Shown: positions 1 to 38,722 of the stretch, one piece after another
Layout of the letters: every line of letters begins with the position of its first letter
Position numbering within the stretch: the first letter of the stretch is position 1
Source of the DNA: Deltaproteobacteria bacterium
GTDB taxonomy: Bacteria > Desulfobacterota > Dissulfuribacteria > Dissulfuribacterales > UBA5754
Direction of reading: 5' to 3'
DNA length: 38,722 nucleotides
Assembly (NCBI GenBank): GCA_036574075.1
Contig: JAINCN010000044.1
Location: 1 to 38,722 of the forward strand
Program-made: the position numbers and the translations under genes
Notes under the pieces: generated by a model
What the model was told of the DNA's origin: nothing
Seen by the model: only the letters and a program-made list of their open reading frames with translations
The model's database searches: none

Positions 1-80
1 GTGCACCCATCCGTCCAAACCCCGTTAGGATGAGAGTCCCAAACCTTCGTGTAAGGTTTGCTGTACGCCCATGTAATCCA
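1..80. other. Non-coding left edge
   Basis: I see no credible gene here. Positions 41-59 can form a short hairpin (AAACCTT, loop CGTGT, AAGGTTT) without a convincing T-run. It could be the tail of a terminator for a gene outside the window, but the evidence is thin. Confidence 0.3.
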
Positions 81-240
81 GGGAGGGGGTGCGGGGTAGT
101 GCTGAATCAGGCCGGATCCAGAAAGCCAGGGCAGGCGGCCGCAGGGCCTCCCTTGGCACCTCGCGTCCACGGCCGAAAAGGCAGTTGTATTGCCAAAGCG
201 GTTATCCGGCCGATGAGGCACTGCCCCGCACCCCCTCCCC
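81..240. repeat. Long imperfect palindromic element
   Basis: The left arm (81-117) and right arm (204-240) form an imperfect inverted repeat of about 36 bp. The arms begin GGGAGGGGGTGCGGGG and end CCCCGCACCCCCTCCC, and share an inner GGCCGGAT/ATCCGGCC block. The interior holds a smaller GGCA/TTGCC hairpin near 180-195. There is no plausible coding sequence. It abuts the left end of the first copy of the MITE-like family, and no target duplication is visible. No second copy was noticed in the window. It is probably a palindromic mobile or structural repeat of another family. Confidence 0.6.
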
Positions 241-249
241 ACCTTTCGA

Positions 250-2095
<1,846 letters not shown>

Positions 2096-2096
2096 A

Positions 2097-3473
2097 TCAG
2101 GATGCGTTCCAGTCCTCTTCCAGGTTCCCGAAGGTCGAGTATCTGGATACGAATGCCAGCCTCACAACGCCTGTCGGGCCATTTCTCTGCTTTCCCACGA
2201 TGATTTCGGCGATCCCCTTGTTGGGATTGTCCTCAGCCCGGTTGTAGACCTCGTCCCGGTAGATGAAGGCGATGACATCGGCATCCTGTTCGATGGCACC
2301 TGATTCCCGCAGATCCGACATCTGGGGCCTTTTGTGTTCCCGGTCCTCCACCTTTCTATTGAGCTGGGAGAGGGCGATCACCGGGACGTGGAGCTCCTTG
2401 GCCATGGCCTTTAGGGACCGGGAGATCTCCGAGATCTCTTGTTCGCGGGATTCGGCCCGCCCCCTGCCCTTCATGAGCTGGAGATAGTCCACGATAACAA
2501 GGCCCAGTCCGCCGGATTCACTCTTGAGACGCCTTACCTTGGCGCGCATGTCGAGCACGGACTGGGCGGGCGTGTCGTCGATGTATATGGGGGCCTCGGA
2601 CAGGAGATTGGCTGCGTTGTAAAGTCTTGGCCACTCGTGGTCGCTCACAAAGCCTGTCCTCACGTGCTGCATGTCCACTTGGGCCACGGAGCAGAGCATC
2701 CTCAAGGCAAGCTGTTCCTTTGACATCTCGAGGGAAAAGATGGCGACCGGCGTCTTGTGTGAGATGGCGGCGTACTGGGCGATGTTGAGCGCAAGGGCCG
2801 TTTTCCCCATGCTCGGCCTGCCGGCGATGATGATGAGGTCAGAAGGCTGAAAGCCTGCGGTCATCCGGTCGAGTTTCGTGAATCCGGAAGGGACGCCGGT
2901 GACGAGCTCCTTTCTTTCGCACAGGTAGGTGATGGTGCGGATGCTCTGGCTGAGAATACCCTTAATAGGGGAGAAGGACCGGGTGATCTTGGACTGGGAG
3001 ATCTCGAATATGGAAGCCTCCGCTGCCTCAAGGATGTCTTCCACCTCTCCCGATTCCTCAAAGCAAAAAGATGCGATCTCTGAGGCCTTTTCGATCAGCC
3101 GGCGGAGCATGGCCTTGTCACGGACGATCCGCGCATAATGTACGATGTTGGATGCGACAGGCACTACCTCGGTCAGTTCGGCGAGATAGGCAGCCCCCCC
3201 GGCCTTTTCGAGAACTCCCTTTGTTTTCAGGGCGTTATGGACGGTGATGAGGTCGAGTGGTTCTCCCCGATCGAAGAGATCGAGCATGGCCGAGTAGATG
3301 TGGCGGTGATTTTCCCGGTAGAAATCCTCAGGCGAAAGGTGTTCGATCACCTTTGCGAACGCCCCGTCTTCTATGAGCGCTCCCCCGAGGACGCACTGCT
3401 CGGCCTCCACGTTCTGAGGGGGGACGCGGTAAGGAATCGTCCGTTGTGATGCCTTAGGCAAGGGAGTGGGCAT
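2097..3473 (-). CDS. dnaB: Replicative DNA helicase DnaB
   Basis: Hexameric 5'-3' helicase that unwinds the replication fork and recruits primase. The 458-residue length is full. An N-terminal domain (about 15-120, PPQNVEAEQCVLGG start) is followed by a RecA-type core with Walker A GRPSMGKT (218-225), Walker B LVIVDYLQLM (about 325-334), and the LSQLNRKVEDR motif. It is the last gene of the rpsF-rpsR-DUF2232-rplI-dnaB unit and starts one base after the rplI stop, so translation is probably coupled. I see no intein. Its 3' end meets pgm tail to tail. Confidence 0.97.
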   Translation of the reverse strand: MPTPLPKASQRTIPYRVPPQNVEAEQCVLGGALIEDGAFAKVIEHLSPEDFYRENHRHIYSAMLDLFDRGEPLDLITVHNALKTKGVLEKAGGAAYLAELTEVVPVASNIVHYARIVRDKAMLRRLIEKASEIASFCFEESGEVEDILEAAEASIFEISQSKITRSFSPIKGILSQSIRTITYLCERKELVTGVPSGFTKLDRMTAGFQPSDLIIIAGRPSMGKTALALNIAQYAAISHKTPVAIFSLEMSKEQLALRMLCSVAQVDMQHVRTGFVSDHEWPRLYNAANLLSEAPIYIDDTPAQSVLDMRAKVRRLKSESGGLGLVIVDYLQLMKGRGRAESREQEISEISRSLKAMAKELHVPVIALSQLNRKVEDREHKRPQMSDLRESGAIEQDADVIAFIYRDEVYNRAEDNPNKGIAEIIVGKQRNGPTGVVRLAFVSRYSTFGNLEEDWNAS

Positions 3474-3474
3474 T

Positions 3475-3924
3475 TCAGGCGGACTGGGGGACCACCTCTA
3501 CAGAGATCGTTGCCGTCACGGTGGATCCCAGCTTGATGGAAACCTGATGGACTCCGAGGGTCTTGATGGGCTCATCGAGGAGGATCTTCCTCCGGTCAAT
3601 GTCGTAGCCCTTTTGCTTTATGGCATCGGAGATGTCGAGGGACGTGACGGATCCGTAGAGTTTGTCCCCTTCCCCGACGCGTACCGGGATCACAAGGGTT
3701 ATCTGGGCAAGTTGTGCGGCAAGGGCCTCGCTGTCCTTCTGGAGTTTGGCGGCCTTTGCAAGTATCCGCTGCCGCTTGCGTTCGAGTTCCGAGACGTTTT
3801 TCTTGTCGGCGACTATGGCCATCCCCTTAGGCAGGAGATAGTTGCGGGCATAGCCATTGGCGACCTTTACCACGTCTCCTGCCTTACCGAGCTTGGCAAC
3901 GCTTTCCTGCAAAATGATTTCCAT
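3475..3924 (-). CDS. rplI: 50S ribosomal protein L9
   Basis: Large-subunit protein that binds 23S rRNA near the L1 stalk base and helps maintain frame. The 149 residues are typical. The N-terminal domain carries the hallmark GKAGDVVKVANGYARNYLLP (residues about 13-32). A charged linking helix (DKKNVSELERKRQRILAKA) and the C-terminal domain follow. The ATG at 3924 is preceded on the minus strand by an AGGTACC-like site. The gene lies 35 bp after the DUF2232 gene and one base before dnaB. Confidence 0.97.
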   Translation of the reverse strand: MEIILQESVAKLGKAGDVVKVANGYARNYLLPKGMAIVADKKNVSELERKRQRILAKAAKLQKDSEALAAQLAQITLVIPVRVGEGDKLYGSVTSLDISDAIKQKGYDIDRRKILLDEPIKTLGVHQVSIKLGSTVTATISVEVVPQSA

Positions 3925-3959
3925 GGGTCAAGGTACCTCCGATTGTATGCATAAATGGA

Positions 3960-4913
3960 TTACGTCGAGGGTATCCCACGTCTCTTGAGGATGTGGTCCC
4001 TCAGGTCGAACCAGACGTTTGCAATGCCGACGACGGCAAGGAGCAATAGACCATACCAGAGGAGGCCGATCAAGAGATAGACGATCCATCTTCCTACGGC
4101 AGGGACGTCCAGCTGGGCAAAGGCGTATTTTACGATGGAAAGGCCCTGAACGGCATAAATCGCACCCAGGACGAGGAGGGAGTTCTTGCCTGCCAAAGAG
4201 TAGGGAGGTGGGAGAAAAAGGGCAGCTATTCCGGACGCGATGACTCCCCAGACGAGGCCGTCCGGAAGCCGCCAGTCCGTGAACGGCGGCCCAAAGATGG
4301 GAGCGGGGGCCGTGTCCTTGAAACGAAATCCATGCACAACACGTGCAGCGAGGACGTTCGTAAGCGATATGACAAGAAACAGGATGCCTGCCCCTGCGGG
4401 AAAAAAGGAAAAGGCGAGGGTTTCGAGCCTCCTGAACCACTCGGTGAGATCCTGCCCGCTTCCCAACCCTTCGTGTTCGGCGCGCAGGCGGGCGGCTTCG
4501 AATTCCCTGGCAAAGAAATCCCTCAGGTCGTTGTAGCTGTAGGCCATGCCTCCTTCGCCTGAAGCGAGAAGCAGGAATACGAGGCAGCAGAGGGCGGCAA
4601 ATCCTATGAGAAATGTGGAAGGTCCGGACCATCGGCGCCAGGAGGCGATGATCAGAAAGATGGAAAAGCCGGCGTTCACAAGGAGCTGCGCGGCGTTTCC
4701 CCAAAGACCGGCAGCGACGAGAAGGATAAAAGGCGTTGCCGCTGCCGTTCCAACGATAAGAAAGGCGGGTACAGCTCCCAAGGAGCTAACGTAGCCGGCC
4801 GCAAGGCCCGGGATCAGGAACATGAGGAGGATGTCAAGCCCGGGAAGGACGGCGGACGCAAAAAGGCCCGTGGCAACTGCGATCCACGAGGCAATGAAGA
4901 CGCCGCGAGACAT
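3960..4913 (-). CDS. DUF2232 (YybS-like) integral membrane protein
   Basis: A 317-residue polytopic membrane protein with about eight hydrophobic segments. The first run lies near residues 7-60 (FIASWIAVATGLFASAVLPG, ILLMFLIPGLAAGYVSSLG) and the last near 285-305. A soluble charged stretch near 128-165 contains DLRDFFAREFEAARL. The pattern and its position between rpsR and rplI fit the DUF2232/YybS family, whose biochemical function is not established. No strong ribosome site precedes the ATG, so a nearby start is possible. It is co-transcribed with the ribosomal protein genes by position. Confidence 0.8.
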   Translation of the reverse strand: MSRGVFIASWIAVATGLFASAVLPGLDILLMFLIPGLAAGYVSSLGAVPAFLIVGTAAATPFILLVAAGLWGNAAQLLVNAGFSIFLIIASWRRWSGPSTFLIGFAALCCLVFLLLASGEGGMAYSYNDLRDFFAREFEAARLRAEHEGLGSGQDLTEWFRRLETLAFSFFPAGAGILFLVISLTNVLAARVVHGFRFKDTAPAPIFGPPFTDWRLPDGLVWGVIASGIAALFLPPPYSLAGKNSLLVLGAIYAVQGLSIVKYAFAQLDVPAVGRWIVYLLIGLLWYGLLLLAVVGIANVWFDLRDHILKRRGIPST

Positions 4914-4959
4914 GGTCTGTGCGTCAGTAGGAAGAAAAGGGCGAGCGGTCTCTTGGGAT

Positions 4960-5259
4960 CTAGCTCTTCAGGGAATGAGCGGAGGTAAAGGGAATAAGGG
5001 CCATGATCCGGGCCTGTTTGATGGCGGTGGTAAGGCGCCTCTGATGTTTTGCGCAGGTGCCGGTGATCCTTCGGGGAAGGATCCTGCCGCCCTCGGTGAT
5101 GAAATGGCTCAAGGTCTCAAAATCCTTGAAGTTGATCGTTATGGCCTTGTCAGCGCAGAACCTGCAGACCTTGCGGCGGGTATATACCCGGCGTCTGGGT
5201 GAAGAAGGATGCTCGGATCTTTCCGGCCTGGCAGGCCTGTCTGTCGTGGTATGGTTCAT
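4960..5259 (-). CDS. rpsR: 30S ribosomal protein S18 (zinc-ribbon type)
   Basis: Small-subunit protein that pairs with S6 on the platform. It has 99 residues, with an N-terminal extension of about 20. The conserved core is [16 protein letters not shown]...[23 protein letters not shown]...[10 protein letters not shown]. CxxC and CxxH pairs are both present, so this looks like the zinc-binding (C+) form of S18. A GAGGAGG ribosome site lies upstream, and the gene starts six bases after rpsF. The S6 and S18 proteins would be the ligands of the leader motif upstream of rpsF. Confidence 0.97.
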
Positions 5260-5265
5260 GGCGTG

Positions 5266-5670
5266 TTATTCCTCCTCTGACCCGGTCTCGCCGGAAAGCT
5301 CGGAATTCGAGGCCGATCCTTCCTCGCGAGAGACCTTTTTGGCTGTGTGCGCAGCGATTACCGCTTCGCGGTCGAATTCATCCGCCAGTTTGTTCGTGAT
5401 GAATTTGAGGATGCGTTCGTCAAGGCGGAGGGTCCGGGTGAGTTCGGCAATGACCTCAGGCGAGGCCCCGTACTCCATGGAACAATAATACCCCTCAGTG
5501 AACGATCCCACCCGATAGGCAAGACGGCGGATCGGCCACGGATCAAGGCTGAAGATCTCTCCGCCCCGTTCCGTGACGACTCCCTGGATTTTTTGCATGA
5601 TGGCGTTCCGGTCTTCCTCGGAAAGATCCGGACGCATGAGATAAAAGGTCTCGTAGAGTCTGTGTGCCAT
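5266..5670 (-). CDS. rpsF: 30S ribosomal protein S6
   Basis: Small-subunit platform protein and partner of S18. The start at 5670 gives 134 residues beginning MAHRLYETFYLMRPDLSEED and follows AAGGAG closely; an in-frame extension upstream to 5715 lacks such support and runs into the leader hairpin. The conserved features are the RRLAYRV and EGYYCSMEYGASPEVIAEL blocks. An acidic tail (EEGSASNSELSGETGSEEE) is typical. It is the first gene of the operon. Confidence 0.96.
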   Translation of the reverse strand: MAHRLYETFYLMRPDLSEEDRNAIMQKIQGVVTERGGEIFSLDPWPIRRLAYRVGSFTEGYYCSMEYGASPEVIAELTRTLRLDERILKFITNKLADEFDREAVIAAHTAKKVSREEGSASNSELSGETGSEEE

Positions 5671-5692
5671 GAATTTCTCCTTTCGGACTTGA

Positions 5693-5715
5693 TTGCGGCC
5701 CTTGTGACAGGGCAA
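5693..5715 (-). promoter_or_regulatory. Probable S6:S18 autoregulatory leader (rpsF mRNA)
   Basis: On the minus strand a compact hairpin lies between the rpsF promoter and start codon. TTG pairs with CAA, then CCCT pairs with AGGG around a GTCACA loop, leaving an unpaired CCG on the 3' side between the two stems. A stem-loop with a CCG bulge is the described S6:S18 leader motif that mimics the complex's 16S rRNA site, allowing feedback repression. The assignment rests on inspection, not a covariance model. Confidence 0.55.
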
Positions 5716-5735
5716 GGAGTATGATGAGAAAAAAA

Positions 5736-5764
5736 CTTATAGCGATGGACCAGGGGATCGTCAA
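5736..5764 (-). promoter_or_regulatory. Sigma70-type promoter of the rpsF operon
   Basis: Read on the minus strand, TTGACG (5759-5764) is separated by exactly 17 bp from TATAAG (5736-5741), five of six matches to each consensus box. Transcription would start near 5729 and run through the CCG-bulge hairpin into rpsF-rpsR-DUF2232-rplI-dnaB. Confidence 0.65.
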
Positions 5765-5933
5765 GGGGATTCTTGGGTGGCATGGGGTAATATGGGGGCG
5801 CTTTCAGATTCCAGACCGGGCATCAGGAAGGCTTGCAGGGCGCTGGACTTATGATAATAATCGAAAAGCCGGTTTCCTTTGCGCATAGGCGTTCAGGAAC
5901 GGTTTTTTTATTTTTTGTGATTGGAGGAATTTC

Positions 5934-6404
5934 ATGGAAAGGACACCCATAACCCGGCAAGGGTATGAAAGACTCAAGGAGGAGTTGGCTCGCCTCGAGA
6001 AGGTGGATCGTTACGAAGTAATACGGGCAATCGAGGAGGCGAGGGCCCATGGAGATCTCTCGGAGAACGCCGAATATCACGCTGCAAAAGAGCGCCAAGG
6101 ACACATCGAGGCCCGCATTCAGTACCTTAAAGGCAAACTTGCCACGGCAGAGGTCATAGATTGTGCGACCCAGGGGTGCGACAGGGTCGTCTTCGGCGTG
6201 CATGTGCGCCTGACGAACCTCGATACAGACGAGGAGGTGGTCTATCAGCTCGTAGGGCCGGATGAGTCAGATGTCTCATCCGGCCGCATCTCCGTCACCT
6301 CTCCCTTAGGAAAGGCCCTGATCGGCAAGGAGATAGGGGATGAAATCGAGTTCCGTACCCCTTCGGGCGTCAAAAATTACGAGGTCTTGGGGATTTTCGT
6401 ATAG
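5934..6404 (+). CDS. greA: Transcription elongation factor GreA
   Basis: Stimulates RNA cleavage by backtracked RNA polymerase, releasing stalled complexes. The 156 residues are standard. The N-terminal coiled-coil hairpin (about 1-75) contains the tip motif HGDLSENAEYHAAKERQ, with the acidic residues that enter the polymerase channel. The C-terminal FKBP-like domain holds the GRISVTSPLGKALIGKEIGD block. The ATG is preceded by GGAGGAAT. It reads away from the rpsF operon and converges with the universal stress gene. Confidence 0.97.
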   Translation: MERTPITRQGYERLKEELARLEKVDRYEVIRAIEEARAHGDLSENAEYHAAKERQGHIEARIQYLKGKLATAEVIDCATQGCDRVVFGVHVRLTNLDTDEEVVYQLVGPDESDVSSGRISVTSPLGKALIGKEIGDEIEFRTPSGVKNYEVLGIFV

Positions 6405-6440
6405 ACTTTTGGCCCCCGATGGTACCAGAGGTCTCCATCC

Positions 6441-6911
6441 TCACGAAATGCCGGCCTCCGGCCATCCCATAGGAACGCAAAGGACGGGGCAGGGCAGCAG
6501 GCGGACGACCTTTTCCACCGTGCTTCCGAAGAAGATCTCGTCGATCTGCCCCTTTCCCCTGCTCCCATACCCTCCCATGATCACCATGTCCACCTGGAGC
6601 TCCCGCGCCTTGATGGCGATCTCCTGGAATGGCCGTCCGTAAGAGACGATCGTCTCCTTAACGAGTCCTTTATTGTTGTCCTTGGAGAGGAATCGGCGAA
6701 AGGTCTGCTTCGCCTGGTTGATGAGGCGATCCTTTACCTGTTCCACAGGTTCCTTGATGAATTCCGCTAGTTCCTCCGTCCTGCGTGAATCGATGACGTG
6801 AATGAGGATGAGTTCGGCCTTGAGAAGGGTTGCGAAACTTTTGGCGTATTTAAGGGCGTTGGCGGAACATTCGGAAAAGTCGATTGGGACGAGGAAAAGG
6901 GATATGTCCAT
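6441..6911 (-). CDS. Universal stress protein (UspA family)
   Basis: A single-domain cytosolic UspA-fold protein of 156 residues. Its N-terminus FLVPIDFSECSANALKYA is the usual strand/phosphate-loop region, and its C-terminus MGGYGSRGKG...FGSTVEKVVRLLPCPVLCV is the nucleotide-binding end. The spacer between the two glycine elements looks about three residues longer than the usual G-x2-G-x9-G-S/T, so ATP binding is likely but not certain. A GGAGG site lies about 15 bases before the ATG. It stands alone between greA and a repeat cluster; the partner process is unknown. Confidence 0.9.
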   Translation of the reverse strand: MDISLFLVPIDFSECSANALKYAKSFATLLKAELILIHVIDSRRTEELAEFIKEPVEQVKDRLINQAKQTFRRFLSKDNNKGLVKETIVSYGRPFQEIAIKARELQVDMVIMGGYGSRGKGQIDEIFFGSTVEKVVRLLPCPVLCVPMGWPEAGIS

Positions 6912-6989
6912 TATAACTCTCTGTAACCTCCGGAAATTTCGATTAAAAAAGGATATGCCATGCCTCCAGTTTTTTCAACCCCAAATTAT

Positions 6990-7240
6990 GCAGCTATCAG
7001 CTATTGTTTTTGGGGTAGGCCTGAATCCGTGAGATATGCAGTCAATCATTTGATTTTACAAAATAAGCCTACGGCCAGGGTAGTTGTGGATGGAGGCGCC
7101 CATGGACGGGGCTCGAACGGCAAATCTGCCCCCATGGACGGGGGCTATTTGCCGCACGGAACAAATACCCTGGCCTGAGGCTCACGGATTCAGGGTAGGT
7201 TTTGCTGGCATCTGAAGGCTGACAGCTGACAGCTTTACTC
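6990..7240 (-). repeat. Second repeat family, copy B (split by MITE copy 2)
   Basis: The segments 6990-7014 (CAGCTATCAGCTATTG...) and 7200-7240 (...TTTTGCTGG...GCTGACAGCTGACAGC) together match the reverse complement of the element at 9891-9972. The interruption is exactly the MITE-like element 7020-7194 plus its target duplication. The sequence is a spaced inverted repeat of AGCTGACAGC/AGCTATCAGC-like units and has no coding potential. Confidence 0.75.
7020..7194 (+). mobile_element. MITE-like repeat, copy 2 (complete, with target duplication)
   Basis: This is the reference copy, 175 bp. It has perfect 14-bp terminal inverted repeats, CCTGAATCCGTGAG (7020-7033) and CTCACGGATTCAGG (7181-7194), flanked by the direct repeat GTAGG (7015-7019 and 7195-7199). 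Internally the GCCTACGGCC/GGCCTGAGGC arms and GGCAAAT/ATTTGCC hairpin give a nested secondary structure. No transposase is encoded, so it would have to move in trans. The intact target sequence is recognisable as a copy of another repeat. Confidence 0.85.
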
Positions 7241-7275
7241 GGGATGGATGTGCGCGTCTTCGCATAGGCCGGGGA

Positions 7276-7938
7276 TCAGGGTTCTTTCGTCGGGGTTATT
7301 TCCGCGGCAAAGGCCTCAAGCCTTTTTTCTATCTTCGGGATCAACGTGTCGATGGCGTCAAATTCCTCAAGGGCAAGGGCATGGTAGAGGTCCCTCCACG
7401 CGAGGAGAATCTCGTCGAGTTCACGCTGGCGGTCGGGCGGAAAGGTCTCCCTCCTCTTCTCCAACCCGGTGATCCTGTCTCCCAGCGAGTCGATCCTTTC
7501 TTTCGCCTTGTCCATCTTCTCAGACCTGATCCTGCGGGCGGTTTCCCGGGCTGTATTCGCGGTTTTGGATGCCTGCATGGCGAGATATTTCGCCTTGAGA
7601 TATGAACGTTGCCCGGCGTATCCCTTTGCGCGTTCGATGAGTTTTGTTGCCTCGGCATACTGTTCAGGGGCATAGCGAGGGGCCCCTTCCGTGCGTGCGG
7701 TCTCCATCGCTTTCTCCGCCTCGTCCCATGCCTTATGCCAGGCGGCTAGGGCCCTCATGCCAGGGCCTTTTCCCCTGAGATCCCGGGCGGATTTCTCTAT
7801 CTTTTTCGTGATGGCATGTGGATCCGGTAGGGAGAAGGCGCAGTTCAGGGGCAGAAGGAGGAGGCAGACAAGGACCATCCATCGGTTTTCCCCCCACGGA
7901 AGGGAGGAGGATTCCTGTCCGGGCGCTCCGTGCGGCAT
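7276..7938 (-). CDS. Exported helical protein, DUF4398-like
   Basis: A 220-residue protein. The ATG at 7938 overlaps the stop of the M23 peptidase gene (TGATG), so translation is probably coupled. A hydrophobic segment (WMVLVCLLLLPLNC, about residues 20-34) suggests export or membrane anchoring; Cys34 is not in a clean lipobox. The rest is almost all charged alpha helix. The segment YAPEQYAEATKLIERAKGYA followed by YLKAKYLAMQASKTANTARETA resembles the DUF4398 repeat found in envelope lipoproteins. It probably works in the envelope with the neighbouring peptidase; the function is unknown. Confidence 0.6.
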   Translation of the reverse strand: MPHGAPGQESSSLPWGENRWMVLVCLLLLPLNCAFSLPDPHAITKKIEKSARDLRGKGPGMRALAAWHKAWDEAEKAMETARTEGAPRYAPEQYAEATKLIERAKGYAGQRSYLKAKYLAMQASKTANTARETARRIRSEKMDKAKERIDSLGDRITGLEKRRETFPPDRQRELDEILLAWRDLYHALALEEFDAIDTLIPKIEKRLEAFAAEITPTKEP

Positions 7939-9287
7939 CAGCGGGCGTGCATGTTCGCAAGGACGCGGTCCCGTATCCAGGACTCGTCCCACCATTCGAT
8001 GGGGTTGACGAAATGGCCGTTAACGAGCATGGAAAAATGGAGATGATCCCCTCCGGCAAGACCTGTCGCTCCGGTCCGTCCGATGATATCTCCCCGCTTG
8101 ACCCTTGATCCCTTTTCAACGCCGATCTCGCTCAGGTGTGCATAGAGGCTGAAAAGACCCATGCCGTGATCGATGATCACTGTATTGCCGTAGATCCCTA
8201 TATACCCGGTGTGGGCCACGATGCCCGTGTTGGCGGCCGGTACCTCGGTGTGTTTGAGGGAGGCGAGATCCACCCCCAGATGGTCCGCGGATCCGATCTC
8301 CTTGTCTTGATACATGTAGTGACGTTCGTCAGGGAATCCTGCCCGGGTGGAGGCCCTGGGAAGGCGGATAAACGCCCCTTCCCAGAGGACCTCAGGCGTC
8401 ACTGTCTGAGTGATGGCCCGGATCTCGTCGTTGTTTCTGGCCCTGACTTCCGTATTGATCTTTTCGAAGATCTCTATGGGGGAACCGGTCAGATTGGGGT
8501 CTGCGGCGGTAAATTCTGGCATTTTCGAGGCGAGGAAGGAGTCGGAAATAATGATACGATCGACTGTAGGCCGGCGGTACTTGATGCGATGGGGAATCCC
8601 AGAGACCGTGACGTTTCCTGCCCGGTCCACGGCCTGAACCACAAGGCGCTCTATCCTATCAGAGGTATAGGGAACAGCGAAAAATGCGGTATATGACCCT
8701 TTTCCTATACCCGGGGTTGGGTGAGCGGGGAAATACTCCCCTTCGACGTAGACGCCTGCTGAGGTCACGTCTTCGTTCACCGTGAAGGTGGTGACACCAG
8801 TCCCCCCGGAATTCAGATTGTGGAATGTGCTCTTCAGGGAGATCGCCGGCGGGGTGAGGTCGATGGCCACATCCGCCTTCCAGATCCCCTCATTGCCGCG
8901 AGAGCCGTCCCAGAGGGACGAGTCGCGAGCGCTCACCTGCAGTTTCGCCGGCCCTGAGGCAAGGCCGAGATCTACAGGGCGGATGGTGAAGGTCTCTTCC
9001 GCATCCTTGACCCCGCTCCCCAACCACCTTGAGCCCTTTTCAAACGTCCTGGACGCCACGGGGAAGGTCTTGTCTCCCTGGACCAGAGAGACAGAGATTT
9101 CGCGAAGGCCGCTTCTTTCGTCCGTGGCACGGATGGAGATGGAGGTCTCGCGGCCGAGGGAAGATGGAGGATTTGAGACGGTTATAGCAGGAGGTGTGGA
9201 TTCGAGCAGAAAAAAGCCGAAGAAGCCCACGGCTCCGATGGCAAGGACGAGTATAACGATGAGTAATGAAAGGGCGAATCGTGCCAT
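7938..9287 (-). CDS. Membrane-anchored M23 (LytM-type) peptidase
   Basis: A 449-residue envelope protein with one N-terminal membrane segment (about 5-28). A long extracytoplasmic region follows with two Ig-like stretches, each starting near 'PPAI' (32 and 147). The C-terminal M23 domain has zinc ligands in HLGVD (His336, Asp340) and HLHFS (His415, His417) and a further conserved YAHLS. All expected metal ligands are present, so it is likely an active peptidoglycan endopeptidase rather than a LytM activator. It starts three bases after the pth stop, and its stop overlaps the next start. The exact substrate is inference from the family. Confidence 0.88.
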   Translation of the reverse strand: MARFALSLLIVILVLAIGAVGFFGFFLLESTPPAITVSNPPSSLGRETSISIRATDERSGLREISVSLVQGDKTFPVASRTFEKGSRWLGSGVKDAEETFTIRPVDLGLASGPAKLQVSARDSSLWDGSRGNEGIWKADVAIDLTPPAISLKSTFHNLNSGGTGVTTFTVNEDVTSAGVYVEGEYFPAHPTPGIGKGSYTAFFAVPYTSDRIERLVVQAVDRAGNVTVSGIPHRIKYRRPTVDRIIISDSFLASKMPEFTAADPNLTGSPIEIFEKINTEVRARNNDEIRAITQTVTPEVLWEGAFIRLPRASTRAGFPDERHYMYQDKEIGSADHLGVDLASLKHTEVPAANTGIVAHTGYIGIYGNTVIIDHGMGLFSLYAHLSEIGVEKGSRVKRGDIIGRTGATGLAGGDHLHFSMLVNGHFVNPIEWWDESWIRDRVLANMHAR

Positions 9288-9290
9288 GTA

Positions 9291-9884
9291 TCAAACTCCT
9301 GTTTCCTCATGGATTCCGTTGTACTCATTCATGGCAGCGGACAGTCCCTTTTCGATAAAACAGAGGATCCCGTCCGCCGCCAGGTCCAGGATCCTTTCCA
9401 TGACGGGCGTGTCCCTCTGGTCAAAGGGTGAGAGCACATAAGACTCCACAGATTGGGGCCCAACGGGACGGCCGATTCCGATCCTAAGGCGTGGAAAATC
9501 CGTGCCGCCCAGTTGCTCCACGAGGGAACGGACGCCATTGTGTCCCCCATGTCCGCCTCCGCGCGTGAATTTGATGCGGCCCATGGCAAGATCCAGGTCG
9601 TCATGGACCGCGATGATGTTTTCTCTGGGCACCTTGTAGTAGGAGGCGATGTGAGATACCGCGTGTCCGCTCCTGTTCATGAACGTCAGGGGTTTGACGA
9701 GGAAGACCGTATTTCCTGCCATGTTACCCTTGGCCAAGGCAAGGGGAACCCCCCCTCGTGATATGACAAAAGAAAGGCCGGTCTTTTCGGCGACCCTGTC
9801 CACCACCATGAACCCGGCGTTGTGACGGGTCCTTTCATAGGTCGGTCCAGGGTTGCCGAGACCCGCTACGATATAGAGCTGCAT
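9291..9884 (-). CDS. pth: Peptidyl-tRNA hydrolase
   Basis: Cleaves the ester bond of peptidyl-tRNA released by stalled ribosomes. The 197-residue length is normal. Visible active-site elements are GLGNPG (Asn11), RHNAGF (His21), KPLTFMN and HDDLDL (Asp95/96), with GGGHGGHNG downstream. It is separated from rplY by about 100 bp holding a repeat, in the common prs-rplY-pth order. Confidence 0.97.
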   Translation of the reverse strand: MQLYIVAGLGNPGPTYERTRHNAGFMVVDRVAEKTGLSFVISRGGVPLALAKGNMAGNTVFLVKPLTFMNRSGHAVSHIASYYKVPRENIIAVHDDLDLAMGRIKFTRGGGHGGHNGVRSLVEQLGGTDFPRLRIGIGRPVGPQSVESYVLSPFDQRDTPVMERILDLAADGILCFIEKGLSAAMNEYNGIHEETGV

Positions 9885-9890
9885 GATAAA

Positions 9891-9972
9891 GAAAGCTTTC
9901 AGCTGTCAGCTTTCAGTTATCAGCAAAACCTATCCCGAAAAAACAATACTCATAGCTGATAGCTGACAACTT
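9891..9972. repeat. Second repeat family, copy A (intact)
   Basis: A spaced inverted repeat in the pth-rplY gap. AGCTGTCAGCTTTCAG and TTATCAGC on the left are mirrored by GCTGATAGCTGACAACTTT on the right, around a spacer AAAACCTATCCCG...ATACTCAT. It matches, in reverse, the copy interrupted by the MITE at 7020-7194. It could form a long hairpin in the rplY-pth transcript. Confidence 0.7.
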
Positions 9973-9988
9973 TGATGGCCCGATGCCC

Positions 9989-10600
9989 TCAGGCGCCCTC
10001 TTTCTCTTCTTCCTTTGCCTCCTCTTCCTCGCCACCCGCCCCGGTAATACTGACGATCGTCGCCTTGGCATCGTCTGCGAGCCTCACACCTTCCGGCAGG
10101 ACGACATCTGCAGCATGCAATGCCTCGCCGAGCCCGAGGGAGCTCACATCCACCTGTATCTCATTGGGGATTGCCGATGGGAGACATGAGACCCTGATAG
10201 ACCTTCGGATGATGTTCAGGATACCCTTGTCGATCTCCACACCTCGGGCCTTTCCGACAAGGGTGATGGGTACGTCGGTCGTCACCTCCTGGTCCATGAA
10301 GACCTCGTAAAAGTCTACGTGGCGGATACGGTCGTTTACAGGATATCTTTGGAGTTCCTTGATGAGGGCGAGGTGCTTCTCCTGGCCGGCTTCCCGTGCG
10401 AGTTCGAGGGAGAATAAAAGCCTTTCGCCCCGCGAGTGGGCGATTGCATTGACGAACTGGTTTTCGTCTATGGAAAGGGGGATGTTTTCCGTTCCTTTTC
10501 CATAGAGCACGCCAGGGAGTCTTCCCGCGGATCGGAGCTTGCGGGCAGCTCCCTTTCCAGATGCCTTTCTGGCTATGGCCTCGATCGAGATCTGTTTCAT
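9989..10600 (-). CDS. rplY: 50S ribosomal protein L25 / general stress protein Ctc
   Basis: Binds 5S rRNA in the large subunit. At 203 residues it is the long (Ctc/TL5) form. It has an N-terminal 5S-binding domain (about 1-92, with GRLPGVLYGKG and RHVDFYEV), a C-terminal beta domain (about 100-185, with ITLVGKARGVEIDKGIL), and an acidic EEEEAKEEEKEG tail. An AAGGAG site precedes the ATG. It lies 32 bp downstream of prs. Confidence 0.95.
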   Translation of the reverse strand: MKQISIEAIARKASGKGAARKLRSAGRLPGVLYGKGTENIPLSIDENQFVNAIAHSRGERLLFSLELAREAGQEKHLALIKELQRYPVNDRIRHVDFYEVFMDQEVTTDVPITLVGKARGVEIDKGILNIIRRSIRVSCLPSAIPNEIQVDVSSLGLGEALHAADVVLPEGVRLADDAKATIVSITGAGGEEEEAKEEEKEGA

Positions 10601-10632
10601 GGGTGATTACTCCTTGTGGGTATATCCGACGA

Positions 10633-11577
10633 TCAGACGAAGAGCGATGAGACGGAATCGTCGTTATGAATTCGCTGGATTGCCTCTCCGAGGAGTTCGG
10701 CAATGGAGAGGACGGTTATTTTTTTGACCTTACGGGCCTCCGGGCTCAAGGGGATCGAATTGGTAACGACCATGCTCGCAAGCGGGGAGGACGTGATCCG
10801 TTCCACAGCAGGGCCGGATAACACCGGATGGGTGGCGCATCCGTGGACCACCTTGGCACCTTTGTCAATAAGGACCTGGGCGGCCTGGCAGAGGGTGCCG
10901 GCAGTGTCCACCATGTCGTCGAGGATGATCGCGGTCTTTCCCTTGACGTCTCCGATTACGTTCATGACCTGGGATTCGTTCGGCCGCTCGCGCCTCTTGT
11001 CGACAATAGCAAGGCCCGCCCCGAGTCTCTTGGCGAACGCCCGTGTCCTTTCCACTCCTCCGGCATCGGGTGAGACCATGACGAGGTCATCTGCAAAATT
11101 TTCCCGGATATATTTGAGGAGGATTGGTGCAGCGAAAAGGTGATCCACGGGGATGTTGAAAAAGCCCTGGATCTGCCCGGCATGCAGGTCCATGGCGAGG
11201 ACCCTTCGTGCCCCGGAGGTCGTGATGAGATCTGCCACAAGCTTGGCCGTTATGGGGACTCGAGGCGCTGCTTTACGGTCCTGGCGTGCGTATCCGTAAT
11301 AGGGCAGGACGGCCGTGATACGCCGCGAAGATGCCCTTCTCAGGGCATCGATCATGATGAGAAGTTCCATCATGTTCTGGTTGACAGGGGGGCAGGTGGG
11401 CTGAATGACAAAGACATCAGCCCCCCTGACGTTTTCGCCTATCTCGACGAAGATCTCCCCGTCGCTGAATGTCTTGACTGTAGCCCTGCCGAGGGGCATG
11501 CCGAGATAGTCGCAGATCTCCTGGGCGAGAGCGGGATTTGCGTTTCCTGAGAACACCTTGAGGGTTTGCCGAGACAT
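10633..11577 (-). CDS. prs: Ribose-phosphate pyrophosphokinase (PRPP synthetase)
   Basis: Makes PRPP from ribose 5-phosphate and ATP, feeding nucleotide, His and Trp synthesis. The ATG at 11577 gives 314 residues starting [15 protein letters not shown]; the frame is open upstream through the tRNA-Gln gene, which cannot be coding, and an ATG at 11598 is less likely. Key motifs are the flexible-loop [39 protein letters not shown] and the PRPP loop [16 protein letters not shown] just before the ATG is a close ribosome site. It is co-linear with ispE, tRNA-Gln and rplY. Confidence 0.96.
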
Positions 11578-11636
11578 GCCTTCTGAAATGCTCCACATAA
11601 TATATCGGGATGGATGACGGTTTTCGTCTCTCTGAT

Positions 11637-11711
11637 TGGCTGGGGCGGGAGGATTCGAACCTCCGGATGCGGGTTCCAAAGACCCGTGTCTTACCGCTTG
11701 ACGACGCCCCA
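11637..11711 (-). tRNA. tRNA-Gln (anticodon TTG)
   Basis: A 75-nt cloverleaf with encoded CCA. The acceptor TGGGGCG pairs with CGCCCCA, the anticodon loop is CTTTGGA and the T-loop is GTTCGAATC. It lies between ispE and prs on the same strand, so it is probably excised from their common transcript. Confidence 0.97.
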
Positions 11712-11725
11712 GCTGGGTCTTCCGA

Positions 11726-12586
11726 TCACTCGATACCTTCAGCAACGAACGTCGTGAAGCCCGGATGACGCTCTTTTCGGACCCAACGACTTTGGATGCT
11801 CCTTTTCGCCTTATACGCCTCTATCCGGCCTGGGAATATCCCATAGACCGTTGATCCACTCCCCGACATGAGGGCGTGTTGCGCCCCAAGCAGCCGAAGC
11901 CCGTCCGCGAGCCGGGCAAGTAAGGGATGTCGGGGAAAGACAGCCTTCTCTAAGTCGTTTATTCCCAAATCCTCTGTGTCGAGACCGGAACGCTCCAAAA
12001 TAGTTTCGCCCTTTTCGGTTGTCAACGAAAAATCTGCATAGACCTGGGCAGTGGAAAGTCCGAATCCTGGATAGACAAGGAGATACCAGAGGGGCCGTCC
12101 GGCAACAGGGGTAAGCTCGGTTCCCCGGCCCCTGCCATACGCCGCTCCTTGGTCGAGGAGAAAAAAGGGGACATCTGATCCGAGACGGGCGGCGATATCG
12201 TAGAGCCTGTCAGTCGTGAGGGGTGAGCCTGCGAGGAGATTGAGGCCTTTCAGAACTGCCGCCGCATCGCTGCTCCCGCCTCCGAGTCCGGCCCCGATAG
12301 GGATGCGTTTATGAAGATCTATGCAAATGGAAAGACGGACGCCGGACTCTTCCAGAAAAAAGGAAGCTGCTCGATGGGCAAGGTTTTCTGTGCCGACTGG
12401 ACACGGGATCCCTGTGCAGGTCAAGCGGACGTCCGGATCACCGGATGTGGCGGTGACGGTGATGTCGTCTCGCAGATCCACCTTCTGTAAGAGGGTCAGG
12501 ATATCGTGATAGCCATCCTTGCGTTTTCCAAGGACTCGAAGAACGAGGTTCACCTTGGCGGGTGCCGCGATACGGATCTCTGCCAT
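11726..12586 (-). CDS. ispE: 4-diphosphocytidyl-2-C-methyl-D-erythritol kinase
   Basis: A GHMP-family kinase of the MEP isoprenoid pathway that phosphorylates CDP-ME at the 2-hydroxyl. The chosen ATG (12586) gives 286 residues starting [20 protein letters not shown], the standard family start; a TTG ten codons upstream would overlap the DUF1844 gene. The glycine-rich ATP loop [14 protein letters not shown] (about 93-106) is intact, and the C-terminal [13 protein letters not shown] motif is present. It starts 10 bp after the DUF1844 gene. Confidence 0.95.
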
Positions 12587-12596
12587 GGGAAATGCA

Positions 12597-12956
12597 TCAG
12601 GCCGAGGCCTTGACAAACTTCATGCGAAGTTCGAAAAGCATGTTTTCAAGGAGTGCACTCTCGTCCGGGGTCAGGTTTCCACGGGTCTTTTCCTGGATCA
12701 TGGCGATGGTGTCGATGGCATGACGCGCAAGGATCAAATCCTTTTCTTTTTTGTCGCTTCCGGGGGACGGAAGCTCTCCGAGATGGACGAGGGCGGATGC
12801 GTTAAGCGATAGCATAAATCCGAGGAAGGTTACTGGAGGCATGTGCTGTTCGCTTCCCAGGTCTGGTCCTCCGGGTTTTGTAAATTCCTCTTTCCCATTA
12901 CCTTCGATTGTCCCTTTGTCTTCGGGTTGGCTCAGCTTTTCTTTGTTCGCGTCCAT
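12597..12956 (-). CDS. DUF1844 family protein
   Basis: A small cytosolic protein of 119 residues. The start at 12956 is set by a GGAGG site 5-6 bases upstream. A polar N-terminus (1-40) leads into the conserved core PPVTFLGFMLSLNASALVHLG, then DLILARHAIDTIAMIQEKTRGNL and LLENMLFELRMKFV, typical of DUF1844. The function is unknown. It heads the ispE-prs-rplY-pth strand and diverges from xseA across 48 bp. Confidence 0.85.
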   Translation of the reverse strand: MDANKEKLSQPEDKGTIEGNGKEEFTKPGGPDLGSEQHMPPVTFLGFMLSLNASALVHLGELPSPGSDKKEKDLILARHAIDTIAMIQEKTRGNLTPDESALLENMLFELRMKFVKASA

Positions 12957-13004
12957 GAAGGTTCCTCCTTCATTCCGGGTATATCGGGTGGTATAGTCCC
13001 TGCC

Positions 13005-14444
13005 ATGGAAAGGGAGTTCGATCTCTTCCCCATCCCAGTATCGCAAGACGTCGTAGCCCCGGGAGATTATCTCGCGGCTCAGTCCCCTTTGCGTCCTGTC
13101 TGGGGGGTCTCAAGGCTCCTTTCTGAGATCGCCTACCGGCTGGATGCCGGGTTTTCCGCCGTCTGGGTCGAAGGGGAGGTATCAGGCATTCGAAACCCCT
13201 CTTCAGGACACGTTTATTTTATCCTCAAGGACGAGACATCTCAAATTAGGGCGGTCATGTTTCGCACCTCGGCATCCCGCGTGCCATTTGCCCTCGAAGA
13301 AGGGATGAAGATCCTTTGCCTTGCCCGTGTGAACGTTTACACGGCCCGGGGGGATCTGCAGCTTGTGGTCGATGCCGTTGAGCGAACGGGTGAGGGGGTG
13401 CTCGGACGCGCCCTCGAGGAGCTGAAGGAACGGCTCTTTCGAGAGGGGCTCTTTGACGCCGGCCGAAAGAGGCCCCTTCCCCTGGTCCCTAGACGGGTCT
13501 TCGTTCTTACCTCCCCTACAGGGGCCGCTGTTCGGGATTTCGTGCGGACGTCCAGGGCCCGTTTCCCAGCTGCGCAAATGGTGCTTGTCCCGGTCCGGGT
13601 ACAGGGAGAAGGCGCGGCAGGCGAGATGATCCTCGCCCTTGATGCCGTCCGTTCCCTGGCCGGCCCTGATGACGTGGTCGTGATCACCCGTGGCGGGGGC
13701 TCCCTCGAAGACCTCCGGGAATACAACGACGAAGGCCTTGCCCGTGCCATCTACGCCTTTCCCTGCCCTGTGGTCTCGGCCGTGGGGCACGAGATCGACT
13801 TCACCATCGCGGATTTCGTGGCCGACCACCGGGCCTCCACCCCTACTGCTGCGGCCCAGCTCGTCTTTCCGGAGAGGGCGGTCCTCAAAGAGAGATTGGG
13901 GGCTTTATGCCGCCATGCGGAATCCGCCATAAGAAACAGGACGGCCCGGGCCTCGAGTCTCCTCCAGACCCTCCGTTACCGGCTCCGGGACCCGGCGCGC
14001 AGGCTGGTCGAGGCACGGCTCCGCCAGGACGAGCTGGCATCCAGGATGGCATTCGCGGTGCGGGACCTCCGTCTCCGGCGGATGCGTGAGCTTGATGTCC
14101 TCGCACATGCCCTTCGGGATCGGGATCCCCGTCGGCGTCTTGAACTCTTTCGGGCCACCCTTCAGGGGCTTTCGGGCCGCCTCTTCCGTGCCCCGAGAAG
14201 TGTCATCGATCGCATGCGGGCGCTTCTGTCTCAGCGCGTCGAAAGGCTCGACGCCCTGAGTCCACTCAAGGTCCTCGGCCGGGGCTACTGCATCGTCACC
14301 GGTCCGACCGGCCGTATCGTGCGGAGCTTCCGGGACGTCAGATCAGGAGACCTCCTCAAGGTTCGTCCCGTCGAAGGGGTCATATCGTGCCGGGTGGTCG
14401 AGGCATGGGAAGGACGTGAGGAACAGGAGACGGGAAAGGGCTGA
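13005..14444 (+). CDS. xseA: Exodeoxyribonuclease VII large subunit
   Basis: Catalytic/DNA-binding subunit of the bidirectional single-strand exonuclease ExoVII. The ATG at 13005 gives 479 residues; the frame stays open upstream but runs into the divergent DUF1844 gene. An N-terminal OB-fold (about residues 35-130: VEGEVSGIRNPSSGHVYFILKDE) is followed by the catalytic core with LTSPTGAAVRDF, RGGGSLEDL, ARAIYAFPCPVVSAVGHEIDFTIADFVAD and RASTPTAAAQL. A coiled-coil C-terminus follows, ending with GRGYCIVT. No xseB is visible nearby. Its stop overlaps the mazG start (TGATG). Confidence 0.95.
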   Translation: MEREFDLFPIPVSQDVVAPGDYLAAQSPLRPVWGVSRLLSEIAYRLDAGFSAVWVEGEVSGIRNPSSGHVYFILKDETSQIRAVMFRTSASRVPFALEEGMKILCLARVNVYTARGDLQLVVDAVERTGEGVLGRALEELKERLFREGLFDAGRKRPLPLVPRRVFVLTSPTGAAVRDFVRTSRARFPAAQMVLVPVRVQGEGAAGEMILALDAVRSLAGPDDVVVITRGGGSLEDLREYNDEGLARAIYAFPCPVVSAVGHEIDFTIADFVADHRASTPTAAAQLVFPERAVLKERLGALCRHAESAIRNRTARASSLLQTLRYRLRDPARRLVEARLRQDELASRMAFAVRDLRLRRMRELDVLAHALRDRDPRRRLELFRATLQGLSGRLFRAPRSVIDRMRALLSQRVERLDALSPLKVLGRGYCIVTGPTGRIVRSFRDVRSGDLLKVRPVEGVISCRVVEAWEGREEQETGKG

Positions 14445-15244
14445 TGCGCATGTGCGATCCTGCATCTGAGAAAATGCGCATACTTCGTGAGATCATTGCC
14501 CGGCTCAGGGCGCCGGACGGGTGCCCGTGGGATCGGGAGCAGACACCTGCCACGGTGAAGAAATACGTCCTCGAGGAGGCCTATGAGCTTGCCGAGGCCA
14601 TCGAGGGGAGCGATGTCGTGGAGGTGGAGGAGGAACTCGGCGATCTCTTTTTCATGCTCCTTTTTATCGCCCGTCTTTACGAGGAGGCCGCTGCCTTCCG
14701 CCTGGAGGACGCCCTCGAGCGTTCTGCCGAAAAGATGATCCGGCGCCATCCCCATATCTTCGGGGAGGTCGAGGTGGCGGATGCGCAAGAGGTCGTGGCC
14801 CAGTGGCAGGCCATCAAGGCCCAGGAGTCCCGGGAACGCGGGGAGAGGCCGAGCGTCCTCGGAAACCTCCCAAAGGCCCTTCCCGCACTTCAGCGTGCCT
14901 TCCGGGTGGGGGAGCGGGCATCGAAGGTCGGGTTCGACTGGCGGCGGGCCGAGGACGTCCGGGAGAAGATCCGCGAGGAAGAGGCAGAGCTCGCGGAGGC
15001 TATCGAAGCCGGGGATGCCGCTGCCATCCATGACGAGCTCGGAGATTATCTCTTTGCCGCGGCCCAGTATTCCCGCAAGCTCGGGATAAATCCCGAGGAT
15101 GCCCTCCGCTCGGCAGTGGATCGGTTCTGCGTGCGGTTCAAGGAGATGGAGGCGCGTCTCCTTGACGCCGGCCGTAACATGGCCTCCTGTACCCCCGAGG
15201 AGCTGGACGGCCTCTGGGAGGCGGTCAAGGCGGCTCGGACATAG
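14444..15244 (+). CDS. mazG: Nucleoside triphosphate pyrophosphohydrolase MazG
   Basis: Hydrolyses (d)NTPs to monophosphates, cleaning up abnormal nucleotides and lowering ppGpp. It has 266 residues with two MazG domains. The first has CPWDREQT, EEAYELAEAI and EELGDLFFMLLF (about 27-75). The second has VGFDW, EEEAELAEAI and DELGDYLFA (about 165-205). The acidic metal-binding ExxE...ExxD pattern is present in both. The start overlaps the xseA stop. Confidence 0.93.
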   Translation: MRMCDPASEKMRILREIIARLRAPDGCPWDREQTPATVKKYVLEEAYELAEAIEGSDVVEVEEELGDLFFMLLFIARLYEEAAAFRLEDALERSAEKMIRRHPHIFGEVEVADAQEVVAQWQAIKAQESRERGERPSVLGNLPKALPALQRAFRVGERASKVGFDWRRAEDVREKIREEEAELAEAIEAGDAAAIHDELGDYLFAAAQYSRKLGINPEDALRSAVDRFCVRFKEMEARLLDAGRNMASCTPEELDGLWEAVKAART

Positions 15245-15253
15245 GGGGGTCGC

Positions 15254-17137
<1,884 letters not shown>

Positions 17138-17218
17138 TCTGGATGTCTTCAGGCATCTTTCACACCGGCCAAAACCGCTGTTATGACGGCTCCGGCCAGG
17201 AAATCACCGTCAGGGCAT

Positions 17219-17258
17219 GGGCCAGGATGCCGAATATCGCTACGGCATCCCGTGGCCC
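17219..17258 (+). terminator. Strong hairpin downstream of mnmG, possible terminator
   Basis: GGGCCA (17219-17224) plus GGATGCCG pairs with CGGCATCC plus TGGCCC (17253-17258), a 14-bp stem with a two-base bulge and a 10-base loop. Only a short TTTT follows (17267-17270), so intrinsic termination is uncertain. It could instead be a remnant of a palindromic repeat. Confidence 0.4.
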
Positions 17259-17406
17259 GACCCCCGTTTTACCGCCTCGGAGCAGCAGGAGAGATTGGCA
17301 ATGGTGCGGTGTTTGACCTTTGCGTTTTCGCGGAATGATTCCCGCAGGAGATGGCGGGTATATCTTTACCGCTTTAGACGGAATGAGAGGTGTCGACATA
17401 TATATA
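17259..17406. other. Unexplained segment after mnmG
   Basis: I recognise no gene here. A plus-frame stretch near 17330-17404 translates into a protein-like run (GMIPAGDGGYIF, then TALDGMRGVDIYI) without a start or ribosome site. It may be a fragment of a decayed gene. It ends where the homology to the MITE-like repeat begins. Confidence 0.3.
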
Positions 17407-17492
17407 CCCATCCATGGGGCATTGCCGTTCGAGCCCCGTCCGTGGGCGCCTCACTCCACAAATACCCCGGCCCGTAGGCTCACGGATTCAAG
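17407..17492. repeat. MITE-like repeat, copy 3 (truncated)
   Basis: It matches the inner core (CATGGGGCATTGCCGTTCGAG, GGGCGCCTCACTCCACAAATACC) and the outer arm CCGTAGG. It ends with CTCACGGATTCAAG (17479-17492), a one-base variant of the terminal repeat. The other half is missing. The core is oriented as in copy 4, but the terminus is the short type, so it appears rearranged. It forms the upstream boundary of the sat region. Confidence 0.75.
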
Positions 17493-17755
17493 TGATAGTC
17501 AATTTGAGCGCCGGGACATCCGTTGAAGACCTCGAATCAGGATTTTAGATGAAGCGCATCATAGCTCAAATATCCAATTATTTCAAGTTAATAAACCATA
17601 TTTTCGGCAAGAAGCTCATGGATCCAGGGAGATTTTAAAACGATTTCCTATCATCTCACCTCTTCCCTTGCAATTGTTCTGTTCCTGTGTTAACTTTCAA
17701 TTTCTGAATGGGAATTCATTTTTTTAAAAAAACCTAAACCTAAGGAGGTGTCCGA
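17493..17755. other. AT-rich leader upstream of sat
   Basis: This stretch has no coding potential. Base composition drops abruptly from the G+C-rich mnmG side to A+T-rich DNA. It holds the possible sat promoter (17668-17696) and the AAGGAGG ribosome site (17741-17747). Confidence 0.4.
17668..17696 (+). promoter_or_regulatory. Possible sat promoter
   Basis: TTGCAA and TAACTT are separated by 17 bp, about 60 bp before the sat start. The matches are only four and three of six, so this is a weak candidate. It was chosen because spacing and position are right. Confidence 0.3.
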
Positions 17756-19114
17756 ATGTCGCGTTATTTTATCCACAGGCCATTGCCTTATGGAGGCAGA
17801 ATTATCGAGCGAGTTGTACGGGACCCTGAGCGGGCGAGGAAAATGATCAAAGGTTGCCCAACCTTCGATATCAAGCCCACGCTCCACTATGATACAGGTG
17901 TCCCTGTAAGAAACGTTTACAGGGAGATCATGAGCACGTGTTATGGCTTTTTCAGCCCAGTGGAGGGCTCCATGACCAAGGCAGAGGTGGAGCGGGTCCT
18001 CAAGGAGAGGAGGCTTCTCAGCGACTGCATCTTCCCCTATCCCCTTGTCTTTGATATCAGCAAAGAGGATCTGAAAAACCTCGGTGTGGGCCCAGGAGAT
18101 AGATTGGTCCTCAATCTCAAGGGGAAGCCTTTTGCTTTCATTGATATCCAGGAGATATGGGAGATCCCAGACACAGAGGAATTCGCAGACAGAGTCTTTG
18201 GTGACCCCGAAAAGAATCCAGAGGTGGTAAGGGAGAAGTTCAACAAGAAGCATCCTGGATGGGTCATCTACAAGAGTCTCAATCCCATGGTCATTGCTGG
18301 AAAGTACTCCATCATAAACGAACCAGTGTTTCGTCCACCCTTTGATCGTTTCTGGTATCCACCCAAAAAGGCCAGGGAAGAGTTTGACAAGAGGGGATGG
18401 AGGACTGTCATCGCTCACCAGACCCGTAACGTACCCCATGTGGGCCACGAGTTCCTTATGAAGAATGCTGCATTCACAGGGGATCTGGAGCCCTGCCAGG
18501 GGATACTTGTAAATGCAGTCATTGGTGTGAAGCGCCGGGGTGATTATCCAGATGAGACCATTTTAGAAGCCCATGAGGCAGTGAATACAGGGAACTACAT
18601 CAAAAGCTCCCGTCATCTGGTGTCAATGCTTCTCTGGGATATGCGCTACGGCAACCCCTTGGAGAGCCTCCTCCATGGTATTGTCCGTCAGAACATGGGT
18701 TGTACTCACCATATGTTCGGGCGTGACCATGCTGCTGTTGGCGAGTACTATGACAAGTGGGCCACCCAGATACTATGGAATAAGGGTATCCCCAGCTTTG
18801 GATTCCCAGCACCTCCCACTGACGTCCCATATGGCGTTGATATCAGGCCCCAGAACATGATGGAGTTTTCTTACTGCCCCACTTGTAAGGAGATGGCCTA
18901 CAGTGAGACCTGCGGCCATAAGAGGGAGAAATTGAGTGGAAGCTTTTTGCGTGGAATGGTGGCCCAGGGCGTACAGCCGCCAAGCATCATCATGCGTCCC
19001 GAGGTCTACAAGGTCGTAGTCAAGTGGTGGAAGCACTTCAATTATCCGTTCTGCAACGAGAAATATGTAATCAACAAAGAGAAAGACCTTGAAGTGGATC
19101 TCAAGGATTTATAA
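17756..19114 (+). CDS. sat: Sulfate adenylyltransferase (ATP sulfurylase), archaeal-type
   Basis: Forms APS and pyrophosphate from sulfate and ATP (or ATP from APS in the reverse direction), the first step of dissimilatory sulfate reduction. It has 452 residues. Active-site motifs are QTRNVPHVGHE (222-232) and GRDHAAVG (322-329). A probable zinc site is C374, C377, C386 and H388 (YCPTCKEMAYSETCGH). The blocks VYREIMSTCYGFFSPVEGSM, RRGDYPDE and SFGFPAPP closely follow the Archaeoglobus enzyme as I remember it. It has a good AAGGAGG site. Base composition is more A+T-rich than mnmG. It is followed by a small gene and flanked on both sides by MITE-like copies; aprBA is 11 kb away. Transfer is inferred, not shown. 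Confidence 0.95.
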   Translation: MSRYFIHRPLPYGGRIIERVVRDPERARKMIKGCPTFDIKPTLHYDTGVPVRNVYREIMSTCYGFFSPVEGSMTKAEVERVLKERRLLSDCIFPYPLVFDISKEDLKNLGVGPGDRLVLNLKGKPFAFIDIQEIWEIPDTEEFADRVFGDPEKNPEVVREKFNKKHPGWVIYKSLNPMVIAGKYSIINEPVFRPPFDRFWYPPKKAREEFDKRGWRTVIAHQTRNVPHVGHEFLMKNAAFTGDLEPCQGILVNAVIGVKRRGDYPDETILEAHEAVNTGNYIKSSRHLVSMLLWDMRYGNPLESLLHGIVRQNMGCTHHMFGRDHAAVGEYYDKWATQILWNKGIPSFGFPAPPTDVPYGVDIRPQNMMEFSYCPTCKEMAYSETCGHKREKLSGSFLRGMVAQGVQPPSIIMRPEVYKVVVKWWKHFNYPFCNEKYVINKEKDLEVDLKDL

Positions 19115-19148
19115 TAAACCATAAATCGATTGGAGTGAGGTAAGAAAA

Positions 19149-19505
19149 ATGGCAAATTATTTTTTCGATGTATTACTAGATGAAGGCCGTTTGAAGGCTA
19201 TAAAGGATGCTGGCTTAGCAGATCACGTAAAAAACAGGTTTGCAGGTGAACTTAAGCTCGTAGAAGTAAGTGTTTCAGAAGACACAAAGAACAAGGTCTT
19301 GAATGAGTTTGACACTGCGAGGACAGACTCAAGAAACGCCATAACAGATGTCCCTGTGGCCTTTATGAGAGAACTCTATCATCAGGTTATAGCAAAGAAG
19401 TCCCTTGGAGATGATGCTGTGCTTGCAGTCCTTGAAAAGGTAGCTGAGATAAAAGACCTTGCTTCAAAGGAATCAGAGTACCTGCCAGCTCCTGAGATAG
19501 CTTAG
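19149..19505 (+). CDS. Unknown 118-residue protein encoded with sat
   Basis: I do not recognise a named family. A small soluble acidic, mostly helical protein begins MANYFFDVLLDEGRLKAIKD and ends ESEYLPAPEIA. It has no cysteine, signal peptide or membrane segment. A GGAGTGAGG ribosome site precedes the ATG. It lies 34 bp after sat and before a strong terminator, so it is almost certainly co-transcribed with sat. Its size and place recall the small open reading frame next to sat in the Archaeoglobus sat-apr locus (from memory). It may be an accessory or regulatory partner of Sat. It is notably A+T-rich compared with neighbouring genes. Confidence 0.8.
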   Translation: MANYFFDVLLDEGRLKAIKDAGLADHVKNRFAGELKLVEVSVSEDTKNKVLNEFDTARTDSRNAITDVPVAFMRELYHQVIAKKSLGDDAVLAVLEKVAEIKDLASKESEYLPAPEIA

Positions 19506-19536
19506 CGATCTCATCGCTTAGACAAGTATCTATAGG

Positions 19537-19574
19537 AAAAGCCGCCTTGCTGTATTAGTGAGGCGGCTTTTTTA
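19537..19574 (+). terminator. Rho-independent terminator of the sat unit
   Basis: AAGCCGCCT (19539-19547) pairs with AGGCGGCTT (19561-19569) around a 13-base loop and runs into a T-tract. It closes the sat plus small-gene transcript. Confidence 0.92.
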
Positions 19575-19626
19575 ATGGGGATTTTTAGATGACTGCCCCA
19601 CGGGATGCGGTGTCTAAAGATATGGT

Positions 19627-19800
19627 CCTGAATCCGTGGGCCTACGGCCGGGGTATTTGTTTCGTGCGGCAAATAGCCCCGTCCGTGGGGGCGGATTTGC
19701 CGTTCGAGCCCCGTCCATGGGCGCCTCACTCCACAAATACCCCGAACGTCGGCTTATTGTGAAAAATTGCCAAGTTAAGTTCATATCTCACGGATTCAGG
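19627..19800 (-). mobile_element. MITE-like repeat, copy 4 (full length, inverted)
   Basis: This copy is 174 bp, bounded by CCTGAATCCGTGGG (19627-19640) and CTCACGGATTCAGG (19787-19800). Read in reverse it aligns with copy 2 throughout, including CCTGAATCCGTGAGATATG and the AATAAGCC junction. Flanking pentamers (ATGGT and AACCC) do not match, so the target duplication is lost or ends were rearranged. It abuts the glnS remnant directly. Confidence 0.85.
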
Positions 19801-19802
19801 AA

Positions 19803-19885
19803 CCCATAAAGGAGATCATAGAACGCGATCTGGAGGCAGGGAAACACAAGGGTGTGGTCACCTGTTTCCTCCAGAACCCAATGGA
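19803..19885 (+). pseudogene. glnS: Remnant of the 5' end of glnS (glutaminyl-tRNA synthetase)
   Basis: In one frame the segment reads PIKEIIERDLEAGKHKGVVT, then in the next frame FPPEPNG followed by a stop (TAA). Together these match the conserved GlnRS N-terminus (xFIxxIIxxDLxxGKH...VxTRFPPEPNGYLHIGHAK). One base is missing in the codon between T and F (19863-19864), and nothing of the enzyme remains after 19885. The fragment begins directly at the end of repeat copy 4. Upstream of the repeat, an ATG at 19589 opens a 12-codon run that might be the original start, but that is speculative. Confidence 0.75.
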
Positions 19886-19916
19886 TAAATCCGTTTTAAG
19901 ATCGGCTGGTGGATAT

Positions 19917-20010
<94 letters not shown>

Positions 20011-20020
20011 GTCCGTTTTC

Positions 20021-20470
20021 CTATCTTCGAGCCGCAAAGAAGCTCCGGATCATCTCCCGGCATTCCTCTTCAAGCACCCCGCAGGTCAGCTCCACGCGGT
20101 GGTTGAGTCGCGCGTCCCGCACGATGTCATACAGACTGCCGCATGCACCAGACTTAGGATCGGGCGCCCCGTAAATAAGCCGTCTGATCCTGGCGAGTAC
20201 AATGGCGCCGGCACACATGATACACGGTTCAATTGTAACATAGAGGGAGGTTCCCGTCAGCCGGTAATTGCCGCATGTCCGGGCCGCTTCACGTATGGCA
20301 ATGATCTCCGCGTGGGCCGTGGGGTCCTGGAGGCGGATAGGGGCGTTTCCGGCTTGTGCAAGGACCCTTTTGTCTGCGTCCACGAGGACCGCCCCGACCG
20401 GGACCTCTCCCGCAAGGGCAGCGCGCCTGGCCTCCTCAAGGGCGATTTTCATGAAATAGACGTCATCCAC
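20021..20470 (-). CDS. tadA: tRNA-specific adenosine deaminase TadA
   Basis: Converts the wobble adenosine of tRNA-Arg(ACG) to inosine. It has 149 residues and starts with GTG at 20470 ([17 protein letters not shown] matches the family start). The zinc/catalytic motif HAE (His53, Glu55) and PCIMC (Cys83, Cys86) are intact. [15 protein letters not shown] segment shaping the tRNA pocket is also present. It is 15 bp downstream of radC on the same strand. A second, divergent deaminase of the same superfamily is encoded at 24029. Confidence 0.95.
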
Positions 20471-20485
20471 GACCGGCCGGTCCCG

Positions 20486-21220
20486 TCACTTTCCCTGGAG
20501 GATCCCTGCGTTACGGCTTGCGATGGATGCCATGATCCCTTCGTCGGCAAAGCTGTAATAGCGTCCGATCTCGCCGATGACGATGTGGTCCAGGACCTCA
20601 ATGTCGAAGAGGCGGGCCGCAAGGTGAAGGCGGCGGGTCAACTCGATGTCCTGGGCGGACGGCTGGACACTGCCTGAGGGGTGGTTGTGGGCGAGGACGA
20701 TCGCAGCCGCGTGGTATTCGAGGGCCTTTTTTACCACCTCCCGGGGATAGACGGCGCTTGCCGTGAGTGTGCCTGTGAAAAGATGCTCCGTCATGATGAC
20801 GGCGTGCTTGGCATCGAGAAAGGTGACGACGAAAATCTCCCGTTTTTCATGGGAAAGGGAGTGCCACAGGTACTCGACAAGGTCAGAAGCGGCCCGGATG
20901 TATGTCTTTTGGACTATGCGTTCCTTGAGGTATTTGCGGGCCACGTCTTGAATGAAACGGACTGCGAAGGCGTTTTTCTCCCCGACTCCAGGAATCCTTG
21001 TCAGTTCAGAGATGGGGGCCTCAAGGACCTGGGCAAGGCCTCCGAAGTGTCTGAGCGCCTCACGCGCCCGGTCCTTGCAGTCCTGACGAGGCGTCCCGAA
21101 GCTGAAGAGGAGTTCAAGGATCTCTTCGTCCGTGAAGACAGAAAGCCCATGGTTCAGAAACTTGTCCCTGAGCCGCTGGCGGTGTCCCTCACCGCGTTTC
21201 TGCCATGCTGCCTTGTCCAT
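20486..21220 (-). CDS. radC: RadC family JAMM protein
   Basis: A 244-residue protein with an N-terminal UPF0758/helix-hairpin-helix region (ELTRIPGVGEKNAF, about 72-85). The C-terminal MPN/JAMM domain contains HNHPSGSVQPSAQD, with metal ligands His178, His180 and Asp191. The original link of RadC to DNA repair is doubtful; the biochemical role of the family is unsettled. Its ATG overlaps the last 32 bases of the upstream L,D-transpeptidase gene, suggesting co-expression. Confidence 0.93.
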   Translation of the reverse strand: MDKAAWQKRGEGHRQRLRDKFLNHGLSVFTDEEILELLFSFGTPRQDCKDRAREALRHFGGLAQVLEAPISELTRIPGVGEKNAFAVRFIQDVARKYLKERIVQKTYIRAASDLVEYLWHSLSHEKREIFVVTFLDAKHAVIMTEHLFTGTLTASAVYPREVVKKALEYHAAAIVLAHNHPSGSVQPSAQDIELTRRLHLAARLFDIEVLDHIVIGEIGRYYSFADEGIMASIASRNAGILQGK

Positions 21221-22241
21221 GATTCAGGGAGGTCGTGGAGGAATGTTGTTGGGAAAATGCAAGCGCCTTGTCAGAGAGCGGGGCAATGGCCCCCCTTCTG
21301 AGGGCATCGGCCACCTCTTGGCGGATCCTTTCCATGATCGTGGAGGGATCTGTCTCTCCTTTGAGTCCTCCAGAAAAGCGGTCGAGCGGCCCCCATTTTC
21401 CGTCTCCGTCCAGGTCTTCTATGACGAGGGCAGGATCCTTTGCATCCATCATATAGAGTCGGCAAGTCAGGGATCTGGTGAAGTCCCTGGTATCGATGAG
21501 CTCTGCCTGGATGATGCCGATGGAGGTCTCTATCCATGCCTCGCCGTGGTAAATGCCATCATCAGGGCAGACCCCGGCGGTGGGATCCGCATCGCGGGGT
21601 GTGGTGAGCGGATAGAGCATCCCGTAGAGGTCCTTTTTGCTGTGGAAGATGAGGATCGGGTCTCCAGGATCTACGGCGGAAAATACCGACCCGATATGAT
21701 CGTTTTCCATGGCGATACAGCCTTCGGTCCAATCGGTGGCCGCCTTTCCGCCAGACTGGTTTACTACGCCCCCGCCGTGAATGCCTATGTGGTTTCCGAG
21801 CTGGGTGTCGCTGGGAGGAGGGAGGGAACGAATATGGGCCGATCGTATTCTTGAGCACTCATCCCGGGTGATGACGTCATGGATAAGGGCCTCGCATGCA
21901 TCCGTCGGGTTGGGATAGGACAGGCCGATGAACTGCTGGAATCTCTTGCTCATTTTCTTGTAGCTGACCTGGTAAAGGCCTTCTGGTGTGGCGCAATCTC
22001 CGATCCTGCGCTTGTCCGAGACCGGATCAACGCCAAGGGAAACGGGAAAGACCATAGGAGAAAGGGCGGGCGTGTACAGGATCAGGATACGGGAGGCCTT
22101 GTCTATGACGACGAGGCGTTCCGGCTGGGCCCAAAGGGAACGGGGATGAACGGCGGCGAAGATGAAGAGGAACAGAAGGGAAAAACGGACCCAAAAAGGT
22201 AATTGACTTTTTATTCCTGTTGATGATAATAAGCTATGCAT
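21189..22241 (-). CDS. L,D-transpeptidase (YkuD domain), exported
   Basis: A periplasmic enzyme expected to cross-link peptidoglycan or attach proteins to it. About 350 residues start from ATG 22241. A signal sequence is visible (FWVRFSLLFLFIFAAVHPRSLWAQ, about 16-39). The YkuD catalytic region has HGGG (His155) and WTEGC (Cys175); the usual SHGC is TEGC here, still with the catalytic Cys. A long C-terminal region (about 200-350), including an acidic DLDGDGKWG calcium-site-like loop, is additional. No clear ribosome site is seen. It is divergent from the Lpp-like gene. Confidence 0.82.
   Translation of the reverse strand: MHSLLSSTGIKSQLPFWVRFSLLFLFIFAAVHPRSLWAQPERLVVIDKASRILILYTPALSPMVFPVSLGVDPVSDKRRIGDCATPEGLYQVSYKKMSKRFQQFIGLSYPNPTDACEALIHDVITRDECSRIRSAHIRSLPPPSDTQLGNHIGIHGGGVVNQSGGKAATDWTEGCIAMENDHIGSVFSAVDPGDPILIFHSKKDLYGMLYPLTTPRDADPTAGVCPDDGIYHGEAWIETSIGIIQAELIDTRDFTRSLTCRLYMMDAKDPALVIEDLDGDGKWGPLDRFSGGLKGETDPSTIMERIRQEVADALRRGAIAPLSDKALAFSQQHSSTTSLNHGQGSMAETR
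22203..22230 (+). promoter_or_regulatory. Sigma70-type promoter of the lipoprotein gene
   Basis: TTGACT (22203-22208) and GATAAT (22225-22230) match five of six at each box, with a 16-bp spacer. The transcript would start near 22237. Its leader carries a CGGGTG-ACGA-CACCCG hairpin (22251-22266) just before the AAAGGAGGG ribosome site. Confidence 0.55.
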
Positions 22242-22291
22242 AACAAAAGACGGGTGACGACACCCGATACACGTAAAGGAGGGATTCACGT

Positions 22292-22570
22292 ATGAAAAAG
22301 GGAGTTACCAAGCTGTTTGTCCTGCCTGCCATGGTGTGCGCCCTGGGTCTTGGGGGTTGTGCCGGTCTCAGCAAGGAAGACCGGGATCTCATGAACAGAG
22401 CCATCAAGGCCTCCGAGGATTGCAAGGCCGCATCCGTTTCTGCCAAGAAGGCCGAGGACGCCGCCCTGGCAGCCCAGAGCGCAGCGAACAAGGCCGCTGA
22501 CGCCGCAGCCCGCGCAGAGGCCGCTGCCAACAAGATGGAAAGGATCTTCAACAAGTCTCTCAAGAAGTAG
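22292..22570 (+). CDS. Lpp/OprI-like murein lipoprotein
   Basis: A 92-residue outer-membrane lipoprotein. The signal peptide ends in the lipobox LGGC (Cys23). The mature part is one alanine-rich heptad helix (AKKAEDAALAAQSAANKAAD then AAARAEAAANKMERIF), as in the trimeric Lpp/OprI alanine zipper. It ends in lysine (KSLKK), the position by which Lpp is linked to diaminopimelate. Its place between two L,D-transpeptidase genes supports peptidoglycan attachment. Small size, strong ribosome site and good promoter suggest high expression. Attachment is inferred. Confidence 0.85.
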   Translation: MKKGVTKLFVLPAMVCALGLGGCAGLSKEDRDLMNRAIKASEDCKAASVSAKKAEDAALAAQSAANKAADAAARAEAAANKMERIFNKSLKK

Positions 22571-22576
22571 TCCCTT

Positions 22577-23506
22577 TCACTGTTGTGCGCGGGGGCGGGC
22601 CACCGCCCTCGCAATCCCATCCTTTTTGACCACGGCCTCCTCGAGAACGGCCTCGTCCACCTTGAGGGGGCCGTACATGTTTTCACATGCCTTGAGCCGG
22701 ATGCGTGCCTCTCTGGCCAGGTCGCCTATCTTCCCCTCGAAATCATCAAAGACCTGGATCCAGCACTGCCCATGTGCCCAGCCGATCTTGACGGGTTCGT
22801 AGGTGATGCGCACCATCGTCCCCACAGGTACGATGGGGTAGAGGGTCGCGATGTCCTCTGGATACAGACGGATGCATCCATGGCTCACCCTTCGGCCCAC
22901 CCCCCAGGGCTTGTTGGTTCCATGGATCCCGTAAGCGGACCGAGAGAGGCGGAAGATGAAGTCCCCGAGTGGGTTCTCTGGCCCCGGCGGTACCTCTGCG
23001 GGAAGGGTGGGGTCTTCCTGCCGAATGGACTCAGGCACGTACCACGTGGGCCTGTCTGTCTTGCTCTTGACCATGTAGATGCCAAGCTGGGTGAGAAATC
23101 CCTCCCTTCCGACCCCGATGGGCGCAGTGAGGACGTAGGCATTCATTCCGGCGGAAAAAAAATAATAGAGACGCATCTCGGCCAGGTTGACGACGATCCC
23201 GGAGGCGAGACGGTCCTGGGGCAGGATGTAGATGTCGGGGAGGATAACCATGGTGTCCTTGCCTGGGATCCAGGGGTCCACGCCGGGGTTGGCCGCGGTG
23301 ATCTGGTTAAATCCGAGGTCGTAGTTTCTGGCGATGTCGAGAAGGGTCGTCTCACCGTCAAGTCTGATCCACTGGGGGCTTCCGTAAACGGTCTGTCCTT
23401 CCTCGATGACAAATGACCTCACGGCCTCGGCGCGGCCTTTCCAAATGAGCAGGGGAAGGATAAAAAGAAGGGTCCATGCAATGTAACGGCAAGAAAAGAC
23501 GTGCAT
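22577..23506 (-). CDS. L,D-transpeptidase, ErfK/YbiS type with LysM
   Basis: A 309-residue periplasmic enzyme. The N-terminal signal (YIAWTLLFILPLLIWKGRAEA) is followed by a LysM-like segment (ETTLLDIARNYDLGFNQITA, about 52-71) and the YkuD domain with GIHGT (His195) and SHGCIRLYPED (His209, Cys211). The architecture matches the ErfK/YbiS group that links Braun's lipoprotein to peptidoglycan. The start at 23506 begins MHVFSCRY; the open frame further upstream overlaps the divergent Cys-rich gene. The 3' end is six bases from the Lpp-like gene, tail to tail. Confidence 0.9.
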   Translation of the reverse strand: MHVFSCRYIAWTLLFILPLLIWKGRAEAVRSFVIEEGQTVYGSPQWIRLDGETTLLDIARNYDLGFNQITAANPGVDPWIPGKDTMVILPDIYILPQDRLASGIVVNLAEMRLYYFFSAGMNAYVLTAPIGVGREGFLTQLGIYMVKSKTDRPTWYVPESIRQEDPTLPAEVPPGPENPLGDFIFRLSRSAYGIHGTNKPWGVGRRVSHGCIRLYPEDIATLYPIVPVGTMVRITYEPVKIGWAHGQCWIQVFDDFEGKIGDLAREARIRLKACENMYGPLKVDEAVLEEAVVKKDGIARAVARPRAQQ

Positions 23507-23546
23507 CTTCACTCGTTCTTCCCCGGTGGGGCCTCCTTGATGAAAA

Positions 23547-24068
23547 ATGATCGGCACACAATATACCATCACTGAAAAGATTTCATGGGCCGAGGACATC
23601 TTTTCCCGTTTCGGCGCAAAGATCCTCGAGGATGAGGACCTCAGCCGCCTGCTCCATGGATATGGGGCAGCCATCACGGAGACCTGGGCATGCATGCGGC
23701 AAAGCGGGGTTTCGCGGGTGTGCTGGCACTGCGCCGTCCATGAAGGCGGGAGTTGCTGTGGAAAGGGGATCGAGGACCGGTTCGACGGGGTCCTCCTTCT
23801 CGTGAATCTCCTTCTCGGAGGAGGTCTTCCCGCCTCACGCTGGGACCCAGAGGGCTGCTGGTTTCTCGGTAAACGTGGCTGCACGATCCCTGCCCGGCAC
23901 GTCATCTGCATTAATTATCTTTGTAGGCGCATCACAGACCGAATTCCTCCTGATTCGCTTAGAATGCTACAGGGGCGGATCGGACAGGAGGCGGATTGCG
24001 CCTTTTTTCTCGAGGAGGCCCTGAAACGGTGGCTTGCAAAACAGGATCAGAAGACGAGAAATGGATGA
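23547..24068 (+). CDS. Cysteine-rich conserved hypothetical protein
   Basis: No named family is recognised. It has 173 residues and about ten cysteines, with a central cluster CWHCAVHEGGSCCGKGIE (about 59-76), then CWFLGKRGCTI and CINYLC. The spacing suggests a metal or iron-sulfur site and is reminiscent of YkgJ-type cysteine-cluster proteins, though not clearly the same family. There is no signal peptide. Its 3' end overlaps the following deaminase gene by 40 bases, so the two are probably made together. The start codon lacks a strong ribosome site. Confidence 0.7.
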   Translation: MIGTQYTITEKISWAEDIFSRFGAKILEDEDLSRLLHGYGAAITETWACMRQSGVSRVCWHCAVHEGGSCCGKGIEDRFDGVLLLVNLLLGGGLPASRWDPEGCWFLGKRGCTIPARHVICINYLCRRITDRIPPDSLRMLQGRIGQEADCAFFLEEALKRWLAKQDQKTRNG

Positions 24069-24574
24069 TGCAGGCCCTTGGTCTGGCCCGGGAGTCCCTG
24101 GAAGCAGGTGAGTTTCCCGTTGGATGCGTGCTCGTTGCCGGCGGTCAGATCGTTGGAAGGGGAAGACGCGTAAGGAGTTTCGGCCCGTTTCAGAATGAGC
24201 TGGATCATGCCGAGATGCGGGCCCTTGCGGATATGTCTGGATCGAGGGGTGCGGTCTCCGGGCTTGTCGCATACTCCACCCTCGAGCCCTGTCTCATGTG
24301 TCTCGGCGGCCTCGTCCTGAATGGGGTCAGGCGGATCGTTTACGCCTATGAGGATGTGATGGGAGGGGCATGCGGGCTTTCGCTCTCTTCTGTTCGGTCT
24401 CGGGCCGAAGCGTCGGAGGGGCCTGGTTTCTACATGTCCTTTGGGCTGGAGATCGTCTGTGGCCTCATGCGTGAGGAAAGCCGTGCGCTCTTAGCGGCCT
24501 TTTTTTCGGATCCGAAGCGGGAGTATTGGAGGGGAAGCCCGCTTGCGCGTCACGCCCTTGGGGGGACCCCATGA
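24029..24574 (+). CDS. TadA-like cytidine/adenosine deaminase-fold protein
   Basis: A zinc deaminase of 181 residues if GTG 24029 is used. This start has a GAGGAGG site at ideal distance; ATG 24065 is an alternative. The motifs are DHAEMRAL (catalytic Glu) and TLEPCLMCLGGLVLNGVRRIVYAYED. The C-terminal half differs from the tadA product at 20021, and this paralogue lacks the [12 protein letters not shown] context, so the substrate may be a free base or nucleoside rather than tRNA. Its stop overlaps the next start (ATGA). Confidence 0.8.
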   Translation: MACKTGSEDEKWMMQALGLARESLEAGEFPVGCVLVAGGQIVGRGRRVRSFGPFQNELDHAEMRALADMSGSRGAVSGLVAYSTLEPCLMCLGGLVLNGVRRIVYAYEDVMGGACGLSLSSVRSRAEASEGPGFYMSFGLEIVCGLMREESRALLAAFFSDPKREYWRGSPLARHALGGTP

Positions 24575-25620
24575 GTCCTGCGGATCCCGTGTCTGTGACC
24601 CGGAGGACCGTCGAGTTCCACGCCGGGACGAAAAACCTCTTCTTTCACGTCCTCACCCAGTGCAACCTGCGCTGTCTTCACTGTTACATCGATCCCTCTC
24701 AGCACGGCCGCTCCGTCCTCGGCCTCAGGGTCATGGAGCAGTGGCTCAGGCTCTTTGGGAACCGCTTCAGGGACCCTGCGGAGGCGAACGTGGTATTTCT
24801 CGGGGGCGAGCCCACCCTGAATCCAGATCTTCCGGCGGCGATCAGAGAGGCCCGGAGGATCGGATACCGTTCTATCACCGTGGATACCAACGGCTTTCTT
24901 TTTCACGATTTCCTCGACCGCGTCTCACCCGAGGACCTGGACTTTCTGAGTTTCAGCCTGGACGGATCCTGCCCTGAGGTGAACGACCGCATTCGGGGTG
25001 AAGGGGTCTTCGGAACCTGTGTCCAAGGGATCGAAAGGGCTGTTGCACGCGGTTTTCCCGTGAGTGTCATCTTCACGGCAAGCCGCCTGAACCTGGGGGA
25101 TCTCTCCAACATGCCTGCGCTCCTCACGGAGCTTGGTGTCACGCGGTTCTTCATCCAGGTGGTTGGGATTCGGGGACGGTCGGCCCTGGAATCGCGGGAG
25201 GCAGGAAGGGATCTCCAGGTCCCCCGCTCCGAGTGGGACGCCGTAGTCCCCGGTGTCGCTCGGCATGCCGCACGCCAGGGGCTTCTCGTCACCTATCCCA
25301 CGGTCTTTCTCGCGCCGGACGCGCCCTTTTCCTGCGCAGGGCTCGTGGCGGAGAACTATTTTGTCTTTCCGAACGGGCGGGTCTATCGTTGTCCTTTATG
25401 CGAGGACTATCCGGTACACTCGCTGGAGCTTAGGGACGGCTCCTTGAGCGAGCGGCCTCCCATCACCGAAAGGGAACTTTTCCCACTTCGAATACCAGAG
25501 GGATGCATTATGAACAGGATCCTCCAACCCGGAAACATCCCTTACGGCCCGGACGGTGAGCCCACAGCGCGAATCGCCTGCTGCATGCTCAAGGAGGAGG
25601 TCCGGCGAGAAGACGCGTGA
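24571..25620 (+). CDS. Radical SAM protein with C-terminal Cys cluster
   Basis: A 349-residue radical SAM enzyme. The 4Fe-4S motif is CNLRCLHC (Cys31, 35, 38) after a TQ. GGEPTLNP is the SAM glycine motif, and SFSLDG lies further on. At the C-terminus a second Cys set (SCAGL, YRCPLCEDYP, GCIMN, CCMLK) and the YFVFPNGRVYRCPL line resemble an auxiliary-cluster (SPASM-like) region. The substrate is unknown. It is translationally coupled to the deaminase upstream. Its 3' end overlaps the convergent transporter gene by 32 bases. Confidence 0.85.
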   Translation: MSPADPVSVTRRTVEFHAGTKNLFFHVLTQCNLRCLHCYIDPSQHGRSVLGLRVMEQWLRLFGNRFRDPAEANVVFLGGEPTLNPDLPAAIREARRIGYRSITVDTNGFLFHDFLDRVSPEDLDFLSFSLDGSCPEVNDRIRGEGVFGTCVQGIERAVARGFPVSVIFTASRLNLGDLSNMPALLTELGVTRFFIQVVGIRGRSALESREAGRDLQVPRSEWDAVVPGVARHAARQGLLVTYPTVFLAPDAPFSCAGLVAENYFVFPNGRVYRCPLCEDYPVHSLELRDGSLSERPPITERELFPLRIPEGCIMNRILQPGNIPYGPDGEPTARIACCMLKEEVRREDA

Positions 25621-26635
25621 GGTCGGGTTCCCGGTCGAGGAGGCCGTGGTCCGCAAGGATCCGTGCAGTCTCTTTCCATGCCTCTTTATCGATCGTGCCC
25701 ACGGATCTCCCCGGCGGGGCCACGAGGGGCCGTGTCGCCGAGATCTGCTCGGCGATGAGCCCCGGCCGGGTCTCGGGATCTCGAAGTCGGACGATCTCCA
25801 CGGCTGCATCGAGGTTTTGAGGGGCCATGGCCTCTTGCCAGCCCTCTATGACCGCTTCCGTGAAGGCGCGGACCTTTTCATCCTGCGTCTCATAAAACGT
25901 GCGCGACGTGATGAGGGAGTTGGCGACAAAAGAGATACCCGCTGAGCCCGGGTCGAAGAACCCGGCCCGCCCCCCGTTTGCCCGGATCTTTTCTGCGAGA
26001 ACCACCCCTTCCACGTTTCGATAGATCGGCCAGAGATCCACCTCCCCCTTCCAGAAAGGGGAGTAATCATAATGAACGGCGTACAGTCTCACGTCCTGAT
26101 CCGTGATCCCATAGCGTTCCATGAGGGCCGAAAAGATGGCCTCGTCGTTTCCACCGTAGGTGATCCCGATGCATCGGCCCTTCAGGTCTGAAACGTCTCG
26201 CACCGTGAATCTCGTTTCGTCGTAGATCCACTGGAGGGGATTGGCCTGAAAGATCTGGGCGAGGACCACGATGTCCGCCCCTTTCCCCGCGGCCTGAAGG
26301 ATCTGATCGGCCGAGGCGATTCCGAACTGGGCGCGACCGAGTTCGATCTCCTTGATGGCGTTGTGCTCCACGCCTCCCTCACTTAGCGCCACCTGAAGCC
26401 CGCGCCTCTCAAAGCCCCCTTTGTCGAGGGCCCAGAGTTCTCCGGCTGTGCTTGCGTTGAAGAGCCATTTTAGGCGGAGCGTCAGGACCTTCGGGCCTTC
26501 ATCCCGTGTCTTGTGTGCGTCACAGGCGGAAAGGGCCCCAAAAAGGCAGGCGATAAGGCACGAAAAGAGAAAGACGGCCCACTGATTCGGGCCGGGATCG
26601 GGTGATGGGGCGTACGTAATCGGCAGTAGAGTCAT
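25589..26635 (-). CDS. ABC transporter substrate-binding lipoprotein, NMT1/THI5-like
   Basis: A 348-residue extracytoplasmic solute-binding protein. The signal ends in a lipobox LSAC (about Cys38). The mature start LRLKWLFNASTAGELWALDKG and GVEHNAIKEIELGRAQFGIASADQILQA are typical of the NMT1/SsuA/THI5-like fold, which binds sulfonates, pyrimidine precursors and similar small molecules. The ligand cannot be read from sequence. Its ATG overlaps the stop of the permease gene (ATGA), giving the order ATPase-permease-binding protein on the minus strand. Confidence 0.88.
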   Translation of the reverse strand: MTLLPITYAPSPDPGPNQWAVFLFSCLIACLFGALSACDAHKTRDEGPKVLTLRLKWLFNASTAGELWALDKGGFERRGLQVALSEGGVEHNAIKEIELGRAQFGIASADQILQAAGKGADIVVLAQIFQANPLQWIYDETRFTVRDVSDLKGRCIGITYGGNDEAIFSALMERYGITDQDVRLYAVHYDYSPFWKGEVDLWPIYRNVEGVVLAEKIRANGGRAGFFDPGSAGISFVANSLITSRTFYETQDEKVRAFTEAVIEGWQEAMAPQNLDAAVEIVRLRDPETRPGLIAEQISATRPLVAPPGRSVGTIDKEAWKETARILADHGLLDREPDLTRLLAGPPP

Positions 26636-27399
26636 ACAGGGGCATCCTCAACCGGATCGAGCCTCTTCTGGACCACCTGTCCCAAGAGCTCGATGAGCGA
26701 TATATAGAGGGAAGAGAATAGCCCGATGAAAAAGAGCGAGACAAGGATGTGGGCGAGATTGCTTTGATACAGGGCCTTACGAATGACGTATCCGATCCCG
26801 TTCGTGGCCACGAGGAATTCGGCTACGATGCTCCCTACCATGGCCATGGTCCCGCTTCCCGCGATCACTGCGAGGATCTTCCCCGCGTTTTCGAAGACCC
26901 GTATGCCAAGGGCGAGCCTGCGTGTGAGTCTCCCTGTCATGGAGAAGAAATGTTCCACGTCTTCCACCGGTTGGGCGAAGATCCCGATGAATGTGAGGAG
27001 AAGGGGAAAATAACAGACCAGAGAGGCGACGAGGATCCGCGATAGGACGCCGTCTCCGAGGAAGATGAAGAGGATGGGGGCAATGGCCACCACAGGAAAG
27101 GCCTGGAGGTTGTAGGCGGCTGTCTTTGTGAGCGCGCCGAGAAAGGAACGTGAGCTCCCCACGAAGGCGACGATGACAGCGAGAAGGATGGAAAATCCAT
27201 GGCCTGCTACGGCCACGGCGGCCGTGTCCGCGACGGCCTCCGTATAGCGCCAGCCGTTTTCGGCGGCTGTGGCAAGGAGTTCGCCAGCCGATGGGATGAG
27301 ATAATCGGAAAGCCGAAAAGCGGCCTTGATCCCGAGGAGCCCTCCGATTCCACAGCCATAGATGAGGAGGAATTCGAGGATGCGGCTGAGAAGTTTCAC
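26632..27399 (-). CDS. ABC transporter permease (BPD inner-membrane type)
   Basis: About 255 residues with six predicted membrane helices. The cytoplasmic coupling loop FENAGKILAVIAGSGTMAMVGSIVAEFLVATNGIGYVI matches the EAA motif region of SsuC/ThiX-like permeases. The GTG at 27399 forms a GTGA overlap with the ATPase stop; a GTG four codons upstream (27411) is also possible. It is coupled at both ends to its partner genes. Confidence 0.9.
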   Translation of the reverse strand: MKLLSRILEFLLIYGCGIGGLLGIKAAFRLSDYLIPSAGELLATAAENGWRYTEAVADTAAVAVAGHGFSILLAVIVAFVGSSRSFLGALTKTAAYNLQAFPVVAIAPILFIFLGDGVLSRILVASLVCYFPLLLTFIGIFAQPVEDVEHFFSMTGRLTRRLALGIRVFENAGKILAVIAGSGTMAMVGSIVAEFLVATNGIGYVIRKALYQSNLAHILVSLFFIGLFSSLYISLIELLGQVVQKRLDPVEDAPV

Positions 27400-28112
27400 G
27401 TGGGTACCCACAATGAGGCCGCCTGGATGATCTGGAAGGCCTTTTTCTGGAGGACGGGTTCGTCTTTGAAGGGAGGTGTGGAGAGATCGAGGCCGTTGAC
27501 AATGCCCGAGATGACGGCAGAACCGAGGTGCGCCTGGGAAAGGACATAGACGGTTCGGGAAAAGGCGGCCACTTCCAGGACGTTGTGGGAGATATAGACG
27601 ATCATCCTGTCGGAAAACCGGCCTTTTACAAGGGACAGGATTCGGTGCCTTAGGGGTTCGTCCACGTTTGCGAGGGCCTCGTCCGTAATGAGGAGGTCAA
27701 AGTCCTGGACAAGATACCGGAGGAGGTTCACCCGGTTTTTCTGGCCGAGGGAGAGGGTGCGAAACCGATGGGACAAAAGCGCGGTGAGCCCGAATTCTTC
27801 GGAAAGCTCCCGGAGGAGTCCCTGCCTATCCTTCGAGGTGACGCGCTCCATGTGCTCCCCGATGGAGAGCCAGCCGGGCAGGCGCTCCTGGTTGTGACAG
27901 TAAAGGGCCTTACGAATGCCGGCCTTTCTGATTTCGCCGTCTGACGGGGTGGCAAGTTCGCACAACAGCCGGGCGAGCGTCGTCTTGCCTGTCCCTGAAA
28001 GGCCGAAAAGGGAGAAAAAGCCCGGTCCCTGGATGTCCATGTCGAGTCCTAAGATAACGGGAGTCTCGGACTCCGGGTAGGAAAACGTGATGTTGCGGCA
28101 GGAGACGAACAT
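27396..28112 (-). CDS. ABC transporter ATP-binding protein
   Basis: A 238-residue nucleotide-binding subunit. Walker A is GLSGTGKTT (37-45), the signature is LSLGQ (120-124, a variant of LSGGQ), Walker B is LLITDE (140-145), and the switch His is in YISHN. The region after the Q-loop (CHNQERLPGW) fits SsuB/TauB-like importers. It starts the three-gene transporter unit. Residues match an active ATPase despite the altered signature glycine. Confidence 0.92.
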   Translation of the reverse strand: MFVSCRNITFSYPESETPVILGLDMDIQGPGFFSLFGLSGTGKTTLARLLCELATPSDGEIRKAGIRKALYCHNQERLPGWLSIGEHMERVTSKDRQGLLRELSEEFGLTALLSHRFRTLSLGQKNRVNLLRYLVQDFDLLITDEALANVDEPLRHRILSLVKGRFSDRMIVYISHNVLEVAAFSRTVYVLSQAHLGSAVISGIVNGLDLSTPPFKDEPVLQKKAFQIIQAASLWVPT

Positions 28113-28208
28113 CAGATGGCGGGATCGTGGCTCACATGCCTTTGGCCCGGAGGGCCGGACCCTGTAAGGACAAGTGCTGGGCGCCGCAAAGGAGGCTTGG
28201 TAACCGTT

Positions 28209-29099
28209 TCAGGCCCCTCGGGGCTTTATTTTGGGGAGCTGTTGAGGTTGCTTCCTGGCCTTTCGGATACGCTTCACTTCCCTTTCGAGGACCTCCTTTT
28301 TGATGGAGAGGACAGGTGTCTCAGCCCCGAATACGGCCGATTTCAGGTATTCAAACCCGAAGGTCATGAGTTCGGCGTCGTCTTCGAGGATCTTTTTGAG
28401 GGTCTCCTCCTGGACATCGTAGGTGTCGAGGAATCGACTTTCAAAGACGTAGCTCCTGAACTTCTCCATGTTGGTCGTGACCATGAAGAAGAGTGCCCGT
28501 GCTTTCTCCGGCATCTCCGTGTGTTCCCCGAAAGACTTTTTCCGCAAGATGAGTTCCATCCATCCTCGATTCATGGAATCATAAAGGTCGGCCTCCTGGT
28601 CGGCCCTCCAGCCGTCCACGGTCCACACGGTCTGCTCATCGAATCCCTTGCAGTGATCTTCCTTGACGAGGAAGAAGAACTCCTCTTCCTCGCCGCCCTT
28701 TTTTTCCTTCTGGATGAGGCTTGCCATCCCGATGGGATAGTACCTGCAGCAGACGGGGCGGTCTGTGTAGATCCGACAGCCCTCGGCACTCACGAACGGG
28801 CAACGTCCGTCTTCTTCCTCCAGCATCTTGAGGCGGACGACGGGAACCCGGGCCTCGGCGAGCATCTCCGCTTGGGTGTAAAGGGCGAGAAAGAGGTCGG
28901 AGGTGAGGCCGAGCCGTCGCTTTATACGAATGATGTCGTAGGGAGTCAGGATGATGTCCATGTTCCGGCAGCATCTTGTAAAACACGGGACACCTGGATG
29001 ACAGCGGAACTGGAAGGTGCTTTTTCGTTCAAGCTGGACCGGCTGGATGACGCGGGAGAGCGCCTCGTCGGCCTTTTTTCTCGTATCGATAATGGACAT
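28209..29099 (-). CDS. YkgJ-type cysteine-cluster protein
   Basis: A 296-residue cytosolic protein with a Cys-rich N-terminal half. CHPGVPCFTRCC (about 33-44) and GRCPFVSAEGC...RPVCCRYYP (about 97-122) are the CxxxxC/CC pattern of the UPF0153/YkgJ zinc-or-iron cluster family. The C-terminal half is charged, helical and not recognised. The function is unknown. It stands alone between the transporter and mobA, 48 bp from mobA on the same strand. Confidence 0.8.
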   Translation of the reverse strand: MSIIDTRKKADEALSRVIQPVQLERKSTFQFRCHPGVPCFTRCCRNMDIILTPYDIIRIKRRLGLTSDLFLALYTQAEMLAEARVPVVRLKMLEEEDGRCPFVSAEGCRIYTDRPVCCRYYPIGMASLIQKEKKGGEEEEFFFLVKEDHCKGFDEQTVWTVDGWRADQEADLYDSMNRGWMELILRKKSFGEHTEMPEKARALFFMVTTNMEKFRSYVFESRFLDTYDVQEETLKKILEDDAELMTFGFEYLKSAVFGAETPVLSIKKEVLEREVKRIRKARKQPQQLPKIKPRGA

Positions 29100-29146
29100 G
29101 GGAGATACTGGAAATTTTTCGCAGTTTTGGTGATGTTAGTCCATGT

Positions 29147-29779
29147 TCACACATTCGGCAACACATCTCCCTCGGCCTTTTTTCGCAGGGATTCCAGTTC
29201 CTGCCACGTATTGGCGTTCGCAAGAAAGGAAAGATCGGGAGAATAGAGAGAGAGTTCCGATTCCGAAACGGGTCTGAGGGGGACGGACTGCAGGAGTTCC
29301 CGAACGCTTCGAATCCCTCGATCGAGGGCGAGTACAATTACAGGTGCAAGGGATACGTGATAGATGGCATGGAGGGGCTCGATCCCCCTCGACGTGACGG
29401 GCAGGACGACGGGTGCCCACGTGGTGATCCTCCACATGTGATCCATGACCTCGGGGAGAATGCACGGCATGTCGCAGCCGAGGACGAAGACGCGGTTTGC
29501 CGGGGCGATCTCAAGGGCGGCCAGGATGCCAGAAAGCGGGCCTTTCCCAGGATGGGTGTCATGTATGATGATTGCGGGGAGATCCGTATAGGCGCACGAG
29601 TCGTTTGTCACGATGTACACGGCCTCTGATACCCGCCATGCCGTATTTACGATATGGGCGATGACGGATCGCTGCCCCCATGGGGCAAGGGCCTTGTTCG
29701 AACCGAAACGGGAACTTTTCCCCCCGGCCAAAACGGCAGTTATGCGGATCTCATCGGAATGTGCGTGCTTTTTTTTCAT
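29147..29779 (-). CDS. mobA: Molybdenum cofactor guanylyltransferase
   Basis: Attaches GMP to molybdopterin to make the bis-MGD cofactor of many molybdenum/tungsten oxidoreductases. It has 210 residues. The nucleotide-binding start AVLAGGKSSRFGSNKAL (about 15-31) and VLGCDMPCILPEV (about 98-110) are diagnostic; GIEPLHAIYH follows. Cofactor for enzymes such as formate dehydrogenase is inferred. It diverges from the apr promoter; no other molybdenum-cofactor gene is adjacent. Confidence 0.92.
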   Translation of the reverse strand: MKKKHAHSDEIRITAVLAGGKSSRFGSNKALAPWGQRSVIAHIVNTAWRVSEAVYIVTNDSCAYTDLPAIIIHDTHPGKGPLSGILAALEIAPANRVFVLGCDMPCILPEVMDHMWRITTWAPVVLPVTSRGIEPLHAIYHVSLAPVIVLALDRGIRSVRELLQSVPLRPVSESELSLYSPDLSFLANANTWQELESLRKKAEGDVLPNV

Positions 29780-29868
29780 GATATTCGAAAAGTGCGGAAA
29801 GGTACGGAAAGATCAGGCATCCTGGGTGGGCAAGGCGGGAAATCGGACCCAAAAAAGTAGATCCTCTC
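29780..29868. other. Non-coding DNA between mobA and the apr promoter
   Basis: I see no gene or clear site in this stretch apart from the presumed mobA leader on the minus strand. Confidence 0.4.
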
Positions 29869-29897
29869 TTGACAACTTTCCCCAGAGTTTTTATAAA
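29869..29897 (+). promoter_or_regulatory. Near-consensus sigma70 promoter for the apr locus
   Basis: TTGACA (29869-29874) and TATAAA (29892-29897) are separated by exactly 17 bp, six of six and five of six matches. It points to aprBA and would give a leader of about 570 bases that contains the decayed sat. It is the strongest promoter-like sequence seen in the window. Confidence 0.75.
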
Positions 29898-30050
29898 TCC
29901 GGGACTGAGTGAGCATTCAGTTTTATCCGGGGTTCTGACATCTTGGGGCGCCCAGGGTTTAGGAATTTTCTTCTACGGTTTCGATCCTCTCACCTTGCTG
30001 CATCCACGCTGTCATTGTTTCAAAAATACCTGAAAGGAGCGAAAAGGGCT

Positions 30051-30221
30051 ATGGCACTGGTCAAACCACATGGTTCTAAAGAACCTTCTTGCCTCTTCTC
30101 CTTACGGGCGTTGCCCGTGACGACGAGGCCAAGCGCGCTGAGAAGAAGATGAAGCGCGTGAGGACCCGGTGACGTGCTCAAGCTCGGGATGGGGGCCTTT
30201 ACCCCTCTAAATGGTTTCATG
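30051..30221 (+). pseudogene. sat: Decayed bacterial-type sat (5' remnant) upstream of aprB
   Basis: An ATG at 30051, with an AAAGGAG site a little upstream, opens MALVKPHGSKE, the start of bacterial dissimilatory Sat (compare M-KLVxPHGGK). A frame change near 30086 continues as LPLLLTGVARDDEAKRAEKK then MKRVRTR and a stop. A second change at about 30168 restores GDVLKLGMGAFTPLNGFM, which matches the conserved GxIxMLGIGGFTPLxGFM block. Homology then fades; the catalytic QTRNPxH and GRDHAG regions are gone. It is therefore a non-functional relic of a different sat type from the intact gene at 17756, in the ancestral sat-aprBA position. Confidence 0.85.
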
Positions 30222-30474
30222 GTGAAGGCAGCACCTACCCCAAGGCAAGGAAGACAGGATCGTCGTGAGGAGCACCAAGTTCAGGAGGCCCATGTGTGAG
30301 GGTGGCGATGTGCCCACAGCCAGAATCTGACGGAGAAGGTCACCATCAAAAAGGGTGCCTTCGAGGATCTGCCGAAGTAGAGGAAAAGGTTGTTCTGGCG
30401 GGGTCGTGACGAGTGCGGCCCCGATACACGTCAAAAACGGGATTACACCCGAAATCAAAAAAGGAGGTAAAACG
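30222..30474. other. Unexplained DNA between the sat relic and aprB
   Basis: No gene is recognised. Short protein-like runs occur in changing frames (for example EDRIVVRSTKFRRPMC from about 30249, LTEKVTIKKGAFEDLPK from about 30328), suggesting further decayed coding DNA, but I cannot match them. It ends with the AAGGAGG ribosome site of aprB. Confidence 0.4.
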
Positions 30475-30912
30475 ATGCCAAGCTTTGTCAACCCCGAAAA
30501 GTGTGACGGTTGCAAGGGCGGTGAGAAGACAGCGTGCATGTACATCTGCCCCAACGACCTCATGGTTCTCAATCCCGACACCATGAGGGCCTACAACCAG
30601 GAGCCGGATCAGTGCTGGGAGTGTTATTCCTGCGTGAAGATCTGTCCCCAGGGCGCCATCGAGGTCCGTCATTATGCCGACATCGCCCCCATGGGAGGTT
30701 ATGTCCAGCCCATGCGTGGAACCGATTCCATCATGTGGACCGTCAAGTTCCGTAATGGCAACATGAAGAGGTTCAAGTTCCCCATTCGGACAACTCCTGA
30801 AGGCTCCATCAAGGCTTATGCGGGAAAGCCTACTGGCGGAAACCTGGATGACGGGCTGCTCTTCACCGAGTCTCCCGGGCGTGCCAACTGCAAGCCTTCT
30901 GACTTCAGCTAA
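30475..30912 (+). CDS. aprB: Adenylylsulfate reductase, beta subunit
   Basis: Ferredoxin-like subunit carrying two 4Fe-4S clusters that pass electrons to the FAD of AprA. The start at 30475 (MPSFVNPEKC) follows AAGGAGG; the open frame upstream is not coding. It has 145 residues. The cluster motifs are CDGCKGGEKTACMYICP (about 10-26) and CWECYSCVKICP (about 47-58). The C-terminal tail (TPEGSIKAYAGKP...DDGLLF) that wraps around AprA is present. It is followed 59 bp later by aprA. Confidence 0.98.
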   Translation: MPSFVNPEKCDGCKGGEKTACMYICPNDLMVLNPDTMRAYNQEPDQCWECYSCVKICPQGAIEVRHYADIAPMGGYVQPMRGTDSIMWTVKFRNGNMKRFKFPIRTTPEGSIKAYAGKPTGGNLDDGLLFTESPGRANCKPSDFS

Positions 30913-30971
30913 GTCGCTCATTGTAACAAACTGGAAAAACACACAAAAATATATCCAAGGAGGAATATACA

Positions 30972-32978
30972 ATGGCACTTCCGAACAAGCCAAATTGGGA
31001 ACTGCTTGCCGAGCCGGATCTGTCCAAGGTCCCTGTTCAGGAGTTTGAATACGACGCCCTGATCGTGGGTGGTGGTATGGCCGCCTGCGGTGCCGCCTAT
31101 GAGATCGGTCGCTGGATGCCCGCCGGCTCCAAGGTGTGTCTCGTAGATAAGGCCGCTCTCGAGCGTTCCGGCGCTGTTGCCCAGGGTCTTTCGGCCATCA
31201 ACACCTACATCGGCGAGAACACCCCTGCCGATTACGTCCGCATGGTCCGCAACGACCTCATGGGCATCGTCCGCGAGGACCTCATCTTTGACCTCGGCCG
31301 TCACGTGGACGATTCCGTCCATCTTTTTGAGGAGTGGGGCCTTCCCATCTGGAAGAAGCACGGAACCGATCAGAGCAAGAAGCTTGTCGAGGGCGGCGAG
31401 CCCGTCCGCACCGGTAAGTGGCAGATCATGATCAATGGCGAGTCCTACAAGTGCATCGTGGCTGAGGCCGCCAAGGCCGCGCTCGCCGAGATGGGCTACG
31501 ACCTCCATGAGAGGGTCTTTATAGTCAAGCTCCTTCTTGACGCCAACAAGCCCAATACCATCGCTGGCGCCGTTGGATTCAGTGTCCGCGAGAACAAGAT
31601 CTGCATCTACAAGGCAAAGGCCATCATGGTAGCATGCGGCGGTGCAGTCAACATCTTCCGCCCCCGCTCGACCGACGAAGGAAAGGGCCGTGCCTGGTAT
31701 CCTGTCTGGAACGCCGGATCCACCTACGCCATGTGCATGCAGGTGGGCGCCGAGATGACCATGATGGAGAACCGTTTCACCCCGTCCCGCTTCAAGGATG
31801 GCTACGGCCCGGTTGGCGCGTGGTTCCTTCTCTTCAAGGCCACGGTTACTAACGGTAAGGGTGAGCATTACTTAAAGAGCGATGCCGCCAAGGCAGAGCT
31901 ACAGAAGTACGCCCCCTACGGCTTGGCTCCGGTTATTCCAACCTGTCTCCGGAACCATCTCATGCTTTTTGAGATGAAGGAAGGCCGTGGTCCTGTCTAT
32001 ATGGATACCGCCGCCGCCCTGAAGTCCTTCATGGATGCCAAGAAGGCCGAGGGCATGGGCGATAAGGAACTCAAGAAGTACTGGAAGGAGCTCGAGAGTG
32101 AGGCATGGGAGGACTTCCTTGACATGTCCGTGGGTCAGGCCGGCCTCTGGGCCTCCATGAACATCGAGCCTGAGAATGTGGGCTCTGAGATCATGCCCAC
32201 CGAGCCCTACATGCTCGGCTCCCACTCCGGTTGCTGTGGCATCTGGGTCTCTGGTCCGGATGAGGACTGGGTCCCAGATGACTACAAGATCAAGGCCGAC
32301 AATGGCAAGGTCTATAACCGCATGACCACGGTCAACGGCCTCTTTACCGCTGGTGACGGCGTAGGTGCCTCTGGGCACAAGTTCTCATCCGGATCCCATG
32401 CAGAAGGCCGTATAGCTGCCAAGGCCATGGCCCGCTACGTGCGTGACCATGCGGACTTCAAGCCCACGCTCAAGCAGTCCGCCGACGAGCTCAAGGCCGA
32501 GATATACAAGCCGGTTGTTACGTATTATGCGAACTACCAGAAGACCACGCACGAGATGGTCAACCCCAACTACATCAAGCCTCGCCATCTTTCCGAGCGT
32601 ATGATGAAGTACACTGACGAGTACGGAGCAGGATGGTCTCCGTACTACATGACCAACGGGAAGCTTCTCGAGATTGTCATGAGGCACCTTCAGTGGATGC
32701 GTGAAGACTCTGAGAAGCTTGCAGCCGCTGGACTTCACGAGCTTCTCAGGGCGTGGGAAAACTACCACAGGATCTGGACGGTCGAGTCTCACCTCCGCCA
32801 TATCCAGTTCCGCGAAGAGACCCGGTATCCTGGATTCTACTATCGCGGTGACTTCCCCAAGGCCGATACAAGGCCCATGGAAGAGGGTGGATGGTTCTGC
32901 TTTGTGAACTCGAAGTACGATCCTGAAAAGGGTGAGTGGTCCGTCTTCAAGAGGAAGCTCCATAAGATTATTCCGTAA
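30972..32978 (+). CDS. aprA: Adenylylsulfate reductase, alpha subunit
   Basis: FAD subunit of APS reductase; catalyses APS + 2e- to sulfite + AMP in the cytoplasm, and the reverse in sulfur oxidation or disproportionation. The 668-residue length is full. Near the N-terminus DALIVGGGMAACGAAYEIG (about 27-45) is the FAD-binding fold. Further on are SGAVAQGLSAINTYIGENTP (about 66-85), GSHSGCCGIWVSGPDEDW, and TTVNGLFTAGDGVGASGHKF, which are characteristic of AprA. A GGAGG site precedes the ATG. It has the common aprBA order; a terminator follows. Direction of flux cannot be read from sequence. Confidence 0.98.
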   Translation: MALPNKPNWELLAEPDLSKVPVQEFEYDALIVGGGMAACGAAYEIGRWMPAGSKVCLVDKAALERSGAVAQGLSAINTYIGENTPADYVRMVRNDLMGIVREDLIFDLGRHVDDSVHLFEEWGLPIWKKHGTDQSKKLVEGGEPVRTGKWQIMINGESYKCIVAEAAKAALAEMGYDLHERVFIVKLLLDANKPNTIAGAVGFSVRENKICIYKAKAIMVACGGAVNIFRPRSTDEGKGRAWYPVWNAGSTYAMCMQVGAEMTMMENRFTPSRFKDGYGPVGAWFLLFKATVTNGKGEHYLKSDAAKAELQKYAPYGLAPVIPTCLRNHLMLFEMKEGRGPVYMDTAAALKSFMDAKKAEGMGDKELKKYWKELESEAWEDFLDMSVGQAGLWASMNIEPENVGSEIMPTEPYMLGSHSGCCGIWVSGPDEDWVPDDYKIKADNGKVYNRMTTVNGLFTAGDGVGASGHKFSSGSHAEGRIAAKAMARYVRDHADFKPTLKQSADELKAEIYKPVVTYYANYQKTTHEMVNPNYIKPRHLSERMMKYTDEYGAGWSPYYMTNGKLLEIVMRHLQWMREDSEKLAAAGLHELLRAWENYHRIWTVESHLRHIQFREETRYPGFYYRGDFPKADTRPMEEGGWFCFVNSKYDPEKGEWSVFKRKLHKIIP

Positions 32979-33016
32979 GGATTGGGGTTGAATCCTTGCG
33001 AAATCTGTAATAAATG

Positions 33017-33053
33017 AGGTGCCAGGCGCTTAAAGGGCGCCTGGCACCTTTTT
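33017..33053 (+). terminator. Rho-independent terminator after aprA
   Basis: AGGTGCCAGGCGC (33017-33029) pairs perfectly with GCGCCTGGCACCT (33037-33049) around a seven-base loop, followed by a T-run. It separates aprBA from qmoABC in transcription, at least in part. Confidence 0.92.
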
Positions 33054-33161
33054 GATATCCCCTGGAGGCAGCGTTCCGCGGGCTCTCTGTGTAAGCAGGT
33101 AGGCCGCGGGCCACTGGACGGGTGGTCGATAAAAATTTTTTAACGGAAAAGGAGCGGGCAG

Positions 33162-34409
33162 ATGAGTAACAGCATCCTTGTCATAGGTGGCGGTTTTAGC
33201 GGCCTTACTGCGGCCGTTGAAGCAGCCGAAATGGGCTACGATGTCTACATCGTCGAAAAGGAGCCATATTTGGGGGGAAGGGTGGCGCAGTTGAACAAAT
33301 ATTTCCCCAAGATGTGTCCTCCCACATGCGGACTCGAGATAAATTTCAAGCGGATCAAGACGAATCCCCGCATCACCTTTTATAGCCTGTCCACCGTCGA
33401 GTCAGTGACGGGATCCGCTGGCAATTTCTCCGTCAGGCTGAAGGTGAACCCCAGGTACACCACCCCTCAGGCGACAAACTGCAAGCCCGGAGTCGATGTC
33501 GCTACGAGTGAGTTTCCCAATGATTTCAACTTCGGCCTCAACACGCGCAAGGGGATCTACATGCCCCATCCCATGGCCTTCCCGAATCAGTGCGTGGTTG
33601 ATGCACGGGTGGCAGGCACTGATGAAGGCAAGAAGATCCAGCAGGCCATGCCTGCAGGACATGTGGATCTAACTCAGACGGCCGAGACCGTGGAGCTTAC
33701 GGTTGGGTCCATTATCGTTGCAACCGGGTGGAGGCCCTATGACGCCACGAAATTGGATCGCCTCGCCTTTGGGAAATTCCCCAACATCGTTACGAACATG
33801 ATGGTGGAAAGGATGGCCTCGCCATCCGGTCCCACAGGTGGGAAGATCGTCAGGCAGTCCGACAAGGCCGAGCCGAAAACAGTTGGCTTTGTGCAGTGTG
33901 CCGGTTCTCGCGACAAGGACCACCTTCCCTTTTGTTCCTATATCTGCTGTAATGCCACATTGAAGCAGACTCTGTATCTGAGGGAACAGAATCCTGATAC
34001 GGAAATATATGTATTTTACATCGATATTCGTTCGCCTGGCCGCAAATATGAAAATTTTTACGCCAAGGTAAAGTCCGATCCCAAGGTACATTTCATCAAG
34101 GGAAAGGTAGCCGAGGTAAAGCCCGGGCAGGGCACAGATAATGTCATCCTTGTCGCTGAGAATACTATCGGAGGAGGCAAGATCGAGCAGGAGGTAGAGC
34201 TTGCAGTCCTTGCCACCGGTATGCAGCCGACCGGTGCCATCGAACCTATTGCTGGCATAGAGTATGATTCAGACGGCTTTGTCGTCCCAAGGGAGGGTAT
34301 CATCCCCTGTGGATGCGCCAAGAGACCTATTGATGTTGTTTCATCCGCACAAAGCGCAACTGCAGCAGCCCTGAAGGCTGTGCAGACAATTGTCAGGAGG
34401 GCAGGCTAA
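33162..34409 (+). CDS. qmoA: Qmo complex subunit A (HdrA-like FAD protein)
   Basis: QmoABC is the membrane-bound quinone-interacting oxidoreductase that exchanges electrons with APS reductase. QmoA is a soluble FAD flavoprotein related to HdrA of 415 residues. The dinucleotide fold ILVIGGGFSGLTAAVEAAEMG lies at about 5-25. KMCPPTCGLEINF (about 51-63) is a Cys motif near the flavin. VGFVQCAGSRDKDHLPFCSYICC (about 246-268) is the HdrA-type cysteine region, and the C-terminus holds VLATGMQP. An AAGGAG site precedes the start. Its stop overlaps the qmoB start (TAATG). Confidence 0.96.
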   Translation: MSNSILVIGGGFSGLTAAVEAAEMGYDVYIVEKEPYLGGRVAQLNKYFPKMCPPTCGLEINFKRIKTNPRITFYSLSTVESVTGSAGNFSVRLKVNPRYTTPQATNCKPGVDVATSEFPNDFNFGLNTRKGIYMPHPMAFPNQCVVDARVAGTDEGKKIQQAMPAGHVDLTQTAETVELTVGSIIVATGWRPYDATKLDRLAFGKFPNIVTNMMVERMASPSGPTGGKIVRQSDKAEPKTVGFVQCAGSRDKDHLPFCSYICCNATLKQTLYLREQNPDTEIYVFYIDIRSPGRKYENFYAKVKSDPKVHFIKGKVAEVKPGQGTDNVILVAENTIGGGKIEQEVELAVLATGMQPTGAIEPIAGIEYDSDGFVVPREGIIPCGCAKRPIDVVSSAQSATAAALKAVQTIVRRAG

Positions 34410-36718
34410 TGTCACGAAAGATTGGTGTTTATATCTATACAGGTGACGGGATCGGTGAGGCTCTTGATGTAGAGAAGCTTACCGAAGTGGCGACTGAGTC
34501 GGGCGCTGCCGTAGTGCGAACGCACGCGGATCTCTATTCACCCGACGGTGTTGCCATGGTGAAACAGGATATTGAAGGCGAGGGTGTCAATGCGATCGTT
34601 CTTGCTGGAATATCCCCTCGTTATGAATACAAGACGTTCGACTTTCCCGGTGTCATCCTGGAAAAGACGAGCCTGCGCGAGCTTGTTGTCTGGAGCCATC
34701 CTGTTGCCGGTGATGACGAAAAGGCGAAGGAGCATGTCCAGGAACTGGCCGAAGACTATATACGCATGTCCGTTACTAAATGCAAAAAGGCGCAGCTTCC
34801 TACTCCAGACAAGATGGAGGCTCCGAGTAAGCGGATTCTTGTTATAGGGGGTGGCATCACCGGCCTTACTGCGGCACTTGAGGCAGCTGAGGCAGGCTTC
34901 GAGGCCACCATTGTTGAAAGGGAGGGGGAACTGGGTGGCTATGCTGCAAAGCTCCGCAAGCAATTTCCCGTAGGGCCTACCTATTCCGAGCTAGTTTCTC
35001 CAATGGTGCAGGATCTCATCTCGAAGGTAAAGTCCAACTCTAAAATTCAAGTACTTACGTCCACCGAAATAGCTCGTATCAGCGGTGTCCCCGGTCGATA
35101 CCGTGTATCCATGAAACCTACAGGTACCAAAAGCGAGTGGGATGCCCCAGTTCCCCTTACGCCTGAGGAAAAACTCGACGCGTCAGGAAACGAACTCTCT
35201 GCAGAGGACCAGAAAAAGGTCTATGCGGCAAAGAACGAAGGCCGAAAGGATTACATGATCGAGAATACGGATGCCGAGATCTTTGGCGCTGTGATCGTCG
35301 CAGCTGGCTGGAAACCTTATATCCCCCGGGATGGCGAGTTTGCCCATCTTGGATGGGGAAATCCCAACGTTTTAACGAACCACCAGTTCGAGGAGATAGC
35401 GAAAAAGGGAAAGATCGTACGCCCATCAGATGGCAAGGAGGTGAAGTCCGTTGCCTTCATTCAGAGCCCTGGGGCCACGGAAGACGACGCAGACTTTCCC
35501 TATGCATCTGCGGTTACGAGCATGGTATCTCTGAAGCAGGCCAAATATCTTAGGGAAGATCAGCCGGCTGATGGACGTGCATATGTGTTCTATCAACATA
35601 TGCGTACTCCAGGTCAATATGAGTATTTTTACAAGGGCCTTCAGGATGATGTGGGTATTTTCCTGACAAAAGGCGCTGTGACAGAGGTAAAGGATAACGG
35701 CCAGGGTGGTCTCTCCGTTACCGCGACGAAGACCATACTCGGAGAGGACGTCGTGGTGGACGTGGATCTCGTTGTCCTTGCCACTGGCATGGTCCCCACA
35801 ACAAGGGATGAGGCGGTGGTGAATCTTGCGTATCGTCAGGGGCCGGCCTTCCGCGACCTTGATCTCTTCGGCGGTTACTGCGATTCCAACTTCATCTGTT
35901 TCCCTTACGAAACACGGCGGACAGGTATCTACGCCGCTGGAGCCGTTCACCGTTCTATGAATATCGAGGAATCCATGGAGGATGCTGCTGGCGCAGTGCT
36001 CAAGGCCATCCAGTGCATAAAGGCCGCGGAGGAGGGCCATGCCGTTCATCCTCGAACATGGGATTTTGATTATCCTGATTTCTATTTCCAGAGGTGCACC
36101 CAATGCAAGCGCTGTACTGAGGAGTGTCCCTTCGGAGCCCTGGATGACGACGAGAAGGGTACCCCCAAGCCTAACCCAACGCGCTGCCGCAGATGCGGAA
36201 CATGCATGGGAGCGTGTCCTGAGCGAATCATCGGGTTCAAAGACTACAACATCGATGTTGTCGGATCCATGATCAAATCCGTCGAGGTCCCAGACGATGA
36301 CGAAGAAAAACTTCGCATGATCGTCTTTGCCTGTGAAAACGACGCATATCCGGCCTTGGACATGGCTGCAGCCAAAGGTCTTTCATGGTCGCCGCTGGTC
36401 CGTATCATTCCGGTCAGGTGCCTCGGATCGGTCAATGTGGCATGGATCAAGGACGCCATGTCAAGCGGTATGGACGGCGTCCTGCTTCTCGGCTGCAGGT
36501 TTGGCGATGACTACCAGTGCCACTTCGTCAAAGGCAGTGAATTGGCGAATCGTCGAATGGAAAACGCCGCTGAAACCTTGAAGTCTCTGGGCATGGAGCC
36601 GGAACGCGTCACTCTTGCCCAGGTGGCTATCGACGAGTATGATAAGGTTCCCGGCATTATAAATGAGTTCGTCGAAGGAATCCTTGGACTCGGACCAAAT
36701 CCGTTCAAGGGTTTCTAA
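34409..36718 (+). CDS. qmoB: Qmo complex subunit B (HdrA-like, MvhD-fused)
   Basis: A 769-residue flavo-iron-sulfur subunit. An N-terminal domain (about 1-140) precedes the FAD fold ILVIGGGITGLTAALEAAEAG (about 145-165). Further HdrA-like sequence is followed by two 4Fe-4S motifs: CTQCKRCTEECPFGALD and CRRCGTCMGACPERIIG (about 563-610). A C-terminal MvhD/HdrD-like domain (IVFACENDAYPA, GVLLLGCRFGDDYQCHF) takes electrons via further cysteines. The Cys motif near the flavin of QmoA (CPPTCG) is replaced here by a cysteine-free stretch, as usual for QmoB. It is coupled to qmoA. Confidence 0.96.
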   Translation: MSRKIGVYIYTGDGIGEALDVEKLTEVATESGAAVVRTHADLYSPDGVAMVKQDIEGEGVNAIVLAGISPRYEYKTFDFPGVILEKTSLRELVVWSHPVAGDDEKAKEHVQELAEDYIRMSVTKCKKAQLPTPDKMEAPSKRILVIGGGITGLTAALEAAEAGFEATIVEREGELGGYAAKLRKQFPVGPTYSELVSPMVQDLISKVKSNSKIQVLTSTEIARISGVPGRYRVSMKPTGTKSEWDAPVPLTPEEKLDASGNELSAEDQKKVYAAKNEGRKDYMIENTDAEIFGAVIVAAGWKPYIPRDGEFAHLGWGNPNVLTNHQFEEIAKKGKIVRPSDGKEVKSVAFIQSPGATEDDADFPYASAVTSMVSLKQAKYLREDQPADGRAYVFYQHMRTPGQYEYFYKGLQDDVGIFLTKGAVTEVKDNGQGGLSVTATKTILGEDVVVDVDLVVLATGMVPTTRDEAVVNLAYRQGPAFRDLDLFGGYCDSNFICFPYETRRTGIYAAGAVHRSMNIEESMEDAAGAVLKAIQCIKAAEEGHAVHPRTWDFDYPDFYFQRCTQCKRCTEECPFGALDDDEKGTPKPNPTRCRRCGTCMGACPERIIGFKDYNIDVVGSMIKSVEVPDDDEEKLRMIVFACENDAYPALDMAAAKGLSWSPLVRIIPVRCLGSVNVAWIKDAMSSGMDGVLLLGCRFGDDYQCHFVKGSELANRRMENAAETLKSLGMEPERVTLAQVAIDEYDKVPGIINEFVEGILGLGPNPFKGF

Positions 36719-36730
36719 GGGAGGAAAACC

Positions 36731-37963
36731 ATGGCTGAACTGCAGAGGGTGCAGCCCGATCTCTCCTTCATAAAGGGTGTCATGGAGTCGGGTGGGGAAA
36801 CCGTCAAGCGCTGTTATCAATGCGCGACATGTTCCATTGTCTGCCCACTCTCCACGGAAGAGAGCCCTTTTCCGCGTAAAGAAATGCTATGGACCCAGTG
36901 GGGCCTGGCAGGGAAGGTTTCTGGGGATGTGGATGTCTGGCTCTGCCACCAATGCGGTGACTGCAGCAAGTATTGTCCACGCGATGCCCGTCCGGGAGAT
37001 GTCCTCGGTGCCATCCGGGCCAATGCCATACGTTATTACGCTGAGCCAAAGTTTCTCGCTGACATGTTAAGCAAGCCGAGTGGCGTGGTCGGTGCAGTAA
37101 TTGCGGCCATGGTCATTGTGCTCGTGGTTGCCGGCCTGTGGTCCCAGGTGTCGGGAGAGGCATTTCCCTTCCCGGAGGGGGATGTAGTGTATCACAAGTT
37201 CTTGAGCGTCATTCCTATTGACGCTATTTTTCTGAGCCTGGTTGGTTTTGTGGTTTTTATTTCATATCGCGGAGTTGTGAATTTCTGGCAGGACATAAGC
37301 AAGGGAGCGGGCCTTCCCAAGTCCTTCACAGGGACTTATCCAGCCCCCCCTATAGGGGTCCTTGTGGCACAGTATGTGTGGCCATCAATCCTTGAGATTT
37401 TGAGCCATACCCGCTTCAAGAAATGCGGCCAAACGGCCGAGCGGGCCAAGGGACATCTCTGGGTATTGTGGTCCTTTATCATCCTCTTTGTCGTAACCAA
37501 CTTCGTCTTCATTGCAGAGGACATGTTTCATGCCGCTCTTGGATTGATCGGCCCCGTCACTCCCATGCCCCAGTATCATCCTGTAAAGATCCTTGCCAAC
37601 ATAGGAGCGATCATGCTGGTTGCAGGTATCTGGATGATCAAGGCCATGAGGGATCAGAAGACCGAAGAGGGAGTCCTGCACAGTTCTTCGCAGGATTGGA
37701 TCTTGATATGGCTCATATTTGCAGTTGGGGCAACAGGCATTGCTTCAGAGCTTTTCCGTCTTATCAATGTGGCTCAGATAGCCTATCCCGTTTATGTTTC
37801 CCACCTCGGATGTGTGGCAGTGCTCTTCCTTTCCGTTCCGTACACAAAGTTTGGACATCTTGTGTATCGAACAACTGCCTATGTATTTGATCGCTGGGCC
37901 AAGGATGTGAAGGCGGGCAAGGCGGGCTTCGGCCTTGAGAAGGCGATTGGATCCGACCATTGA
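36731..37963 (+). CDS. qmoC: Qmo complex subunit C (HdrC/E fusion, membrane heme b)
   Basis: A 410-residue subunit. The N-terminal HdrC-like domain has two 4Fe-4S motifs, CYQCATCSIVCP (about 28-39) and CHQCGDCSKYCP (about 73-84). A C-terminal membrane part with about six helices (starting VVGAVIAAMVIVLVVAGL near 118) contains His residues that may hold heme b and the quinone site. A GGGAGGAAAACC leader precedes the ATG. It links the soluble AB subunits to the quinone pool. It is the last gene of qmoABC, 12 bp after qmoB. Confidence 0.96.
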   Translation: MAELQRVQPDLSFIKGVMESGGETVKRCYQCATCSIVCPLSTEESPFPRKEMLWTQWGLAGKVSGDVDVWLCHQCGDCSKYCPRDARPGDVLGAIRANAIRYYAEPKFLADMLSKPSGVVGAVIAAMVIVLVVAGLWSQVSGEAFPFPEGDVVYHKFLSVIPIDAIFLSLVGFVVFISYRGVVNFWQDISKGAGLPKSFTGTYPAPPIGVLVAQYVWPSILEILSHTRFKKCGQTAERAKGHLWVLWSFIILFVVTNFVFIAEDMFHAALGLIGPVTPMPQYHPVKILANIGAIMLVAGIWMIKAMRDQKTEEGVLHSSSQDWILIWLIFAVGATGIASELFRLINVAQIAYPVYVSHLGCVAVLFLSVPYTKFGHLVYRTTAYVFDRWAKDVKAGKAGFGLEKAIGSDH

Positions 37964-37986
37964 TGTCTTTATACACGATGATGATT

Positions 37987-38018
37987 AAAAGGGCGGCTCA
38001 TAAACCGCCCTTTTTTTT
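37987..38018 (+). terminator. Rho-independent terminator of qmoABC
   Basis: AAGGGCGG (37989-37996) pairs with CCGCCCTT (38005-38012) around CTCATAAA and is followed by a run of eight T. It closes the qmo transcript. Confidence 0.93.
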
Positions 38019-38157
38019 AGGACAAATCCTCGCCTATGAAATATGATTCTAAAACGGGATCTTACCTTCAAAGATCTGGTCAAAAAGATCAGGTTACAAA
38101 GGAAAAGAAGGTTCACGCTGTTGAGACGGGGTGTAGGATTTTTTGGCTTTATCACCC

Positions 38158-38185
38158 TTGATTTTTTCGATGTCACAGTTAAGAT
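38158..38185 (+). promoter_or_regulatory. Possible promoter of the tRNA-tuf unit
   Basis: TTGATT (38158-38163) and TAAGAT (38180-38185), spacer 16 bp, four of six matches each, lie just before the first tRNA. The candidate is weak but correctly placed. Confidence 0.4.
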
Positions 38186-38202
38186 AAATTTTTTAGTGAT
38201 AA

Positions 38203-38277
38203 GCTGGCGTAGCTCAACGGTAGAGCAGCTGATTTGTAATCAGCCGGTTGCGGGTTCGAATCCCATCGCCAGCTCCA
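38203..38277 (+). tRNA. tRNA-Thr (anticodon TGT)
   Basis: A 75-nt cloverleaf with encoded CCA. The anticodon loop is TTTGTAA, the acceptor is GCTGGCG/CGCCAGC, and the T-loop is GTTCGAATC. It is first of a four-tRNA cluster before tuf. Confidence 0.97.
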
Positions 38278-38285
38278 GGAGCGTA

Positions 38286-38370
38286 GGAGGGGTACCCGAG
38301 TGGCCAAAGGGGGCAGACTGTAAATCTGCTGGCGACGCCTTCGGAGGTTCGAATCCTCCCCCCTCCACCA
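38286..38370 (+). tRNA. tRNA-Tyr (anticodon GTA)
   Basis: An 85-nt class II tRNA with encoded CCA. The acceptor is GGAGGGG/CCCCTCC, the anticodon loop is CTGTAAA, and a variable arm with CTGGCGACGCCTTCGG is present. Confidence 0.97.
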
Positions 38371-38404
38371 TGTTATGCGTGGCATGCTGAAGAAAAGCCG
38401 GATC

Positions 38405-38480
38405 GCGGGAATAGCTCAATGGCTAGAGCATCAGCCTTCCAAGCTGAGGGTTGCGGGTTCGAGTCCCGTTTCCCGCTCCA
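38405..38480 (+). tRNA. tRNA-Gly (anticodon TCC)
   Basis: A 76-nt cloverleaf with encoded CCA. The acceptor is GCGGGAA/TTCCCGC and the anticodon loop is CTTCCAA. Confidence 0.97.
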
Positions 38481-38485
38481 ATAAG

Positions 38486-38561
38486 GCCCACGTAGCTCAG
38501 TCGGCAGAGCACTTCCTTGGTAAGGAAGAGGTCACCGGTTCAATTCCGGTCGTGGGCTCCA
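38486..38561 (+). tRNA. tRNA-Thr (anticodon GGT)
   Basis: A 76-nt cloverleaf with encoded CCA. The acceptor is GCCCACG/CGTGGGC and the anticodon loop is TTGGTAA. It is the last tRNA before tuf. Confidence 0.97.
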
Positions 38562-38606
38562 GAAGTTATGTAAAATGTGTAATGACGTTGAAGAGAGGAG
38601 ATAGTC

Positions 38607-38722
38607 ATGGGCAAGAAGAAATTTGAGCGTGTTAAGCCTCATGTCAATGTGGGCACGATAGGGCACATCGATCATGGTAAGACGACTCTGACTGCTGCGA
38701 TCACCCGTGTGTTGTCTGAGAA
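38607..38722 (+). CDS. tuf: Elongation factor Tu (5' end only)
   Basis: Delivers aminoacyl-tRNA to the ribosome. Only the first 38 codons are in the window; the gene runs off the right edge. [36 protein letters not shown] includes the G1 P-loop GHIDHGKT (Ile where most have Val). A GAGAGGAG site precedes the ATG. The Thr-Tyr-Gly-Thr-tuf order is a widely conserved bacterial arrangement. Confidence 0.95.

Follow-up and report, generated by a model that had tools for sequence, protein, structure and literature searches.

Organisation of the locus

The window, meaning the whole 38,722-nucleotide stretch analysed here, corresponds to contig C44 in a draft genome of 1.99 Mb and 66 contigs (99.9% complete) from the order Dissulfuribacterales. 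On its forward strand it carries an intact gene for an A-type ATP sulfurylase of 452 aa (sat, 17756–19114), recognised by its open reading frame and by PF01747 and NF003166. This is the sole stand-alone Sat found in the genome; the one other match is weak and lies in a 662-aa frame that we read as a bifunctional SAT/APS kinase. The gene that follows on the same strand is also intact (19149–19505, 118 aa) and matches DUF6955 (PF22271, 97.7 bits), which bears out the claim of the first-pass annotation, made from the sequence alone, that an intact sat and a small gene stand together here. The predicted model of the DUF6955 protein has a pLDDT of 89.6; a fold search of the PDB returned no match (best E 1.5) and no paper on DUF6955 was found in the literature searched.

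A leader or promoter region, apparently carried with the cassette (17663–17755, forward strand), was recognised by DNA homology to the upstream regions of relatives, with 69% identity over 94 bp to those of genomes G013 and G005, and AAGGAGGTG ahead of the start codon is conserved across relatives. Downstream lies a predicted terminator hairpin, AAGCCGCCTTGCTGTATTAGTGAGGCGGCTTTTTT (19538–19573, forward strand), identified by alignment with other intergenic regions and near-identical in G013 alone among the relatives compared. Judged by these features, sat and the DUF6955 gene read as an intact unit, equipped with a leader and a terminator of their own.

The QTRN, HxxHE and GRDHA motifs and the Cys-rich zinc motifs are all present in the window Sat, and comparison with the Sat of G013 gave a dN of 0.074 and a dS of 1.78. 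Because dN is far below dS and the motifs and zinc ligands are intact, the imported enzyme is evidently under strong purifying selection. Presumably it supplies sulfate activation, or else the reverse step from APS to ATP in sulfur disproportionation; in sulfur disproportionators, Sat and AprAB have been proposed to run in reverse, making ATP (PMC4911364). The direction in which Sat would run in the window organism is likewise a matter of presumption.

The cassette had been described as more A+T-rich than its neighbours, and comparison of codon composition upholds this for one gene of the two: the GC3 of the DUF6955 gene is clearly low (37.3%), while that of sat (60.8%) falls within the range spanned by the host's own qmoB and qmoA (56.8–61.7%). 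As the GC3 of sat is that of the host, A+T-richness was dropped as proof of foreign origin.

Relics of glnS and of the native sat

Two pieces of a decayed glnS lie beyond the terminator, on the forward strand. The 5′ piece (19589–19626; ATGACTGCCCC..., MTAPRDAVSKDMV) was identified by homology to G013, and the DNA homology between the window and that genome extends to 19598, the glnS start of G013. The second piece (19801–19889; EPIKEIIERDLEAGKHKGVVT..., then FPPEPNG in another frame) matches the glnS of G013 in blastn (E 2e-7), at the expected spacing, and in tblastn (E 3e-4), and a frameshift precedes its truncation. Thus the relic of glnS suspected next to the cassette is real. In G005 and G013 the order is sat-DUF6955-glnS followed by a gltX-like gene, and the window follows this order as far as glnS, of which a relic remains. 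Intact glnS was not found in the window genome (G000) or in G001, G004 and G010, the three B-type genomes checked for it. Since the relic is homologous to the start of the donor-type glnS, the fragment would have travelled with the cassette, and most simply, sat and glnS DNA would have arrived together, with the repeat now lodged in the relic coming afterwards.

The second ruin lies some distance away, at 30051–30380 on the forward strand, where 330 bp align with the intact 419-aa sat of G001, the window's congener (E 3e-50). Start and stop codons are kept and the first 27 bases are identical to the G001 gene; a 1-bp deletion follows base 27, approximately 900 bp are missing from the middle, in-frame stops are present and the 3′ end is preserved. 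The local alignment scores 216, whereas the best of 200 shuffles reached 29, and the dead bacterial sat that had been placed upstream of aprBA is thereby confirmed.

To the left of this relic lies a mobA-like gene (29147–29779, reverse strand), assigned by synteny as the conserved neighbour of the native sat locus, and to the right, on the forward strand, are intact copies of aprB (30475–30912), aprA (30972–32978, 93% identical to G001) and qmoA, qmoB and qmoC (33162–37963). The order mobA, sat, aprBA recurs in G001, G004, G006 and G010, while the mobA-like gene is similarly placed, without sat, in G005, G013 and G019. The interval between mobA and aprB is best read, from this synteny, as the ancestral site of the native sat. 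G001 has an intact native sat there, and in the window the native orthologue has decayed in place. In f5, another family of the order, to which G013 belongs, no sat was detectable in the interval, and remnants of a native sat sought in f5, G025, G022 and G018 were not detected.

MITE-like repeats

The cassette lies between two copies of a repeat of approximately 174 bp that is non-coding and has terminal inverted repeats. A truncated copy occupies 17407–17492, on the left side of the insert, and a full copy, with the ends CCTGAATCCGTGAG and CTCACGGATTCAGG, occupies 19627–19800, between the two glnS pieces. The first-pass annotation had both copies in place and took the full one to be inverted; the pair is in fact direct (17422–17469 against 19697–19744, 98%). 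Like MITEs, the repeat is short and non-coding, with inverted ends and a high copy number, and 5–6 bp duplications are present at many copies, although no clean target-site duplication was seen at 19627–19800; the difference is that it has no shown part in the transfer of sat. Approximately 486 terminal ends in the 1.99 Mb (3 for a control pattern) correspond to approximately 240 copies, or one per 8 kb, and the window alone holds four. The family is present in G001 and was not found in f5 or in other genera of the order among the relatives searched.

At such a density, being flanked by the repeat is weak evidence of transfer. The full copy is, moreover, inside the co-transferred glnS fragment, so the repeat is not the boundary of the cassette, contrary to what had been proposed, and repeat-mediated capture is ruled out. 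Nor does the arrangement correspond to a composite transposon, as there is no element at the right boundary and no match to the repeat was found in f5, the donor family. The stretch to the left of the truncated copy (17138–17406) gave weak matches only; within it, 28 bp (17158–17185) resemble the 5′ end of mobA at 29.7 kb (86%, E 0.02), possibly as a remnant of that gene, possibly by chance.

When a genome is a draft of 66 contigs and repeats, which commonly cause mis-joins, stand on both sides of a cassette, there is the concern that the cassette was joined to the contig by an assembly error or is a contaminant. Here, however, a genus-specific repeat sits within the transferred segment, both flanks align collinearly with G001 at 87–91%, and a genome that is 99.9% complete would be left with no dissimilatory Sat if the cassette were removed. 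We regard an artefact as scarcely credible.

The congener gave a partial answer on synteny. Its native sat is intact and the cassette was not found in it, an absence that is not certain in a genome approximately 83% complete. Its contig breaks off within mnmG, and on the tRNA-Ser side the DNA has been rearranged to a place next to rpmI, so an empty insertion site is unreadable. The tRNA-Ser gene of G001, by tadA, adjoins rpmI (L147:8365-8830), and a short MITE end lies there along with another kind of repeat; the two congeners thus differ by a rearrangement with a breakpoint at this spot. In other families of the order, mnmG is followed by a different gene.

Phylogeny and origin of the cassette

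When the Sat and DUF6955 proteins are concatenated, the resulting tree places the window within the cassettes of f5 and of f9, a further family of the order (98/97), as sister to G013 (90/73). A clade of f5 and f9 that leaves out the window was rejected (p-AU 0.015 for the concatenation, 6e-5 for DUF6955 alone), as was a grouping of the window with G022 (p-AU 0.0039). The Sat of the window sits on a long branch, and the best tree of Sat alone has f5 and f9 together without the window, with support of 55/26, so the nesting is not decided by that protein alone. The MnmG tree instead joins the window to G001 (97/90) and sets f5 apart as a separate clade (100/99). Given this conflict, the pair has a history that differs from that of the rest of the genome, and sat and the DUF6955 gene appear phylogenetically foreign to their host. 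The f9 cassettes of G025 and G035 (L062, L063) also nest in f5, which suggests a second transfer out of that family.

In a broader tree, A-type and A′-type Sat fall on the same side as the Methanothermococcus enzyme, an archaeal Sat (97), and the native Sat on the opposite side; long branches meet at that point, and the archaea are represented by the Methanothermococcus Sat (PDB 8a8d) alone. This placement, together with the repeats on both sides of the cassette, is what favours the proposal that sat came from an Archaeoglobus-like archaeon and was mobilised by the flanking MITE-like repeats. The nearest relatives of the window Sat are nevertheless bacteria of the same order, at 85–87% identity, the full repeat interrupts the transferred DNA, the gene order of the donor contradicts mobilisation by the repeats, and the repeats are direct and abundant in the genome, with no match to them in the donor family or in any other genus of the order among the relatives searched. 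An archaeal source delivered in this way is highly improbable. The phylogenetic check thus agreed with the idea of a foreign Sat and disagreed with its source: the immediate donor would be a bacterium from within the order, this Sat type occurs widely among thermophilic Desulfobacterota, and an archaeal origin concerns at most the deep ancestry of A-type Sat.

It could also be argued that no recent transfer took place, the ancestor of the order having held both a native sat and sat-DUF6955-glnS, with the cassette then lost from G001 and others and the native gene from the window. The divergence of Sat between the window and f5 (13%) resembles that of AprA (13–15%), which speaks for such a history, and a clade of f5 and f9 excluding the window is not rejected by Sat alone. 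Set against this, the DUF6955 and concatenated trees nest the window in f5, of the terminators compared, that of G013 alone is shared with the window, the cassette is missing from the congener and from most families of the order, and many parallel losses of both cassette and glnS would be demanded. We consider ancient coexistence unlikely.

A probable displacement of the native sat

The reading we prefer, with a probability of approximately 0.87, is a xenologous displacement, from bacterium to bacterium and caught midway, of the native sat by one from an f5 bacterium. The gene order, homologies, tree topology and relics are directly observed; from them we infer the direction of the transfer and the order of gains and losses, and likewise a means of DNA uptake. 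A segment comprising promoter, sat, DUF6955 gene, terminator and the start of glnS would have moved from an f5 bacterium, of which G013 is the nearest known, into the lineage of the window after its split from G001, with mnmG on one side of its landing site and a tRNA-Ser gene on the other. This would have made the native sat next to aprBA redundant, and a frameshift and the loss of a large internal part would then have ruined it, leaving aprBA-qmoABC intact. The glnS fragment, of no use in its truncated form, would have decayed as well, and a resident MITE-like repeat would have inserted into its relic later. That a transferred sat took over from the native gene was already the core of the first-pass annotation, and the nested phylogeny, the intact native sat of G001 and the co-transfer of glnS all speak for it.

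As in other cases of xenologous (non-orthologous) gene displacement, a transferred homologue would serve the same reaction, the native gene is lost with a relic left behind, and the operon partners remain intact. The window differs in keeping both fossils, the native gene at its original site and part of the donor's glnS at the far end of the import, and it is a new and unusually clear case of an already known process. It is a frequent assumption that genes of central energy metabolism share the history of the organism that carries them, and sat serves as a marker gene for both sulfate reduction and sulfur disproportionation. In Dissulfuribacterales, sat trees would track transfer, and the copy at work may be one that lies far from aprBA. 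The stages of replacement can be read across genomes: native gene intact (G001), both types together (G004 and loci L077 and L081), ruin plus import (the window) and native gene gone (f5). Coexistence of both types in those three indicates that the intermediate state is viable.

Dissulfurirhabdus thermomarina, of the same order, has two sat genes that are 29% identical (PMC7463578). By our identification these would be a native-type and a DUF6955-linked Sat, which fits G004; unlike in the window, both are intact, the second falls in the A′ clade, which is more distant, and displacement was not described.

Distribution of the A-type Sat and DUF6955

A search of the contig collection found Sat at 71–87% identity to the window in 21 loci, all from Desulfobacterota where named and many from thermophiles. 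DUF6955 directly follows sat in every one of the 21, and in at least nine the order runs on into aprBA and mostly qmoABC too. This sat-DUF6955-aprBA-qmoABC operon of Caldimicrobium, Desulfothermus and other thermophilic Desulfobacterota shares with the window the Sat type and the adjacent DUF6955; in Dissulfuribacterales, the window included, the transferred pair is a separate unit at a distance from aprBA. Among relatives within the order, 8 of the 45 searched have an A-type Sat, and native Sat was absent from those eight at the level that detects it in other relatives.

The top-scoring DUF6955 loci (L061–L081, L148–L177) adjoin an A-type or A′-type sat wherever the contig is readable, as do three further copies, while a lower-scoring subfamily (L222, L226–L232) has no sat linkage. 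From this gene linkage we hypothesise that one Sat type has DUF6955 as its partner, a role for which it is a strong candidate. More tentatively, the two genes may form a self-contained, transferable module for sulfate activation, with DUF6955 as a required partner, that displaced the aprBA-linked native sat some five times within Dissulfuribacterales; we think this possible and would not yet favour it.

Viral carriage was considered and set aside, as no relative was found in the viral contigs, and so was plasmid carriage, plasmids having Sat at below 60% identity only (best 39.5%). An unannotated Klebsiella plasmid record (NZ_CP061967.1:17731-18963) encodes a Sat 39.5% identical to that of the window, which is odd for that host and possibly contamination. 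PF22271 was also matched in Sulfolobus acidocaldarius. The assembly of Desulfothermus okinawensis JCM 13304 shows its sat (L079:4418-5775) broken in two by a frameshift. In L077 and L081, a native-type and an A-type sat lie side by side in divergent orientation, possibly an early stage of displacement.

Follow-up and report, generated by a model that had tools for sequence, protein, structure and literature searches.

A pseudogene of the native ATP sulfurylase at the head of the aprBA-qmoABC operon of a Dissulfuribacterales bacterium and its probable displacement by an archaeal-type homologue

Upstream of aprB in a bacterium of the order Dissulfuribacterales, we identified the remains of a gene for a bacterial-type dissimilatory ATP sulfurylase (Sat), denoted satB here, and, elsewhere on the same contig, an intact gene of a different, archaeal type, satA. 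Judged from its sequence, the segment at 30051-30380 is a pseudogene of satB, and the best explanation of its nature is that it is a unitary pseudogene, the former first gene of the ancestral operon, mobA | sat-aprBA-qmoABC, of this lineage of Dissulfuribacterales. It appears very likely that the native satB decayed after a horizontally acquired cassette, consisting of satA and a gene for a DUF6955 protein, took over its role. The succession from satB to satA would belong to an established class of events, xenologous gene displacement, in which a native gene is replaced by a horizontally acquired homologue, here caught mid-erasure. All positions refer to the window, that is, the 38,722-nucleotide stretch analyzed, which is the entire contig C44 (JAINCN010000044.1) of a 1.99 Mb assembly in 66 contigs (GCA_036574075.1, hereafter G000) that is 99.9% complete.

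The satB relic and the apr-qmo operon

The relic consists of two parts, both on the plus strand. The 5' part (30051-30229) starts with the original ATG and, in the alignment to satB of the congener (G001), covers codons 1-64, which are spread over three frames, with frameshifts, stops, and a 14-bp gap. About 860 bp are deleted between this part and the 3' part (30230-30380), which was delineated by tblastn and nucleotide alignment and corresponds to codons 355-385 and 400-419, approximately, with a second gap of about 40 bp separating the two blocks. The 3' part matches the Sat C-terminus (..KEDRIVVRSTKFRRPMCEGGDVP.. and QNLTEKVTIKKGAFEDLPK-stop, at about 30231-30380) and ends with an in-frame stop, TAG, at 30378-30380. 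The disabling lesions, then, are of several kinds: frameshifts, stops, and the large deletion.

A sequence-only reading of this DNA had proposed that three frame-shifted pieces located between a near-consensus promoter and aprB represent the Sat N-terminus, and this proposal is borne out. In a tblastn comparison with the Sat of the congener, the relic region scores 51.6 bits, far above the maximum of 26.6 bits in 2000 Markov shuffles of that region, with Sat matches in three frames as well as in a C-terminal part, and the DNA alignment of the region with the congener sat locus yields an E value of 1.6e-132. As to the extent of the relic, that reading was right on the N-terminal part but missed the C-terminal part with the 3' end and stop codon. 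For every piece of the relic, the best match among the 13 relatives compared is G001. A search of the whole G000 assembly, with its nearly full completeness, detected no intact bacterial-type satB, in line with the suggested loss of the gene.

In G001, the only congener compared, with an assembly that is 83% complete, an intact, 419-codon bacterial-type satB occupies precisely the site of the relic, between mobA and aprB. The gene order in this genome, mobA-sat-aprB-aprA-qmoABC, is common to most genomes of Dissulfuribacterales, which supports the earlier interpretation of the relic as a fossil of the sat-aprBA-qmoABC order that has lost its first gene; in another member of the order (G006), sat-aprB-aprA-qmoABC are located on a single contig. 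The window is collinear with G001 from 19917 to 38027, mostly at 88-91% nucleotide identity. The neighborhood of the relic includes, in this order, radC, genes for a YkuD protein, a radical-SAM protein, and an ABC transporter with an NMT1-type binding protein, an unknown ORF, mobA on the minus strand, the promoter, the relic itself, aprB, aprA, qmoA, qmoB, and qmoC. The mobA gene (29147-29779, minus strand), which encodes a MobA-like NTP transferase (PF12804), is the syntenic upstream neighbor of sat in the order and adjoins sat or aprB in G001, G004-G007, G010, G013, G015, G017, and others. On the plus strand downstream of the relic, aprB (30475-30912; PF12139 and ferredoxin-type domains), aprA (30972-32978; collinear with G001, 93% amino acid identity), and qmoA, qmoB, and qmoC (33162-37963) are all intact.

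The promoter, TTGACA-17-TATAAA (29869-29897, plus strand), was read in the sequence; a generic promoter scan did not pick it up, as the final base of the second hexamer is A. It is nevertheless real, as the sequence-only reading had held: the element CTTGACA(A/T)TT..AATATAAA is kept upstream of sat or aprB across the order, whether sat is present or not. To all appearances, this is the former promoter of satB that is now the promoter of aprBA-qmoABC. Just 3' of the -10 hexamer lies an imperfect palindrome, ACTGAGTGAGCATTCAGT (29904-29921), a probable operator or regulator site. A similar ACTGAG..ATTCAGT element occurs in the same place across the order, and the palindrome ACTGAGTG..ATTCAGT is kept there with or without sat. 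In family f5, the stretch from the apr promoter to aprB contains a hairpin (GCACAATGG..CCATTGTGC or similar) with a T run behind it, which resembles a terminator and is possibly an attenuator, in G013 (locus L055), G019 (L056), and G005 (L059).

The substitutions in the relic reflect relaxed constraint. Compared with G001, the relic shows 9, 7, and 18 differences at codon positions 1, 2, and 3, against 28, 15, and 199 in aprA and 8, 3, and 39 in aprB. Positions 1 and 2 hold 16 of the 34 differences in the relic versus 43 of 242 in aprA (Fisher p=5e-4, pairwise), and their share in the relic is also higher than in qmoA (p=0.004) and aprB (p=0.02). Polarization with three outgroups places 11 of the 15 changes on the relic branch, a small sample, at positions 1 and 2, as expected once constraint is lost, versus 2 of 6 on the G001 branch. 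At third positions, the relic has diverged by 20%, which does not exceed the 27-30% of the neighboring genes. This divergence and the modest excess at positions 1 and 2 jointly suggest, from small numbers, that satB remained in use over much of the branch and that its death is fairly recent.

The satA-DUF6955 pair and its site

The G000 assembly contains two other ATP sulfurylase genes, satA and a Sat-APS kinase fusion on contig C20, the latter outside the DNA available to the sequence-only reading and present also in G001 and several relatives. The intact satA gene (17756-19114, plus strand; PF01747 and PF14306) is of the archaeal (Archaeoglobus/Thermodesulfobacteria) type, as indicated by the tree as well as by the active-site and Cys motifs: its product combines complete PF01747 and PUA_2 domains with the conserved motifs HQTRN..HxxH, GRDHA, and CxxC..CxH (zinc-type Cys/His). 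It is about 31-33% identical to bacterial-type Sat proteins, and the earlier statement that the intact sat is of a clearly different type holds, with approximately 32% identity to the bacterial-type Sat of the congener and a distance of 10.9 kb from the relic. The relatives of satA belong to Thermodesulfobacteriota, including Thermodesulfobacteria, to Archaeoglobi, Nitrospirota, and Bacillota, and to Caldivirga, and in the tree, the G000 gene itself is on a long branch (0.15), without a close donor. Given that the type is common to Thermodesulfobacteria and Archaeoglobi in the tree, satA would be of foreign origin, and it presumably is the dissimilatory Sat of G000.

The constant partner of satA is the gene for a DUF6955 protein (19149-19505, plus strand; PF22271), in the position of ORF2 of the Archaeoglobus sat operon. 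In each of the 80 public loci surveyed (L106-L185), from archaea and bacteria, archaeal-type sat is immediately followed by a DUF6955 gene, after which aprBA most often come next. The AlphaFold model of DUF6955 is confident (pLDDT 92.5), and the comparison of the model with solved structures gave no match below an E value of 3 in Foldseek and none above a Z score of 2.6 in VIA-align. A weak sequence similarity over 50 residues to a Roco protein (E 1.7e-4) was judged to be due to chance. In a literature search, we found no paper that names DUF6955.

In G000, satA and DUF6955 sit between gidA and a tRNA-Ser(CGA) gene (19917-20010, minus strand), which forms the right border of the satA segment and is the point where collinearity with contig C59 of G001 starts. 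The segment has a lower GC content than the surrounding DNA, and the GC3 of DUF6955, 0.38, is the lowest among the 26 genes of the window. The GC3 of satA, 0.61, is not exceptional; because it falls within the range of qmoA-C, GC content gives weak support for the transfer of satA and was rejected as proof of it. A dispersed palindromic repeat of about 180 bp is found in the window at 250-389, 7020-7194, 17422-17490 (a fragment, to the left of satA), and 19626-19803 (a copy of roughly 180 bp, to the right of DUF6955), so placed that the last two bracket the satA-DUF6955 pair; G001 contains dozens of copies, on both strands. A 104-bp repeat at 17525-17628, which may mark where a mobile element close to the satA insertion ends, recurs in contig C35 of G001 and, within G000, at the ends of contigs C43 and C63. 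The G001 assembly stops inside gidA and is without counterparts of window positions 16396-17524 and 17629-19625. With this gap at the site, the absence of satA from G001 does not date its arrival, and we therefore do not consider this genome clean proof of the newness of satA.

Recurrence in the order and the course of the displacement

Among 46 genomes of Dissulfuribacterales, satA is found in 9, native satB in 24, another bacterial-type sat in 7 (in family f2 only), and none of these in 6. The 24 satB genomes include two with a partial or split gene, G009, where it runs into a contig edge, and G030 (C24:693-1948; L198), where the native-type satB has one frameshift and is otherwise intact, being either a recent pseudogene or the product of an assembly error. 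The satA genomes are distributed over four families (f1, 1, namely, G000; f5, 3; f9, 2; f2, 3), and in all nine, satA is accompanied by DUF6955 and intact satB is absent. Conversely, the satA subfamily is missing in the 24 satB genomes, of which the congener has the assembly gap at the satA site, and satA is found together with native satB or the other bacterial-type sat in none of the 46 genomes. In five of the satA genomes (G005, G013, G019, G018, and G025), the region upstream of aprB was readable and shows satB erased, with the apr promoter CTTGACA..AATATAA and a similar palindrome downstream of it kept. No satB relic was detected by tblastn and blastn upstream of aprB in these genomes and in G022, and in whole-genome searches of the order, relic matches came from G000 only, with no readable relic elsewhere.

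G004 has an intact satB and also a distant archaeal-type sat (41% identity to satA) with DUF6955, and therefore, co-residence of the two Sat types is possible; in this genome, satB-aprBA-qmo and the divergent pair are about 20 kb apart on contig C3 (L034/L035). The second bacterial-type Sat of the seven f2 genomes (L013, L014, L017, L030, and L032), which is 54-58% identical to native satB and is encoded apart from apr, is apparently another replacement of the native gene.

Direct evidence of insertion comes only from the genus of G025 and G035, where satA and DUF6955 are 81-83% identical to those of family f5 and are bordered on both sides by DNA with 70-73% identity to a near-contiguous stretch of the satB-bearing G023, which points to transfer of the pair into that genus. 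The loss of satB appears to be a recurrent pattern in the order, with the same swap made several times, rather than a single event. Tentatively, one could go further and propose that the sat slot at the head of apr-qmo is repeatedly emptied as a mobile satA-DUF6955 unit keeps entering other sites and outcompetes the native Sat, with the operon promoter always retained and DUF6955 being a required functional partner.

For G000, we envisage a scenario in which the two-gene cassette would have arrived by horizontal transfer between gidA and the tRNA-Ser gene, satA would have taken over the interconversion of sulfate and APS, and the native satB, thus freed, would have decayed through frameshifts, point changes, and the deletion of roughly 860 bp. 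The operon promoter and the ribosome-binding site of aprB would have stayed under selection, and the old promoter would now transcribe aprBA-qmoABC via a long untranslated leader that holds the fossil. We infer the mode of insertion of the cassette, the role of satA in carrying the dissimilatory flux, and the arrival of satA before the death of satB, this order of events because a Sat is needed.

An alternative that seems unlikely, without being far-fetched, is that the common ancestor of G000 and G001 had both satA and satB, and that after a long period of redundancy, G000 lost satB whereas G001 lost satA or still has it, hidden by the gap. The incompleteness of G001, with the gap in the gidA-satA region, would accommodate such a history, as would the two Sat types housed by G004 and the similar divergences of satA and aprA between families: at the DNA level, G000 is 78-80% identical to f5 and f9 in satA and 78-82% in aprA, so that transfer into f1 does not follow from divergence by itself. 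Against long redundancy, 0 of the 24 satB genomes contain the satA subfamily, and the satA sites differ among families f1, f5, and f9. The opposite course of events, in which satB died first, the Sat-APS kinase fusion on C20 covered for it, and satA restored the capacity later, is quite improbable. The fusion is indeed at hand in G000 and G001, but in several genomes, it occurs beside satB or satA and therefore is no substitute for either there, and the loss of Sat before its replacement would come at a cost to energy metabolism.

Nor do we give much weight to explanations that do away with the death of the gene or with the idleness of its remains. G000 is a draft genome in 66 contigs, and the frameshifts and the deletion might, in principle, be assembly errors or reflect a strain chimera, with an intact satB in the organism; this possibility is hardly credible given that the relic site is well inside the contig, that several independent lesions of different kinds are concentrated in 330 bp whereas mobA, aprB, aprA, and qmoABC are all open, and that assembly errors would not produce the loss of the codon-position bias seen among the substitutions. 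It is also very improbable that the relic is maintained as a functional leader, in the form of a 33-residue ORF or a regulatory RNA that controls aprBA: the relic still has its original ATG and ribosome-binding site, but its changes look neutral, and relatives without sat have short, unrelated leaders between the promoter and aprB. Displacement of satB by the acquired cassette thus remains the reading that we favor.

Relation to known systems

Conflicting trees are the usual basis for inferring that a core gene of energy metabolism has been replaced by a distant homologue. In the present case, the DNA displays a native gene in decay, the living orthologue of that gene in a sister species, the gene that presumably took over, and relatives where the erasure has run to completion, so that the order and tempo of such gene swaps become directly testable. 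It follows, too, that a tree of Sat cannot be taken for a tree of the sulfate-reduction pathway. DUF6955, moreover, comes to the fore as an unstudied companion of the archaeal-type Sat. A phrase search of the literature retrieved no report on lateral transfer of sat.

Compared with the sat-aprBA-qmoABC operon of Dissulfuribacterales, for example, that of Dissulfurimicrobium hydrothermale (LGS26_04225-04250), the G000 locus has the same gene order, the same upstream mobA, and the same promoter, but the first gene is a pseudogene. SeepSRB2 has been assigned to this order as well (PMC10553843). As in xenologous displacement generally, the native gene appears to have given way to a distant member of its enzyme family encoded at a different locus, and the distribution among relatives is patchy; unlike in the usual case, the displaced gene of G000 is still readable in place. 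The replacement of dsrAB in Archaeoglobus was inferred from phylogeny (PMC10504309), whereas in the present case, the decayed gene, its intact counterpart in the congener, and the presumed successor can all be seen in the DNA. Among solved ATP sulfurylases, those of the same family as satA include PDB entries 8a8d (Methanothermococcus), 4dnx, and 1jhd (bacterial); the nearest is the Methanothermococcus structure 8a8d (206 bits), and none is close. The order of satA and DUF6955 is that of the Archaeoglobales loci, at 66-71% identity for Sat and 37-47% for DUF6955. The arrangement in Archaeoglobus fulgidus is Sat-ORF2-AprAB (PMC3949148), where ORF2, judging by its position, is likely to be DUF6955, strain VC-16 being outside the 80 loci. 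In contrast to that arrangement, the G000 pair is detached, and aprBA belong to their own bacterial operon 11 kb away.
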